From positions 1 through 58,432 of the forward strand of contig NZ_CP006843.1 of NCBI RefSeq assembly GCF_000626675.1: a stretch of DNA of 58,432 nucleotides, in the 5' to 3' direction. The notes under the pieces were generated by a model. That model worked only from the letters and a program-made list of their open reading frames with translations. It made no database searches and was not told the DNA's origin. A program made the position numbers and the translations under genes. The stretch is from Corynebacterium glyciniphilum AJ 3170. Lineage in GTDB: Bacteria; Actinomycetota; Actinomycetes; Mycobacteriales; Mycobacteriaceae. Shown in pieces: positions 1 to 58,432 of the stretch. The first letter of the stretch is position 1. Each line of letters begins with the position of its first letter.

Positions 1-231
1 GGCACCCACCGGCAGATTGTCGGGCATCCCCGGCGCCGACTGGCCGCCGCCAGGAACAATCACGACGATATCCGGCTCACACCGGGGGATGGCGGGAGTA
101 GCCACGACACCGGTGGAGAATCCGACAGCGGACGCCACCGGAGCGCTGACGACGGCCACCGCGACGGCAGCTGCCGCAGCGCCGACAGCTGAGCGCATTC
201 CGCGACGGCGGTGGGAGAGATTGAGACGCAC
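1..231 (-). CDS. Cutinase-like secreted esterase, N-terminal part
   Basis: This is the first 77 codons of a secreted protein, read leftwards off the window edge from a GTG start. AGGAG lies five bases upstream of the start. The N-terminus has an Arg-rich n-region, a long Ala/Val core and an ASA-type signal-peptidase site near residue 36. It continues into CEPDIVVIVPGGGQS, which fits the first strand of a cutinase (Culp) alpha/beta-hydrolase. The last codon ends exactly at base 1, in the same frame as the open frame entering at base 58432. I therefore read this as the missing start of the cutinase at 57773-58432, giving a joined protein of about 296 residues. Circularity is inference. Confidence 0.75.
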   Translation of the reverse strand, partial: MRLNLSHRRRGMRSAVGAAAAAVAVAVVSAPVASAVGFSTGVVATPAIPRCEPDIVVIVPGGGQSAPGMPDNLPVGA

Positions 232-278
232 GGGAACTCCTGGGAGGGGTGTGCAAACTCGACATGAAACTACGGGAG

Positions 279-284
279 ATTATA
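279..284 (-). promoter_or_regulatory. Candidate -10 box of the cutinase promoter
   Basis: The minus strand reads TATAAT here, 45 bases upstream of the cutinase GTG. No good -35 hexamer lies at normal spacing, so the call rests on the perfect -10 and its position. Confidence 0.4.
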
Positions 285-381
285 GAAACACCCGATCCAA
301 GAGGGAGCCACAATCGTGAACCTGCCCGGCATGGGGCAATAGTAAAAGTGCGTCCAGCCCCACCAGCTGGGGTCCTCAGCC

Positions 382-618
382 CTAACCGAGATGCAGGTCC
401 GCTTGCAGCAGACACGCCATCACCCACCGCAGCTCCCCGACTGCTTGCTGCGAGTAATCGTGACGCTTGTTCGGCTCGCCAGTCTGCGTTGCCTGAGGGG
501 CCAGGGCTACGAGAGTGTCGACCGCCTTCTCAATCAGCGTCCGGGCACCGCCAGCTCCACTTTGCAACAGCACCAGATCGACCACATCAGCGCCGACCCC
601 ACCTTGCAACACCACCAT
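382..618 (-). CDS. Small 78-residue protein, last gene of the capsule operon
   Basis: I do not recognise this protein. Its ATG follows the gamma-glutamyltransferase stop codon with no gap, which suggests translational coupling. It has GC-rich third positions like its neighbours. It is soluble, without signal peptide or membrane segment, and its middle looks helical (ARTLIEKAVDTLVALAPQA). Capsule operons of Bacillus end in a small protein (CapE/PgsE), so the position is suggestive. This one is longer and shows no evident similarity, so I assign no function. Confidence 0.5.
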   Translation of the reverse strand: MVVLQGGVGADVVDLVLLQSGAGGARTLIEKAVDTLVALAPQATQTGEPNKRHDYSQQAVGELRWVMACLLQADLHLG

Positions 619-2214
619 TCACTGCAGGTCGAATCCGGCCACGGAACCGTCTCGACGCGGGTCCGCGGCACCGGCCACCCGGGGGTCACGGACGCGGATC
701 ACGCTCAGGCCGGAGTCGTAGCTCCCCGGCTCCAGGTCGTGGCCCCAGTCCTCCAGCAGGTCACGCATCCTGGCCTGCTCCCGGCCGTCCTTCGCGGCGT
801 ACACGCTGTTGCGGTTGGTGGCACCGACGTTCGGCAGCGCCACCGCCTCCTCCGGGGTGAGTTCCCAGTCAATCATGCCGACCAGGGTCTTCACCACGTA
901 CGAGGGGATCTTGCGTCCCCCGGGGGACCCCAGCACCATGAGGGGGTCGTCTCCCTTAGCGAACACGAGGACCGGTGACATCGTGGTACGCGGGTGGGCA
1001 CCGGCGTCCCTGTGGTTCGGTTCCCCGGCACGCGCCCGGGAGCTGAAGTTGTCGAGCGAGTTGTTGAGGAAGTAGCCGTTCTCCTTCTCCCCGCTGCCGA
1101 AGCTGCGCTGCAGGGTGGTGGTGAGACTGGCCATGCTGCCGGCGGAGTCGCGGATGGTGACCTGCGATGTCCCCTGGTCCTCGCTGTCCTCGTAGCGGTG
1201 ACTCCGCCCGTGCAGGTCCTCCGGTGTGAGCCCGCGGAGGGTCTTCTTCTGCCGGATGCTGTCGGCGGCCGCGTCGAGGTGGTGCTCACCGGTGACGATC
1301 TCCTCGACGTAGTCCGGAGTCGTGTCGCCCATCCAGGTGTTGGCGTTGGTGAAGGCGATGCGCTCGGCCTCCATCATGAGGTGCTGGGCGGTTGCCCGGG
1401 CTGTGCCGTGTTGCGGGGTCAGCCGGGCCAGGTCGAGCCGGTCGAGGATGCCGAGGGTCTCCCCGACCACCATCATGCCGGTGGCCGTGGAGTGCGGGCC
1501 GCACACCGAATTCCCCTGGTAGTCGACGCATAGCGGGTCGGACGGTTCGATGGGGTTATCCGTGCCGTCGAGCCCGGCGAGGTGGTCGGCGTACTCGCGA
1601 TTGGTGAGGGTGTCCCCCGCCTTTGGGAGGTTGTCGAAGAGTTCGCTGCGGGCCTCCATCGCGTCGGCGAGCCGTGCGGTGACCTCGAATCCGTCGGTAG
1701 ACAGTGTCCGCGCCGGTGCGGTGAGCTCCTCCAGGGACTTCGTCCCGAAGTGTGCGCGCACCGAGTCCATCAGCCGGTCGGTCTGCGGCACGCCGACGGA
1801 CCCCTCCGGGTCGTCCGGCGCGTACACCGTGCCGTCGAAGCTCGCCGTGGTGCCCGTCTGCGCGTCGTGGTAGACGAGGAGACCGCCGCCACCCGGGCCG
1901 GAGTACTGCGGTTCGGTGAGGCCGAGGACGTACTGCGCGGCGACGACGGCGTCGGCCGCCGTCCCCCCGTCGGCGAGGACTTCGCACGCCGCCTGTGTGG
2001 CCGCCGGGTCGGGCGTGGCGACCATGCCGCCCCGTACGGCACCACGTGCCTGCGTCTCGCCGTCCCGGCAGGAGTCGGACGGGGCCGTCGGCAACGGCTT
2101 CGAGAGCGGAGACTGATCGGACGCAGATCCTCTGACCGCACACGAACTGAGTATCATAAGACCTAACAACACACCCGCTAGCTGCCAAATCTTCTGATTA
2201 TCATCTAGTACCAT
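619..2214 (-). CDS. Gamma-glutamyltransferase-family lipoprotein (CapD/GGT-like)
   Basis: A 531-residue N-terminal nucleophile hydrolase of the gamma-glutamyltransferase family. The N-terminus ends in the lipobox LSSC, so it should be a membrane-anchored lipoprotein. The large-subunit landmarks are GGTAADAVVAA and SGPGGGG. The small subunit probably starts at the Thr of GTSQVTIRD, the expected autoprocessing and catalytic residue, and GSPGG later supplies the oxyanion region. Its start overlaps the end of pgsC by 10 bases. In Bacillus anthracis CapD, a member of this family, cleaves poly-gamma-glutamate and anchors it to peptidoglycan. By context this protein should release or attach the polymer made by PgsBC. 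A plain glutathione hydrolase is less likely here. Confidence 0.85.
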   Translation of the reverse strand: MVLDDNQKIWQLAGVLLGLMILSSCAVRGSASDQSPLSKPLPTAPSDSCRDGETQARGAVRGGMVATPDPAATQAACEVLADGGTAADAVVAAQYVLGLTEPQYSGPGGGGLLVYHDAQTGTTASFDGTVYAPDDPEGSVGVPQTDRLMDSVRAHFGTKSLEELTAPARTLSTDGFEVTARLADAMEARSELFDNLPKAGDTLTNREYADHLAGLDGTDNPIEPSDPLCVDYQGNSVCGPHSTATGMMVVGETLGILDRLDLARLTPQHGTARATAQHLMMEAERIAFTNANTWMGDTTPDYVEEIVTGEHHLDAAADSIRQKKTLRGLTPEDLHGRSHRYEDSEDQGTSQVTIRDSAGSMASLTTTLQRSFGSGEKENGYFLNNSLDNFSSRARAGEPNHRDAGAHPRTTMSPVLVFAKGDDPLMVLGSPGGRKIPSYVVKTLVGMIDWELTPEEAVALPNVGATNRNSVYAAKDGREQARMRDLLEDWGHDLEPGSYDSGLSVIRVRDPRVAGAADPRRDGSVAGFDLQ

Positions 2215-3209
2215 GCCGTCACCGGAATCGCGACAGTAACGCAGCCTGCCATAGACATGCTGATTCCAAGTGAGGTGCGCTTCCAGCCGTACTGGACCAC
2301 GTCATTGGCGATGATGGCGGGGAGCACGCAGAACACCACATTCTGCGGCCCGCCGAACCGGGCACCCCACATCGTCGCCGCGATAAGCTCCACGGCCGTA
2401 ACCGCGACAAATGAGAGCGCGCACAGGATGATAAACCGGTCTTTACCGAACAGTGGCACCCTCCGCGCGTACGGGAGGTACACGGCCAGGACGAGGAGCG
2501 TGCCGAGGGTGAGGACCGCGATGTAGGCCGGTGAGGTCATCGCCACGACGATCACGCCGGCGGTGACGTACCCGCCGGTCCGCAACTTGCGCGACCGGAC
2601 TGTACGCTCCTGGACCAGCAGGGCGAGGATCACCGAGAGGGCACTCATCAGGAAGAGCATCGGGAGCGGTTCGACGTCCGACGAGGTCAGCGTGTCCACC
2701 AGGGACAGCGGGAACACCGTGGATGTCAGCAGCGTGACGGCCAGGCCGACAGCGCCGGTGACCGGCACCATCCATGCCAGCGGCACGACGGTGCGCACCA
2801 CTCCCTGCTTGATGAGGGAGTTGCAGAGCATGCCGGGGACGATCACGCCGACGAGGCCGAGCCCGTCGTCCGGTGCGCCGCCGAGCACCCACGAGGTGAC
2901 CGCCAGCCAGAGTGCGCCGCAGACCACGCCGACGGCCAGGCCGATGGCGAAGATCTGGCGCGGCCGGGGCAGGAACATCTTGAGGACAACGAACCGGATG
3001 AGGACGTAGCCCACCATCGCCGCCAGCAGCGTCGCCAGGACGTTGAGCGGAATGTACAGCGACGACGCCAGGTAGCCGACTGCAAGTGATCCGCCGACAG
3101 AGATCTGGCGGCGACGGAAGTACAGGTAGCTGACCACGAGGCCCATGAGGAAACTGATGTGGACGTAGTCTGAAAGAAATCCATACGTCCCGATATGCTG
3201 GTAGGTCAT
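2205..3209 (-). CDS. pgsC: Poly-gamma-glutamate biosynthesis membrane protein PgsC/CapC-like
   Basis: A 334-residue polytopic membrane protein with about ten hydrophobic segments. The N-terminal half, including YVHISFLMGLVVSYLYFRRR and GLVGVIVPGMLCNSLIKQG, fits PgsC. Bacillus PgsC has about 150 residues, so this protein is double length; the second half looks like a further membrane bundle, possibly from duplication. Its ATG overlaps the pgsB stop by four bases. PgsC works with the PgsB ligase at the membrane in polymerising glutamate. The operon has no visible pgsA/capA. Confidence 0.85.
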   Translation of the reverse strand: MTYQHIGTYGFLSDYVHISFLMGLVVSYLYFRRRQISVGGSLAVGYLASSLYIPLNVLATLLAAMVGYVLIRFVVLKMFLPRPRQIFAIGLAVGVVCGALWLAVTSWVLGGAPDDGLGLVGVIVPGMLCNSLIKQGVVRTVVPLAWMVPVTGAVGLAVTLLTSTVFPLSLVDTLTSSDVEPLPMLFLMSALSVILALLVQERTVRSRKLRTGGYVTAGVIVVAMTSPAYIAVLTLGTLLVLAVYLPYARRVPLFGKDRFIILCALSFVAVTAVELIAATMWGARFGGPQNVVFCVLPAIIANDVVQYGWKRTSLGISMSMAGCVTVAIPVTAWY

Positions 3210-4441
3210 GCTGCGGTTGCGTCGCTGCGTTCTGGAGCTAAGGCGCCAATGTAGCGCTCCATGGCGGTGACGTGGTCGGTGTGGATGTTCACCATGCCGA
3301 AGATGGCGACGTCCTGCCCCTCGAACCCGGCCCGTGCACGTTTGACGAGGTCGCGTCCATCGACGCCCTGTTCGCCGTCCAGGTCACTGGTGGTGACGAT
3401 CATGCCGTCGTCCACCCCGGCGTTAAGCAGCTTCTGCCGGACGGCGTCCTGGATCTCCCCGTAGAGCACCACGCGGTCGATGTCGGAGGCCAGGTCCTGT
3501 GCGACGAGGTCGACGAACATGGCGGCGCGGTCGGTGCGGTCGGCCCGGTTGTTCAGGGCCACGACCTTGCGGCAGGACGGCAGGTCCGCGTCGACCACGT
3601 CGTGGAAGACGCGGGTGGTGGACTCCCAGTCGTTGACGGCGAACATGGGCACCCAGTAGAACGGGCCGTCTTGCACGTCGCGGACGTGGGCGATGCGGGT
3701 GGTGCCGGGGTCGGGGGCCGCTGCGAGCATGCCGCGTGCCGCGGTCTCGGCGTTGATGCCCAGCGCCTCGGCGACGGCGAGCACGACCGCCACGTTCTCC
3801 TCGAACTGGCGGTAGTCGAACTCGGTGCACAGGGAGCGTGAGAGCTCGGACTCCTGTGCCACGACCAGCCGGGAGTTCCGGGCCTCGCAGTGCCGGCGGA
3901 TGATCCTGACCAGCTTCGGGTCACGTTCACCGGTGATGACCAGACCGTTCTGCGGGACGGTGGTGCACAGGGAGGCGGCGATCTCCTCCAGGGTGTCCCC
4001 CATGTCCTCCTGGTGGTCCAGGCGCACGTTGGTGAGCACGGTGACCGGTGAGCGCAGGATCACGTCCTGGCACAGTGCCTGGTACTTCGGCTTCACTGCC
4101 ATGCACTCGACGACGAGGGCCTCGGTGCCGTCGAGCCACTCGGCGAGGAACCGGTACTGCTCGTTGATGTTCGCCGGTCCGGTCCTGCGGATCGGGTGCT
4201 CGCCGCCGTCACTGTCGATGACGCAGGCGAAGGTCCCCGTCGTCTTGGCGATGGTCGTCTTCCCCGCCTCACGCAGAACGCCGCCGATCATCCTGGTGAC
4301 CGTGGACTTTCCTCGGATTCCGTTGACGTGGACATTGATCTCGAGACTGTCGATCCGGCGGCTGTGCCGGACTTCCTTACCGTGGAAAGTCGCCATTCCT
4401 GTGGCCGCGACCACCGCGGAAAGGGACAGGAAAGAGAGCAT
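3206..4441 (-). CDS. pgsB: Poly-gamma-glutamate synthase PgsB/CapB
   Basis: A 411-residue ATP-dependent amide ligase of the Mur-ligase-like PgsB family. A hydrophobic N-terminus (about residues 1-20) tethers it to the membrane. The P-loop-like motif VNGIRGKSTVTR lies near residue 40, followed by the conserved stretch TGPANINEQYRFLAEWL and by LTNVRLDHQEDMG. It should polymerise glutamate through gamma-carboxyl amide bonds, together with PgsC. It is the first gene of a four-gene minus-strand operon with overlapping junctions. GGAGT lies seven bases before the ATG, and a sigma-70-like promoter lies just upstream. Confidence 0.9.
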   Translation of the reverse strand: MLSFLSLSAVVAATGMATFHGKEVRHSRRIDSLEINVHVNGIRGKSTVTRMIGGVLREAGKTTIAKTTGTFACVIDSDGGEHPIRRTGPANINEQYRFLAEWLDGTEALVVECMAVKPKYQALCQDVILRSPVTVLTNVRLDHQEDMGDTLEEIAASLCTTVPQNGLVITGERDPKLVRIIRRHCEARNSRLVVAQESELSRSLCTEFDYRQFEENVAVVLAVAEALGINAETAARGMLAAAPDPGTTRIAHVRDVQDGPFYWVPMFAVNDWESTTRVFHDVVDADLPSCRKVVALNNRADRTDRAAMFVDLVAQDLASDIDRVVLYGEIQDAVRQKLLNAGVDDGMIVTTSDLDGEQGVDGRDLVKRARAGFEGQDVAIFGMVNIHTDHVTAMERYIGALAPERSDATAA

Positions 4442-4467
4442 GGGTGGGACTCCTTCTGAGGGTATTC

Positions 4468-4497
4468 ATAGTATGGCTAAATACGTTCGCCGAACAA
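4468..4497 (-). promoter_or_regulatory. Promoter of the pgsB-pgsC-ggt operon
   Basis: On the minus strand TTGTTC (4492-4497) and TACTAT (4468-4473) are separated by 18 bases, a good housekeeping sigma factor fit. The -10 box lies 26 bases upstream of the pgsB ATG. Confidence 0.55.
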
Positions 4498-5093
4498 CAC
4501 TCCAGGTATGAGCGTGTAATTTGGGGTACCCTGAACTATCTTGCCGCAGGTCGTCACTCGAGGCGAACGCTTTCATTAGAGACAGCCAGGCCTACTGGGG
4601 CTACTGTGAGAATATAAAACAATTACTTCGGCTACCTATTTTATCCATTTATATACAACGAAGCTATCATTATTTATATAAATCAAGCTGCGCTAGCCCC
4701 ACCTCATCCTTCCTTTCGGTGTGATTATGTGCATACCTGAAGTTCCGTCAATTGTCTTTACTCACGCAACGCGGAAGGGTAACTAACCAGCCTCGAGCGT
4801 TACTGATCCAACTCCGATGGAGTCACGGACGGTCCCAATGATGTTGCTTGCCAGCCCCACCCCAGTCGTTTTCGATTGCTGCGGTCACGATCCCAGAAAT
4901 AGATCGACCCAGTTCAGTTAGATATTCGAACATGTATCCTCCTAAGAAGAGATGGTGAGGTAGCGCGACCAGATGTCGTCACTACCACGCCATTTATACA
5001 CAGGAACCCCTTGCTGAGCAGAAAAGGTGATGCGCACCATATTTTTGCATGGAATGGCACCATTAACCACGTTTATTGCAGCGTGAATACATG
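4498..5093. other. AT-rich intergenic region with no recognised gene
   Basis: About 600 bases between the pgsB promoter and the SnoaL-like gene. The part from about 4610 to 4690 is notably AT-rich. The open frames here are short, in unrelated frames and lack ribosome binding sites. I see no RNA gene or clear terminator. Confidence 0.4.
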
Positions 5094-5606
5094 TCAAACC
5101 ATAGAGTTTCCGCTTGCGGTCCGCTCCGGAATAGCTTGCTGAACATCCCAATGCTCAACGATCATTGCGTTATCAACACGGAAGATGTCGGCGACAGCCG
5201 TCGATATTTCTAGGGTTTCCCATGTGGCATGAACGACGACCATATCATCTTCTGCGATTACCCGTGATACTGATACGTGTAGATTAGGGTCTGAAACGTA
5301 GTCTCCGAGCGCTTCGACGAAGTTCTGTTTCCCGTTTTCGACATTAGGGTTATGTTGAACGTACTGTTCCGATGATATATAACTATCCGCAGCACGTGCC
5401 AGATCCTTCTTAACGAAAGCCTCCGTGTAGAAATCGTGGACGATTTCTCTACTTTCCGGCTCGATTCGCTCATTTTTGGTATGCGATACAGGCGATGTTT
5501 CTTCCCTTTTTTTTTCTTCAGTTGCGGTGCATGAAGATATGCCAAGCCCGATGGTGGCCATAATTGCCACGGCAGACAGGGAAATGATCGTATTTTTCGT
5601 GTTCAA
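5094..5606 (-). CDS. SnoaL-like lipoprotein
   Basis: A 170-residue exported protein. The signal peptide ends in a lipobox-like GISSC, followed by a Lys/Glu-rich linker. From about residue 50 the sequence fits the SnoaL-like (NTF2 fold) family: REIVHDFYTEAFVKKDL, then YVQHNP, then an alternating beta pattern ending in IVEHWDVQQAIP. SnoaL-like proteins include polyketide cyclases, isomerases and many uncharacterised small-molecule binding proteins, so the substrate cannot be told. The start is a TTG with GAGG upstream. It is AT-richer than its neighbours and lies 39 bases after the Rossmann-fold gene, probably in one transcript. Confidence 0.75.
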   Translation of the reverse strand: MNTKNTIISLSAVAIMATIGLGISSCTATEEKKREETSPVSHTKNERIEPESREIVHDFYTEAFVKKDLARAADSYISSEQYVQHNPNVENGKQNFVEALGDYVSDPNLHVSVSRVIAEDDMVVVHATWETLEISTAVADIFRVDNAMIVEHWDVQQAIPERTASGNSMV

Positions 5607-5645
5607 TATGCGCCTCGCGGTGTGTACTTGTTTTCCGTTGGTGAA

Positions 5646-6305
5646 TTAGTGTGCTGATTCTTCTGGAAGCGCGATTCGGGCGTCGGCAACTGTGAAGCGG
5701 GCACGACGATGCACCGGGTTCTCGAGTTCGTCCAGGGCGGCACGGGCGAAGGTGCCGGTCGTGACGCTGCCGCCGGCCGGATGATCCTCGCCGAGGGCAT
5801 ACGATTCGGCGGGTGCACCGGGAGCGATCTCCGGGGCGGGGGCGAGCATCGTCCAGTCCAGGCCGGCGGGGGCGGCACGGTAGAGATCAAGCACCTCGGC
5901 GAAAGACCGGGCCTCGGCGGCGTACGCCTCGGGGAAGTCCGGCGTGTCGACGAGTTTGGTTCCGTCCTCGGTGAGGGTTGCCCCTGCGCCGCCGACGACG
6001 AAGACACGGACGTCCTGGTCCGCCAGAGCCGGAATCAGCGCAGCGTGTGCGTCGATGACGGGCTGGACAGAGCTGCCGTCGCGTGGTCCCGGGACGGAGA
6101 TGACGACGATGTCTGCGTTCTCTGCCTTGGAGACCACGTCGGCAGTGTCCTGGAGCGTGCCAGTCACATAGATGACGCCGTCCACCTGATTATCCGGGTT
6201 CTCATGACGTGAGACGCCGGTGACCCGGTGTCCACGGGAAACTGCTTCGCGGGTGATGTCGCTGCCGACCATGCCGGTCGATCCGTAAACGGTGATGTTA
6301 GCCAT
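5646..6305 (-). CDS. NAD(P)-binding Rossmann-fold protein (NmrA/SDR-like)
   Basis: A 219-residue atypical short-chain dehydrogenase or NmrA-like protein. The N-terminus MANITVYGSTGMVGSDIT contains the GxTGxVG dinucleotide-binding loop at residues 8-14. Further marks are the first acidic turn (GVIYVTGTLQD) and VFVVGGAGA. It lacks an obvious YxxxK pair, as in NAD(P)H-sensing or reductase members of the family. ATG at 6305 was chosen because it begins the first beta strand; an ATG 12 bases upstream is also possible. It is divergent from an HxlR regulator, a common redox or aldehyde-response arrangement. Confidence 0.8.
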   Translation of the reverse strand: MANITVYGSTGMVGSDITREAVSRGHRVTGVSRHENPDNQVDGVIYVTGTLQDTADVVSKAENADIVVISVPGPRDGSSVQPVIDAHAALIPALADQDVRVFVVGGAGATLTEDGTKLVDTPDFPEAYAAEARSFAEVLDLYRAAPAGLDWTMLAPAPEIAPGAPAESYALGEDHPAGGSVTTGTFARAALDELENPVHRRARFTVADARIALPEESAH

Positions 6306-6380
6306 GTCCGGAAGCATAAACTTGCTACTTCCATTTGTAAAGTGGCTTCCCGAAATAGTGTCATGGTAGAGTTCCTCAGC
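6306..6380. promoter_or_regulatory. Divergent promoter/operator region of the HxlR regulator
   Basis: This short AT-rich spacer separates the oxidoreductase gene from the regulator. It contains GGAAG at 6309-6313 and nearby CTTCC copies, a partial dyad that could be the HxlR operator. Confidence 0.35.
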
Positions 6381-6755
6381 ATGACGGACGCCCCCTGGAA
6401 CCCTGCCGCACGCGACTGCCCCAGCCGCGATCTGTTCACCACCCTCGGGGACCGGTGGAACATGCTGATCCTGCTCTCCCTCGAGCCCGGCCCCCTGCGT
6501 AACGGCGAAATCCAGTCAGCGGTGGACGGCATCTCGGTGCGAGTCCTGTCCCAACGCCTGAGCGCCCTGGCAGCGGACGGGCTGATCACCCGAACCGCTT
6601 TTCCTGAGATCCCCCCTCGGGTGGTCTATGAACTCACCGATCTCGGCCGGTCCGCCCTACCCCCGGTCCATGCACTGTTCGAGTGGACGGTCTCGCACAT
6701 GTCGGACGTGGTGGAGCACCGCAGTTCAGACGATGTCGACATGTGCACGACCTAA
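6381..6755 (+). CDS. HxlR-family transcriptional regulator
   Basis: A 124-residue winged-helix regulator. The HxlR signature is clear: a Cys near the N-terminus (ARDCPSRDLFTTLGDRWNMLIL), then GPLRNGEIQSAVDGISVRVLSQRL for the recognition helix, then the wing (PPRVVYELTDLG). The conserved Cys is often the redox or electrophile sensor. It is divergent from the Rossmann-fold/SnoaL pair and probably controls it. I chose the ATG at 6381 by alignment with the usual family start; an in-frame ATG at 6363 is possible. Confidence 0.85.
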   Translation: MTDAPWNPAARDCPSRDLFTTLGDRWNMLILLSLEPGPLRNGEIQSAVDGISVRVLSQRLSALAADGLITRTAFPEIPPRVVYELTDLGRSALPPVHALFEWTVSHMSDVVEHRSSDDVDMCTT

Positions 6756-6854
6756 ACCGGCTGCGCAGCAGCCTGGTGCAGATCTACCCGTCACTGGAGC
6801 GTGTGTTTCGCCGGTGAGATCACCCAACGTACCGTCTTCCTAGACATGTTGATC

Positions 6855-7320
6855 GGTGCTGTTGCAAAGTTGGGGTCGGTTAGCCACGATCGGACAGTAT
6901 GAGCATCTTCTCCAGGCGCCACTCCCCCCCCAAGAGGTCACCCTGCAGGCGGTGAGGTGGTAGAAGCCGCTACGGGGTGCCCTACCGGGACCTGGAGGAG
7001 ATGCTGAGCGAGCGTGGAGTTCCGGTGGATCACACCACCATCTACCACTGGGTGCAGAAGTACGGCCCTGAACTGGATAAACGTAGCCGCTGGTAACGCC
7101 AAACCTCACCCTGTTTCTCGGATTCCTGGCGAGTCAATGAAACCTACATCCGCGTTGGCGGGCAATGGTGCTATCTCTACCGGGCTGTCACCAAAGACGG
7201 CCGAACCCTGGACTTCTACATGTCCACCCGGCGTAACACGGAAGCGGCAACGAGATTTCTGGGCAAAGCGCGGGTTAATGGTCAGAATGTGTGTCTGCTG
7301 CGGGCATGTCACTGTCCGAG
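6855..7320 (+). pseudogene. Degenerate IS6-family insertion sequence
   Basis: GGTGCTGTTGCAAAGTTG at 6855-6872 matches an IS6-family terminal inverted repeat. After it, several frames carry pieces of an IS6 transposase: MSIFSRRH, YRDLEEMLSERGVPVDHTT, WRVNETYIRVGGQWCYLYRA and TLDFYMSTRRNTEAA. The reading frame is broken by at least two frameshifts and in-frame stops. The first catalytic Asp of the DDE triad reads Asn (VNETYI). Sequence homology ends near 7320, where the next mobile-element fragment starts, so the right half of the IS is missing. Confidence 0.8.
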
Positions 7321-7800
7321 CCATCCCTTCTGCACTCCCATAGAGTGTTGGTAGGTGGAGCCGATCGCGGTGTCGTAGATAGCTGGCCGACCGTCCTCGG
7401 ACGGGGCCTGGTTGTCTACTGCTATCAGGTCGTGTGCTTTGGCGAGTGCGTCCTGGCCCCATCCTTGGTCCCCGGCGATCGTCACAGGGTCGTCGGGGAC
7501 TTGTGTGTGTAGGTGGAGCCACCAGTCGATGACGGTGCGTTGGTACTCGGGGCTTAAGCGGCGATGGTCCCGGGCGAGGGTTTTGATCATCGCGTTGATA
7601 CCTCCTTCCAGGGTGTTCGTCGTCGCCTTCAACGGCGCTGCCGACTGCTCATCGACGTCGGCGTTGTCGGTGTCGAGGTGCTGGTTGACGGTGAGGTAGT
7701 TGAACAGGTGCTCGCGGTGGTAGACGCTGAGCAGGCTGCTGTGGGCTTTGCGCAGCCGTTCGTGGGTCCAGGCCCACCCACACCCACCGCCTGCCGGTGG
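7309..7800 (-). pseudogene. 3' fragment of an IS1249-like transposase
   Basis: The minus frame ending at 7309 carries TTNTLEGGINAMIKTLARDH followed by SPEYQRTVIDWWLHLHT. This resembles the C-terminal part of IS1249-family transposases, with an N-R/T-EGG-N motif and a WW pair. The N-terminal two thirds, including the first catalytic acids, are absent. The fragment lies back to back with the IS6 wreck and the beheaded GNAT gene, so this is a site of repeated insertion and deletion. Confidence 0.6.
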
Positions 7801-7859
7801 GGTCGGTGCGGGGGTCGAGACAGGCTTTCTCAACAGTTGCAGGCAACAGCATGAGGGCA

Positions 7860-8239
7860 CGGACCTACCTGCGGGATGGCCGCCCGCGGACTTCCTCCGC
7901 GCCGAGATTCACAACCAGGACACTAGGGAGCCTGCAGAACCGACCATCATCGGACGTACCTCGATTCGTTACGGGCTCACCGAAAACCTACTGAACTACG
8001 GCGGGCATATCGGCTACGCCGTTGCTCCCGAGTTCCGGCGCCAGGGCAACGCCACCGAGATCCTTCACCAATCCCTGATCCTCCTCACCGACCGAGGCAT
8101 CCATCGAGTCCTGATCAACTGCGACGACGATAACGTCGGCTCTGCCGCTGTCATCGAGGCCAGCAGAGGAATCCTGGAAGACCTACGTTTCAAGCCAGGT
8201 GACAGTCTCCGAACACGCCGTTACTGGCTCACGAACTGA
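7860..8239 (+). pseudogene. GNAT acetyltransferase lacking its N-terminus
   Basis: The C-terminal half or more of a GNAT N-acetyltransferase. Recognisable parts are IIGRTSIRYGL, HIGYAVAPEFRRQGNATEIL (acetyl-CoA-binding motif A with RRQGNA) and VLINCDDDNVGSAAVIEASRG (motif B). The usual 30-40 N-terminal residues are missing. The frame runs back into the IS1249-like fragment with no start or ribosome binding site. It is probably a non-functional remnant cut by the insertion. Confidence 0.6.
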
Positions 8240-8409
8240 GTATCCAACCGCAACGGCAGGTAGGAACACGGTTCACCCTTCACTGCCAGCACTGATGACA
8301 CCGTCGAAGACGGTCTAACAGCCCCACCCTGACAAAACCACGGACATCGGAACGCCACACAGCAGCCAAGAATCCACGCCATGTAGCTCTCACGCTCACA
8401 GGCTCAGAG

Positions 8410-8941
8410 CTACCGCGTCCGCCAGATAATCTCACCATCGTCGGTCGTCAAGCCTGATCTGCGCAGCCCCAGCCGGGCTGCGATCGCGGCAGAAGCCGCA
8501 TGGTCTGGGTGGATCAAGGCCCTGAAGTGGCTAACCCCATGGTCTTGCAACCACGTGCACATCAATTGTGCACTGCGTGTGGCCAGGCCCCGCCCCTGGA
8601 ACCGAACCCCGATAACCCACGCCAGTTCCGCAACCGTCTGGTTGTCCTGGGAAACGACTGTGGCCTGCACATACCCAGCCGGTTCTCCCGACACGCGAAC
8701 GATCCAGTTCAACCACAGCTGCGCCCCATCAGGCGATACCCCGTCCGCCCGGCGAGCGTATGTGCGGCGTAACTCGTCAATACTCGGTGGCTCACCACCG
8801 GTGAAAACATACAGCTCACGATCCTGCAACACCATAAGCATCGTGTCAGCATCATCACCGCGCAACGGTGTCAGCAGCACATCGCCCTGCGTAATCGGCG
8901 TTGCTTTCAAAGAACATTGTTGGTCCGGATTCTCACCCATA
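8410..8941 (-). CDS. GNAT-family N-acetyltransferase, copy 1
   Basis: A 176-residue RimJ/RimL-type GNAT acetyltransferase. The order is typical: N-terminal PITQGDVLLTPLRGDD, central strand GEPAGYVQATV, then AWVIGVRFQGRGLATRSAQ (motif A, Q/RxxGxG/A), and FRALIHPDHAASAAIAARLG (motif B). An almost identical gene lies at 17295-17825 inside a 540-bp direct repeat, and both open with MGENPDQQ. The frame is open further upstream here, but identity with copy 2 stops at 8960, which supports the start at 8941. The substrate is unknown. Copy 2 sits beside trpS, where a role in antibiotic self-protection is plausible. Confidence 0.8.
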
Positions 8942-8960
8942 TCCCCCAGTAAAGCCCCAC
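8421..8960 (-). repeat. 540-bp near-identical direct repeat, left copy
   Basis: This matches 17305-17844 with only scattered base changes and no indels that I can see. It covers nearly all of the GNAT gene. Flanking sequence on both sides is unrelated. Both copies are in the same orientation. Confidence 0.9.
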
Positions 8961-9193
8961 GTGGAGCGCGACCGTGGCATGGTTCGAACCCTCCTGCGAA
9001 CTGGATATACCGGGACCGCAGTAGCGTCGACCCATCAAGCGGAAAGACCTTGAACAGCATTACCAGGAAGTTTAATTATGTATACATCTGGTTAATCGCA
9101 ACCTTCGCCCCACATGCTTGCTTTAGTGTCTGTCAGCAGATGGACTCACCAAGGCCCATCAGCACCCCCTTCTGACAACCGAGGAGATCAGCT

Positions 9194-10009
9194 TTGTCCG
9201 GACGTAGAACCATGAAAACACTCTTCGCTGCTGTGGCAGTGACAGTGGCAACCCTGCCCGTGGCCCAGGCTCATGACGCTGATGCCGGAATCGCCGCGCG
9301 ACCGTCCTTCGAGCAGTTCGAAGCATCCACACCCCAGGACCCTTATGGGCAGTACATCGTCGATGGGGACACCCCGATCCGTAACGTCACTGAGCTGCGA
9401 GCTTTCTACGATTCGCTGCCGGGGCACACATCGAACAGCAATGAGCTGACGGTGAACACGGACCGATACGGTCAGCCAACACTGTGGGACACCAACACGG
9501 TGCGAAACCTGACCTACTGCGTTAGCGACAAGTTCGCTGATCGCAAGGATTCAGTCATTCAGGCGATCGACCAGGGAGCGAAGATCTGGGAGGATGCGTC
9601 CTCAGCCATTGACTTCGTCTACGACGCCAGTCAGGACGACACGTGTACCACCAGTAATAACGACGTCGTCTTCTCGGTCGAGCCGGTGGTGACCAACAAC
9701 TACATCGCCAGGGCGTTCTTCCCGGATTCGCCGAAGTCGGTGAGAAATGTTCTGGTCGCCGATTCGCTGACAACCTCGGGGTGGGATCCGGGGGCGATCA
9801 TGGCCCACGAGCTGGGTCATGCTCTGGGTTTCCGCCATGAGCACACCCGACCGGAGGCTGGTACCTGCTTCGAGGACAACAATTGGCTTCCGTTGACCGA
9901 GTATGACGATGTGTCGATCATGCATTACCCGCAGTGCAACGGCGGGTCGCAGGATCTGTCGTTCTCTGCGTTGGATGCCACCGGCGTGCAATCGGCATAC
10001 GGGGTGTAG
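9194..10009 (+). CDS. Secreted astacin-like zinc metalloprotease
   Basis: A 271-residue secreted metalloprotease. The signal peptide ends at about residue 26 (VAQA). The zinc site HELGHALGFRHEH near residue 205 is the extended metzincin motif HExxHxxGxxHE, and MHYP near residue 242 is the Met-turn, an astacin-like combination. The mature domain starts after a short pro-region. The start is TTG at 9194 with GAGGAG eight bases upstream; the ATG at 9212 lacks a spaced site. It probably degrades extracellular or cell-wall proteins. It stands alone, with no inhibitor or secretion gene beside it. Confidence 0.85.
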   Translation: MSGRRTMKTLFAAVAVTVATLPVAQAHDADAGIAARPSFEQFEASTPQDPYGQYIVDGDTPIRNVTELRAFYDSLPGHTSNSNELTVNTDRYGQPTLWDTNTVRNLTYCVSDKFADRKDSVIQAIDQGAKIWEDASSAIDFVYDASQDDTCTTSNNDVVFSVEPVVTNNYIARAFFPDSPKSVRNVLVADSLTTSGWDPGAIMAHELGHALGFRHEHTRPEAGTCFEDNNWLPLTEYDDVSIMHYPQCNGGSQDLSFSALDATGVQSAYGV

Positions 10010-10047
10010 ACTCGCCGTCTCGCCTCGAGGCCTTCTTGAAAGACCAC

Positions 10048-10237
10048 CAGGTGAGTGAACCTCGATCGATGAGATCCTGGATCTACTCGCCGGGACCAGG
10101 GCGTGTTCACGGTGGCAGTACCCGGCCTGGTCACGGAGCTGAACGGTACTATTACCGCGTTTGCCTCCCAACGATCCAATAGCCCGGCGTCGTTCGATGA
10201 ACTGGCTACCCGCCGTGCCGCCAAAGCAACTGCGTGA
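10048..10237 (+). pseudogene. Remnant of an FtsR-like MerR regulator
   Basis: The last 45 codons or so are in good order (VFTVAVPGLVTELNG, DELATRRAAKATA) and match the C-terminus of the intact MerR/FtsR-like gene at 28652-29194. Just upstream DEILDLLAG matches that gene's AEEIVDLLAG but in another frame, showing a one-base loss near 10094. The DNA-binding domain is missing. As in the second locus, an mIHF gene follows on the same strand. Confidence 0.8.
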
Positions 10238-10373
10238 CGAGAGTGCCAGGGGTGGGTGAAGAACTCGGTTTCACCACCTCCCGGGGACCTGATGGTGGTA
10301 TCTTGACTGCCCAACAGTAGGTTCCATACACCTGGTGACCTCCCCCTGATTAGTGAAAGCGTGTGATCATCTC

Positions 10374-10694
10374 ATGGCCCCCAGTCTTCCCACCTTCACC
10401 CCGGAACAACGCGCAGCATCGCTGCAGAAAGCCGCAGAGACCCGAGCCAAGCGGGCGGAGTTCACCGCCCGATTGCGCACCGGAGAGACCAGCGGTGCCG
10501 CCGGACTGGATGAGGCGTTGGGTGACCCGGTGTTGGCGAAGATGCGTCTGACCAGTTTCCTGCGTGCGTTGCCTGGGTGGGGCAAGATCAGCATCGAGAA
10601 CTTCCTAGAGGCTACTGGTATCGCCGACAACAGGCGACTGGGCGGGTTGGGTACCCGCCAGCTCGACGAAGTAAAATCAGCGATTTCCTCGTGA
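10374..10694 (+). CDS. Integration host factor, mycobacterial type (mIHF), copy 1
   Basis: A 106-residue nucleoid-associated protein of the actinobacterial mIHF family. It shows LTPEQRAA-type helix one (FTPEQRAASLQKAAETR), then a basic linker, and the helix-two-turn-helix core FLRALPGWGKISIENFLEATGI with ADNRRLGGLGTRQL at the end. mIHF binds and bends DNA, shapes the nucleoid and affects replication and phage integration. A paralog lies at 27911-28231. Both sit near an FtsR-like gene or its remnant. The ATG matches the family's usual start. Confidence 0.9.
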   Translation: MAPSLPTFTPEQRAASLQKAAETRAKRAEFTARLRTGETSGAAGLDEALGDPVLAKMRLTSFLRALPGWGKISIENFLEATGIADNRRLGGLGTRQLDEVKSAISS

Positions 10695-10740
10695 ACGACC
10701 CCGCCACATATGACGATACGATAGTCCGGGTGGGGACGTA

Positions 10741-11169
10741 ATGCCTAACGCGTCGGAATTTACTGTCCTTGTCGATCAATGCCAGAGGTTCATCGACAAC
10801 AGGTTTCAGCACGACGATGCTGGTGCCGCAGCAATGATGCTGGGTGACGGAAGTATCGTAATCGGGACGGCTCCTGCTGCGATGAATCCTGCGGTGGAGC
10901 TGTGTCATGAAACCGAGCCATTGTGTGCGGCGTACCGAAGGAACACCATGGTTGTCGCCTCGGTGTGTCTACACAGAGATGCCGTGGGTAGATACTTGGT
11001 TCTTGCACCCTGCGGTGTGTGTCAGGAGCGGCTTGCTCCGCATGGTCCCCAAGTCAAGGTTGCAGTCGCCGGGTCTTCCGCGACGGATGTGCAGTGGCAG
11101 AAGCTGGAAGTGTTGATGCCGTACTACTGGGCACGAGCCTTTCCCGATACTTCCGGGACGTGGGGATAA
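10741..11169 (+). CDS. Cytidine/blasticidin-S-type deaminase
   Basis: A 142-residue zinc-dependent deaminase of the CDA fold. The zinc ligands and catalytic Glu are in CHETEPLCAAYR (where CDA has C/HAE) and APCGVCQERL (PCxxC) near residues 96-105. The length suits the small tetrameric cytidine deaminases and the blasticidin S deaminases. Cytidine salvage is the default role; detoxification of a nucleoside antibiotic is possible. It ends just before a strong hairpin that separates it from the convergent oligopeptide operon. Confidence 0.8.
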   Translation: MPNASEFTVLVDQCQRFIDNRFQHDDAGAAAMMLGDGSIVIGTAPAAMNPAVELCHETEPLCAAYRRNTMVVASVCLHRDAVGRYLVLAPCGVCQERLAPHGPQVKVAVAGSSATDVQWQKLEVLMPYYWARAFPDTSGTWG

Positions 11170-11170
11170 A

Positions 11171-11207
11171 CCAATGAGACGGACCCCCGGGGGGTCCGTC
11201 TCATTGG
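11171..11207. terminator. Bidirectional hairpin terminator
   Basis: A perfect 18-bp inverted repeat, CCAATGAGACGGACCCCC and its complement, with a one-base loop. It sits in the 57-bp gap between the stops of the convergent deaminase and oppA-like genes. There is no T-run, but the stem strength and position fit a shared terminator. Confidence 0.8.
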
Positions 11208-11226
11208 CTACAGTGAACCCTGGTGG

Positions 11227-12957
11227 CTACTTCTGCCAGCCGATGTCCTGCACAGCGACCTGGGAGAAACCAGCGGCACCGAAGTTGGCTAGACCGGGCT
11301 TGACTGCGATGATGCTCGGCCCGTTAAACGTCGGCATGATGCCATAGGTCTTGAAAGCTTCCCGCTCGAGCTCATTGGCCTTGACGATCTGCTCGTCAGG
11401 GTCACCGATCTTCTGCAGCTCCCGGATCTTCTCGTCGAACTGCTCAGAGCCCGTGCCTGACTTGTTGAGTTCCGAGGCCGAGTTGTAGATCTGATCGAAG
11501 TAGGCGACACCGAATGGGTCAGAGGAGCGGAATCCCATCTGGAAGATGTCGAAATCGCGTTCAGTGCTGACCTTTGAGAAGTCCGAGGACGGGCGCTCCT
11601 CGACTTTCATGTTCACCCCGATGTCGGACAGCATCTTCTGCATCGCGCTGGCGCCGGCTTTACCTTGTGGATCGTCTCCCAGCAAGACATAGCGAGGCTC
11701 CAGCTTCGTCCCGTCCTTCTCACGTACGCCGTCGGAGCTTTCAACCCAGCCGGCATCATCGAGCAGTTCCTTGGCCTTGTCCTGATCGAAGCTCACGACC
11801 TCACCGAAGTTGTCCTCGTAACCGTCCTGGGTCTGGAACAGCGTGAACGATCCCGGAAGGTCCTCGGTGTAATTGAGACCGTTGAATCGGATGGTGGCCA
11901 GCTGTGAACGGTCGATACCGGTCATGAGCGCTTCACGAACAGCAACGTCCTCGAGCAGAGGAGCCTCACTGTTGAGCGTGACCAGGTAGTTCGCCGGCAA
12001 CTGTGCGGTGCGGATGTCGGCTTTGTCCTCACCCATGGAACGGGCGGTGGCAAGATTATCCTTGGTCGCCACAGCGGCAGAATCGATCTCCCCGGCCTGG
12101 AACGCGTTGATCGTCGCCTGCGACTCCAGGGCCCGCCAGGTAAAGGTGTCGAGTTTGCCTGGCTCACCCCACCAGTTGTCGTTGCGCTTGAAGCTGACCT
12201 CACCGGTGTTGAAGTCCGCGCGATCAATCGTGTATGGACCAGCACCCCATTCCGGACGGACCTTCTTCAGATAGCCGGTGTTGAACGTCTCAGCGTCATT
12301 GACCTGGGGTGGAACGAAGTAATTGAACAGTCCCTGCCACCACGGGTATTCCTGGCTGAAGGTGACCACGGCCTGCTTGTCGTTGTCACCCCTGCTCACG
12401 GATTCAATGAGGCTGTATCCGTCAGATGACGAGATGTTGTAGCCCTCAGCCTCACCGTTGCTGGACTTCCAGGTGTTCTCGAAGGACGTCCAGTCAATCG
12501 GTGTGCCGTCGTTGTATTCGGCCTGGTCGTTGATGGTGAAACGCAGGACGGTTTTACCGTCCTCAGTGGTTTCGGTGGCCTCGGTGATGTAGTCGGGGTT
12601 GGCCTGGTAGTTTCCGTCACCGTCGAACAGGGCTACCTGCGGGTTGTACCACTTCCATACATCTTTGGTGTACAGGTTCCCGTCGGCGTGGAAGGTGTTC
12701 TGTTGCTCAGCGATTTCGGTGGTGGGCAGGGTGAGTGTGCCGCCATCTTGAATATCGTCACGGGCCTGGATGTTGATGTCCGAGGCAGCTACGGACCCGG
12801 AGTTGCTCGCCGTACCTGCGTTGGAATCTTCGTTGCTGCTGCCACAGGCGGCAAGACCCAGCATGGCCAGGGCGCTCACGGTTGTCGCGGCGATGACTGG
12901 TCGGACACGCCACCGGCGTCTGGCCCCGGGTCGGGGTGCTGTTGTTGGTGTGTTCAT
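11227..12957 (-). CDS. Oligopeptide ABC transporter substrate-binding lipoprotein
   Basis: A 576-residue extracytoplasmic solute-binding protein (SBP family 5). An Arg-rich n-region and a hydrophobic helix end in the lipobox LAAC. The mature protein has family marks such as TNDQAEYNDGTPIDWTSF near residue 140 and REALMTGIDRSQLATI. It is the last gene of an operon: permease, permease, fused double ATPase, then this gene after a 189-bp gap. AAAGGAG sits seven bases before the ATG. It should bind peptides for import. Its length is typical of OppA/DppA-type proteins, and specificity cannot be read. Confidence 0.9.
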   Translation of the reverse strand: MNTPTTAPRPGARRRWRVRPVIAATTVSALAMLGLAACGSSNEDSNAGTASNSGSVAASDINIQARDDIQDGGTLTLPTTEIAEQQNTFHADGNLYTKDVWKWYNPQVALFDGDGNYQANPDYITEATETTEDGKTVLRFTINDQAEYNDGTPIDWTSFENTWKSSNGEAEGYNISSSDGYSLIESVSRGDNDKQAVVTFSQEYPWWQGLFNYFVPPQVNDAETFNTGYLKKVRPEWGAGPYTIDRADFNTGEVSFKRNDNWWGEPGKLDTFTWRALESQATINAFQAGEIDSAAVATKDNLATARSMGEDKADIRTAQLPANYLVTLNSEAPLLEDVAVREALMTGIDRSQLATIRFNGLNYTEDLPGSFTLFQTQDGYEDNFGEVVSFDQDKAKELLDDAGWVESSDGVREKDGTKLEPRYVLLGDDPQGKAGASAMQKMLSDIGVNMKVEERPSSDFSKVSTERDFDIFQMGFRSSDPFGVAYFDQIYNSASELNKSGTGSEQFDEKIRELQKIGDPDEQIVKANELEREAFKTYGIMPTFNGPSIIAVKPGLANFGAAGFSQVAVQDIGWQK

Positions 12958-13146
12958 GGATTCTCCTTTGTGAAAATGCCGGCGGCATGGTTGCACTAGT
13001 CGCCGGGATGCTGGAAGTCGGTGAGTGTGACCTGTCGTTGTGTGTGGGGCGGGGGGGGGAGCGTGTCCTCGGGACGGTCACGCAGGGTGATGTCGGAGTT
13101 GTCGCTATCGCCGCCCGCTGTCTCGCCCGTCTCGTATCTGGCCGTG

Positions 13147-15108
13147 TCATGGCTGAGTCTGCTTTGCAACGGCGCTGGCAGAGCTGCTGCGGTGGCGTTG
13201 AACGTTCGGGTCAGGAATGGGGATGGCTGCCAGGAGTTTCTGGGTGTAAGCGTGCTGGGGGCGGGTGAAGACTTCATCGGTGGGTCCCTGCTCGACGAAT
13301 TGTCCCTGGTACATCACAGCGACTCGGTCGGAGAGATGGCGGATGACGGACAGGTCGTGGGCGATGAACAGTAGCGATAGTCCCAGGCGTCGTTTGAGAT
13401 CGACGAGGAGGTTGATGATTCCTGCTTGGATGGATACATCGAGCGCGGAGACGGGTTCGTCGAGCACGATGATCTTCGGGTTGGTGGCCAGGGCCCGGGC
13501 CAGGCCGATGCGTTGGCGCTGCCCCCCGGAGAACTGGCCGGGGAAGCGTTCAGCGTGGACAGGGTCAAGTCCGACCAGGCCCATGAGTTCGGTGACTCGC
13601 TCGTCGATGTCGCCGGTGTAGCCGAGTGATCGCAGTGGTTCGGTGATGATCTCGTTGACTGTCTGGCGGGGGTCTAGTGAGCTGATCGGGTCCTGGAAGA
13701 CGATCTGAATGTCCGTGCGCGCGGCGCGGCGTTGCCGTGGTGTCAGCTGTTCAACATCCTGGCCACACAGCGTGATGATGGTGTCCTGTGGCGGGTCGAG
13801 GTTCATGATTTCCAGCAGGGTGGTGGTCTTTCCTGACCCGGACTCGCCGACGATCGCGAGGCACTCACCGGCCCGTAGGTCGAAGGAAAGGTCTTTGACG
13901 GCCTGAACGGTGCCCACACGGCGCTTCACCAGCGCCCCTTTGGTCAGTGGGAAGGACTTGTGCAGGTGGTTTACCTCCAGGATGCTGTCACGTTGTTCCC
14001 GTGGCACGGATGCGAGGATGTCTGTGCTTGCTGGAGGCGCGGTGAAGAGTTCGGTCCCGTTGATCGTGAAGTCTGTGATCTCTGCTGAGCGGACACACGA
14101 TGCGCGGTGACCTGGTGTGGACTGCTTAATGTCGAGGAGAGCAGGCTCGTTGTCAAGGCAGGCAGGGATGCTGACCGGGCAGCGCGGCGCAAAAGCACAC
14201 GCGGTGGGCAGATCGATTAACGACGGTGGTGTTCCAACAATCGGGGTGAGGGGCTGTGTTGAGGGGCGGTCCACTCGTGGCGTGCTGCCCAGCAGTCCGA
14301 TGGTGTAGGGCATTTTCGGGTCGGCGAAGAGCTCGTGGACGTCTGCCCGTTCTACGGGTCGTCCGGCGTACATGACCATCACGTCGTCTGCGGTGTCGGC
14401 GACGACGCCCATGTCGTGGGTGATCATGATTGTCGCAGCCCCTGTTTCGCGTTGGGCGATTCGTAGGACGTCGAGGATTTGTGCCTGCACGGTGACGTCC
14501 AGGGCAGTGGTTGGTTCATCGGCGATCAGTACCCGGGGGTTGTTGGCGATGGCAACGGCAATGACCACGCGTTGGCGCATCCCTCCGGAAAACTCGTGGG
14601 GGAAACTGTCGACTCGCTTGGCAGGCTCCGGGATGCCGACGAGGTCCAGGAGTTCAACGGCCTGAGCCCAGGCTGTCTTGTGGGAGACATACTGGTGCTG
14701 GCGGATCGCTTCAATGATCTGGTTACCCACGGTGAACACCGGGGTCAGGGCGATTAGGGGATCCTGGAACACCATGCCGATTTCCGCGCCGCGGATGTCA
14801 CACATGTGTTTGTCGCTCATGCCGATCAGCTCGGTACCGGCGTAGGTGATCGATCCGGTGAGCTTGGCGTAGTCCGGTAGTAGCCCCATGATTGCCAGGG
14901 AGGTGACCGACTTTCCTGATCCAGATTCGCCGACGATGGCGAGGGTGCGTCCGGGGTAGAGGTCGAAGTCGACGCCGCGGACAGCACGGACTATTCCTGC
15001 CTCGGAAGGAAAGGATACGGTCAGATCGCGCACGCTGAGCACAGGCTCGCCACCTGCGCTATCGGTGAGACCATTGTGACCATGAGTGTTGGTGGTGTCG
15101 GTGGTCAT
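13147..15108 (-). CDS. Oligopeptide ABC transporter, fused OppD-OppF ATPase
   Basis: A 653-residue protein with two ABC ATPase domains in tandem. Domain one (about residues 20-330) has Walker A GESGSGKS, signature FSGGMRQR and Walker B VLIADEP, then the oligopeptide/dipeptide C-terminal extension with Cys-rich ACAFAPRCP. Domain two (about 365-640) has GESGSGKTTT, FSGGQRQR and IIVLDEP. Fused OppDF ATPases are common in actinobacteria. It overlaps the upstream permease by four bases and powers peptide uptake with the permeases 15105-17055 and the binding lipoprotein. Confidence 0.92.
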   Translation of the reverse strand: MTTDTTNTHGHNGLTDSAGGEPVLSVRDLTVSFPSEAGIVRAVRGVDFDLYPGRTLAIVGESGSGKSVTSLAIMGLLPDYAKLTGSITYAGTELIGMSDKHMCDIRGAEIGMVFQDPLIALTPVFTVGNQIIEAIRQHQYVSHKTAWAQAVELLDLVGIPEPAKRVDSFPHEFSGGMRQRVVIAVAIANNPRVLIADEPTTALDVTVQAQILDVLRIAQRETGAATIMITHDMGVVADTADDVMVMYAGRPVERADVHELFADPKMPYTIGLLGSTPRVDRPSTQPLTPIVGTPPSLIDLPTACAFAPRCPVSIPACLDNEPALLDIKQSTPGHRASCVRSAEITDFTINGTELFTAPPASTDILASVPREQRDSILEVNHLHKSFPLTKGALVKRRVGTVQAVKDLSFDLRAGECLAIVGESGSGKTTTLLEIMNLDPPQDTIITLCGQDVEQLTPRQRRAARTDIQIVFQDPISSLDPRQTVNEIITEPLRSLGYTGDIDERVTELMGLVGLDPVHAERFPGQFSGGQRQRIGLARALATNPKIIVLDEPVSALDVSIQAGIINLLVDLKRRLGLSLLFIAHDLSVIRHLSDRVAVMYQGQFVEQGPTDEVFTRPQHAYTQKLLAAIPIPDPNVQRHRSSSASAVAKQTQP

Positions 15109-16043
15109 GCGCGTCCTCCTGCGGCGGAGTTGGGGTCCAGGGCGTCACGCAGCCCGTCGGAGATGAAGGCGATGGATACTGTGAGCAGGGTCAGTGTGGC
15201 GGCTGGGAACCAGAACTGCCACGGCGCGGCAGTCAGTGATCCGGCGCCGGTTTGCAGCAGGGTGCCCAGGGAGACGTCGGGGAGTTTCACACCCAGTCCC
15301 AGGAAAGACAGACCGGTTTCGCTGGCGATGGTGGCGACCACGGCAAGGGTGAACTGGATGACCAACAGTGATCCGATGTTGGGGATCATGTGTCGCACGA
15401 TGATGCGGGGTCGGCTGACGCCCATGTAATGCGCGGCGCGGATGTAGTCGTTACTGCGGATGGATAGGGCCATTGACCAGATGACCCGGGCACTCATCAT
15501 CCATCCGAAGGCAATCAGGACCAGGGTGAGGATCTTCCAGTCGCCGCCGGAGTCTCCGACGATCAGTGCGATGAACAAAAAGGTCGGGACGGCCAGAAGC
15601 AGGTGAATGAACTCGATGAGGACTCGTTCGATCCGCCCTCCGTAGAGCGCTGCGGCGGTACCGATGAGCGCGGCGATGATGGTGGTTCCTATGGCTACCA
15701 GTAGCGCGATGGTCAAGGATCGTCCTAGGCCGTGCACGGTTTGGGCGAACAGGTCGTTTCCGGCGTCGGTGGTGCCGAACCAATGTTCGCCGGAGGGGGC
15801 GGTGGACAGATTGAGGAAGTCCGGATCGTCGTAGGACCACGGTGTCACGAGGGGGGCAAGGACGGTGGTCAGGATGAGCAGGGTGAGGATTGCCACCCCC
15901 ACTAGTGCCAGACGGTTGCGGGCGAAGCGGCGCAGGTACAGCCTGGTTTTGCTGGAGCCCCGGGGTGTGGTTTTCACCGTGTTTGCGGTGATCATGGCAG
16001 CTTCTGGTGCGATGGCGGGGGTTGGTTGGGACGTGTTGGTCAT
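15105..16043 (-). CDS. Oligopeptide ABC transporter permease, OppC type
   Basis: A 312-residue permease with about six membrane helices. The N-terminal helix (FARNRLALVGVAILTLLILTT-like, about residues 39-59) precedes a periplasmic loop with GTTDAGNDLFAQTVHG, a typical OppC/DppC signature. The EAA loop motif for ATPase contact is around YIRAAHYMGVSRPRIIVRH. It sits directly after the OppB-like permease, with one base between stop and start, and overlaps the ATPase gene by four bases, so all are co-translated. Confidence 0.9.
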   Translation of the reverse strand: MTNTSQPTPAIAPEAAMITANTVKTTPRGSSKTRLYLRRFARNRLALVGVAILTLLILTTVLAPLVTPWSYDDPDFLNLSTAPSGEHWFGTTDAGNDLFAQTVHGLGRSLTIALLVAIGTTIIAALIGTAAALYGGRIERVLIEFIHLLLAVPTFLFIALIVGDSGGDWKILTLVLIAFGWMMSARVIWSMALSIRSNDYIRAAHYMGVSRPRIIVRHMIPNIGSLLVIQFTLAVVATIASETGLSFLGLGVKLPDVSLGTLLQTGAGSLTAAPWQFWFPAATLTLLTVSIAFISDGLRDALDPNSAAGGRA

Positions 16044-16044
16044 C

Positions 16045-17055
16045 TCAACTCACTCTCACTCTCGGGTCGAGGGCGACGACGAGGGCATCGGAGAGTACCG
16101 CGCCGATGGCGGTGACGACCGCTCCGAAGGCGGCGACGGCGACCGCTCCGTTGACGTCGTTGTTGCTGATGGTGTCCACGGTGTACTGGCCCATGCCGTT
16201 CCAGCCGAAGATTTTCTCGGTCATCACTGCTCCGACGAAGATGCCTGGGATGGAGAAGGCGACGTTGGTCGCCACCGGGATCAGGGAGGTGCGCAGCGCG
16301 TGTTTGCGGATTGCTGTGGTGCGCGGTAGTCCTTTTGCTCGCGCGGTGCGAACGTAGTCAGCGTTGAGGTTGTCTAGCAGCAGGCTGCGCTGGAGCATGT
16401 GGTATCCGGCGTAGCTGATGATCACCAGGGACACCGTGGGTAGCGCGAGGTGTTGGAGGATGTCGACGAGGGTGGGAAAAAAACCTGTGACACCTGAGGA
16501 TTGTGCGCCAGTGACGTAGAAGATTCGTGCACCGGTAGCGTCATTGATGAGCCTGCCGACTGCTACGACCGCGACGGAGACCACGACGATGTGGAGGTTG
16601 ATCGTGACGATGGAGATGGACTGCCAGATCCTGTCGCCGGTCTTGTACTGTCGCGACGCTGTGTATAGACCAATGGCGACACCGATGATCACGGAGAGGA
16701 CGGTCGCTGCGATCATCAGCTGTGCTGAGGTCCACATCCGGTAGCTGACTTGGTCGTTGACGCTGTCACCGATGGGTGAGGTTCCCCAGTCCCAGTGCAA
16801 GACCACTCCGGAGATCCACGCCCACCACCTCTCCAGTAACGGTTGGGTGGGACTGAGGTTCAGCGGGACGAGGATGTTGTCTATCTGTTCGGAACTCAGG
16901 GGTGGTCGACGTCCGGCGAAGTTCGATCGTGGGTCAAGGAAGACGGCGGCGAGGAACCAGGCGAGGTTGGTTGCGATGATGATCACCGCGAGCCATCTGG
17001 CTGCGCTTTTAAGGATGTATCGGGCCATAGTCGCTGGTTGGTGGCTTTCAGTCAT
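16045..17055 (-). CDS. Oligopeptide ABC transporter permease, OppB type
   Basis: A 336-residue first permease of the peptide transporter. The N-terminal signal-anchor helix (about residues 18-38) is followed by a periplasmic region and five further helices. The EAA-like loop reads DYVRTARAKGLPRTTAIRKH, typical of OppB/DppB, and the C-terminus has IFGWNGMGQYTVD. Two in-frame ATGs (17055 and 17028) are plausible; neither has a strong ribosome binding site, so the start is uncertain. It heads the operon that runs to 11227. The upstream flank abuts the second 540-bp repeat. Confidence 0.88.
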   Translation of the reverse strand: MTESHQPATMARYILKSAARWLAVIIIATNLAWFLAAVFLDPRSNFAGRRPPLSSEQIDNILVPLNLSPTQPLLERWWAWISGVVLHWDWGTSPIGDSVNDQVSYRMWTSAQLMIAATVLSVIIGVAIGLYTASRQYKTGDRIWQSISIVTINLHIVVVSVAVVAVGRLINDATGARIFYVTGAQSSGVTGFFPTLVDILQHLALPTVSLVIISYAGYHMLQRSLLLDNLNADYVRTARAKGLPRTTAIRKHALRTSLIPVATNVAFSIPGIFVGAVMTEKIFGWNGMGQYTVDTISNNDVNGAVAVAAFGAVVTAIGAVLSDALVVALDPRVRVS

Positions 17056-17294
17056 GCCGTACCAGAGTGTGGGTGTGCTGGCTGGTGGGCCATGGTGTGC
17101 AGGAGTCACCTGCGTTGCTCTGGACTGGCGGTGGAACACGGGGTTACAGAAAAGATAACAACGATACCGACCGCGACTATGTTCTCCAGGTTAAGTTCAT
17201 GTTTCTCGGTGCTGGTGACGTGCTATTTGTGCTGGTGGAGAGGAATTTCGTTCTGTTCACCTTGGCTAGAATCTAACTCATGCCGGGCTGAGAG

Positions 17295-17825
17295 CTATGG
17301 TGCCTGCCAGATAATCTCACCATCGTCGGTCGTCAAGCCTGATCTGCGCAGCCCCAGCCGGGCTGCGATCGCGGCAGAAGCCGCATGGTCTGGGTGGATC
17401 AAGGCCCTGAAGTGGCTAACCCCATGGTCTCGCAGCCACGTGCACATCAATTGTGCACTGCGTGTGGCCAGGCCCCGACCCTGGAACCGAACCCCGATGA
17501 CCCACGCTAGTTCCGCAACCATCTGGTCGTCCTGGGAAACGACTGTTGCCTGCACGTACCCAGCCGGTTCTCCCGACACGCGAACGATCCAGTTCAACCA
17601 CAGCTGCGCCCCATCAGGCGATACTCCGTCCGCCCGGCGAGCGTATGTGCGGCGTAACTCGTCAATACTCGGTGGCTCACCACCGGTGAAAACATACAGC
17701 TCACGATCCTGCAACACCGTAAGCATCGTGTCAGCATCATCACCGCGCAACGGTGTCAGCAGCACATCGCCCTGCGTAATCGGCGTTGCCTTCAAAGAAC
17801 ATTGTTGGTCCGGATTCTCGCCCAT
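17295..17825 (-). CDS. GNAT-family N-acetyltransferase, copy 2
   Basis: A 176-residue GNAT protein nearly identical to the one at 8410-8941, with the same motif A (GVRFQGRGLATRSAQ) and motif B (IHPDHAASAAIAARLG). It starts 62 bases after the trpS stop on the same strand, so it may be co-transcribed with trpS. Microcin C producers protect themselves in part with a GNAT enzyme (MccE) that acetylates the processed aminoacyl-nucleotide. The neighbourhood of this gene recalls that, but the substrate here is unknown and its presence beside trpS could be an accident of the duplication. Confidence 0.8.
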   Translation of the reverse strand: MGENPDQQCSLKATPITQGDVLLTPLRGDDADTMLTVLQDRELYVFTGGEPPSIDELRRTYARRADGVSPDGAQLWLNWIVRVSGEPAGYVQATVVSQDDQMVAELAWVIGVRFQGRGLATRSAQLMCTWLRDHGVSHFRALIHPDHAASAAIAARLGLRRSGLTTDDGEIIWQAP

Positions 17826-17844
17826 ATCCCCCAGTAAAGCCCCA
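17305..17844 (-). repeat. 540-bp near-identical direct repeat, right copy
   Basis: This pairs with 8421-8960. Recombination between the copies would delete the 8.9-kb segment that carries the metalloprotease, mIHF, deaminase and oligopeptide transporter. Confidence 0.9.
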
Positions 17845-17887
17845 CCATCGGGGATTCACCGCAGCTTGGCTCATACTTGAGGCCCCC

Positions 17888-19025
<1,138 letters not shown>

Positions 19026-19134
19026 ACAATCTGAGACCTCGCGATGCGACAGGGGAACTACAGGTCTACCGTCTCTTTCACCGCGACCACCGCGGCAGCA
19101 GTACACACCACGCTCACTCCGAGAGGAGGACATC

Positions 19135-19206
19135 ATGAAGAAGGCATACCGCAAGCCGGAGGCCACCAAGGCCGAGTTCGGCGCCATCATGGCGTGGCCG
19201 GGCTGA
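19135..19206 (+). CDS. Putative RiPP precursor peptide, 23 residues
   Basis: A 23-codon ORF with an excellent ribosome binding site (GAGAGGAGG, five bases before the ATG), first in a tightly coupled operon. The N-terminal half is basic and has Y5-R-K-P8, resembling the YxxP element through which actinobacterial lasso leader peptides contact the RiPP recognition element; the usual Leu at +2 is Ala and the later Gly is shifted. Thr11 is followed by Lys12, so by the common Thr-minus-2 rule the core would be AEFGAIMAWPG (11 residues). Trp21, Pro22 and the C-terminal Gly stand out. The core has no Cys, Ser or Thr and no Asp/Glu at ring position 7-9, so lanthionine, azole and lasso chemistry are unlikely. 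That it is a precursor is inferred from size and context. Confidence 0.7.
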   Translation: MKKAYRKPEATKAEFGAIMAWPG

Positions 19207-19239
19207 TCGAACCCAACGAAGGTAACTGGAAGGGCGCGG

Positions 19240-19962
19240 ATGTCAACACCGTCAAGCGACATCAAGCGGGGATTGCTCTGCGTCCCCCAGTTACTCTTCG
19301 CGTTGGCTCTTGCGCCATACTCCCCAGTGCTTTCACTGTGTTTTTTCATAGATGCAGTCGTCGTCCTCGCACCTTGGCGCGTGCCCCGATTCTCACGAAG
19401 CGCGGCTAGCTATTGGGCTGAGACGCTACTGACAGTACTTCCCATGGCTCTCGCGATGGCCTACACCATCATCCGCGGTGACGTTCCTTTCACCACTGAC
19501 TACTTGGCAGTACAGATCCTCGCCGGTTTCGCACTCGGTGCAGCGGGACTACACCTGAGCGGGCTTCCCCTAAAAAGTGTCTTCAATGGAGACATTGCTG
19601 AACTAATGGGCCAAGACACCAGATCGCACATAAAGGCTAGGGCGTTTCAGACGTCGGTAGCTCCACTGCTTGAAGAATATACATATCGAGTCGCCCCTTT
19701 TATATACGGCACCATCGCACTATCGGCGGCAGCACAAATAGTCTTTGTACTGCGCCACTATCTACTTCGCGGCGGTAACGAGCTAAAACTGGGCAGGCCT
19801 TTCTATACACGGCTCTCGTTATCGGTCATATACCTACTAAGCTACCTACTGACAGGATCCATCCTAACCGCCGTACTCGCTCACTACATACACAACGCCC
19901 CCACGCTCTATATTGAATATCAGCGATATATTATCAGCGGAGAAAACGATAATGCTAAGTAA
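19240..19962 (+). CDS. CPBP-family intramembrane protease, putative leader peptidase
   Basis: A 240-residue membrane protein with about six hydrophobic segments. It carries the CPBP (Abi/Rce1-like) catalytic pattern: EEYTYR at 145-150 fits EExxxR, and HYIHN at 215-219 fits HxxxN. Such proteases cleave peptides at the membrane and occur in bacteriocin clusters for processing or immunity. GAAGG is six bases before the ATG. It starts 33 bases after the precursor stop. Removal of the precursor leader is the simplest role here; immunity is the alternative. Base composition is clearly lower in GC than the flanking genes. Confidence 0.75.
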   Translation: MSTPSSDIKRGLLCVPQLLFALALAPYSPVLSLCFFIDAVVVLAPWRVPRFSRSAASYWAETLLTVLPMALAMAYTIIRGDVPFTTDYLAVQILAGFALGAAGLHLSGLPLKSVFNGDIAELMGQDTRSHIKARAFQTSVAPLLEEYTYRVAPFIYGTIALSAAAQIVFVLRHYLLRGGNELKLGRPFYTRLSLSVIYLLSYLLTGSILTAVLAHYIHNAPTLYIEYQRYIISGENDNAK

Positions 19963-20734
19963 TCAACTAGTTGCATCGACGGCAGAATGGGTCAAGAGCT
20001 TCTTCCCTGAATCACTCACGCGGAATGTTGTATATAGCGGAAGCATCGTTCAGGGATGGAATCATGCAGAGAGCGACATCGATGTATACGTTATTGCAGA
20101 TCCCTTCACTGTCGGTGCCAACTGGCCTGTTCGTTTCACAGAGTCCTACTTTGAACTCAGTGAGCCCGACGTTCCAGTCGCGGTCAACTGGGTAAACGGA
20201 ACGAAGGTCGATTGTGAATTATGGACTCACGATCAGATCGATGAATTGTCGCGGATACTTCGTCCCAAAGATCCCAAAAACAACTGGGAACTCACGATTG
20301 ACGAGTCATACTTCGATACGTTCTACCGCTTATCCATCGCACGCAGTCTCGAACCTGGTTCACCCTGTGCAAAGATATTCGACGATCAGGCGCAGCAAAC
20401 AGTGGCAAACAATATGGCACGTAGGCGGCTTGATGAAGCCGATGCATACATGGAGGACACTGTAGGGTTGCTGGAGTCAAAGGACTTTCCGCAATCCGCA
20501 TATCTTGCACACATTTCCTACAGAAAGGTCATTGACGCTCTGGTGAGCTCTCGTGGAGAGTATCAGCCAAATGGAAAATGGCGCCCTAGGCGCGTCAAAA
20601 AGGTCGCTCCCGAGCTGTTCAGAGAGTATTGGGAGGTCGAGACGTTCCGAAACATAAATGATAACTACGAGTCCTGGACCACTGACGTACTTCGTAAATC
20701 GAAATCGATCGCATCAAGATTGGAAGTAGCATGA
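19952..20734 (+). CDS. Nucleotidyltransferase-fold protein of the RiPP-like operon
   Basis: A 260-residue protein with a pol-beta-type nucleotidyltransferase motif: GS at 30-31 and DxD at 42-44 within SGSIVQGWNHAESDIDVYV; a third acidic residue is likely in TKVDCELW. The C-terminal half is helical. Its ATG lies inside the last codons of the CPBP gene (11-base overlap) with GGAG upstream; an in-frame ATG at 19913 is less likely. Nucleotidyltransferase-like enzymes decorate some phosphorylated lasso peptides (for example PsmN of pseudomycoidin). Here it may transfer a nucleotide or sugar phosphate to the peptide. A free-standing MNT-type toxin or aminoglycoside-modifying role is possible but fits the operon less well. 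Confidence 0.75.
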   Translation: MLSNQLVASTAEWVKSFFPESLTRNVVYSGSIVQGWNHAESDIDVYVIADPFTVGANWPVRFTESYFELSEPDVPVAVNWVNGTKVDCELWTHDQIDELSRILRPKDPKNNWELTIDESYFDTFYRLSIARSLEPGSPCAKIFDDQAQQTVANNMARRRLDEADAYMEDTVGLLESKDFPQSAYLAHISYRKVIDALVSSRGEYQPNGKWRPRRVKKVAPELFREYWEVETFRNINDNYESWTTDVLRKSKSIASRLEVA

Positions 20735-20997
20735 AGACCTACACGCCGCACATGGGAGCTAACGTACGTAACGTCGGAGGTACTCTATACGTCGCGAAAA
20801 GACAAACCGTGCGCGAGCTCAATGACGTGGCCGTATTAATTTGGCGGACCATTGAGTCTGGTGCCACGGTTTCTGAAATCGTAGATGTAGTTACCTCGGA
20901 GTATTCAGTATCCGAGGAGGAGGCAGAGCGCGATACTATCGACTTCCTCTCTTCTCTTGAGCAAGACGGTCTCGTTGTAGCGAGCGACAATGGGTAG
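20731..20997 (+). CDS. PqqD-like RiPP recognition element
   Basis: An 88-residue PqqD-fold protein. It begins with a three-strand wing (VRNVGGTLYVAKRQTVRELN), and the helix pattern VAVLIWRTIESGATVSEIVDVV with the closing LEQDGLVV is characteristic. Such domains bind leader peptides and deliver the precursor to modifying enzymes. Its ATG overlaps the nucleotidyltransferase stop by four bases, and its stop overlaps the oxygenase start by eight. Its presence as a separate protein next to a YxxP-containing micro-ORF is the main reason for calling this operon a RiPP pathway. Confidence 0.85.
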   Translation: MKTYTPHMGANVRNVGGTLYVAKRQTVRELNDVAVLIWRTIESGATVSEIVDVVTSEYSVSEEEAERDTIDFLSSLEQDGLVVASDNG

Positions 20998-21628
20998 ACG
21001 TTTCAGCGTGCATGACGACCATTTTGAAAAAGAACTGTACGAAAATGTTAAGGAGTGGCACGCACGTCAGCCCTTGCATAATACTATGCTACCTGGTTCT
21101 GGGGTTCGATCACACCACGACGGAAGCGCTATATACGGCGACACGCTCGTTTGGTCAGGAGAGCTTGTCGACGATGACGTACTAGGTCCAGTCACTGTCG
21201 CTATCAAGTCTCTTGCCATGCAGGATACGCGCCTATTCGGAGAATACGAACAGGATTGGGACGCCTTCACGTTGACACCATGGTGCCACCCAGCGGGATC
21301 GCGCTTAGGCTGGCACACGGATCTCCTTGACAGTGGCCCTACAAGGGTGGGCGCGTTCACCTGGTACCTCAACGACGATTGGGACTACGACTGGGGTGGC
21401 CACTTGCAGATCATCGATAGGGATCATTCGGATGTCGAAATGGTAAGTCAAGCAAGCTGGAAAGGAAAAACTCCCTCCGTTTCCTCTTCCATCCCGGATG
21501 TAATACCACCACGGGCCAACCGCTTTGTCGCGTTCAAATCGGGAACCTGGCACTCCGTTTCTCGCGTGGATTTAACAGCGGGAGATCGCATGCGACGCTC
21601 AATAGTCGGTTTCTTTATAAAGACATAA
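20990..21628 (+). CDS. 2-oxoglutarate/Fe(II)-dependent oxygenase
   Basis: A 212-residue dioxygenase of the prolyl-4-hydroxylase-like superfamily. The iron facial triad is visible: H109 and D111 in LGWHTD, and H188 in SGTWHSV. The 2-oxoglutarate Arg is probably R200 or R203 near RMRRSIVGFF. Strand pattern GAFTWYLNDDWDYDWGGHLQII between them is typical of the family (GGxL). It should hydroxylate or otherwise oxidise a peptide residue such as Pro22, Trp21 or another core position. The oxidation could create a hydroxyl for the following kinase or transferase; that order is inference. Confidence 0.85.
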   Translation: MGRRFSVHDDHFEKELYENVKEWHARQPLHNTMLPGSGVRSHHDGSAIYGDTLVWSGELVDDDVLGPVTVAIKSLAMQDTRLFGEYEQDWDAFTLTPWCHPAGSRLGWHTDLLDSGPTRVGAFTWYLNDDWDYDWGGHLQIIDRDHSDVEMVSQASWKGKTPSVSSSIPDVIPPRANRFVAFKSGTWHSVSRVDLTAGDRMRRSIVGFFIKT

Positions 21629-21642
21629 GGGGAGTTTAGATC

Positions 21643-22251
21643 GTGTTTTACGTACTTACCGGTATTGACGGAGCCGGGAAATCAAGTGTCATAGAAGTAC
21701 TGTCCAAACGAGGAATGAAGACGTGTACTGTCACTCCGGAATTCGCGCTATCAAGCGCTGAATATACCAAACCGTTGATTGACATGAAGCCACGTGAGTT
21801 TTTTCAGGATATGCCTCCACTCGAGCGAAGTACATTCTTGTCACTGTTAGTTTCACTGACTTTCGAGCGACACATAAAACCAGCGCTTACAGAAGGTACA
21901 GATATACTCTGCGACTCATACTGGTACAAATATGCTGCTAAAGAGTGTGTCATCAATCCGGGTTCATCGCAATATCTTCTCTCCTTCTTCGAGTCGCTCC
22001 CATCGCCTGATAAAGTCATCGTACTGGAAACCGAACCGGAAGTGGCTTGGGGACGAAAAGGTGGATCCGCAACGCCATTTGAATATGGCGGCGGCGACAA
22101 ATATGACGTACGCGCCGCTTTTATCGACTTCCAAAAGAAAGTCGGAAATAAACTACTGTCTTTTCCGCCTTCCATTGCGACCTCCTCAATAAAGACAGAC
22201 CGAGGTCCGGAGGAATTGGCAGATCACATAGAGAATATGCTGTATGCATAA
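21643..22251 (+). CDS. Thymidylate-kinase-like P-loop kinase
   Basis: A 202-residue P-loop protein with GIDGAGKS at residues 7-14, the thymidylate kinase signature, and a helical lid region with DSYWYKYAAKE where TMK has DRY. It starts at a GTG 14 bases after the oxygenase stop and overlaps the MFS gene by eight bases. A house-keeping dTMP kinase would be unusual inside such an operon. More likely it phosphorylates the peptide, a nucleoside or a nucleotide donor used by the nucleotidyltransferase. Divergent TMK-like kinases are found in several antibiotic pathways. Confidence 0.75.
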   Translation: MFYVLTGIDGAGKSSVIEVLSKRGMKTCTVTPEFALSSAEYTKPLIDMKPREFFQDMPPLERSTFLSLLVSLTFERHIKPALTEGTDILCDSYWYKYAAKECVINPGSSQYLLSFFESLPSPDKVIVLETEPEVAWGRKGGSATPFEYGGGDKYDVRAAFIDFQKKVGNKLLSFPPSIATSSIKTDRGPEELADHIENMLYA

Positions 22252-23446
22252 AGTATCACACCTGCTGCCTGAAGCGTCTTCTGCGATACTCAAGCTTTAC
22301 TCTATATCATTTATTAACTACTTCGCTGCTGGTACCGCAGTGGCCAATGAGGTAGTCTTCGTCGTCAATGAGCTAGGCTCATCGCCGACCTCTGCTGGAC
22401 TTTTTGTTTCCGCAGCTGCCGTGCTCGCGATATTCTCTACATTAGTTTTTGGTAGGATTCTACCTGAAGGAACTAGTTCCCGCGGCTGGTCGTCAATACT
22501 TCTTGTGCAAGGAACATTGGCAGTATCCTTGATATTCATTACAGGAAATGTGCAAGTACTGGTCTGGGTCTCGTTTATGGCTTTGATTCCAGTTTCCCAG
22601 TCGGCAGCTATTTCGGTAGTCAGCGCTATGCAGATTTCTGATATCGTAGTCGTTAGGTCCAGGATTCGGGTCATCATAAACATAGCAATGGCGCTAGGAG
22701 CTTCCTCTTGGTCAGTATTTCGACTGTTCGGAATTAGCCCATCGTGGATCTACTTCATCGTCGGTTGTGCACTAATTGTTGCTGGACTGGCGTGTCTGGC
22801 ACTCCTGAATGTGGTACAGGAGAAGCATCCCTCTGAAGGAAATATCGTAGGTACGTCGAAATCTACCTTATACCATCGTTTAGGACACAGGTTTTGGTTT
22901 TATATATTTTGTTTTTTCCCGTTTTTTCTGGGCAGCGGACTTCTATCTTTCGGCGTCCCTTTTATCATATTACGCAGTTCGTGGATTGATCATCGTAGCA
23001 TAGGTATTTTTTTCGCTATAAATATGGCGCTGGTGGTATTGTTCCAGGTAAAGTTTTCTCATGTCGTTGATAGGTCACGTGCTTTGCCTGTCGTCTCTGT
23101 TTTCTCCGGTATCCTCTTACTTGTCGCATGTCTTATGTTTTCCGCCTTCTCGTTCACTAAGGCTGGACTAGGATTGATTGCCATCATTGTAGTCATTGTT
23201 TCTTTCGTTGAGATCGCTAGTTCAAATATCGACTTTAAGATATTCTATCACCTCACGCCCCGGCACCTGTATGGATCTGCATCCACTGCAAGAACTTCTT
23301 CTGAGTCAGGTGCGCAGGTACTAGCCCCACTGCTTATACCTTCTCTAGTCGTTGTTCATCCTCTATGGTTTGTGTTTTTACTAGTCTGCTTTGGAGCTTT
23401 TTGGTGCTTTTCACTTTGGCGTCTTTCGGCATGCGTTTCCCGTTAG
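22244..23446 (+). CDS. MFS transporter, putative exporter of the peptide
   Basis: A 400-residue major facilitator protein with 11-12 hydrophobic segments, a duplication around a central cytoplasmic loop (about residues 190-215, VQEKHPSEGN) and a short tail. The sequence is AT-rich. It ends the coupled operon of six overlapping or nearly overlapping genes. Export of the finished product, giving self-protection as MccC does for microcin C, is the likely role. The family cannot be told more exactly by eye. Confidence 0.82.
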   Translation: MHKVSHLLPEASSAILKLYSISFINYFAAGTAVANEVVFVVNELGSSPTSAGLFVSAAAVLAIFSTLVFGRILPEGTSSRGWSSILLVQGTLAVSLIFITGNVQVLVWVSFMALIPVSQSAAISVVSAMQISDIVVVRSRIRVIINIAMALGASSWSVFRLFGISPSWIYFIVGCALIVAGLACLALLNVVQEKHPSEGNIVGTSKSTLYHRLGHRFWFYIFCFFPFFLGSGLLSFGVPFIILRSSWIDHRSIGIFFAINMALVVLFQVKFSHVVDRSRALPVVSVFSGILLLVACLMFSAFSFTKAGLGLIAIIVVIVSFVEIASSNIDFKIFYHLTPRHLYGSASTARTSSESGAQVLAPLLIPSLVVVHPLWFVFLLVCFGAFWCFSLWRLSACVSR

Positions 23447-23484
23447 ATTTGCATGCTGTTATTTCCTATTGTTTGGAGCGTTTC

Positions 23485-24570
23485 ATGAGCACCAACCGCA
23501 AGGACGACCACGTCCAGCTGGCCGAAGAACTCACCACCGAGGGGCGCGTACCGTACCCCCCCGGCGGTTTTCACGACCTGCGTTTCATGCACCATTCGTT
23601 CAACGGCCTTGCCCGTGACGCCGTCGACATCTCCACCACCGTGACCGGCGAGCGCTGGGAGGTGCCGTTCTACATCAACGCCATGACCGGCGGCAGCGAG
23701 AAGACCGGACAGATCAACGCCAACCTCGCCCGCGCCGCCGCAGCCACCGGAGTGGCCATGGCAAGTGGTTCCGTCAGTGCTGCCCTACGCGACCTCTCAC
23801 TCGAGCCGACGTTCCGCATTGTGCGCGACAGTGCGCCCGAGGCATTCATTTTCGCCAATGTCAGTCCGGAAGCCTCGGTGGAGCAGGCGCGGCGTGCGGT
23901 GGAGCTGTTGGACGCCAATGCGCTGCAGATCCACGTCAACCCGGCGCAGGAACTGGTGATGCCGGAGGGAGACCGGGACTTCCGTCCCTGGCTCGACCGG
24001 ATCGCCGAGATCGTCTCCGGGGTGGACGTTCCGGTGGTCGTCAAGGAGGTCGGCTTCGGACTCAGCAGCGAGAGCATCGCGGAGCTTGTGGAGCGGGGGG
24101 TGACCACCGTGGACGTCAGCGGGCGCGGCGGCACCAACTTCATCGACATCGAGAACCACCGTCGCTCGCGCCAGGAGTACACCTACCTGTCGGGGTGGGG
24201 TCAGACCACACCCGAGTGCCTGCTGGACACAGTGCATGGTGACGCCGGAGCGCTTGAAGTGGATGTGCTGGCGTCCGGAGGCGTGCGTACCCCGCTCGAT
24301 GTGGTGCGCGCCCTGGCACTCGGTGCCCGCGCCGTGGGCGTCAGCGGGCACTTCCTCCATGTCCTCATGACCGACGGGCCAGAGGCACTGGAGGACGAGC
24401 TGATGGCCTGGACGGTTCAGGTGCGCACCCTGATGACACTGCTCGGGGCGGCGGACGTCGCCTCTCTGTCAGCAACCGACGTGCTGGTCACCGGGGAGAC
24501 CGCGGAGTTCGCCCGGTTGAGGGGTGTGGACCTGCAGGTGCTGGCGCACCGGCGGACCGCAACCGGATAG
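23485..24570 (+). CDS. fni: Isopentenyl-diphosphate delta-isomerase, type 2
   Basis: A 361-residue FMN- and NADPH-dependent isomerase that interconverts IPP and DMAPP. Family marks are YINAMTGGS near residue 65, GVAMASGSVSAAL, ALQIHVNPAQELVMPEGDRDF, VVVKEVGFGLS and SGRGGTNFIDIENHRR, then ASGGVRTPLDVVRALALGA for the FMN phosphate site. ATG at 23485 has GGAG seven bases upstream. It follows the MFS gene by 38 bases but has the high-GC codon use of the plasmid backbone, so I doubt it belongs to the RiPP pathway. It may supply DMAPP; no prenyltransferase is nearby. Confidence 0.93.
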   Translation: MSTNRKDDHVQLAEELTTEGRVPYPPGGFHDLRFMHHSFNGLARDAVDISTTVTGERWEVPFYINAMTGGSEKTGQINANLARAAAATGVAMASGSVSAALRDLSLEPTFRIVRDSAPEAFIFANVSPEASVEQARRAVELLDANALQIHVNPAQELVMPEGDRDFRPWLDRIAEIVSGVDVPVVVKEVGFGLSSESIAELVERGVTTVDVSGRGGTNFIDIENHRRSRQEYTYLSGWGQTTPECLLDTVHGDAGALEVDVLASGGVRTPLDVVRALALGARAVGVSGHFLHVLMTDGPEALEDELMAWTVQVRTLMTLLGAADVASLSATDVLVTGETAEFARLRGVDLQVLAHRRTATG

Positions 24571-24677
24571 CAGTCTCACATCACCCTGTTAGCCGCCGCG
24601 ATGACCGCATTCATGCTCGCCGCCAGGACCGCTACGTCTGTTCCACCCCGACGGCTTCCGTGTTATCGAGTGAGCCC

Positions 24678-25325
24678 TCACTCCAGTGCGATCTCACTAT
24701 CGTCAGTGTTTCTACTTCCCCCGTCGGCGTACACCCCGCGTCCAGCCAGCGCATCGTAGAGGGTAGGCCGCGACACGCCCAGCTCCCTAGCGATCCTGGC
24801 TTTAGGCACACCAGTGGCTACGAGCTGACGGGCCCGGGCGACATCACCGATCGTCAACCGCGCCTGCTTACGGTACTTCCCGGCCTTCTTCGCGACCTCA
24901 ATTCCCTCACGCTGACGTTCTTTAATGCCCTCGCGCTCTAACTGCGCGAAAGCAGCAAAGATGGTCAGCATCGCCCTGCCCTCCTTGCTGGTCACATTCA
25001 GCTGCGGGGTATCGATGAACTCGACCTTCACACCACGATCGGCAAGCTCATCAACGATGGCCAACAGTTCCACCGTTGTGCGCGCAAGCCGATCAATCGA
25101 CTTCACCCGTAGTGTGTCGCCCGGGTAGATATACCGCAGCAACGTGGACAGCTCCGCGCGCTGATGCCGGGACCCCGCACCTGAGGCTTTCTCCTCGACG
25201 AGAAGATCAACATCGTGGAGTACTTCTCGTTGACGCTCAAGATTCTGATCCGCTGACGATACCCGGGCATAGCCATACACCCGGCCACCGCCGACCCGAG
25301 GCGGGATTCGCTCACGATCTGTCAA
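24678..25325 (-). CDS. Serine recombinase (resolvase/invertase family)
   Basis: A 215-residue small serine recombinase. The N-terminal catalytic domain starts YGYARVSSADQNLERQ, with the nucleophilic Ser at about residue 24, followed by RVKSIDRLART and FAAFAQLEREGIKERQREG, both classic. A C-terminal HTH (VPKARIARELGVSRPTLYDAL) recognises the crossover site. The start is TTG at 25325 with AGGAG upstream. It probably resolves plasmid multimers or belonged to a Tn3-like element. A small piece of the same HTH coding sequence recurs at 57735-57765. Confidence 0.92.
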   Translation of the reverse strand: MTDRERIPPRVGGGRVYGYARVSSADQNLERQREVLHDVDLLVEEKASGAGSRHQRAELSTLLRYIYPGDTLRVKSIDRLARTTVELLAIVDELADRGVKVEFIDTPQLNVTSKEGRAMLTIFAAFAQLEREGIKERQREGIEVAKKAGKYRKQARLTIGDVARARQLVATGVPKARIARELGVSRPTLYDALAGRGVYADGGSRNTDDSEIALE

Positions 25326-25481
25326 GACTCTCCTAGGGCTGGCGACACTACTGTCAAAATAGGGAATTTAGTACCTCATTTTACAGGAAGAACGGTGCCC
25401 AGGAAAAGTGTCAGGTCAGTACACCTCGGTTGACACGAGCGTCCGCGTCACTGACGGCCCCCTCGTTGTGTCTATCTTAAC

Positions 25482-25511
25482 TAGACTTTGACAGTCTATG
25501 TCAGGTAGACT
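25482..25511. promoter_or_regulatory. Operator-like repeats upstream of the HicAB-like pair
   Basis: TAGACT occurs at 25482 and 25506, and its complement AGTCTA at 25493. The first two form an inverted repeat around TTGAC. A TTGACA hexamer at 25488-25493 overlaps the dyad. This is a likely autoregulatory site for the HTH-bearing antitoxin. Confidence 0.45.
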
Positions 25512-25517
25512 AGCATC

Positions 25518-25736
25518 ATGACCAAGCGACAGAAGCTCCTCCGGGACATCCGACGCCAGGCAAAGAAGACCGGAGTCAGCTACCGGGAATCCGAAGGTGA
25601 CAGACACACCATCGTTCATCTCGGCACCGGTCGCCCTGTCCCCATCCCCCGACACAACGAGATCCCCGAGCGCACCACCGAAGCGATCTACAAGGAAACC
25701 GAAGAGTACCTAGGAAAGAGATGGTGGAAACAGTGA
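25518..25736 (+). CDS. HicA-like mRNA interferase toxin
   Basis: A 72-residue dsRBD-fold protein with the HicA pattern: basic N-terminus (MTKRQKLLRDIRRQAKKTG), then EGDRHTIVH with the probable catalytic His, then PVPIPRHNEI and a C-terminal helix. HicA toxins cleave mRNA and tmRNA. The following gene overlaps it by 16 bases and encodes the likely antitoxin. No clear ribosome binding site precedes the ATG. Confidence 0.75.
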   Translation: MTKRQKLLRDIRRQAKKTGVSYRESEGDRHTIVHLGTGRPVPIPRHNEIPERTTEAIYKETEEYLGKRWWKQ

Positions 25737-26200
25737 CCTCCCCGACCACCAACCACACAACCAACCAGACTGGCGACTACACCGCCCACGTCAGCGCCGA
25801 CGGCTCCGGATGGATGATCGACATCCCCGGACTCGACCGCGTGACCTACGCCGCGCACCTGCGAGACGTCGAGGCCACTGCCCTGGACCTCATCGCCATC
25901 ATGACCGGATCAACCCCCAGCGCCAGTGATCTGACCATCGCGTGGCCCGATGAGATCGCATCGGCTCTCACCACGATCAACTCTGCCAAACAGCAGGCCG
26001 AACTAGCACAGCAGCACGCCATGGACACCGTGGCCGATGCTGTCCTGCAGCTCAAATCCTCCGGGCAGAGCTACCGGGATATCGGCGCAGTGCTGGGAAT
26101 CAGCCACCAACGAGTCGCCCAACTACTCAGCAGCAAGAAACCCGCAGCAGAACGCATCCCGAGCCCAGGACTGCAAGACCGTGCCGCACAAAGCGCGTAG
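25721..26200 (+). CDS. HicB-like antitoxin with HTH domain
   Basis: A 159-residue protein. The N-terminal part (YTAHVSADGSGWMIDIPGLDRVT, about 19-41) resembles the degenerate RNase H-like HicB fold. The C-terminal part (SYRDIGAVLGISHQRVAQLLS) is a helix-turn-helix that would bind the operator upstream. AGGA precedes the ATG, which lies within hicA. It neutralises the toxin and represses the operon. It is longer than classical HicB, but the pair and order fit. Confidence 0.72.
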   Translation: MVETVTSPTTNHTTNQTGDYTAHVSADGSGWMIDIPGLDRVTYAAHLRDVEATALDLIAIMTGSTPSASDLTIAWPDEIASALTTINSAKQQAELAQQHAMDTVADAVLQLKSSGQSYRDIGAVLGISHQRVAQLLSSKKPAAERIPSPGLQDRAAQSA

Positions 26201-26233
26201 TGCCAGTGGCGCAGCCCCGGATACGCTAGATAC

Positions 26234-27784
26234 ATGACGGAACAACGCCCCTCGGATCCAGATGAGCAGAGGCCCAGCACCTGGAAACAGCCTCTGTTCA
26301 TGCTTGCCGCCGTAATCGCAGCAGTCATGGTGTGTGGCTGGCTCCTGGTGTCCGTTGGGTGGGTGACCGATGCCTCCAGCTACGTTGAGATGATCAGCAG
26401 AGGGGCGTTGACCGCGATTGGTGCACTCGCGTTGGCCTGGCTGTTGCACTACCGGTGGGTCATCGACCGAAAGACACAGATCTCCCAAGAGACGAGAAGG
26501 CTGGACGAGCAAGCAAAGCTGGAGCGTGACCGCCTTGATCAGCAAAATGCACTGGAACGCAGCAGGTCGACCGAAGAGCAACGCCGACACCGTGATCAAG
26601 AACGCGGAAAACGCCAGGAAAAGATGGGCGATCGCCTGGCCCAGGCAGTGACTCACCTCGGAACAGGCCAAGGCTATATGCAGGTCGCTGGCCTGGTGGA
26701 ACTTGGCGGGCTAGTCGATGATTGGTGGAGCATCGGACAGGAAATGCTGCGCGACATCCCCGAGGACGCCCAAGCAGAACGTGCCGCGGTGTCCAACATG
26801 ATCGAGCTGCGACGCCAGGAGATCATCGACTTGATGTTCAAGCACACGCTGCGTCCTGACACATCAGTACAGCAATCCGCAGCAAGCGCCGGCAGCCAAG
26901 AGCAGCAGACCGACCGGGACGAGCAACGCCGCACAATGGTTCAGGAAGCACGATCCCAGATCCTCGCCGCGCACCTTCCCGCACCAGACGATACGCATGA
27001 GATCCCGAACGACAGTTGGGCATATCTCAACCTCAGTCACGCCTATCTCCGGGATGCCCAGCTATCCAAAGCATTCTTGACAGGCGCGGACCTCTCCCAT
27101 GCTGACTTGCAGAACGCCAACCTCTACGCCGCGAACCTGCGGGAAGCCACACTCCTCGGAGCAAACCTACGGGAAGCCACCCTCAACAGCGCGAACCTAC
27201 AGGAAGCCACCCTCAACACCGCGAACCTACAGGAAGCCACCCTCAACACCGCGAACCTACAGAAAGCCAACCTCTACGCCGCGAACCTGCAGGGGGCTGG
27301 CCTCTACGCCGCGGACCTCCAGAAAACCTACCTCCCCGACACGGACCTGCAGGGGGCTGACCTCTACGCCGCGGACTTGCAAGAAGCCACCCTCCCCGGA
27401 GCAGACCTGCAGGGGGCCGGTCTTAACCACGCGAACCTGCAGAAAGCCACCCTCAACACCGCGAACCTGCGGAAAGCCACCCTCAACGACGCGAACCTGC
27501 AGGGAGCCAGCCTCTGCGCCGCGGACCTGCGAGAAGCCACCCTCAACGACACGGACCTGCAGGGAGCAGAGCTCGGAGGCGCGGACTTTCGTGGAGCGGA
27601 CCTCGGCGGAGAGATATTGGCTGGCCAGCACCAGGGGCCGCCAGCTCAGCTGGACCCCCGCTACCCTGGGGAACCGCGCTATGACCAGGACACCAAGTTC
27701 CCGGAGGGCTACGACCCCATGGCGGCTGGTTTTGTTCAGCAGAACTCTGGGCACAGTTCTTCGACACAGCTCGGTGACATCTGA
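26234..27784 (+). CDS. Membrane-anchored pentapeptide-repeat protein
   Basis: A 516-residue protein. Two membrane helices lie at about 20-42 and 56-74, followed by a charged coiled coil (about 80-140) and a helical domain. From about residue 255 to 460 there are tandem A(D/N)LxxA pentapeptides (NLREATLLGA, DLQGADLYAA and similar), which fold as a right-handed quadrilateral beta helix. The DNA shows recent 30-base unit copying around 27180-27260. Pentapeptide proteins include DNA-mimicking gyrase protectors, but membrane-bound ones are of unknown function. It follows the HicAB pair by 33 bases. Confidence 0.85.
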   Translation: MTEQRPSDPDEQRPSTWKQPLFMLAAVIAAVMVCGWLLVSVGWVTDASSYVEMISRGALTAIGALALAWLLHYRWVIDRKTQISQETRRLDEQAKLERDRLDQQNALERSRSTEEQRRHRDQERGKRQEKMGDRLAQAVTHLGTGQGYMQVAGLVELGGLVDDWWSIGQEMLRDIPEDAQAERAAVSNMIELRRQEIIDLMFKHTLRPDTSVQQSAASAGSQEQQTDRDEQRRTMVQEARSQILAAHLPAPDDTHEIPNDSWAYLNLSHAYLRDAQLSKAFLTGADLSHADLQNANLYAANLREATLLGANLREATLNSANLQEATLNTANLQEATLNTANLQKANLYAANLQGAGLYAADLQKTYLPDTDLQGADLYAADLQEATLPGADLQGAGLNHANLQKATLNTANLRKATLNDANLQGASLCAADLREATLNDTDLQGAELGGADFRGADLGGEILAGQHQGPPAQLDPRYPGEPRYDQDTKFPEGYDPMAAGFVQQNSGHSSSTQLGDI

Positions 27785-27910
27785 TCTAGCGCTCCCTGGC
27801 CGGGGGTCTAAATGAGGGAACGCCCTGAGAGACCATCATGGCCGTGATCGGTGGCTACCTCCCCGGAACCGCCGGCAGCCTAAACGGCACACCCCCTGCA
27901 CCTCGATGCT

Positions 27911-28231
27911 TTATCCGGCCACCTCTCGGCGCACCTCGTCGAGCTGGCGGGTACCCAATCCGCCCAGTCGCCGGTTGTCGGCGATACCACTGGCCTCCAG
28001 GAAGTTGTCGACACTGACTTTGCCCCACCCCGGCAACGCGCGCAGGAAACTGGTCAGCCGGGTCTTCGCCAACACTTCATCGCCCAGGGCCTCATCCAGC
28101 CCTGCGGCACCGGTGGTCTCCCCGGTGCGCAACCGGGCGGTGAACTCCGAGCGCTTCGCGCGGGTCTCGGCGGCTTTCTGCAGCGCTGTCGCGCGTTGTT
28201 CCGGGGTGAGGTTGGGAAGACTGGAGGCCAT
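27911..28231 (-). CDS. Integration host factor, mycobacterial type (mIHF), copy 2
   Basis: A 106-residue paralog of the protein at 10374-10694, about 85-90 percent identical by eye. It keeps LTPEQRATALQKAAETR, FLRALPGWGKVSVDNFLEA and ADNRRLGGLGTRQLDEV. It lies downstream of the full FtsR-like gene on the same strand, with a small opposite ORF between. Chromosomal mIHF is essential in actinobacteria, so plasmid copies may act as stealth nucleoid proteins or serve plasmid replication. Confidence 0.9.
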   Translation of the reverse strand: MASSLPNLTPEQRATALQKAAETRAKRSEFTARLRTGETTGAAGLDEALGDEVLAKTRLTSFLRALPGWGKVSVDNFLEASGIADNRRLGGLGTRQLDEVRREVAG

Positions 28232-28467
28232 GAGGGGATCACACGCTTTCTCGTATCGGAAGATGATCGACAGTGACCAGCGTCGCCCTATGCGACGGGC
28301 ATCTGCTGTGAACAGCAAGATACCAGCGCCACACAGGTCATGTGTCCCGAAAGTGGGTTTCCACCTGCCCAGGGCAATACCCCTGCGCATACAGCCTTCG
28401 ACCAGCTACGATCACAGCCGACCCTCATGGTCACTGATGTTTCCGTTTCTCACGAGAGGATCTACCC

Positions 28468-28632
28468 ATGAACCCGATCGCCGCGTACCAGGCCTACCAG
28501 CAGTGGTTTATCGACCGCGCCTTCGAGATCGCCGCCTTCGCCGGCTTTGAGCAGACCCCGGCAGAGCGCACGGGTGGCCAGCAGCTGTTCAACGACATCA
28601 TCAGTGGCGACTTCATCGGCTGGTTCTTCTGA
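28468..28632 (+). CDS. Small 54-residue protein, unknown
   Basis: The ORF begins MNPIAAYQAYQQWFIDRAF and ends ISGDFIGWFF. It has a good ribosome binding site (GAGAGG, eight bases before ATG) and GC-rich third positions. It is amphipathic and aromatic-rich without a signal peptide. Corynebacterial cell-envelope peptides (PorA/PorH type) share this size and lack of signal peptide, but I see no specific match. It lies opposite to and between the mIHF and FtsR-like genes. Confidence 0.6.
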   Translation: MNPIAAYQAYQQWFIDRAFEIAAFAGFEQTPAERTGGQQLFNDIISGDFIGWFF

Positions 28633-28651
28633 CCAGCTCACTACCGACAAT

Positions 28652-29194
28652 TCAGGCGGTGGCTTTGGCTGCCCGTCGCGCAGCCAACTCATCCACGGGT
28701 GCTGGAGCATCAGCTCGTTGGGACGGGAATGCGGTGATGCTGCCGGTGAGCTCGGCGAGAAGGCCGGGAACGGCCAGGCCGAACACGCCCTGACCGCCGG
28801 CGAGGAGATCCACGATCTCCTCGGCAGACCGGCACTCGTAGACGGTGGTGCCGTCGGACATCAGGGTCAGTCCTGCCAGATCCTCCACCTTGCGGGCATC
28901 CAGGTAGGTCAGTGCTTTGCGCACGTTCTGCAGGGAGATTCCCGCGTCGAGCAGGGACTTGATGATCTTGATCAGCAGGATGTCGCGGAATGAATAGAGG
29001 CGCTGGCTTCCGGACCCGGCGGCTGCGGTGACGCTGGCTTCGATCAGCCCGGTGCGGGTCCAGTAGTCCAACTGGCGGTAGGTGATACCAGCGATCTGGC
29101 AGACCGTCGGACCGCGGTATCCGATCAGTGGATCGGTGCGGTCAGTCTCGACATCGAACAAGGCACCCTGCACGGGCGGCTGTGCCGTAGTCAT
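28652..29194 (-). CDS. MerR-family regulator, FtsR-like
   Basis: A 180-residue regulator of the actinobacterial group that includes Corynebacterium FtsR. The N-terminal QGALFDV tag is followed by the MerR winged helix TVCQIAGITYRQLDYWTRTGLI and SGSQRLYSFRDILLIKIIKSLLDAGISLQNVRKAL. The C-terminal effector part has TLMSDGTTVYECRSAEEIVDLL and GGQGVFGLAVPG. FtsR activates ftsZ and affects cell division in C. glutamicum. A plasmid copy could tune division or control plasmid genes. A frameshifted 3' remnant of a paralog is at 10048-10237. Confidence 0.85.
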   Translation of the reverse strand: MTTAQPPVQGALFDVETDRTDPLIGYRGPTVCQIAGITYRQLDYWTRTGLIEASVTAAAGSGSQRLYSFRDILLIKIIKSLLDAGISLQNVRKALTYLDARKVEDLAGLTLMSDGTTVYECRSAEEIVDLLAGGQGVFGLAVPGLLAELTGSITAFPSQRADAPAPVDELAARRAAKATA

Positions 29195-29494
29195 GATCTC
29201 TCGCCCTTCTTCCCCAAGGGGTTGACAACATGGTTGTGGTTTACTTCTGCCCAGAATAGTGGACCACCCGGCACCAGCGATACCCCAGCAGCGACGGTGA
29301 GCACCTAACGGGACCCGAACCTCGATGTTCTCACCACCATGGTCGTCGGCATCCTGATTGCCGAGCCCCCCGGACGATTCCTGTGCTCCAGAGTCCACCA
29401 CCACACCACTGATGACAGCCAACTAGCACCCCGAAAGATAGCGCATCTCTGCAGCACATGCACCATTTCCATACTTCCTTGTGGCGCAGCAATC

Positions 29495-29503
29495 TGCTAG
29501 AAT
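29495..29503 (+). promoter_or_regulatory. Extended -10 promoter of the AbiE-like pair
   Basis: TGC followed by TAGAAT forms an extended -10 element 50 bases before the GTG start. No good -35 is seen. Confidence 0.4.
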
Positions 29504-29553
29504 CATCGTGTTGGAAGCCTGCTTTTTTAAGACCTCGCGAAAGGAGCAACCCC

Positions 29554-30192
29554 GTGGCTCTCGCTGAACTACTCGACCGCTCCCGCGGTTTCGTCCTCGA
29601 CAGTCAGCTCGGCGAGGATGAATGCCGGGCTGCGGTCTGCGCCGGCGATCTGCAGGTCCACGATGTTCTCGGTGATGTCACGGTGTACCGGGCGGTGAAC
29701 GTCGATGCCGAGCTCCAGGTCGAGGACTACTGGCCTACGGTCATGGCGTTGAGCCCTACCGCGTTTCCTGAGCCCGGCACCTCGCCGGGGTTCATTCTCG
29801 CCGACGCGACCGCACTGAGCATCCGCGACTGCGGTGTGCTGCTTCCCGAGAACATTCAGGTACTGGTTGACCCTGATCACCTCGCCTCTGTGTCGACGGT
29901 GCCTGGCACGTCAGTGACCACGGGACTCTTCGTCGATACCGACTGGTCATGGGAGTACGGGATTCCGGTGATGACGGCGCTGTGTGCGATCCGCCGACTG
30001 GCGGACAATCCCGGCGTTGAGCCGGCCTGGCTGGCCGAAGCGATCGGTGATGCCTACGACAACAGGCTGGCAAGTGCGGACGCGCTGGCCGCCGCGGTGT
30101 ATCAGCGGGCACTGTCGTGGGGCTACCGCGATGGATACACACTGATCGACAGTCTGGCCCCCGGGATCGTTGCAACGACCACAGCCGTGTAG
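29554..30192 (+). CDS. Putative partner (antitoxin position) of the AbiEii-like protein
   Basis: A 212-residue acidic protein with a GTG start and AAAGGAG seven bases upstream. I do not recognise a domain; the N-terminal winged helix of AbiEi antitoxins is not obvious. It ends in a stop directly abutting the ATG of the AbiEii-like toxin gene, the arrangement of type IV abortive-infection toxin-antitoxin operons. Its role as antitoxin is inferred from that position only. Confidence 0.6.
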   Translation: MALAELLDRSRGFVLDSQLGEDECRAAVCAGDLQVHDVLGDVTVYRAVNVDAELQVEDYWPTVMALSPTAFPEPGTSPGFILADATALSIRDCGVLLPENIQVLVDPDHLASVSTVPGTSVTTGLFVDTDWSWEYGIPVMTALCAIRRLADNPGVEPAWLAEAIGDAYDNRLASADALAAAVYQRALSWGYRDGYTLIDSLAPGIVATTTAV

Positions 30193-31344
30193 ATGGCTGA
30201 CGGCCACGACAACTTCGTTCCTCGGCTCACCGACCTGCTGCGCAATGCTGCACGGCAGGCAGATGAGCCCCCGCAGACCACCCGGAACCGGTACTTCCGA
30301 CATCGGCTGTTCGCGCGGCTGTCCGAGGAGTACCCGGACAAATGGGTGCTCGCCGGGGCCACAGCCCTGGAGGTGCGGATCGATTCTCCCCGCAGCACCA
30401 GTGATCTGGACACGATCACCTCCATAGCCATCGACGAGGTGGCTGAAGCGATTGAGACGCTGGGTGAGTCACCACAGGACCCCTTCGACTACTCGGTGAA
30501 GGTCCCCCGCAACATCCGTGCCACAGAGGGACTGAAGGCGAAGATCACGGTGAGCTATGACGGCAAACCCGTGGAACGGTTCTCGGTGGACATCGAGCAC
30601 TCCGTCGACAACGGCACCCCGCCAGAGCGCATGGCGATCTCTCCGACGGTGGCGACCGGGACCATCGCCGATACCGATACCAATGGCCTCGTGCAATCCA
30701 GTGCTGATCACATCGCGGCGAAGGTCGCCGGGGTGAGCAAGATGACCACCAGGACGAATGCCGAAGGTGTGACCGAGCAGGTCAACACGCACCGCTATCA
30801 CGATCTGGCGGATCTGGCGATGCTCAGTGACACCCAGTCGGTGAGCATGGCTGATCTGGTGCGATCCCTGGACTTCCAGGCGAACAAGCACGGTTCCGAA
30901 GCGATCCCCCGCCAGCTCGACCTTCCCGGTGATGACTGGAACCCAGACAAATGGGAACAGGCTCGTGCACTGCGACCGTGGCCTGCCGACCTCACCATCG
31001 ACCGAGCGCTAGAGAAAGCCAAGGTGCTGGTCAACCCAGCCCTGGAGCACTACCACGCCGACGTCGAGCACCCGACGGGACGGTGGTCGCCAGACGATCA
31101 CCAGTGGACGGCGGACATCGCATCCGAGAGGGACGTCGCTCAGGATTCCACTTTGCCGGGGACTTCGGGGCTGGCTGCGGTACGTGATCCGTTCGCCGCC
31201 ACCAACCCGTTCGAGGCCCGCGACCCCTACGACGTGAACCCGTTCGACTCCGGGCGTACCCAGTCACCCCCGCAGGCCCCTGACGGACCCCTGCCTCCCC
31301 CGAGCGATCCCGACCCTGGCACACCGCGCGGCCCCGAGATCTGA
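30193..31344 (+). CDS. AbiEii/AbiGii-type nucleotidyltransferase toxin
   Basis: A 383-residue protein with an AbiEii nucleotidyltransferase core. LAGATALEVRIDSPRSTSDLD near residues 53-73 contains the G(A)TAL...R..SxDLD active-site motif. ERFSVDIEHS likely holds the third acidic residue, and SADHIAAKVAG plus HRYHDLADL are the typical downstream helices. AbiEii toxins of this superfamily modify tRNA or GTP and cause bacteriostasis during phage infection. The C-terminal 90 residues are Pro/Asp-rich and look disordered, an addition to the usual fold. Confidence 0.78.
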   Translation: MADGHDNFVPRLTDLLRNAARQADEPPQTTRNRYFRHRLFARLSEEYPDKWVLAGATALEVRIDSPRSTSDLDTITSIAIDEVAEAIETLGESPQDPFDYSVKVPRNIRATEGLKAKITVSYDGKPVERFSVDIEHSVDNGTPPERMAISPTVATGTIADTDTNGLVQSSADHIAAKVAGVSKMTTRTNAEGVTEQVNTHRYHDLADLAMLSDTQSVSMADLVRSLDFQANKHGSEAIPRQLDLPGDDWNPDKWEQARALRPWPADLTIDRALEKAKVLVNPALEHYHADVEHPTGRWSPDDHQWTADIASERDVAQDSTLPGTSGLAAVRDPFAATNPFEARDPYDVNPFDSGRTQSPPQAPDGPLPPPSDPDPGTPRGPEI

Positions 31345-31538
31345 GACCCTGTCGATCGAGCTCATGGCTCAGGGGTGTGGTTTCAGCGCGTCCGCCGGCC
31401 TCACCGGTAGTCAGCTCCTCCTGGTTCACAGAACTGCGTTGGCGGTAGCAACCCACCCTTCGAGGCAAGGCGGTCAAGCGAAGCGCCCGCCGCGGCAGCC
31501 TTCTTCCCCCTCACACCCCTCCCCCACCGTCAGCGCGA

Positions 31539-32161
31539 CTATCCTTCCGCGGCCGTGGCAGTCTCGACGTCACCCTTGCTAACCGCTTTCAACGCTTTGA
31601 TACCGGTGACAGCCGGGACGACAGCACGGCGCCCGGCACCATCGATGTCAACGGTCCAGCTCAGCGATCTCTCCTCGGCGATCACCAGGAGCTCGTCACC
31701 GACGTCGACGCCCTCGACAGCGCCGGCGATGCTGGCAGGCCACCGGGTCTGAATCGGCTGACTCTGCCCATGCCGAGGCATAGTGAGCGTGACCGAGGAG
31801 TTCCCCCCGCGCTGCTCGACGTCCACAACGGTGCCGACGAGCTCCAGAGGCCTCGGCTCAATGGTCCCGTAGATCACTGCCGCGTCACGCGTGTCGTCGA
31901 GGACATCGTAGAAGTGTCCGACGGCCACCAGGATGGTGGAGGTCGCGCCGGTGGTCTCATCGGTGTCGGTGCGCTGGGTGAGGGTGTCCTCGTGGGCGGC
32001 GAAGATCACCCGGGTTCCCAGCACCAGGTCGTGCAGGGCGTCGGCGCTGCGGTTGGTCGACCAGATCACCGCGATCTGCTGCGGGCGGGCCAGTCCTTCG
32101 ATGCTGATAAGGGTCTCGGTGCGCGCTGGTAGTTGTCGACGACGGTGCCGATGTACTTCAT
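31539..32161 (-). CDS. Plasmid protein of unknown function, probable frameshift near the 5' end
   Basis: About 200 residues, beta-rich, with GTVVDVEQRGGNSSVTLTM and DVGDELLVIAEERS, which could be OB-fold-like. The best start is ATG at 32161 with AAGGAG eight bases upstream, giving MKYIGTVVDNYQRA. That frame stops after about 30 codons, while the second frame continues from RTETLISIEGLARPQQIAV to the main body. One base seems lost near 32120. The intact downstream frame could start at GTG 32069 as a 176-residue protein. Confidence 0.5.
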
Positions 32162-32207
32162 GGTGGTGCTCCTTGTCTCCGCGGCGTGTGCGGTGGGTGT
32201 GTTGGTT

Positions 32208-32822
32208 CTAGTCGGTGAGGTCGCGGCGTGCCTTCTCGGCCCCGCGGATCACTTCGTTGAGGCGGGTCTGCAGCAGTTCGGCGTCCTCGCCGTTGTCCGG
32301 GCGTTCGGTGAGCTCACGGTAGGCGGCCTCGCGCTCGCTGAGTTGGCGGGCGTCGGCTTTGGCGTTGCGACGGTCGATCATCTTGCGCAGGTTGCCGACC
32401 AACGTGGCGATGGACTGGTTGTAGACGCCGGCTTTGGCGTCGTCGAGTCCGCGACTGTAGAGGCTGCGTCCAGCTTCGTCGGACAGCGCGGCGATCTCGG
32501 TGTAGAAGCCCCAGATCGGGTCGTCCCAGCCTGCCGCGGCGGCGTGGACGTCGGCCATGAGTTCAGCGATCGCGGAGCTGTGCCCGACGGTGAGGCCGGT
32601 GGCCTGGTCGCCGTTGTGCAGCTCGATGGCGGGGCCGTCCTCGGTGAGGGCGCGTATCTCTTCTCGCTTCATCCGGGTCATCACCACCGCGGTGAAGATC
32701 GCGGCCACGGTGAAGGTGGCGAAGACGGCGACACTGCCACTGGAGAGGTTGAGGCTGATGATCGCCCCGACAGCGAAGATGAGCGAACCGATCATCCCGC
32801 CTTTGGAGGTATCGCCGGTCAA
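32208..32822 (-). CDS. Membrane protein with helical cytoplasmic domain, unknown
   Basis: About 204 residues. Two adjacent membrane helices (about 10-50: MIGSLIFAVGAIISLNL and VFATFTVAAIFTAVV) are followed by a helical domain rich in Glu and Arg. The nominal start is a TTG without a ribosome binding site. The same frame stays open 109 bases further upstream to the TGA that ends the preceding gene, and that stretch (GITLTDVELLTKAGRI) looks like protein. The two ORFs may be one gene interrupted by a stop. Confidence 0.6.
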   Translation of the reverse strand: MTGDTSKGGMIGSLIFAVGAIISLNLSSGSVAVFATFTVAAIFTAVVMTRMKREEIRALTEDGPAIELHNGDQATGLTVGHSSAIAELMADVHAAAAGWDDPIWGFYTEIAALSDEAGRSLYSRGLDDAKAGVYNQSIATLVGNLRKMIDRRNAKADARQLSEREAAYRELTERPDNGEDAELLQTRLNEVIRGAEKARRDLTD

Positions 32823-32930
32823 TGCGCTGCGACTGATCTCTGGTCGTATCCGACCGGCTTTGGTCAGCAGCTCGACGTCGGTGAGGGTGATCCCGAAGGC
32901 GTCGCGGGGTGCGCCGGCGAATGGCTGAGG

Positions 32931-33179
32931 TCAGTGGTCGATGCTGTTGTGGATCTGGTCGATCCGGTCTTCGGTCCAGCGGTAGAGCTGGCCCTGGAGG
33001 GCGTTGTACTCGCCGCGCCCTTTGGTGATCGCACGGTTGTGGCGTGCGGCTTCGCGGGCCTGGTCCCAGACCTCGACGAGTTCGGTGTCGATCAGGTCAC
33101 GGGTTCCGTGTGTGGTGGCGGGGGCGGTGGGCAACCAGGTGTGCCCCTCCCCCACCGGTGAGAGTTGATCGTCGTGCAT
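32931..33179 (-). CDS. Small plasmid protein, unknown
   Basis: 82 residues: MHDDQLSPVGEGHTWLP followed by a helical, charged part (ELVEVWDQAREAARHNRAIT) and WTEDRIDQIHNSIDH. No family recognised. It is in the same frame as the next ORF, separated only by its TGA stop. It belongs to a run of minus-strand plasmid genes downstream of parA. Confidence 0.6.
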   Translation of the reverse strand: MHDDQLSPVGEGHTWLPTAPATTHGTRDLIDTELVEVWDQAREAARHNRAITKGRGEYNALQGQLYRWTEDRIDQIHNSIDH

Positions 33180-33203
33180 GTCGGTTACCTCGTCTCCAGG
33201 TGC

Positions 33204-33416
33204 TCATGAGGTCGGCCGATTTCGGACCAGGCGACGCACCGTGTGCCGGTACTTTGGCTCGATCTGCCACGCGAGAGGGTGGAGCCCCACGGCACCTAGG
33301 GCAAACCCTCCGGCCATGCCGAGAGCTACTGACCAGGTCGTGCCGATGTACCCTCCAGTGGCGAAGGATGCCATGCTGAGCAGTAACAATAGGTATGTGA
33401 CTGGCGAGATCTTCAT
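33204..33416 (-). CDS. Small membrane protein, 70 residues
   Basis: Two hydrophobic segments (TYLLLLLSMASFATGGYIG and VALGMAGGFALGAVGLHPLA) followed by a basic tail. GGAGG lies four bases before the ATG. It follows the partition pair on the same strand. Function unknown. Confidence 0.65.
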   Translation of the reverse strand: MKISPVTYLLLLLSMASFATGGYIGTTWSVALGMAGGFALGAVGLHPLAWQIEPKYRHTVRRLVRNRPTS

Positions 33417-33459
33417 GAGTCCTCCCTTTCATTGCATACATCCAGACAGGCAGGCATGC

Positions 33460-33780
33460 CTACAGTTCTTTCGTGGAAAGCCACTCGGACAGGCCGGTAG
33501 AGACGTGTCCGGCAATGGAGCCGCCGTCGCGCTTCTTGAGTTCATCCAGCCGGACCTTGACTCTCAGCGGGACTCGGACCTGGAGGTTCACCAGTGTGTC
33601 GTACATTGGGTCCGCGTAGGGGTCGGCCTTCTCGGTGGACTCTGCCCCACCTGCGACGGCCATGTCCGCGGTAGCGCCCACCGTGGTCTCACCTTCCTTC
33701 ATCTCGTTGCTCGGGGTCTGATCAGCGTTGGGGATCAGCGGGTGGCGTGAGCGAGCTGGTTTGCGGGGAATGTCAGTCAT
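33460..33780 (-). CDS. Ribbon-helix-helix partition partner (ParB/ParG-like)
   Basis: A 106-residue protein. The N-terminal 60 residues are flexible and basic, and the C-terminal part NLQVRVPLRVKVRLDELKKR has the strand-helix-helix pattern of RHH (CopG/ParG) DNA-binding proteins. It overlaps the end of parA by eight bases. In small type Ib partition systems such a protein binds the centromere repeats and stimulates the ParA ATPase. The repeat field upstream of parA is the likely target. Confidence 0.75.
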   Translation of the reverse strand: MTDIPRKPARSRHPLIPNADQTPSNEMKEGETTVGATADMAVAGGAESTEKADPYADPMYDTLVNLQVRVPLRVKVRLDELKKRDGGSIAGHVSTGLSEWLSTKEL

Positions 33781-34552
33781 TGTTCGTTGCTCCATTCGTG
33801 ATGTGGTCGAGGTATCCGTCGAAGATGCTGGCGACTGTCGCGGCCCTGATGCCGGGCATGTCGTGGATGGGGATGCCCGCGCCACGCGAGTCCGCGATGA
33901 TCGAGCGCAGTGGAATCGTCTCCAGCATCATGTCCTCCCCCATCTCCTTGCGTAGCTCTTCTGCACGGTACGTGACCTCCTTGCCTTGAACTTGCATCTT
34001 ATTCAGGGCCACCCCGGCGATGTGCAGATCTGGCGAGTAGTACTCCCGGACAACGTCGATGGTCTCCAGCAGGTTGATAACGCCGTCGGTGGCGTCCTTG
34101 GAGGGCTCGGTGACGATGATGACGTCATCGGCGGCTACGAGAGCCGCGAGCGTCACACGGCCCACGGCCGGCGGGCAGTCGATGAAGACCCAGTCATAGG
34201 TGTCAACGACGACCTGTTCCCTCAGGGCGCGTCGAAGTCGGAACTCGGCGCCTGGGGACGTCTCGCGTTCAAAGTTTGTCACGTGCACTGTTGCCGGCAG
34301 CAGATCCACCCCCTCCCAGGCAGACGCGATGACCTCCTGCGCGATGGTTGATGTCCCGTCGAGAATCGCGGCTGTTCCCCCCTCGACGTCGCCGTAGTCC
34401 TCGGGGAGCAGTGCTGAGGTGGAGTTGCCTTGCCCGTCGACGTCGACGACCAGGACCCGCTGTCCGCGAGCACGGGCTGCGCTCGCGTTCCCCAGGGTGA
34501 TCTGCGTCTTTCCGACGCCGCCCTTGTTGTTTGCTTTCGCTACGATTCGCAT
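33773..34552 (-). CDS. parA: ParA-family partition ATPase
   Basis: A 259-residue Walker-type ATPase. The deviant Walker A NNKGGVGKTQ is at residues 8-17 with the ParA signature Lys10 (KGGVGKT). VDVDGQGNST follows, then Walker B VFIDCPPAVG, and VALNKMQVQGKEV near residue 180. No N-terminal HTH precedes it, so this is a type Ib ParA. ATG at 34552 begins MRIVAKAN; in-frame upstream Met codons come from the repeat region and are probably not used. It forms the partition operon with the RHH gene. Confidence 0.93.
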   Translation of the reverse strand: MRIVAKANNKGGVGKTQITLGNASAARARGQRVLVVDVDGQGNSTSALLPEDYGDVEGGTAAILDGTSTIAQEVIASAWEGVDLLPATVHVTNFERETSPGAEFRLRRALREQVVVDTYDWVFIDCPPAVGRVTLAALVAADDVIIVTEPSKDATDGVINLLETIDVVREYYSPDLHIAGVALNKMQVQGKEVTYRAEELRKEMGEDMMLETIPLRSIIADSRGAGIPIHDMPGIRAATVASIFDGYLDHITNGATNND

Positions 34553-34559
34553 ACAGACA

Positions 34560-34960
34560 TGGTAGCACACATGCGTGTACGTGTACAGGCCTACATGCAT
34601 GCATTCACTCATGCGTGCGTGTCTGCATGCACTCGCCGTCGGATGTCGACTCCGTCAGCCTGCCGTGAACTGCAGTGATCAGAACAGGAGGACGCAGATC
34701 GTGCATGCATGCCTGCACTCAATATCCCGTTCGCTCGCGCCATTTTACATGCAGACAAGCGTACAGGTAGACATGCGTACATGCATGTAGATCTGCAGGC
34801 AAACAGTTCGTGGCGCCGCTAGCTTTCGGCGGCGGGCAGGCGAGAGCGTAGTCCTCGATGTCTCTCGAATCGTGGAACATCGGTGGGGCCGTGGGCTCGC
34901 CACCCGCCCGCCCTGCAGGCCTGCGTGCTTGCCTGTATGCATGCAAGCAGCGAGCACCTT
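34560..34960. repeat. Centromere-like repeat field (parS) upstream of parA
   Basis: About 400 bases crowded with TGCATGCA, ACATGCGTAC and CCTGCAGGC-like palindromes. Examples are at 34593-34603, 34624-34631, 34701-34718, 34770-34800 and 34930-34950. The stretch around 34567-34588 is an uninterrupted purine-pyrimidine alternation. A further copy (GGCAGGCATGCC) lies near 33450 at the end of the RHH gene. No gene is supported here; open frames are Cys/His/Met-rich artefacts of the repeats. Position next to parA argues for the plasmid centromere. Confidence 0.7.
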
Positions 34961-35037
34961 GGCCGCTAGCTATCGTGGCCCCACCATCTGTGAGGTCGAA
35001 ACGCTATTGCGCTGAGCTGACTGCGCTTGTTCTTCGC

Positions 35038-35694
35038 TCAACGGAGGCATGGGCGTCGGATAAGCACTTCGGCGCCGTGTTCTTTCCACTGTTCGTCGGC
35101 GGCCTGGTGGTAGTCGTGGCAGGCGGCAGTGGCGGTCAGGCTCATGCGGGGCAGGGTGCTGTAGTCGAGGTTGACGCGATGGATTTCCTGACGGATCGCG
35201 GCGTGTAGGGCACCCGTGGTGACTCGTGCGGAGCGCTGCAGGGACTGGCTTCGGTCGCGTAGTAGTGCGGTGGTGTGGCGCAGCAGCTCGAGGTGTTCGT
35301 CGGTGTAGGGGAGATCCAACGCCTGGTCGGCGTTGTCGTCGGTGGTCGTCGCTGTACAGGCAGCTGTTGTCGCGGTCGTTGTTCGAGCCCGGCGGCTGGT
35401 GGCGCGTTGCTGCTTGCGGGCTTCTGCGGCAGCGAGGGTCTTGGCGTGCTTCTTGCGCAGCTTCTTGGTGCGTGCGGCGGCGGCTTTAGTCCAGCGGCCG
35501 GCCCCTGCGGCGGTTGCCGTGGGGATCTGTGAGCGCTGGGCGCGGATCTCGTCGAGTTCCGCGGTGAGCTGGTCGCGCTCGGCGGTGGCCACCCCGACGG
35601 TGATTACGGTGTGCAGAATGTCCTCGAAGGTTCCGAGGATCTTGTCGGTGTGGGCGCGCATCGGTTTGGTCATCTCGGTCGCCATGGTTCTCAT
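35038..35694 (-). CDS. Basic coiled-coil plasmid protein, unknown
   Basis: A 218-residue protein with an N-terminal helix pair (TAERDQLTAELDEIRAQRSQ), a very basic Lys/Arg/Ala middle (KKLRKKHAKTLAAAEARKQQ) and a Thr-rich linker near 108-118, then a helical C-terminus. It lies 85 bases downstream of the putative replication gene and points the same way. It may be a DNA-binding accessory protein. I recognise no family. Confidence 0.6.
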   Translation of the reverse strand: MRTMATEMTKPMRAHTDKILGTFEDILHTVITVGVATAERDQLTAELDEIRAQRSQIPTATAAGAGRWTKAAAARTKKLRKKHAKTLAAAEARKQQRATSRRARTTTATTAACTATTTDDNADQALDLPYTDEHLELLRHTTALLRDRSQSLQRSARVTTGALHAAIRQEIHRVNLDYSTLPRMSLTATAACHDYHQAADEQWKEHGAEVLIRRPCLR

Positions 35695-35779
35695 TATCCC
35701 ATCTGTGGTCGTGTTTTCGGGGGAGATTGTGCTGTGTTTTTGCTGGTAGGGGGTTGTTTTTGGGGAATCTTTGGGGTTG

Positions 35780-37501
35780 CTATCCGACGGGTCGCCACTC
35801 TCGGCGGCTGCCGTTCCAGGTCAGCCCGAAAGCCTCGTCGACGTTGCTGCGACCGGGGAACTCGTCGGGGTTGTCCCAGTCGATGCGGTTGAGCACGCTG
35901 GTCATCCACGCAGCCGCGTTGTCCGGCCGGGTGCGGGTGCCCAGGGCGATGTGTCCGGTGGGAGAGGTCGCGGCGTGGACCAGGCCGGCGAGGACGTCAC
36001 GGGTGCCAGACCACTCGGGGGTGAGTCGGTCAATCAGCCGCGCCAAGCCATTGAGCGAGAGACGACCGTCATCGCAGTTCAACAGGTGCGCATACGGGCC
36101 CGTCGCCAGACTGTGCGCGGGATCGTGGCGGGTCAGGTCATCAGCGATACGCCGAGCTCGCAGAGAAATCCCGGATGCAGCCCTCTTCTTGTCCCCGCCA
36201 GGAGGCGAAGCCGACTCTGTCGGTGTCGGGGACGATTGTCTGGGCGAGATGGGAGGATGTGGGTTGTTCGCGGGCGCGTGCGCCCGGTGTTGGGTGACCC
36301 AATTTTCACCGGTCCGGAAAAATTGCCAGTAACTACTAGTATAGGTGGACTGCTGTTCATCACTGCTGTTCACAGTGCTTTTCTGGTTCGCGATCGCGGT
36401 GGCGACAACCCAGTCAGCGACCGTCATCCCCGGCTGGAGTTTGGTGTGCCGCTCGGCTAGCCGGGAGCGCGTGTTGGTGGCCCAGGCAGGGGCCGGTGGG
36501 GGAGGGGTCCCAGCGGGCAGCAGATGGCGGGGAATGTTGGCGTCGAAGTGGTTGGCTGCCCGGTGCTGAGCTTTACCGTGGTGGCAGCGTGCGGCCATAC
36601 GCTCGATCGAAGACAGGTAGCGCCCCTTCGCCTGGGGCTTGAGGAAGTTGTATTCAGTGAGGACCCGGGTGATCGTGCTGAGTCGGCGCACCCCGGTGGA
36701 CTCGGCGATCGTTGCCCCGTGGTGGTGTTGGGCCCGGGCGACGATGGTGGCGTTGGAGGCCGTGCAGCCGTGGCCGGCGGAGTCGAAGAAGTCGCCCATC
36801 GCGCGGATCAGGGCACGCACATTGTGCGGCGAGCAGTCCAAGGTCACCCCCTCTGCGCGGGCGGTGTCCAGGCAGGCGTCGGCGTGCTCGACCCAGTGAT
36901 CCCGCCCGGCCCAATAGCCACGGGTGGCTAAGTCCGTGGCGGGCAGCTCCCAGGACGTCGCAGAGCGCTGCGGGGCGTTGAGCGCCTCGATAGCCGGCTG
37001 GATCTCGGTCCGGGCTCGGCGTAGATCCTCGGCGATGGTGTCGGCGTAGTGGGTCAGCTCGTCACGAGCGTCAACGAAATCGTTCGGAAGGTCCAGGACT
37101 TTCGACCACGCGTTGATCTCACCGCGCTGGAAGCGGGCATGCATGACTGTGCGTGCGATGTTGGCGATCCGTCGCAGGGACTTCGCGGTGGTGTTCGCCG
37201 CGGTGATCTGCTTGTCGGTGACGGTCTCGGCAATCTGCTGGCGGGCCCACCAGTCCGGTTCCACTGAGTCGTGGCGTTCGGGCAAGTGCAGTGCCGTGGA
37301 GACCAATTCGGCGGCGATGCGGGGTCGGAGACGCCACCGCGGCAGGTGCTGTTTAGCCTCGTGCGGGGGGTGTTGTTGAGTTGTCGCAGGTGAGGCGGAA
37401 CCCGCCTGACCTGCAGAAGATATAGAAAAACCCAGGTTATGGCTGTGTCCTCTTGCATCTGGTAAGAGGGTGCAGCTATCCTGGGATACGTCGATAGGCA
37501 C
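35780..37501 (-). CDS. Putative plasmid replication initiator
   Basis: A 573-residue protein. GTG at 37501 was chosen because AGGGAG lies five bases upstream; a TTG at 37531 is in frame. The middle has a winged-helix-like region (HHGATIAESTGVRRLSTITR, then EYNFLKPQAKGRYLSS) and N- and C-terminal helical domains; residues about 350-440 are low complexity. It resembles, in layout only, large actinobacterial plasmid Rep proteins. The unusual upstream region, with an overlapping leader ORF and a terminator on the opposite strand, fits copy-number control. The assignment is by context and moderately uncertain. Confidence 0.5.
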   Translation of the reverse strand: MPIDVSQDSCTLLPDARGHSHNLGFSISSAGQAGSASPATTQQHPPHEAKQHLPRWRLRPRIAAELVSTALHLPERHDSVEPDWWARQQIAETVTDKQITAANTTAKSLRRIANIARTVMHARFQRGEINAWSKVLDLPNDFVDARDELTHYADTIAEDLRRARTEIQPAIEALNAPQRSATSWELPATDLATRGYWAGRDHWVEHADACLDTARAEGVTLDCSPHNVRALIRAMGDFFDSAGHGCTASNATIVARAQHHHGATIAESTGVRRLSTITRVLTEYNFLKPQAKGRYLSSIERMAARCHHGKAQHRAANHFDANIPRHLLPAGTPPPPAPAWATNTRSRLAERHTKLQPGMTVADWVVATAIANQKSTVNSSDEQQSTYTSSYWQFFRTGENWVTQHRAHAPANNPHPPISPRQSSPTPTESASPPGGDKKRAASGISLRARRIADDLTRHDPAHSLATGPYAHLLNCDDGRLSLNGLARLIDRLTPEWSGTRDVLAGLVHAATSPTGHIALGTRTRPDNAAAWMTSVLNRIDWDNPDEFPGRSNVDEAFGLTWNGSRREWRPVG

Positions 37502-37576
37502 TGACGCTCCCTGGTGGTTCGGGGGGAACAAAAAGCAGAAGAGTTGGTCCTCTTCTCGCCAGAACTTTTAGAAACT

Positions 37577-37609
37577 CCCTCGGGCTGGTTACCCGGGGGT
37601 TTTTCTTTT
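37577..37609 (+). terminator. Rho-independent terminator antisense to the rep leader
   Basis: CCCTCGGG and CCCGGGGG form an 8-bp stem with one G-U pair around a 7-base loop, followed on the plus strand by TTTTTCTTTT. No plus-strand gene ends here. It would terminate a short transcript antisense to the leader of the replication gene. Confidence 0.6.
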
Positions 37610-37612
37610 GCC

Positions 37613-38792
37613 TGCGGTCTCTGGGGCGGGGGTGTGTTCTAGGTTGGTTGGTTACCCGCTCCTGGTGAGGGAGCGAGGCGAACACACGGTGCGCCGGAGC
37701 CGGTCACCCTTGTTTCGGCCGGTGACGGGCAGATTTTGTCCATTCCCTGTGAAGTTGTGTCGAGCGCCCTGGTCACACGGCTCGCTGGCCGGGTGCGGTG
37801 AGCTGGGCGATGGCTCCATCACATTGGGGGGTTGGGCAGGTAGATCCTCCTGGAGGTAATTACAGAGATGTCATTCGATAATCTTTCCACATCCCCTCGT
37901 CTCGGGGAACAGGCGACACGGATAGCAGGGGAGTAGGAGGTGAGGAGCGCTCACCTCTGGTTCACAGGCGGCGAGCGGCCTGCACACGACGCCAACGACC
38001 GCCCCGAGCGCTGTGGCATGCCCTGTGAAGCGCTGCTGCTTCCACCGTGAAGCCTCAACACCGGCATATCGGCAATCTCGCCCCACCGACTCCTCGACTC
38101 ACACCAGCTGCGGCTACATCCCTGAGGCGTGCCTACTGGTGCTGGGGGAGGGGAAGGGGTCGACACGATCTGTGCGAATGTCAGCGCGCGGCCCTGAACG
38201 AGCGTTCCTCGCAGTGGCGAACTCGTGGGTGCCTGAGCGATACTGCCTTGAGGGGTACCGGCGTCACCCCGGGGGAGGGGGTGCGGTGCGGATGCCGGCG
38301 GGAAAAATCCTGGCGACGCGCCGTGGTTGCGGTGTGACGGCGATGCGTCGTGGCGTATACTCATGGGCAGGCTTTCTCCACGAGGTCAGAGTCGTGGGGT
38401 CAGCGAGCGTCATCCGGGCGGCAACCTGGGTGGCGCTCTTTTATATGTGTTGGCAGTGACCGTAACTGTCGATGTGATCTACAGCGGGGAGGCGCGCCGA
38501 GATTCACTGCAACCTCGTCTGAGAACACGGGGCTGCTTCCGAAGACCAGTAGGAGTCGGAGCGGTGGGGGGTCACTGCAGCGGGGAAGCCAAGACCCTAC
38601 ACCTGGACTGCGGGGAGACTACCGCACGTTCAGGTGTCAGTTGGGGTGTCAGACCACGAAAGCGATCGGGTTCATGATGGCCCTGTGCTTAACGGTGGTC
38701 AAGCGGCGGGGCTAGGCCCAAGGAGAGGACCGCGCAGAGGGGCAGTCGCGAGTAGATGAAGGAGTCAATCCATCGCGCACCAAACGCAAGTA
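37613..38792. other. Long non-coding region, candidate replication origin
   Basis: About 1.2 kb upstream of the putative rep gene with no convincing gene. It holds a perfect 8-bp hairpin at 37937-37957 (GAGGTGAG and its complement), a TCCTCC/GGAGG dyad near 37846, and G-rich stretches near 38140-38160. I see no clear iterons by eye. Its position beside rep makes it an origin candidate. Confidence 0.4.
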
Positions 38793-39818
38793 TCAGAACG
38801 GCAGTTCATTATTCCCCGACCATGGTTTCGGGGGCGGCGGCGGCAGTGCTCCTTCGGGGAGCGGCAAGCTGGTGACGACGTAGAGGTTCAAAATGTCGTC
38901 GCGGTCCATGAACATGATCTGACTGCGTTTGGTGGCGTCGAGCCTATTGCCAAGCCAGTTGCGGGCGGCTTTCGTAATCTCGCCACCTGCAACGATGAAG
39001 GCGTGGTCAACCAGCACCCTACGGTTGGCCTCGGGGTCGAATACTTCGTGTGCCAGCATCATGAGTGCCTGATTGTGGATCTCTGCCATGTTGGAGTTGC
39101 CGGTCTTGGTAACGCCGGAGGCGTCCAGTTTGCCCTTCTTCGCCTGAATGCCGAAGTACAGGACGTGCTGAGTCGGCAAGGTATAGCGCATCCAGATGTC
39201 CTTGCCGTACTCCAGGGCCTTGTCCTTGTGTCCTGCCGCCGTGATGCGGTGGTAGCCGAGCTGTCGGAAAAGCGGAAGCAGCACCTCCTCAATGAGCTCG
39301 TCTTCGCTGCAGTGATCGAGGTATCCCGCCAAGAGCAGTCGACGTTCCTGCTCGGCTTTGCTGAGTGGTCGGTGTGGGTTCGCTGCGAGCACCGTGACGG
39401 TTTGGGTGCCGACATGCCGGAGATAGCAGTGGTTGTCCTCTCCGTAGAAGGCTTCGAAGCCTTCGCGGCCGAGGATCTCATTGAGTTGCGCCAGTGCCCG
39501 GGGGCGGTCGGCTCCCTCATTGAACTGATCAGCCGGACTCATTAGTTGGTCGATCAATCGGCAGAAGATCTCTGGCGGGTGGTGGGGTCCATGGTGCGGT
39601 TCATCCAGCATCTGCTCGAGTACGTCAGCCACCCAGCGATGACGGGTTGAGCCGTCGTGCTCGTACTCTGTGTCTAACTCCTGGAAAAACTCCGTGATAT
39701 ACATGCTGGTGCGGTAAGGGAAGTACTTAGCCTCGGCTTCGTCCTCGGCGTCGTCACATCCACGATTCCCCACAACGAGGTCACCGAGCGCTTCGAGATT
39801 TCGTCTCCTGAACTTCAT
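38793..39818 (-). CDS. Nuclease-like defence protein, PD-(D/E)XK fold suspected
   Basis: A 341-residue protein. The N-terminal 110 residues (FPYRTSMYITEFFQELDTEY, then HRWVADVLEQML) resemble the helical N-terminal domain seen in AbiJ-like abortive-infection proteins. The second half fits a restriction-endonuclease fold: a Glu-rich helix (EDELIEEVLLPLFRQLGY), then GKDIW and GIQAKKGKLD, which would be the D...QxK active site. A single-gene anti-phage effector is the best guess. It is coupled by a four-base overlap to a small upstream ORF. No methyltransferase is nearby. Confidence 0.6.
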   Translation of the reverse strand: MKFRRRNLEALGDLVVGNRGCDDAEDEAEAKYFPYRTSMYITEFFQELDTEYEHDGSTRHRWVADVLEQMLDEPHHGPHHPPEIFCRLIDQLMSPADQFNEGADRPRALAQLNEILGREGFEAFYGEDNHCYLRHVGTQTVTVLAANPHRPLSKAEQERRLLLAGYLDHCSEDELIEEVLLPLFRQLGYHRITAAGHKDKALEYGKDIWMRYTLPTQHVLYFGIQAKKGKLDASGVTKTGNSNMAEIHNQALMMLAHEVFDPEANRRVLVDHAFIVAGGEITKAARNWLGNRLDATKRSQIMFMDRDDILNLYVVTSLPLPEGALPPPPPKPWSGNNELPF

Positions 39819-40042
39819 AATTTCATTGTCGCACGTGGTGCCGGCTGGCGTACGGGATCCCGGCTGATCCCCGACGGCACGCCGATCGCTGTATACGGGC
39901 TGTCCTCGCTAGCTACTCTGCGAGTCGTGCGGAATTGCGTGGCTCCGGAGACGATCAGGTGATCCTGAACCGTGACGGCTGAGAATCTCCGGTGCTCCCC
40001 AACGCGTTCAAGCAACTCACCGATCCGGTAGCGCCCGCCCAT
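39815..40042 (-). CDS. Small ORF coupled to the nuclease-like gene
   Basis: A 75-residue ORF starting MGGRYRIGELLERVGEHRR. GGAAG lies eight bases before its ATG, and its TGA overlaps the ATG of the nuclease-like gene in an ATGA junction. That coupling is the main reason to think it is real. The C-terminal half is Pro/Arg-rich and less convincing. It could be a regulator or antidote. Confidence 0.4.
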   Translation of the reverse strand: MGGRYRIGELLERVGEHRRFSAVTVQDHLIVSGATQFRTTRRVASEDSPYTAIGVPSGISRDPVRQPAPRATMKL

Positions 40043-40158
40043 CTCGAGAACTTCCGCCAGAGAAGGAGCTGCGCGCGGATGTGGACACCCCGGTGCGGCG
40101 TTGCCAATCGATGGTGGCTCAGACCAACATCGTTCTAGCCCTGCCCTCATATCGGTAT

Positions 40159-43100
40159 CTACAGTTCAACTGCGCTATCTCCTGGGGCATGTGGCTGCGA
40201 GCTCTCACTGGGGGGAGTGATACCGGGCCGATCCGTACGTTTGTTTCTGGTGACGGCGGCGAGGCTCTCTTCCAGGGAATAGGCATACAGGCCCGGGAAC
40301 CCGGTCGGCTCCTGCGTGTCTCTGATGCTTTCCTTGCTGCCGGTGCCGGCGTGGGTGACGACGCGGGCGACGTGGCGGAACTGGTCGCGTAGCTCGTCGC
40401 TTGCCTCGGCCTCGACGGTGTTCTGGGTGTCGCGGGCCTGCTGACGCTTGCGCCGCCACTCAACCAGCACCGGGTTAGATGCCTTCTTCTGGTCATCATC
40501 GGGGCCGGGGGACCGGGGGCTCTGACTGTCGTCGGCTCCCATGTCCTCGTGGTCGAACCGGTTGGCCTCGACAACACGAGCCTCGGCACGTTCAGCACGC
40601 TTGGCTGCGAGATCGGCGCGCAGTCTGGCCATGTATTTCTGCTTCTGCTCGGCAGTCGCCGGTGTGCGGGCCCCCAGCAGGCCGTCGGTGATCTGCGCAC
40701 GCTCGTCCCACAGGGCGATCTGGTCATCGAGTCGGTGGATCTTCGCGATCGCGGAGTCGATCGTCTTCTCGTCGGTGATGGTGGCCTGGTCGGTCCGGCA
40801 CTGCCACTCGGCGACGTTGCCGGCGGCCGCGACAATCTTGTCCCACAGTGGACGGGCCGGCAGACCCTCCTCGGCAGCGCGGGTCTGTACCTGGAGCTCA
40901 CGTAGCCGCACGGTCGCTGCAGCATGCTCGGCCGAGGCGGTCTCGATACGCTGCTTGCGCCCGATACGCGCGGAGGTCACCGCGGTGCTGAGGTTGTTGT
41001 GTGAGGCATTCGCCGCTGCCTGGGCCTCGGCGCATTCGGCGTCGAGACGTCGGTAGACCTCGATCATTTTGGCCTGGGTGACGGTGCGTTCGTACTCGGC
41101 GGTGACCGTGGCGAGGTGCGGGTAGTTCTCTGCTTCGCGCATCTCCTCGAGTGCTGCAGCCCGTCGGTCGCGCAGTGTATCGGCATTGCTGCGGCAGATG
41201 GTGATGTACTGCTTCGCCTCAGAATCGATCATCCGGTCCAGGAAGTCACTGCGGTGACGTCGGCGTCCAGCAGCATCCACCGCATCCAACCCCTTGCGCA
41301 GGTGCGTGGGCAGTTCATCACGGTTGGTGATGCGCTCGGCGGTGATCAGAGAGGGATCACGCTGGGCTGCGGCGGCGAACATGCGCACCGTGGCACACCA
41401 GGTGGCGTGGTACTCACGCTCATCAGGGTGGGGTTCACCGATCAGACTGGTCCACTCCGGGGTCTCGGACACCGCGGTGTCCCCGGCGGCGTCCAGGTGC
41501 TCCTGGATTACTGCATAGGTACCGCAGACGAAGTCGTGTAGCTCAGCGTCCCCGAGGATCCTGCTGCGCCGCTCGGTGTTCTGGGCCGCTGGCAGGGGAG
41601 CATCAACCGTCCACAGCAGGTCGCTGTCGGGCAGGATCTTGACTGCGTCGTTGTCTTCGACGGCCATGCGGACCAGGAACGCGAAGCTGTCGCGCTTGTC
41701 CTCGTCGGTGGCATCCCACCGGGTTTTCGCCGTGGCGATCGCCGCTGTGAGGATCGTGTCAGTGTCGGCTCCGAGAGCGTCGAGTCGGCCGACGTACTCG
41801 GCCAGCCGGCGAGACTGCCAGTCGGCCCGCAGCAGCGCGCGGGCCTCACCATCGGCGGTGGCCGCGACAACAACATCGACGGCGAGCTCTTCGGCCAGCT
41901 CGGTGTAGGCCGCCACCACGGTGGGCACATCCAGTTCGTCTGCGTCCGCTGCAGCCAGCGTGGCGTGTGCGGTGACAGCCGAGCCATCGCGTTCGATAAT
42001 CGAGGCGAACAGCTGCCGCGGTGACATCGGCTGGTTCTGAGGCAGGTGCGAGTCCACATCGGGCACCTGGTCATCAGGCAGGAAGATCTTGTTGAGCGAG
42101 CGTCCACGAGACAGTGCAACGTAGAGCCCCTGACGGTCCAGTGACGCCGATGGGATGACGTAGGCACGATCCACGGTCATGCCCTGACTGCGGTAGATCG
42201 TCGAGGCGTAACCCAGCTCCACATTCTCGGTGACATACTCAGCCGGCAGGGTCACCTTGTGCCCACGTTCGTGGTGGGCGACGGTCAGCGAGCCATCGTC
42301 GCTGACTCCGGTGATGCTCCACAGGTCACCGTTTTTCACCCGGTGCCTGCCGTTCGTGCCGTAGCGGATCGTCGAGTCGTTGGCGCGGGTGACGATCGTG
42401 TCACCGACCGCGGCAACCCGCCCGCCGGCAATGGTGGTCTGCCCGGCGGCGGGGTTCACCCGGCCGGAGTCGATGTAGTTCGTCCTTGCTATCTGGTTGA
42501 GTGCGTCGACGGTGTGGCTGTCCCCGGCGATCATCAGTGCGGTTTTGTTCTGCTTGATGGAGTCCCACCACGCGGTGAACACTCGACCGGGAAGTTCCTC
42601 GCGCAGTCCGGAATCCACCCGTCCGTGGGAGATGTACCAGTCGATAACGCTGGTGTCCCCGCCGCGCAGTGTCAGGCTGGCGTCTGCCTCGTCCGGGTCG
42701 TGGAATCGGTTGATCTCGGTGAGCACCGGGGCGTTGGTGGCGGTGGCGACCTCGGCGAGCATGCCGCCGGATTCGATCGCGGTGAGCTGCTGGGGGTCAC
42801 CGACCAGTCGCACTACCGCACCCACCTGGCTGGCTGCACGCACCAGCTCTGCCAGGTCTCGTGTGGAGGCCATACCGGCCTCATCAACGAGAATCACATC
42901 ACCCTCCCCGACGTCGAGACCATGGGCGATGTTGTCGGAGCCGGGGTGGATGAACTGCGCGATCGTACCGGTGGCAATGTCCGCGTCCTGTGCCAGCACG
43001 CTGGCGGCTACCGCGCTGGGGGCCAGGCCGATGACCGTGTTGCCGGACTTCTCCCAGGCGCGGGCGAACACCTCCATCGCGGTGGTTTTTCCCGCGCCGG

Positions 43101-45087
43101 CGGGACCAATGCCGGCGGCGAGTACCGCCGGGGAGCACAGCAGATGCTCGACGAACTCGGTCTTGTCGGCAGACAGGGTGATGTTCTTGGCGGCCTCGAT
43201 CTCCGCGGCAGCCTCACGTCCCTGGGCCGGGGAGTGGGCGTTGGCCACCCATAGTCCAGCGGCGTCGGTGATGGTCTTCTCGTCGTCGAGCACCGCCTGG
43301 GAGGTAAAGCGGGTGGAAGCGTGCGCAGTGAACACGGACTCACCGTTGGCGCGACGCAGTCGCGGTGAACAGGACTCGACGTTGACCCCGGGCAGGATGC
43401 GTTCATGGTCGATGGTGATGCAGTGCCCCGCCAGACACCAGGTGGTGATGCGCTCGACGACAGCGGCTTTCTGCTCGTCGGAGCAGAAGATGAACCGAGC
43501 ACATTGGCGGGAGGTTTCGGAGGTGATCTGGTACTCAGTCCAGCTGGAGCGCTCCCGGGCGAGGGCGTCCATCACCCGGTCGACGATCGTGTCCTCGGCA
43601 CCGGGGGAGTAGGGCACACGGCGCTTAGCCTGCTGGGTCTCGTATGCGTCCCGCTCAGCCTCGGGAGCCTCAGGGCCGGGGTCGGCAAGGTAGGTGTCAC
43701 CGGCGGCATACACGTCCTCCAGCACCGACTGGCGGTTGAAGTTGGGGGAGGTGGTGTCGGCGATACCGCGCCATTGTTCGACCATTTCTTGCAGGGATCG
43801 GGGTGCAGCTTTTGCTGCGCGGGTCTCCAGGTTCGCCTGTTCCATGAGCTTGTACTGCACATGTTTCGGCGGTGTGCGACCGTAGGTCTTTCGGTAGTCC
43901 TCGAGCAGTTCCCGGCCACGGTCCATAACGTCGTCGCGGCGACTCATCGCCCGCATCAGCTCGGTCGGAATGCCTTTGATCTCCCAGACCGGTCGGCCCC
44001 CGCGGGACTTCACCACCGGTTCGAACTCGACCTCCAGGTACCGGGCGACCAGTTCGGTGACCCTCTGGTTGTAGTGCTCGGAAGCGGTAACTGCCGCGCG
44101 GTGCAGCACGGTGCCGTCAACGGTGCGGTACCTGCCGTCGGTGCAGTGCACCCGGTTGAGCATCGCGCAGTGGGTGTGCAGGTTCGGGTCCCCGGCACGG
44201 TTGTCGAAGTGCAGAAACTTTGCCACGGTCGCGCCGTCGCAGTCGATCTTCTCCTGGCCTTGGGCACCGGCGCGGGTGAACACGGCGTTGTCCTCGATCC
44301 ACTGCAGTGAGGATTCCACTGCCTCAGAGTGGGCCTTCATGATTGCTGTGCGGGTCGTCTCGTCGCCGATACCCCACAGCACCGAGATTGACTTTGCCGG
44401 GGTGAAAACCATGTCGTAGCCGGCAACCGGGTAGCGGGCTTCGCGCTTGGCCTGGGCGATGAACGCGGTGATCCGGTCGGAGGTGATCGGGGCGGTGTGC
44501 CGCACCGCCTGGTCCTCGGTGCCGAGGCAGTCGGGCACGAATCCATCGGCAGAATCACCCGTCATCGTCTCCACGCCTTGTGCCGCAATGACACCGAACC
44601 GGCGCTCTGCATCGGTGGCTCCGGCGTCGATGTCGGTGAGCATCCGGCGGGCGACGATGCGCTCGATATCCTCTATTTCCTCCGGGGTGGGTACTGCCGC
44701 ATGCGCCTGGGTGAACTCGATGGTCTGCTGCTTGACTGCCATCAGGAACGGGTTGTCTCGGTTGAAGTCGGGGGCCCGCCGCCCCAGCCGCACGGCGTTG
44801 ATCGCCGCAGTCACCCCAGCACCGGAGCGGATGAGCTCGCCGATTTTCTCGTTGGCCTCCGGGTGCAAAAACTCACCGTATGCCGCCAACATCTGCTCTT
44901 CGGTGACTTCCCCGGAAACCCCCAACTGTGCGGCACCTTTGCCCCACCATTGGCCGGCCGGGGCACCGTGTGCAGTGTAGTAGTCCGCCATCAACTCGCC
45001 GCGGGTGCGTGCGTTGTCGCCGGTGGCCACCTGTCGGGTCAGGTAGGCGTACCCGTCCCCGGCGTGGAGCACCTTCAACGACATCAT
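40159..45087 (-). CDS. TrwC-type relaxase with helicase domain (TraA-like)
   Basis: A protein of about 1642 residues for conjugative DNA processing. Residues about 10-330 form a TrwC/TraI relaxase: LHFDNRAGDPNLHTHCAMLN near 300 holds the HxDxxxxxPxLHTH metal site, and an early Tyr (AYLTRQV) may be the nicking residue. GPAGAGKTTAMEVFARAW near 660 is Walker A of a RecD-like helicase, with VILVDEAGM as Walker B and SRGRS late in the helicase. The last 400 residues are coiled coil and disordered. It nicks oriT and unwinds plasmid DNA. No coupling ATPase or secretion genes are seen, so the plasmid would need a helper. Confidence 0.92.
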   Translation of the reverse strand: MMSLKVLHAGDGYAYLTRQVATGDNARTRGELMADYYTAHGAPAGQWWGKGAAQLGVSGEVTEEQMLAAYGEFLHPEANEKIGELIRSGAGVTAAINAVRLGRRAPDFNRDNPFLMAVKQQTIEFTQAHAAVPTPEEIEDIERIVARRMLTDIDAGATDAERRFGVIAAQGVETMTGDSADGFVPDCLGTEDQAVRHTAPITSDRITAFIAQAKREARYPVAGYDMVFTPAKSISVLWGIGDETTRTAIMKAHSEAVESSLQWIEDNAVFTRAGAQGQEKIDCDGATVAKFLHFDNRAGDPNLHTHCAMLNRVHCTDGRYRTVDGTVLHRAAVTASEHYNQRVTELVARYLEVEFEPVVKSRGGRPVWEIKGIPTELMRAMSRRDDVMDRGRELLEDYRKTYGRTPPKHVQYKLMEQANLETRAAKAAPRSLQEMVEQWRGIADTTSPNFNRQSVLEDVYAAGDTYLADPGPEAPEAERDAYETQQAKRRVPYSPGAEDTIVDRVMDALARERSSWTEYQITSETSRQCARFIFCSDEQKAAVVERITTWCLAGHCITIDHERILPGVNVESCSPRLRRANGESVFTAHASTRFTSQAVLDDEKTITDAAGLWVANAHSPAQGREAAAEIEAAKNITLSADKTEFVEHLLCSPAVLAAGIGPAGAGKTTAMEVFARAWEKSGNTVIGLAPSAVAASVLAQDADIATGTIAQFIHPGSDNIAHGLDVGEGDVILVDEAGMASTRDLAELVRAASQVGAVVRLVGDPQQLTAIESGGMLAEVATATNAPVLTEINRFHDPDEADASLTLRGGDTSVIDWYISHGRVDSGLREELPGRVFTAWWDSIKQNKTALMIAGDSHTVDALNQIARTNYIDSGRVNPAAGQTTIAGGRVAAVGDTIVTRANDSTIRYGTNGRHRVKNGDLWSITGVSDDGSLTVAHHERGHKVTLPAEYVTENVELGYASTIYRSQGMTVDRAYVIPSASLDRQGLYVALSRGRSLNKIFLPDDQVPDVDSHLPQNQPMSPRQLFASIIERDGSAVTAHATLAAADADELDVPTVVAAYTELAEELAVDVVVAATADGEARALLRADWQSRRLAEYVGRLDALGADTDTILTAAIATAKTRWDATDEDKRDSFAFLVRMAVEDNDAVKILPDSDLLWTVDAPLPAAQNTERRSRILGDAELHDFVCGTYAVIQEHLDAAGDTAVSETPEWTSLIGEPHPDEREYHATWCATVRMFAAAAQRDPSLITAERITNRDELPTHLRKGLDAVDAAGRRRHRSDFLDRMIDSEAKQYITICRSNADTLRDRRAAALEEMREAENYPHLATVTAEYERTVTQAKMIEVYRRLDAECAEAQAAANASHNNLSTAVTSARIGRKQRIETASAEHAAATVRLRELQVQTRAAEEGLPARPLWDKIVAAAGNVAEWQCRTDQATITDEKTIDSAIAKIHRLDDQIALWDERAQITDGLLGARTPATAEQKQKYMARLRADLAAKRAERAEARVVEANRFDHEDMGADDSQSPRSPGPDDDQKKASNPVLVEWRRKRQQARDTQNTVEAEASDELRDQFRHVARVVTHAGTGSKESIRDTQEPTGFPGLYAYSLEESLAAVTRNKRTDRPGITPPSESSQPHAPGDSAVEL

Positions 45088-46747
45088 GGGTGCCATTCTA
45101 CCGGTGATTTTTCCCGAAGGGAAGCATATCAAGTAATAGTGCAAGAGGTGTGTGGGTTTTGGACGGTGCGGCAGCGCCGTGGTGCTGAGCCATGTGAGGG
45201 ACCGGTGGTGTTCGGCGATGTGACAGGGCGGGCTCGTGGATCAGGGCAGTAGGGGTGGTGCAGTGCACGGTTTTCAGAGCAGCGGGGTGGGGTTGTGGCG
45301 GACTGTCGGGTCGGTGTCGGTTCCGTTGTTCACGCCCTGTTGGCCCTCCGGTGTTGCGCGTCGAGGGGGTTAGCACCGCGCACCCTCGACGCGGTCGCCC
45401 CCATTCGTGGCGCACTTGCGGTCCGGTGTGTTGCTCTCATCGTGCTGACATCGGCACCGGCGTGTGCCCGGGTATGAGGTTTCCGTGATGCCGGGGTCCG
45501 TCTTCGTGCGCCAGTACGGACCGGTCGGTGCGACGAAGTCATGGACACCCGGGGCGGCAGTTACGGTGCCGATGTCACCTCGTGCGCGCCCGACGGCACG
45601 GTCAAGGTGAGACCCGACGTTGGCTCTTGTGACAGCGCTGTCGTTCGACTTAGGTGTGGCTGTGGCGGTGAGTGTCGATGCACTGTGGGGGTGGCTTATT
45701 CACGTTGGAGCGTCGGCACCGTGCACAGGATCCGGGACCAGACACCCCGCATGGTAGACGTGTTGGCGGCAGCCGACGACACACGTGTCGGGCTTTCGGG
45801 GTGGAATCTTGTGACGCATTGGGGACCACACGGCGGAGGGGTGGTCGGCATGTGCGCCGGGTCGCTGTGTCGTGTGTCGATCACGGCACGCGATAAGTGG
45901 TGCCTGTCTGGTCGCGGGTTCAGTGCCCGCCACCGTGGTGGTGGAGGTGCATCGGTACGGGGCGCAGTAATCGGTGCGGGGCGGTGACGGCCCGTTCAGC
46001 GTGACCGAGAGACAGGGGTTTGGGCGTGTGTCGATGCCTCGTTGCGTGCTGCGCCTTGCTCGGCCCTGGTACGCACAGCCGGCCACTTACGCCCCCGCGG
46101 TGACAGTGAGAAGCCACCACGGCCGCCCGCCGATGGTGGATCCTGTCTGCCGGCGGGAACGTTCTCTGCGCATCCGCTCCACACTCATCGGCAGAACATG
46201 CACGCCCGGTCGTGGGAGAGACTGAACCGGTGGCACCGGGGTCGGCCGTCGTCGTGGTGTGACCCTCAGGGCATGCTGTCGGGTTTTCCTGGCACCGCCG
46301 CCGTGCCATTGTTGCCGTCCGGCCGCACAGTCACAGACCGTTCGCCTCTCCGACGGCCTCGAGACAACGCACCTGAACCCTTGTCCTGATCCGCAGTGTG
46401 TCTGACTTGTTGGCGGCGAAGATCACGGGGGAGTAGGCGCACTGTGCTGTGGCACAGCACCGCCGCAACCGATAGGGAGGATGCGGCGTAGACCGCGAGT
46501 GCGAGATCCCAACCAGCCTCTCGCACCCCGGCGAGGAGCGGGGGACCGTGTGGCCCCGAGCAATGTCGACCAATTCGCCCACCACTGGTGTGGCGGTGAG
46601 GTAGTTTCACTTCCAGCAGGCGTCACCTCCGGTACCCGGAGGATCCCCCTTGGCGTCTGCACTGACGGTCTCTGGCGTTGAGCCTTCTTGTTCACCATCC
46701 CCCTGGTGTGGCTCCGCCGAGGCCGGCGCTATCGCCCCGCGTCCTGT
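45088..46747. other. Long non-coding region upstream of the relaxase, candidate oriT
   Basis: About 1.65 kb of GC-rich DNA where all open frames look random (Cys-rich, no ribosome binding sites). It contains a strong inverted repeat at 45358-45392 and lies directly upstream of the relaxase gene, where oriT is usual for this type. No other structure is clear to me. Confidence 0.45.
45358..45392. repeat. Perfect 10-bp inverted repeat, possible oriT dyad
   Basis: GCGTCGAGGG (45358-45367) and CCCTCGACGC (45383-45392) around a 15-base loop, 271 bases before the relaxase start. TrwC-type relaxases usually bind an inverted repeat next to nic. The assignment is by position. Confidence 0.45.
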
Positions 46748-47176
46748 CTAGGATTCGTTGGGGAAGCTGGCGTAGTAGGCGCACTGTTGGTCGGTGAGGG
46801 TGCGCTCGAGCTCGTCGAAGCGGCTCTCCCACAGCGCCGTCATCCGGATTGATTTCGGGATGGTGGCCCAGTCACCCACCAGGTGATCCCGGTTGACGAT
46901 CGCGCACACTTGCTCGAGAGTTCCCTCGCCCAGCGCGGCACCGTAAGCGATGGAACGCCCACCGGGTGTCGACAAGTCGACGGTGGAGCCGCCTTTCCTG
47001 GCCCAGTGGATCGACTGGGGAATCTGGATCATGCCGTCGACGGGGCCGCGCAGCTCGTCGAGGCTGCCGGGAATCGCGTAGCACTTGCGGAGCCCGAATG
47101 GCAGCGGCCGAGCAACCTCGGGCTCCACGGCAGCACCGGCATCAGCGTCTGCGGCAAGATCGTCGGGGCTTGACAT
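46748..47176 (-). CDS. Plasmid protein of unknown function
   Basis: 142 residues with an acidic N-terminus (SPDDLAADADAGAAVEPEV) and a mixed domain: FGLRKCYAIPGSLDELRGPV, IQIPQSIHWARKGG and IPKSIRMTALWESRFDELER. No family recognised. It abuts the upstream gene 47177-47440 and is likely co-transcribed with it. Confidence 0.65.
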   Translation of the reverse strand: MSSPDDLAADADAGAAVEPEVARPLPFGLRKCYAIPGSLDELRGPVDGMIQIPQSIHWARKGGSTVDLSTPGGRSIAYGAALGEGTLEQVCAIVNRDHLVGDWATIPKSIRMTALWESRFDELERTLTDQQCAYYASFPNES

Positions 47177-47440
47177 CTACGTCTCGTCTCCGCGGTGCAC
47201 CTCATCCGAGGCGTCCTGCCACTGGTCGAGGGGGATGGCCACGGAGTCTTCCAGTGCCCGGTACACCGCTTGGATCGGTCCCCATCCGTCCTCCAGCAGT
47301 CCGGGGACAACGGCAAGTGCTGCGGTGGCGTGCTCTCCTTCGGCGACCCGGACCGTGGGGTTGGTGTCGATGGCGATGAGCCAGGGCAGGCGTTCATGCT
47401 CTGTGGGGGAGTATTCCACCGTGATGTGCGGGGTTGTCAT
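47177..47440 (-). CDS. Small plasmid protein, unknown
   Basis: 87 residues: a beta start (MTTPHITVEYSPTE), WLIAIDTNPTVRVAEGEHA and an acidic helical end. AGGA lies six bases before the chosen ATG; another ATG is two codons upstream. It ends where the next gene starts, so the two are coupled. Function unknown. Confidence 0.62.
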   Translation of the reverse strand: MTTPHITVEYSPTEHERLPWLIAIDTNPTVRVAEGEHATAALAVVPGLLEDGWGPIQAVYRALEDSVAIPLDQWQDASDEVHRGDET

Positions 47441-47711
47441 GAGCATTCCTCCGGTCTGTGGGGCTGGCACTACTGCAGGGCTATCAGCGTTAAGGTCGAC
47501 ACTGTGCAGGTGGCGACACGGGTAGAAGGTTTCAGTCGCACATCCCGAGCTCGGTCGTCGGTGATGCGGCGGATGTGCTCAACTGAGTCAATCGGGGATA
47601 GTGGCGACCATAGCCCATGAACGGGGATGTCCCGGATGCGTGAGCGAGCGCTACGCATACGGCAGGGCGTCTGGCTTCTCATCACGTCCAGTGTCAGGGG
47701 GTGTGCTCAAC

Positions 47712-48755
47712 TCACTGTCCTGCGCCTGGGGGACGCATAACCAGTACCCCAGCGATGTTGTCGGGCATCGTTGCGGCAAGTGCAACTTCATCGATCTCGT
47801 CGGCCATAATGTCCATGACGTAGGCAGGGGGCGCATGCAACAAGGGCGTCAGAACGTGTTCGAAGTAGGGTCGGCCGAAGTGCCCAGTGTCATCGGGCAC
47901 GTCGGTGAAGACCGGGCCGAGTTGGTCATGCTCACCAAGTCGCGTCGTAGCAATATGCGGTGATAGGGAGGCGAACATTCCTGATCGCTTCTGCAGCACA
48001 CGGTCGATCATCGAGCGGGTGATGGCACGGACCCCCTCCTGGGGCGTCCGGAGGAACTCGGAGAGCTCAGGCGACAGCTGGATCTTCAGACCCGGTGACA
48101 GCCACAACACATCGGTAGACGGTGTCCATATCTCTTCCAAGGCGACCGATGACGCGTAGGTCGAACCCGCGTCGTTGATGAGACTGCATGCGAGTATCTC
48201 GGGCATCAGCGAGATGGAACGTTTTTCACATCCCGGGCAGTGTCCACTCTGGTGGTCGACAGAGCAGCGATACCAGTCTCGATAGTCACCTGTTCCGAGA
48301 TACAACGCGTAGACGGGGAGAACACCGAGTGCCTCGGCGGTCTCGCGAAGGACATCACGTTGTAGCCGCTGGGTGCTTCTGGTCCTGTAGTCGAAGTCGA
48401 AGTGCCATGTGCCGTCGGTGATGTTCACGCGTTTGGCCTGTACGAGCATGCCGTAAGCGCCGGTGTCGTCGACCCACCACCAGATCCAGTCCGCACCGCT
48501 GCGAGCTTCTGCTCGTTGTGTGAAAGGCACGACCGCGACAGCTTGCGCTGCGTGGGCGATGACGGTTTCGGTGATGGATGTTTCACTCCACCGCATCCTC
48601 GCGTTGTCGCAGGCGGTCATGTGCCGGACGGCGTGGGTTCGCGCCTGCGCAAAAGCGTCAGCTACCGACCTCATGGGGCCCATTGTGCCCCACGATCCGA
48701 GGGCAGCGAGGGCTATGTCGTCCACGTGCTCAGTAGGCCGTACGCGGTGCGCCAC
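47712..48755 (-). CDS. DUF6615-like protein, possible nuclease
   Basis: A 347-residue protein. SETSITETVIAHAAQ followed by SGADWIWWWVDD and GMLVQAKRVN recalls the DUF6615 family, whose E...D...QAK pattern suggests a restriction-endonuclease fold. A four-Cys/His cluster (YRCSVDHQSGHCPGC) may bind zinc. It lies 15 bases after an XRE regulator on the same strand. The GTG at 48755 is used here; the ATG at 48683 is an alternative. It may be an uncharacterised defence protein under control of the regulator. Confidence 0.6.
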   Translation of the reverse strand: MAHRVRPTEHVDDIALAALGSWGTMGPMRSVADAFAQARTHAVRHMTACDNARMRWSETSITETVIAHAAQAVAVVPFTQRAEARSGADWIWWWVDDTGAYGMLVQAKRVNITDGTWHFDFDYRTRSTQRLQRDVLRETAEALGVLPVYALYLGTGDYRDWYRCSVDHQSGHCPGCEKRSISLMPEILACSLINDAGSTYASSVALEEIWTPSTDVLWLSPGLKIQLSPELSEFLRTPQEGVRAITRSMIDRVLQKRSGMFASLSPHIATTRLGEHDQLGPVFTDVPDDTGHFGRPYFEHVLTPLLHAPPAYVMDIMADEIDEVALAATMPDNIAGVLVMRPPGAGQ

Positions 48756-48770
48756 CTGGGGTGCTACTGG

Positions 48771-49019
48771 TCACAGCGAAGCGGTGAAGTCCGTCAGCTC
48801 CAGGCCGGTAACAAGTTCGCCGGCATCGGTGTGGAGTGTCATGGCAAGTCGGAGGATATTGACCAGGCTGATGTTGCGCTCTCCCCGCTCAACCGAACCG
48901 ACATAGGTCCGGTGCAACCCGGCAGCATCAGCGAGTCCCTCCTGAGACAGTCCGCGCTGCTGGCGCAGCCGACGTATCCGGGTGCCGAATACGCGTAGCG
49001 CCTGACTGTCCTGATCCAC
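48771..49019 (-). CDS. XRE-family regulator, C-protein-like
   Basis: An 82-residue single-domain HTH protein: RIRRLRQQRGLSQEGLADAA, then GLHRTYVGSVERGERNISL and a dimerising helix. Length and the RTYVGSVERGERN pattern match controller (C) proteins of restriction-modification systems, which time nuclease expression. The start is GTG. The next gene downstream is the DUF6615-like putative nuclease, which strengthens the comparison, but there is no methylase. Confidence 0.8.
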   Translation of the reverse strand: MDQDSQALRVFGTRIRRLRQQRGLSQEGLADAAGLHRTYVGSVERGERNISLVNILRLAMTLHTDAGELVTGLELTDFTASL

Positions 49020-49099
49020 ATGACGAGCATCCGGCGTTGATGACTAAAGGTCTACAGACTATGAGTAGCATTGTGGGTGCCACCACACGGAGGGATCCC

Positions 49100-49579
49100 A
49101 TGAGCAAGAAGAACAGCAGGAACCAGCAGCGCGCCGCGGCGAAGAAGAAGCGCCGTGCCACCCGGGTGAAAAAGCGTGCCGTACAGACCTCGCAGTCAAT
49201 GCTGGATGACGACTTCGGCACGATGTATCTACCGGAGTTCGCCTTCGATGAGCCGGCGGAACCGAATGTGCTGCCGATGTGGGAGTACGACGATCCGGAG
49301 TGCCTGGAACTGATCAAGCAAGAACATCCAGACTCAAGCGACGAACAGATTCTGGATGCGATGTTCGCCGAACCGGTACGGGCGCAGACTCCGGGTGGGT
49401 ACGTCTACTCGCTGCCGACGCATGCGGTGTTGGGAATGTCCGAAGGTTCCACCGGAGTCCAGTTGTTCGCTGCGGCCAAGCGACGGTTCCGCGACGGCAA
49501 GATCAGCTGGGACAAAGACGGGCTCGTTCACATCGCCCCGGACATCACCCCGGACCCCGATGAAGCGTTCTACAGGTGA
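49100..49579 (+). CDS. Plasmid protein with basic N-terminus, unknown
   Basis: 159 residues. The first 30 are almost all Lys, Arg, Ala and Gln (SKKNSRNQQRAAAKKKRRA). The acidic middle reads PEFAFDEPAEPNVLPMWEYD, followed by a globular part with THAVLGMSEGSTGVQLFAAA. It could bind nucleic acid. It is divergent from the XRE gene; the start at 49100 is preceded by GGAGGGATCCC. Confidence 0.65.
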   Translation: MSKKNSRNQQRAAAKKKRRATRVKKRAVQTSQSMLDDDFGTMYLPEFAFDEPAEPNVLPMWEYDDPECLELIKQEHPDSSDEQILDAMFAEPVRAQTPGGYVYSLPTHAVLGMSEGSTGVQLFAAAKRRFRDGKISWDKDGLVHIAPDITPDPDEAFYR

Positions 49580-49695
49580 GGTGAACACACAATACCGACA
49601 GGACGCTCAACACGACAGGATCCTGGACGGCTTCACCAGTGACTTGGCGAGTAGGTTGTGGCTACCTGGGTTCGGCCGCGGAGAAGAGGAAGTTG

Positions 49696-49995
49696 ATGGA
49701 GAGACATCGGTTGGTGAAAGCCCGGACGCCTCGGTCAGCCCTGCAGCGCATCGGCCGGGAGATCGCGGAGACGCGTCAAAACCAGGGGATGACACAGGCA
49801 ACCGTTGCAGAGCTCGTTGGTACCAGCCGCAGCACACTGTCACGTATTGAGAACGGCCAGATAGGAGGGGACTCGAAGCGTCATATGGTTATCCTCCGGG
49901 GGCTGGTCGATCTTCTCGGCCCGTTCGAGAACTTGATGATCTACACCCCGGAGCCGCCTGATCTGTCGACCTACGACCAGTGGACCCGCATCTGA
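49696..49995 (+). CDS. XRE-family HTH regulator
   Basis: A 99-residue HTH protein: LQRIGREIAETRQNQGMTQA, then VAELVGTSRSTLSRIENGQIGG. AGAGGAAG is close before the ATG at 49696. The C-terminus (FENLMIYTPEPPDLSTYDQW) is not a known effector domain. A hairpin at 50136-50178 may end its transcript. Target unknown. Confidence 0.78.
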   Translation: MERHRLVKARTPRSALQRIGREIAETRQNQGMTQATVAELVGTSRSTLSRIENGQIGGDSKRHMVILRGLVDLLGPFENLMIYTPEPPDLSTYDQWTRI

Positions 49996-50663
49996 CCAGA
50001 GGTCGCACGGTGGGCGGGATCTTCTCACGCATCGGCCGGGGTGATGAGCGTCGCCACAATAGAGCACGGTGGTGCACAACAGGGCAGTGTGACGCTACCT
50101 TTGGGGCATTGCCACCTGTTACGACAGGATTGGAAGAAGACCCCGGGCCCCAGCCGGACGACTGGACCCTGGGTCTTCGTCTGTCTCTACAGCGAGTCCG
50201 GGGTCCGGTGGTTGAGCACGTTCTTGTCCTGCAACGCTCCCACTCGTGGGGCTGCCCTAGGGGCACACAGGCGAGGGAGAACGGGCCCGGCCGAGACCAA
50301 CTACTCTTCGAATGGTGTTCCTCAGTGCCGGTACCGTGTCCAAAACGCCCGCTATCCTCAGTCCACATCATTCATTGTGGTGCGTGCGTGGGATTCCGTC
50401 GAGCGTCCCTACAGCGCTTACCACCGCGTGGTCCGCATCTTGAGACACACTGCCAGTCCTTCTCCGCCGACACTACGATGACTAGAGTTGCGCCTCTGTC
50501 GAATACACGACTCGGCAGAACGAAGACCCGGCACCAGGCGGGCATCTGGACGCTGTTTCTTCGCTCGCTACTAGGGGCATCCCAGCCCTTCCAACCAAGC
50601 TTTCCATGTGACGAACAACTGCACGGCAAGTAGAACTCGCGCTCTGCAAGCTTTCAATCTTCC
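49996..50663. other. Intergenic region with one hairpin, no gene seen
   Basis: About 670 bases. GAAGACCC (50136-50143) and GGGTCTTC (50171-50178) form a hairpin of 8 bp or more, possibly a terminator for the XRE gene although no T-run follows. The open frames in this stretch have no ribosome binding sites. Confidence 0.4.
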
Positions 50664-51518
50664 TCAGCGACCAGCAGATGCTGACCCCTTACCTTTCCCA
50701 TCCACGGCCCGCTTCCTCCTCCGCCGCGTGGCGACCTCACCAAGATGTAGAAGGTATGTCTGCCGTACCGGATCGTTAGCGAAGCTGCCTGGGACACTAG
50801 GAAGTCTCTTGCGTTCCGCGGTCAGCAACCCCGCCTCACGGAGCTGTTTCACCCCTCGAGCCCTGGTGGTCGGCGCGAGTCCGATACGCCGTTGGAACTG
50901 CGAGATAGACCACCACATAGGCTCGTTCGGCTTGTTCCGTTCAGCAAGGATGGCCAGGAGCATCGCTAATCCGGGTGTCCCGAGCTGGTAAAAGCTGTCT
51001 CCCTGCCACAACTCGATGGGAACCCTGACCCATCGATCAAGGGGATCCTTACTGCCACGCGGAGGCCGGTAAGGCGAACCGTCACCCGATTCATCGAGAA
51101 GCGTCACCACTGATGGCTTCCCTCTTCTCCGGTCAACGCTGATCAGATTGGCATCCTCAAGCCTCTTAACGGCTCCGTTGACGCGTCGAGAGTACGTTTC
51201 TACCGGAGGTTCCAACCCCAGTAGCTCTGCCCACAAGCGTGCAGGTATCTCGACGTCGTAGGGCGATGCACTGCACTTCCACAGCAGCGCCAAGTAGAGG
51301 CGCAGAGTGATTCCGTCACGACCTCCCGACGTCACCAATCTCTTGAGAGGAGTCTCCGCGTGTTCACCTGTACCGGCCCCCATATCGCGGATAAAGCGGG
51401 CTCGGACTGGAATCGACGTACGCCGTGACCTGGAAGATATCTCACGGGCATGCTTCTTGGCAGTTCTTCTTACCTGATCAGGCGATGGTTGCGGACCATC
51501 CTGCATCATTTGAGCCAC
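50664..51518 (-). CDS. Tandem winged-helix protein, candidate replication or regulatory protein
   Basis: A 284-residue basic protein. Two winged-helix-like units can be seen: about 70-140 (ITLRLYLALLWKCSASPYDV, AVKRLEDANLISVDRRRGK) and about 185-250 (GLAMLLAILAERN, SISQFQRRIGLAPTTRARGV, KQLREAGLLTAERKR). Two such domains are the layout of Rep_3-type initiators, and similar proteins occur on actinobacterial plasmids. It may be a second initiator or a transcriptional regulator. An AT-rich 270-base region precedes it. Confidence 0.55.
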   Translation of the reverse strand: MAQMMQDGPQPSPDQVRRTAKKHAREISSRSRRTSIPVRARFIRDMGAGTGEHAETPLKRLVTSGGRDGITLRLYLALLWKCSASPYDVEIPARLWAELLGLEPPVETYSRRVNGAVKRLEDANLISVDRRRGKPSVVTLLDESGDGSPYRPPRGSKDPLDRWVRVPIELWQGDSFYQLGTPGLAMLLAILAERNKPNEPMWWSISQFQRRIGLAPTTRARGVKQLREAGLLTAERKRLPSVPGSFANDPVRQTYLLHLGEVATRRRRKRAVDGKGKGSASAGR

Positions 51519-51789
51519 CTGCCTTCCCTCCTGGCATCGCTACGGTTGTCGTTTCGTAGTCCTTAGTTCAGCCTACGACCACCCTAGTATTTATTCCTCA
51601 ACTGCATCACCTAAAAACCTACAACATCACCACTTGCATCCCTGGAAACATACTACATGAACCACCTATCATGTGGAATACTTGCAGCTCAACGACATAT
51701 CTCGCGGCATCAGTGATACGCTTTTCCGTGACGCACTTAACGCAACATCATGCATGTTTCCTGACTACCAGCACGAAGGACGTACCCCC

Positions 51790-52440
51790 ATGCCTGCACG
51801 CCCGACACCGACCGAGGTCTTCCACTTCACCCATGTCGACCATCTAGCTACGATCATCAGCCAGGGTCTTCTGGCCGACACAACGGCTCAGCACAGCGGA
51901 AACTTGACCCACGAGGTCGGAAACGCCCAGATAAAGCAGCAACGCCGCCAGCGCCAAGTACCCACAGATCAGGGACTCAGTGTCGCCGACCACGTCCCCT
52001 TCTACTTCGCCCCTCGTAGTCCAATGATGTACTCCATAGCAAAAGGAAATGTTCCCACCTACCAAGACGGCATTGGACGACTCATATACCTCCACAGCGA
52101 CCTAGACCACCTCTACGCGCTGGGCTACCGCCCCATCCTCACAGACCGAAACGCCGCGCTCAACGTCGCCGAGTTCCGCCAGTTCGTACTGCAGGACCCC
52201 CTGGAAGATGGGTTCATCGACTGGCCGTTGATGCGCGCAAAATACTGGAAGAGCACTGATGATGCCCCAGACCGTAGAGAACGGCGTATGGCCGAAGCCC
52301 TGGTCCAAGGTCGCGTAGGATGGGAGGCGATCACAGCCATCAGCACTCGCAATCAACAGGTTGCGGATGAGGTGAACAGCATCCTGACAGGAGCGAGGGT
52401 AAGTCTCCCTGTCAACGTGCGCGGTGGGTGGTACTTTTAG
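51790..52440 (+). CDS. darT: DarT-like DNA ADP-ribosyltransferase toxin
   Basis: A 216-residue toxin of the DarT (DUF4433) family. Marks are VFHFTHVDHLATIISQGLL near the N-terminus, VPFYFAPRSPMMYSIAKG for the NAD-binding core, LTDRNAALNVAEFRQF, and ERRMAEALVQGRV with the probable catalytic Glu. DarT ADP-ribosylates thymidine bases in single-stranded DNA and blocks replication. AAGGA lies ten bases before the ATG; the frame is open upstream. The antitoxin gene follows 10 bases after the stop. Confidence 0.9.
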   Translation: MPARPTPTEVFHFTHVDHLATIISQGLLADTTAQHSGNLTHEVGNAQIKQQRRQRQVPTDQGLSVADHVPFYFAPRSPMMYSIAKGNVPTYQDGIGRLIYLHSDLDHLYALGYRPILTDRNAALNVAEFRQFVLQDPLEDGFIDWPLMRAKYWKSTDDAPDRRERRMAEALVQGRVGWEAITAISTRNQQVADEVNSILTGARVSLPVNVRGGWYF

Positions 52441-52450
52441 GAGCGTGGAC

Positions 52451-53506
52451 ATGATGATCGCGGAAGAGAGAGGCAACCTGCTCAAGGCTCCAGTCGAGGC
52501 CCTGGTGAACACCGTCAACACCCAGGGCGTCATGGGCAAGGGCATTGCACTGCAGTTCAAAAAGGCCTTTCCCGACATGTTCAAGGAGTACGCACGGGCG
52601 GCAAAGCATGGCGAAGTACAGCTCGGCCACATGCATGTGTGGACAGCCGACACCCTGGACGGACTTCGGTATATCATCAATTTCCCCACCAAAGACCACT
52701 GGCGCTCAGCATCGCGAATCACCGATGTCGAAGCCGGCCTCCAAGATCTTGTTCGCATCGTTCGCGATTTCAACATCGCGTCGATCGCTGTTCCTCCGCT
52801 GGGATGCGGTAACGGAGGCTTGAGCTGGGCTGAAGTAAGGCCCCTCATCCATGAGGCCTTCCGATCGCTGCCCAACGTTGATGTCCGTGTTTTTCCTCCC
52901 CAAGATGCTCCGGCCGCCTCAAGCATGCAGGTCAACTCAGCAAAGCCAGAAATGACCCCTGGGCGCGCCGCACTCGTGGGAATCATCAGCAGCTATATTG
53001 AACAAGGCCTTACCGAGCCAACGCTCATTGAAACACAGAAGCTGATGTATTTTCTGCAGCTTGCAGGTGAACCTCTGCGCTTGCAATTCTCCGCCAACAG
53101 GTACGGTCCCTATGCAGACAACTTGCGCCACGTCCTCATTGCCGTCGAGGGTCATTACCTGACCGGGTATGGTGATGGTAGTGCGAAAGTCCTCGAAGCT
53201 AACCCGCTGATGCCTGTCCCAGGGGCTACCGAGCTAGCCAACAAAGTACTCAGCCATAATCCTGAAACCCGTGAACGCATGGGACAAGTTCTTGATCTAG
53301 CCGCAGGTTACGAATCCGCTTACGGGATGGAACTTCTCGCTACAGTCCACTGGGTGACTGAACGCGCTCCCGAGGGAGCTACTGACGAGGATATTGCAAG
53401 AACAGTCGCTGACTGGTCTGCACGGAAAGCCAGGATGTTTACGCCCCACCATGTCGACAGTGCACTTGCGACCCTTCGTTCACACGGCCTTTTAGAGCAG
53501 CGATAG
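52451..53506 (+). CDS. darG: DarG-like macrodomain antitoxin
   Basis: A 351-residue antitoxin. The N-terminal macrodomain (about 1-155) has GNLLKAPVEALVNTVNTQGV with the catalytic Asn/ADP-ribose loop GVMGKGIALQFK, and PPLGCGNGGLSW near 115. It removes the ADP-ribose from DNA. The C-terminal domain (about 170-350, LIETQKLMYFLQLAGEPLRL, FSANRYGPYADNLRHV) resembles the part of DarG that binds DarT directly. AGGAG overlaps the darT stop, eight bases before this ATG. Together they form an addiction and anti-phage module. Confidence 0.9.
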   Translation: MMIAEERGNLLKAPVEALVNTVNTQGVMGKGIALQFKKAFPDMFKEYARAAKHGEVQLGHMHVWTADTLDGLRYIINFPTKDHWRSASRITDVEAGLQDLVRIVRDFNIASIAVPPLGCGNGGLSWAEVRPLIHEAFRSLPNVDVRVFPPQDAPAASSMQVNSAKPEMTPGRAALVGIISSYIEQGLTEPTLIETQKLMYFLQLAGEPLRLQFSANRYGPYADNLRHVLIAVEGHYLTGYGDGSAKVLEANPLMPVPGATELANKVLSHNPETRERMGQVLDLAAGYESAYGMELLATVHWVTERAPEGATDEDIARTVADWSARKARMFTPHHVDSALATLRSHGLLEQR

Positions 53507-53720
53507 GCTGTAGCCTCCTGCTCAAGCTCTGCGCAAGCCTGGCTGAAGCATCGGCCACCAGTTTCGTGGCCTGGCTACATCCACAAGGGCCACACCGATC
53601 ACCGGCCCGACAGGCAGAAGCAGTGGTGCCACCGCGCCTCCCAACCCGAGCCTGCACAGAAGGGTCGGGGGCGTGGCTGCATTCTCCTTTCCGAATTGCT
53701 GGTACAGGGTCGGAAACTGC

Positions 53721-54620
53721 TTAGGCGGCGAGGCGTTCTTGCTCGTCCATCCAATCATTGACATACTGGATAAGAGCTTCAAGGAGGTTGATACCCTCAC
53801 GGAACGCTCGCAGGGTTACTGCGAGGTTCGTCGGGTAGATCTCCGAGTACATCGGGAGCTTCGCCAGGGTTTCCTTCGGAATCCGTCGTGCCTTCGGGTT
53901 CTGCTCCAGACGTTCCTCTTGGACACGGCCCAGCACAGTGACACTGTGATAACGCCGGGCATGAAGCTGGATATGACTGCCGGTCCAACCTTCTGGTATC
54001 AGCAGTAGCGGATGTCCCTCGACATACGGCAGCACCGCTGTGCGCTCGATCCACTGGTGCTGATGTCGGTCCCACACCGTCATCTTGCACTCACGAACCT
54101 GGTTACCGTTTGCTCGGAACTCAGGGTAGACATCGACCATATGTTCGGTGAAGTCGATGAGCACCCCGCGGATGATGCTCGTCGTAACATCGGACATACG
54201 GTCTGAGTCGAAGTTCCTGACGAACAGGGGGAGGGCACCGATCCAGTGGAAGACTCCCACCGCGACGAGTGCCTTGAGATCATCCTGTAGTGCCTCACGA
54301 ATCTTCGTCGCGAGGTATTCACCCACACCGCGTCCTCTGTATCCCGTCCGAGACATACCCAGATGCGTCTCCGAAGGCTCGTTGAGATTGTCCAGCATCT
54401 GTTGCGCGCAGGCCTTATCCTCAACCGATCCGAGAAGCCTACGACACAGGAGCTCGGAGTAGTCGCAGATCAACGCATGGGCTTCAGCAGCATAGGGGTC
54501 GGAGCGCGCACCCCTGGCGATGCGGAAAGGGTCGACGAACAAGGACGTATCGTCGTAGGTGTCGACGTCGACGAACGGGGCGGTACTGGGGATGCCGAAG
54601 TGTTGCTTTAGAGGTGGCAT
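53721..54620 (-). CDS. Uncharacterised protein, second gene of a hairpin-separated pair
   Basis: A 299-residue protein beginning MPPLKQHFGIPSTAPFVDVD, with TSLFVDPFRIA, then PLFVRNFDSDRMSDVTTSII and RGVLIDFTEHMV. The last motif (DRxSDxTTxII, then DFTE) seems conserved in hypothetical proteins linked to defence islands, but I cannot name the family. AGGAAGG lies before the ATG. It follows the gene 54775-55176 on the same strand, with a strong hairpin between. It is convergent with DarTG. Confidence 0.6.
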   Translation of the reverse strand: MPPLKQHFGIPSTAPFVDVDTYDDTSLFVDPFRIARGARSDPYAAEAHALICDYSELLCRRLLGSVEDKACAQQMLDNLNEPSETHLGMSRTGYRGRGVGEYLATKIREALQDDLKALVAVGVFHWIGALPLFVRNFDSDRMSDVTTSIIRGVLIDFTEHMVDVYPEFRANGNQVRECKMTVWDRHQHQWIERTAVLPYVEGHPLLLIPEGWTGSHIQLHARRYHSVTVLGRVQEERLEQNPKARRIPKETLAKLPMYSEIYPTNLAVTLRAFREGINLLEALIQYVNDWMDEQERLAA

Positions 54621-54735
54621 GGTGCCACATCCTTCCTGCAACGAGGACCGAAATGCGTAAAAAAGTACGCACAAGCGGTATGCTGGGAAGCGCTTGACGA
54701 AAGCATCTTGCCAGCAGCCTCGCTGCGTGTTGGCC

Positions 54736-54770
54736 GAGGCCTGCCCCTGCTGCGAACAGGGGCAGGCCTC
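54736..54770 (-). promoter_or_regulatory. Strong intergenic hairpin between two co-directional genes
   Basis: A perfect 14-bp stem (GAGGCCTGCCCCTG and its complement) with a 7-base loop, five bases after the stop of the upstream gene. No T-run follows. It could be a leaky terminator or a processing/stability site that sets the ratio of the two proteins. Confidence 0.6.
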
Positions 54771-54774
54771 GAAG

Positions 54775-55176
54775 TTATTCATCCTTTTGTGCCGCCGCCT
54801 TGCCTCTGTTGCCAACGATGGGGACACCCTCGTTGAGATCGAGACACAGCAGCTCGCCTTCTAGGCGCGGGATAATCCGCTTGCTAACGGTTGTATCGAT
54901 ACCGTAGTACTCCGTGAACGCAGTCAGCGAGACCACGACCTGGCCGGTGTTCTTGCTGGCGGTACGAAATGCGTAAGCATGGGCTTCGTCAGAAGGCTTC
55001 AGAGCGATGACCTGGCTCTCTGGATCGAAGAGAAGTTCCACACTGCCCGCGAAGTTGAGCATGCGGTGCGCCGAAGAGTTCAGAGACAGTAGCCCCTTCT
55101 TCTGCAGCGTTGCTGACGGCGCCTTGCCGAGAGCGGACTTGCGCTTGTCGAAAACCTCGAAAGCCAAGAGCCTCAC
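54775..55176 (-). CDS. Uncharacterised protein, first gene of a hairpin-separated pair
   Basis: About 133 residues: LAFEVFDKRKSALGKAPSA, then LLSLNSSAHRMLNFAGSVEL, FDPESQVIALKPSDEAHAYA and a C-terminal LEGELLCLDLNEG. Mostly beta structure; it recalls small DNA-binding or antitoxin-like proteins, but no family is certain. The start could be GTG 55176 or TTG 55167, the latter better spaced from AAAGG. It may be the partner of the 299-residue protein downstream. Confidence 0.55.
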   Translation of the reverse strand: MRLLAFEVFDKRKSALGKAPSATLQKKGLLSLNSSAHRMLNFAGSVELLFDPESQVIALKPSDEAHAYAFRTASKNTGQVVVSLTAFTEYYGIDTTVSKRIIPRLEGELLCLDLNEGVPIVGNRGKAAAQKDE

Positions 55177-55203
55177 CCTTTCGTGGACGGTAGTAAAAAT
55201 CTT

Positions 55204-56444
55204 TGATCACCTATGAATACTACACATGTAATTCAATCCGTCAAGTCGTCGTCCACACTCCTGATCGTCTCGCTGATGTCATCCATGATGACGAGCTGAC
55301 CTATCCTAGTAGTGACACTTTCGAACGTTCCTAAGCCGAAGAGGGCACACCGCACCACGCTATCTGCGAGGTCCACCAATCTTCGTGGTACACATCCTCA
55401 GGTCGCGGATCCACCTGTCAGTGTAGGCTTTCTTCAATCTATAGTCGTCTGCACACGATGAACCCGAACCTCAGAGCAGACACAAGCAGCGCAGCAGATC
55501 CGGAGAAGCGTTCGGGAACACCGCCAATGGGATAGTAGAACGACTCATAGGAAGCTGGAAGACTGCGCGACAAGTCGGCAGAAGCCTAGGCGCGCTCGAA
55601 ATCATCCAGCTACGCCATATAGTCACAGTGACGATATTGGGTCACACAACGGGCCAGGCCGATCTTCCTCGCTCGAATAGTCAAAACAGCAGGTCAGAAG
55701 TTCGTACGCATGTCCTGATGACCGTGAGGGCATCCTCCCGCAAACAGAGCAGCGACATCTACTGGCAGTGAGCGACAGCGACGACCAGTCGACCCCGGCA
55801 CTTCAAGCAAAACAGGTCTTTAGCAGGACCAGGTGTCGTGCGCCAGGACAGTTGGCGAACCGACCGAATCTGACCTTATGGTTCGACGCACACGCGATCT
55901 AACAACGTGCCACGCGACTTGACGACCGCCTGGTGGCGTCGCATCTCCGACGTGCTGTTCGCCAACTATCGCATCGAGTGACCTGGGGTTCGCCAGGCAA
56001 GCTGTCACACTTCGCCAACTAGGCTGGCAGACGACAGCAAACAACGACAGCCTTACAAGGAAGCAGGACGGACCGCTTCTGATAAACGCCGATAATTATG
56101 ATTATGACACTTTGACGGTATAGCGGCCGCCCCCTCGAAACATCTTTTCGTCCGCAGTTTAGTTGGTCTTATTCTCGCCCTATCTGATAGTTTTCGTTAT
56201 TCTCCTGCCCCGGTATCGGTTGTCTCCAAGGTGATCGTCGGAGCCAACGACGGCTTTCCCTCACTGATAGTCCGTGCCAATGGTGCAGTCAGCGCGCACG
56301 GGCCGTTTGTTCCTCGGTGGCCGATCGGGCAGCCGGGGCCCCTGGTCTTCCTTGGCGACCGGCGGCGCAGTGGGGTCAACGGTTACCACCACCGCGATCT
56401 ATACTTACCCGGGTAACCTCGACCAGCCGTGAAGGACTGTAACC
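55204..56444. other. Long region without recognised genes
   Basis: About 1.24 kb. Codon use in all six frames is unconvincing. TTGGCGAA or its complement TTCGCCAA occurs at about 55852, 55958 and 56011, with a shorter GTTCGCCA at 55988, a loose repeat cluster of unknown meaning. The stretch 56080-56200 is AT-rich. It may be decayed mobile DNA or hold a control region. Confidence 0.35.
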
Positions 56445-56597
56445 ATGCCCCCTTTTCCCGTACTACCACCACTGCCGACTCCTGATGACATTCTTGCCGG
56501 GGTCATCAACGTCTTCGCCGCTGGATCGTATCTCCTCTCAGCACCGGCAGGGCTCGTCGGCGATCTGATCACCGCGGCAGGATCACTACTGCCCTAG
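56445..56597 (+). CDS. Small hydrophobic peptide, 50 residues
   Basis: MPPFPVLPPLPTPDDILAGV, then a hydrophobic helix (VINVFAAGSYLLSAPAGLVG) and ITAAGSLLP. AAGGA lies eight bases before ATG. It lacks a signal peptide but has one amphipathic to membrane-like helix and a Pro-rich start. The size resembles corynebacterial envelope peptides of the PorA/PorH kind, which are also exported without a signal; no sequence match is claimed. Confidence 0.6.
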   Translation: MPPFPVLPPLPTPDDILAGVINVFAAGSYLLSAPAGLVGDLITAAGSLLP

Positions 56598-56810
56598 AGG
56601 GGACCCCTCGGCCCCGGGGAGACAGTACGAACGGCCGTATTGTTCAGCGCGTACAGCGCGTGGAGGATACTTGATCCTTGGACATCGGCAGTAACCACTG
56701 ATGGTTCAGCCACCGGGTCTGCAACAGACATGGACTCCGTCATCATTTCAAGGTGGTTAAATGTTCGGCGTTATCTGGCGACGAGCATGACACCAGAGCA
56801 ATATAAGATC

Positions 56811-57683
56811 ATGACGTTAACCACACGGAAGACACCCCTCGTATCATCACTGGCGGTAGCAGTAGCGATCTCACTGGCAACAGCGATCACCTCAGCCACA
56901 GCTGCACCAACCACCGGCCTGGACATCCGACCAGTCGGATACAACATCGTCGACGGACACCAAGACCTCGACAACCCCATCACTAACACTGACATCACCG
57001 CCGACACCGGCACCACCATCACCGAGGCATCCAATGGGTCCTACCGAACCCCACGCAAAGTCATCGATGATGACGACCGACAGCAGGTCGAAGAAACCAG
57101 GACCTCGCCCTACAGACGAGTAGGTCAGCTCACTTTTCAGACCGGGACCGACTCTTACATCTGTACCGGCTGGCTGATCTCCCCAGACACCGTCGCCACT
57201 GCCGGCCACTGCTTGGCGGACAACAGCAGCAACATTACCTTCAGTCCCGGGCGCAACGGCAGTGTCAACCCCTTCGGAACGCAAAACGCTACCCAAGTCT
57301 GGTACGACCAGGACTTCGGTCAGGAAGGCCGCGATTGGGGCGCGATCAAGCTCGACAAACCCGTCGGAGACAACGTGGGCTGGTTCGGGATCACCTCCAC
57401 CGATGGAGAAGACCTCATCGGTGATGATGCGCGCATCATCGGCTACCCGGGGGACAAGCCTTCCGGAACCTTGTGGCAGCACACCGGAGAAGTCACCGCA
57501 TCAGACGCTCGGCGCGTGACATATAACACCGACACTTTCGGCGGACAGTCGGGCTCGGCAGTCACCGATGACACCGGAGACATTGCCTACGGCATCCATG
57601 TCGCTGGAACACCTGAGAAGAACTGGGCTACGCGGATTACCGGAGAGCTGTTTAACACCTTGGTCAACATCACCCGACAATAG
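56811..57683 (+). CDS. Secreted V8/trypsin-like serine protease
   Basis: A 290-residue exported protease. A basic n-region and hydrophobic segment end in SATAA (about residue 30), followed by a pro-region. The catalytic triad is visible: His in VATAGHCLAD, Asp in RDWGAIKLDKP, Ser in GGQSGSAVTD, in glutamyl-endopeptidase (V8) style. One Cys pair (YICTGW and GHC) frames the His loop. ATG at 56811 was chosen for the compact signal peptide; an ATG at 56788 is possible in frame. It neighbours the cutinase on the other strand. Confidence 0.85.
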   Translation: MTLTTRKTPLVSSLAVAVAISLATAITSATAAPTTGLDIRPVGYNIVDGHQDLDNPITNTDITADTGTTITEASNGSYRTPRKVIDDDDRQQVEETRTSPYRRVGQLTFQTGTDSYICTGWLISPDTVATAGHCLADNSSNITFSPGRNGSVNPFGTQNATQVWYDQDFGQEGRDWGAIKLDKPVGDNVGWFGITSTDGEDLIGDDARIIGYPGDKPSGTLWQHTGEVTASDARRVTYNTDTFGGQSGSAVTDDTGDIAYGIHVAGTPEKNWATRITGELFNTLVNITRQ

Positions 57684-57734
57684 ATTAGTGCTGTAGCAAT
57701 TCGATCGTCGGTCACATTACTTAAGTCCCGCTGT

Positions 57735-57765
57735 TAAACCTGGCTTTAGGCACACCGGATGCGAT
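57735..57765 (-). pseudogene. Tiny remnant of a serine recombinase HTH
   Basis: The minus strand reads IASGVPKAR and shares an 18-base run (CCTGGCTTTAGGCACACC) with the resolvase gene at about 24798-24815, in the same frame. It is a likely scar of a second recombinase copy next to the cutinase gene. It is short, so chance or convergence cannot be excluded. Confidence 0.4.
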
Positions 57766-57772
57766 AAAATCA

Positions 57773-58432
57773 TTAGAAGTTGCTCCGCAGGAACCCGTAG
57801 GCGGGGTTCACTCCCCCGTTGCCCCCGTAGCTCGAGACATGGGCGTACTGCCCCGGCGCCAATCCGAAGGGAACCTCGGCGACCATGCTCCGGTTGTCCG
57901 TGCCACGGATGTCGGAACTGCCGGTCAGCCCCTGGTCAAGAGCGGTCATCTGGGTGATTGCCTCCGCGCGGCCACGCGTATTTTTCGTACGCTCATCAGA
58001 GTTGCAGATGTAGTCAGCAGAGTCACAGACATCCATGACCCGGTCTGCAAGCTCACCGTAACCTCCGGGAAGCGCCCCAAAAACCCCTTCCCCACCGCGG
58101 GCGGTGCCGCCCTCCACTGAACCTGCACCTCGGTTAGGGCTGGAGATCACTGCGGCAGAGCCGAACCTATCCGCATCGATCGGCCCCCGTCCGTGCCCGA
58201 TATCTGCCGCCACCCGGGACGCCACGTCCGCTCCCAGTGAATAACCGGCGAGACTGATCGTCGACGAGGGACACTGGGCTGCCGTGCCAGCGATGAGCTG
58301 ACGGGTCTTGGCGATACCGTCCGCCTGGATCTGCGTGTACGCAGTGGAGACGAACGGGACGGCGTTGTAGGCGACCGTCCGGGTCGTGGAGGTCCCGAAT
58401 GTCTCGAGCATCGCCCCGAGATCCGAGGTGTA
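57773..58432 (-). CDS. Cutinase-like secreted esterase, C-terminal part
   Basis: 219 codons of a cutinase-family (Culp) alpha/beta-hydrolase, entering from the right edge in frame with the piece at 1-231. The nucleophile elbow is GYSLG (Ser about residue 142 of the joined protein). The Asp lies in the Cys-bounded loop VCDSADYICN and the His in YAHVSSYG, the usual Culp order. Such enzymes hydrolyse lipids or polyesters outside the cell, and some in Corynebacteriales act on envelope lipids. Domain length agrees with a complete protein only if both pieces are joined. Confidence 0.85.
   Translation of the reverse strand, partial: YTSDLGAMLETFGTSTTRTVAYNAVPFVSTAYTQIQADGIAKTRQLIAGTAAQCPSSTISLAGYSLGADVASRVAADIGHGRGPIDADRFGSAAVISSPNRGAGSVEGGTARGGEGVFGALPGGYGELADRVMDVCDSADYICNSDERTKNTRGRAEAITQMTALDQGLTGSSDIRGTDNRSMVAEVPFGLAPGQYAHVSSYGGNGGVNPAYGFLRSNF

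Follow-up and report, generated by a model that had tools for sequence, protein, structure and literature searches.

The operon studied here lies on a 58.4-kb plasmid of a Corynebacterium-like bacterium; the window is the whole stretch of 58,432 nucleotides that was analysed. A 23-residue micro-ORF followed by six tightly packed genes was found at the coordinates first claimed for it (Table 1). The micro-ORF ends 33 bases ahead of the CPBP gene, and the overlaps between consecutive genes are 11 bases (CPBP/NT, with the NT start at 19952 taken by reading the sequence), 4 bases (NT/PqqD), and 8 bases (PqqD/2OG and TMK-like/MFS), with a 14-base gap between the 2OG and TMK-like genes. The isopentenyl-diphosphate isomerase gene at 23485-24570 was rejected as an operon member, since it has a chromosomal paralogue (93%) and a much higher GC content. 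A promoter and terminator scan yielded sites no more numerous than in shuffles.

Table 1. Features of the operon and its divergent neighbours
Feature	Position	Strand	Basis
Shine-Dalgarno (SD) region of micro-precursor, GAGAGGAGGACATC	19121..19134	+	Direct sequence; relatives' micro-ORFs also SD-preceded
Micro-precursor, 23 aa, YxKP leader, probable core about AWPG	19135..19206	+	Sequence; homologues in 14 other loci
CPBP/Rce1-like membrane protease (CPBP); candidate leader peptidase or immunity protein	19240..19962	+	Pfam and motifs
Pol-beta-type nucleotidyltransferase (NT)	19952..20734	+	GS...G...SDxD signature
Discrete PqqD-family RRE (PqqD)	20731..20997	+	Pfam PF05402; family profile
2-Oxoglutarate/Fe(II) oxygenase (2OG)	20990..21628	+	Pfam PF13640/PF13661; motif; 49% relative P0002
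Thymidylate-kinase-like (TMK-like) P-loop kinase	21643..22251	+	PF02223; family profile
MFS transporter, candidate exporter	22244..23446	+	PF07690
Extra TrpRS, divergent from operon; candidate self-resistance target (putative link)	17888..18904	-	Gln22 variant
GNAT acetyltransferase paired with variant TrpRS; candidate MccE-like immunity (putative link)	17295..17825	-	Adjacency

The micro-ORF product is MKKAYRKPEATKAEFGAIMAWPG, and its start codon reads GAGAGGAGGACATC-ATG together with the preceding bases. Mechanical ORF calling absorbs it in a 64-aa frame from 19012, but we place the start at 19135 because both the SD site and the homologues locate it there.

Matches above the Pfam cut-offs were obtained for PqqD (PF05402, 5e-15), 2OG (PF13640, 1e-14), the TMK-like kinase (PF02223, 9e-8), and the MFS protein (PF07690, 5e-12), whereas the Rce1-like/CPBP match (4e-4) falls just below its cut-off and that of the NT to NTP_transf_2 (0.008) also falls below. 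The 2OG carries the motif residues H109-x-D111 and H188. The CPBP motifs EEYTYR, FVLRH, and AHYIHN have counterparts, with E or Q as the first residue, in six of six family members. The catalytic signatures of NT, 2OG, and CPBP are intact. A protein database search with PqqD returned only itself, with no relatives, but the PqqD family profile matches PqqD of structure 3g2b (1e-13) and the lasso B1 proteins TbiB1 and TfuB1. The TMK-like family profile matches a thymidylate kinase of known structure (1e-13), and this enzyme may act on nucleotides. The Pfam search detected no radical SAM, YcaO, LanB/LanM, AsnB, ATP-grasp, or B2 family among the operon proteins, and no ThiF domain was reported among them.

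Relatives of the NT occur in other actinobacteria, and 17 loci, including the window operon, were delimited by criteria that varied with the search: all matches were taken in the order-level search and the plasmid records, and a score gap was applied in the class-level search and the genus sample. At the class level, 27 genomes other than the source genome matched, of which 11 were read with flanks and the weaker 16 left out; at the phylum level, 69 of 396 genomes matched, and the new ones (28 bits or less) were left out. A PqqD gene lies within 5.3 kb of the NT gene in all 17 delimited loci. A micro-ORF of 21-23 residues, with the pattern M(1-5)YxKP...(V/I)(L/M)xxxx, is present in 15. The first-pass annotation had staked its reading on such clusters, with a small ORF conserved among homologues, and they do exist. 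The micro-ORF is recurrent and is regularly accompanied by a discrete PqqD and a Pol-beta-type NT. The scoring profiles used for the family table were partly derived from the loci that they score.

All six genomes with an NT that were new in the order-level search have PqqD no farther than 1.4 kb from the NT, together with an SD-led micro-ORF, the latter detected by a motif-free scan. Both features are also present at the close class-level match and in all four plasmid records, in which PqqD lies as far as 5.2 kb from the NT. For the new genus sample, the outcome was predicted in writing before the scan (strong, at least 260 bits; weak, at most 100 bits); the micro-ORF was found in three of five strong loci vs none of nine weak loci. 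One of the three positive loci, L145, has no SD by the pattern used, and the two strong loci without a micro-ORF are one that looks decayed (L141) and a bare NT+PqqD pair (L142); a second bare pair is L143. The micro-ORF pattern, which was fixed after the finds, occurs in all 12 first cluster loci, SD-led in each, with ATG in 11 and GTG in L117, and order-1 Markov resamples of the same loci (15 replicates) gave 0.47 matches per 12 loci, none with both SD and ATG. L043 and L117 each contain an additional SD-less match elsewhere. Among remoter NT relatives, an SD-led micro-ORF was found at none of 19 loci and PqqD was absent from 18, with one SD-less micro-ORF match (L109); the remote matches L102-L111 were rejected as family members for want of PqqD and an SD-led micro-ORF. 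The G138 2OG locus was rejected as a relative because its neighbours differ. No match was obtained in 2OG scans of genome contigs and viral contigs, in an NT scan of viral contigs, or in phage records with one family NT, that of L114.

When the 15 precursors are aligned, every sequence has Y..P and the K before P, although only 7 were free to vary at Y..P and 12 at K, the remainder having been retrieved using the motif. The first-pass annotation proposed a RiPP-type operon with the core AEFGAIMAWPG and a Thr at -2. The micro-precursor with a discrete RRE stands, but the core does not: the proposed core aligns with a leader block conserved in the other precursors (about K-V-x-F/Q-G-x-V/I-L), and free variation is limited to about the last four residues. 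Because the conserved block extends through AEFGAIM, the core is probably only about AWPG. In three related pairs, micro-ORF DNA identity is 78-88%, against 30-48% (ungapped) in the 60-base flanks; of the substitutions between their codons, 9 are synonymous and 15 change the amino acid, counts that do not demonstrate purifying selection.

A short ORF that heads an operon, 33 bases ahead of the CPBP gene, might also be a regulatory leader (attenuator) peptide rather than a substrate. We regard this as highly unlikely, since YxKP recurs at the amino-acid level alongside a PqqD-type protein, and members of that family bind leader peptides, as exemplified by lasso B1 in the account of PMC5067487. 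The micro-ORF also precedes different genes at different loci, namely AsnB (L043-L046, L114-L116), PqqD (L047, L048), an aminotransferase (L101), or a 2OG-like gene (L117).

The penultimate residue is N, T, S, H, or K in 12 of the 15 precursors, vs 3 for the last and 2 for the third-last position, a pattern that was spotted post hoc. The exceptions are Pro in the window operon, which contains the 2OG gene; Ile in L117, where a 2OG-like enzyme gene lies directly downstream; and Val in L047, where FAD-binding and acyl-CoA-dehydrogenase-like proteins are encoded at the locus.

The variable partners across the loci are the TMK-like kinase, MFS exporter, CPBP protease, and AsnB plus a diiron oxygenase; the window operon has 2OG instead of the last pair, and the 16 other loci lack its type of 2OG enzyme. 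Only 6 of the 12 first loci have CPBP, and a TMK-like counterpart was undetectable in the stretches read of L046, L114, L115, L141, L142, and L143. In L048, the TMK-like gene stands beside QueC, PTPS (QueD-type), guanylate-kinase-like, and HIT genes, company that fits a nucleotide donor role; a small radical SAM protein is encoded there too, its match being below the cut-off.

This diversity bears on a different explanation, in which the micro-peptide would serve as a carrier scaffold: its C-terminus would take up a small molecule (amino sugar, cyclitol, deazapurine, or amino acid) that is completed there and then cut off, and the final product would not be the peptide. The neighbouring pathways differ widely, i.e. 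streptomycin-like cyclitol genes in L115, the genes just listed in L048, an aminotransferase with B12/radical SAM and aldo/keto reductase genes in L045, and a class III aminotransferase with PfkB in L101. In addition, AsnB has intact GATase motifs in 9 of the 12 first loci, these nine relatives retaining two marks of a glutamine-dependent enzyme, an N-terminal Cys and NGE(V/I)YN, and the variable tail is merely about four residues long. However, the window operon contains no AsnB or ATP-grasp ligase, no small-molecule pathway was recognised among its neighbours (15105-24570), and the tail composition is patterned, fitting modification of the tail's own residues. We consider a scaffold role rather unlikely.

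The YxxP leader is a lasso-type feature, and the best NCBIfam matches of PqqD are lasso B1 models, below their cut-offs. Together with the AsnB-like enzymes of the nine relatives, these features could point to a degenerate or variant lasso-peptide cluster. Such an origin is barely conceivable: PF13471 (B2) has no match in the source genome, the operon encodes no C protein, a lasso ring would need a much longer variable region, and with the last 11 residues taken as core, only five of the 15 precursors have Asp or Glu at positions 7-9, that of the window not among them. A search of 11 genomes or records (L117 and L141-L145 excluded) gave PF13471 matches in 4, none of them cluster-linked: where a match shares a contig with a cluster, the distance is at least about 143 kb, and two matches lie on other contigs of drafts. 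Lasso membership was thus rejected on B2, C, and core length, barring a B2/C pair of another type in trans. Tailored lasso peptides do offer a parallel: PMC8498205 describes tailoring at the C-terminal residue in paeninodin and pseudomycoidin (kinase, NTase) and canucin (2OG hydroxylase CanE), and these systems share with the window operon a PqqD/B1-type RRE and a kinase, NTase, or 2OG enzyme. They differ in possessing the B2 and C cyclase proteins and an HprK-like rather than TMK-like kinase, and the precursors of the present family have only 21-23 residues, with the variable end of about four.

We consider it fairly probable that the window operon is one member of an actinobacterial family of RRE-dependent RiPP clusters with 21-23-residue precursors that operate as follows. 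PqqD would bind the leader M-K-K-(A)-Y-x-K-P and present the C-terminus; 2OG would hydroxylate the core AWPG, for which the penultimate Pro is the simplest site; and the NT would add a nucleotide to the functional group there. The first-pass annotation had suggested a possible order of hydroxylation, phosphorylation, and nucleotidyl transfer. The TMK-like kinase might make the nucleotide donor ready or phosphorylate the product, CPBP would cut off the leader at the membrane, and export of the very short modified peptide would fall to the MFS protein. The product is apparently a modified mini-peptide of an undescribed kind; the first-pass annotation knew of no RiPP class with this combination, and no description of the gene set was found in the literature searched. 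PQQ and mycofactocin also arise from very short precursors with a PqqD-type RRE, but the window operon has no radical SAM enzyme. Pantocin A derives from a short precursor, of which about three residues end up in the product, and is made with the ThiF-like PaaA; the window operon likewise would use few residues but encodes no PaaA-type protein.

Since relatives with a similar 21-23-residue peptide exist in other actinobacteria, this chemically unexplored natural-product family can now be searched for and tested. If our reading is right, it is a RiPP family that gene callers easily overlook, with precursors of about 22 residues of which apparently only the last few are converted. In the PLSDB gene tables (incomplete), no gene is listed at the micro-ORF of three annotated Streptomyces plasmids. 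The enzyme set predicts nucleotidylated, oxidised mini-peptides, chemistry that is rare in RiPPs, and the NT+PqqD+YxKP rule would offer a direct route for mining more clusters.

Microcin C resembles the window system in its gene-encoded mini-peptide, NTase, and MFS exporter, and its GNAT self-immunity and uptake by an oligopeptide transporter have possible counterparts on the window's plasmid (PMC9239234); the same source reports a 21-aa putative MccA in Nocardia vaccinii. Its NTase is the ThiF-like MccB whereas that of the window is Pol-beta-type, and the window operon has PqqD, an oxygenase, and a putative product. A speculative and quite improbable extension is that of a Trojan horse akin to microcin C but reached by another route: the mini-peptide would deliver a Trp-containing nucleotide, a Trp-AMP mimic blocking TrpRS, with the neighbouring TrpRS as a resistant spare and the GNAT acetylating the payload as MccE2 does. 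Several observations support this. The window precursor is the only one of the 15 to contain Trp, and its locus is the only one of the 17 with TrpRS in the stretch read. Residue 22 of this TrpRS, within the HIGH-type motif of class I, is Gln instead of His; Gln22 occurs in all three cassette copies and His22 in all seven other TrpRS genes compared. On the same strand as the GNAT gene, directly following it, is an operon for an Opp-type transporter. Against it, the chromosome and a contig of another species also carry the TrpRS-GNAT pair, with no RiPP operon in the parts read, and the GNAT matches MccE weakly, no closer than other GNATs. The cassette was rejected as a fixed component of the class, since tblastn found neither gene in the 16 other loci as read (17-29 kb each) and the cassette occurs without the operon. 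If the TrpRS link is real, the operon would yield a tRNA-synthetase antibiotic of a new kind, accompanied by a gene for resistance to it.

The window is a complete contig of 58,432 bases with a companion contig of 3.51 Mb. It contains the antisense RNA ctRNA_pGA1 (pGA1 is a plasmid of corynebacteria) and encodes a TrwC relaxase and ParA, and is therefore a plasmid. The operon layout described in the first-pass annotation, i.e. a 23-residue micro-precursor with genes for a CPBP protease, a nucleotidyltransferase (NT), PqqD, a 2OG oxygenase, a TMK-like kinase, and an MFS exporter, was reproduced by ORF calls, domain searches, and sequence reading. The GC content of the operon is 47-54% per kb versus about 59-65% on both flanks, which suggests recent acquisition. 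No published description of such a class was found by title or abstract start, in a search whose coverage excludes most subscription papers and preprints, and the literature search returned no paper for the precursor strings or for the diiron/PqqD/AsnB/NTase/MFS and CAAX/PqqD combinations.

The nature of the operon was clarified by distant NT relatives accompanied by PqqD and a micro-ORF. A profile of two NTs matched six genomes besides its own among 397 genomes of the order; in all six new loci, a PqqD gene is located <1.4 kb from the NT gene, and a scan without a motif identified a Shine-Dalgarno (SD)-preceded micro-ORF (MKKYAKPAAAKVSQSTVLKAHT, MKKYAKPAVSKVSQATVLKDNT, MKKYVKPVAKKVTFAVILGVTP, MKKYVKPTAKKVDFGTILDVTP, MKEYKKPTVRKVSIGKAMNVA, and MRKYRKPVLRRIDVVKAPISPTI). 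At the class level, an eight-row NT profile matched 28 of 394 genomes, and the flanks were read for 11 of the 27 matched genomes other than the window's own: L101 (262 bits) is a further strong locus with the micro-precursor MKKYTKPEATKVSFGAVLGLKV, and the other 10 loci (≤127 bits) contain neither PqqD nor an SD-led micro-ORF. Two plasmid searches yielded four records (S. scopuliridis NBC 01786, Streptomyces sp. NBC_00853, S. europaeiscabiei NBC_00497, and Nonomuraea gerenzanensis), all with PqqD and a micro-ORF; the GTG at 2257 was taken as the Nonomuraea start because it is the sole start with an SD at the proper distance.

A prediction recorded beforehand was tested in a new sample of 151 genomes, all from a single genus, 15 of which matched at 1e-20 (2 already known). 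Micro-ORFs were found in three of the five new strong loci (7 NT genes, ≥260 bits; that of L145 has no SD by the pattern used) and in none of the nine weak loci (≤100 bits). PqqD adjoins an NT in all five strong loci, and a PqqD-like match lies about 2 kb away in one of the nine weak loci. No micro-ORF was found in the strong loci L141, with fragmentary neighbours, and L142, a bare NT and PqqD pair; a second bare pair is present in L143. In total, 17 loci including the window operon were delimited, with a micro-ORF in 15 and PqqD <5.3 kb from NT in all 17 (≤30 bases in 12). The observation is real, and the earlier proposal of a RiPP operon is, chemistry aside, well supported by comparative genomics.

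A micro-ORF pattern fixed after the first finds (18-30 aa; M, 1-5 residues, YxKP) matched with an SD in 12/12 cluster loci versus 0/17 control loci; one control locus (L109) matched without an SD, as did one extra stray ORF each in the cluster loci L043 and L117. Markov resamples gave 0.47 matches per 12 loci, and none with an SD and ATG. All 15 precursors contain Y, K two residues after it, and P, an invariance that is by construction in eight of them, because Y..P (in three of these eight also K) served to find them. Most of the block up to (V/I)(L/M/V) is conserved, and the last four residues are variable. In 12 precursors, N, T, S, H, or K occupies the penultimate position, and the three exceptions all belong to clusters with a different oxidising enzyme, i.e. 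Pro in the window (2OG), Ile in L117 (presumably 2OG-like, judging from its sequence), and Val in L047 (FAD-binding and acyl-CoA-dehydrogenase-like proteins); L048 has Thr and neither AsnB nor a diiron oxygenase. This pattern was noticed after the fact in the same 15 precursors; we infer that the penultimate residue bears the group that is modified. Micro-ORF codons of three related pairs exhibit 9 synonymous and 15 changing substitutions, counts that do not demonstrate purifying selection, and the micro-ORF stands out against its unaligned flanks.

Family profiles, built in part from the same loci, identified NT and PqqD in all of the first 12 loci, AsnB in 9, a diiron oxygenase in 8, TMK-like proteins in 9 (in L116 as part of an annotated aminotransferase), MFS in 9, and CPBP in 6. 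A 2OG enzyme of the window's type was not found in any of the other 16 loci. The AsnB proteins look like real glutamine-dependent amide formers, because the N-terminal Cys and NGE(V/I)YN are kept in 9/9 and SGG(I/L)DS in 8/9. GS, G, SDxD, and C-terminal KWR are kept in all 13 aligned NT members, and the closest PDB entries by profile, all weak matches, are GLD-2 poly(A) polymerase (E 3e-4), MntA (0.004), and aminoglycoside adenylyltransferases (0.06). The PqqD profile is closest to PqqD and the lasso B1 proteins TbiB1 and TfuB1. In a collection of 5.8 billion proteins, the 2OG enzyme and NT each have one relative besides themselves (P0002, 49%, and P0004, 54%, respectively), whose genes probably adjoin each other, since 19,269 bases is the longest contig listed for both; PqqD matched only itself in the protein collection search. 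Contig scans detected no relatives of the 2OG enzyme or, among viral contigs only, of NT.

Genes, motifs, and neighbourhoods recur across loci. In the window operon, the RRE would bind the precursor, the penultimate Pro of the core would be hydroxylated first (PF13640 includes prolyl hydroxylases), and nucleotidyl transfer, cleavage of the leader by CPBP, and product export may follow. The kinase and NTase pairing has a precedent in the lasso peptide pseudomycoidin, in which the C-terminal Ser is reported to be phosphorylated by a kinase and then to receive a hexose from the NTase gene product; C-terminal Asp hydroxylation is described there for CanE (PMC8498205). The name of NT therefore does not tell which group it transfers. 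In L048, the presence of QueC, PTPS, guanylate-kinase-like, and HIT genes argues for a nucleotide.

Features of the plasmid and of related loci
Sequence	Position	Strand	Feature
Window	619-4441	-	PgsB-like, PgsC-like, gamma-glutamyltranspeptidase genes
Window	8410-9060	-	Second GNAT copy, 97% identical, without TrpRS
Window	11227-17139	-	Opp-type oligopeptide transporter (SBP, fused ATPase, two permeases), downstream of TrpRS and GNAT
Window	17288-18930	-	TrpRS-GNAT cassette
Window	19135-23446	+	Operon
Window	29458-31344	+	AbiEii-type nucleotidyltransferase, partner gene upstream
L009 (chromosome)	8138-9777		Cassette copy
L010			TrpRS gene, LysR/BrkB context
L023 (contig of another species)	8937-9470		177-aa ORF, signal-peptide-like start, adjoining cassette
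L023	9709-11352		Cassette copy
L048	9274-16587		PTPS/QueD-type, small radical SAM, QueC with GATase, guanylate-kinase-like, HIT genes beside micro-precursor cluster
L115 (Streptomyces plasmid)	798-5844		Streptomycin-like cyclitol genes adjoining micro-precursor cluster
L142	8961-10033		Bare NT and PqqD pair, no recognisable precursor or AsnB of its own
L143	12729-13798		As L142

TrpRS and then GNAT genes adjoin the operon in divergent orientation. Three TrpRS genes are present in this genome; the context of L010 is taken as ancestral, and all protein differences between the L010 gene product and the two cassette copies fall within residues 4-67. The chromosomal copy lies in a stretch with ArdA and an integrase-core transposase gene, which we take to be IS3-type. 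Residue 22 is Gln in all three cassette copies, including the copy of another species (G521); the seven other TrpRS genes compared (one gene split) have His at this position. The cassette TrpRS looks like a target-resistance gene, and the cassette (TrpRS His22 to Gln plus GNAT) like a mobile resistance to a TrpRS inhibitor. The window precursor is the only one containing Trp; in combination with the cassette TrpRS, GNAT, and Opp-type transporter of this plasmid, it is reminiscent of microcin C, for which producer protection by a GNAT (MccE2) and drug entry through an oligopeptide transporter are described (PMC9239234). That the operon, cassette, and transporter constitute a microcin-C-like system is nevertheless unlikely, because the cassette is also found without the RiPP operon. 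The best-scoring chromosomal matches of the Opp-type ATPase are 45-48% identical over less than half its length.

Elsewhere on the plasmid, the PgsB-like gene group probably encodes poly-gamma-glutamate synthesis, and the AbiEii-type gene and its partner may form a type IV toxin-antitoxin pair.
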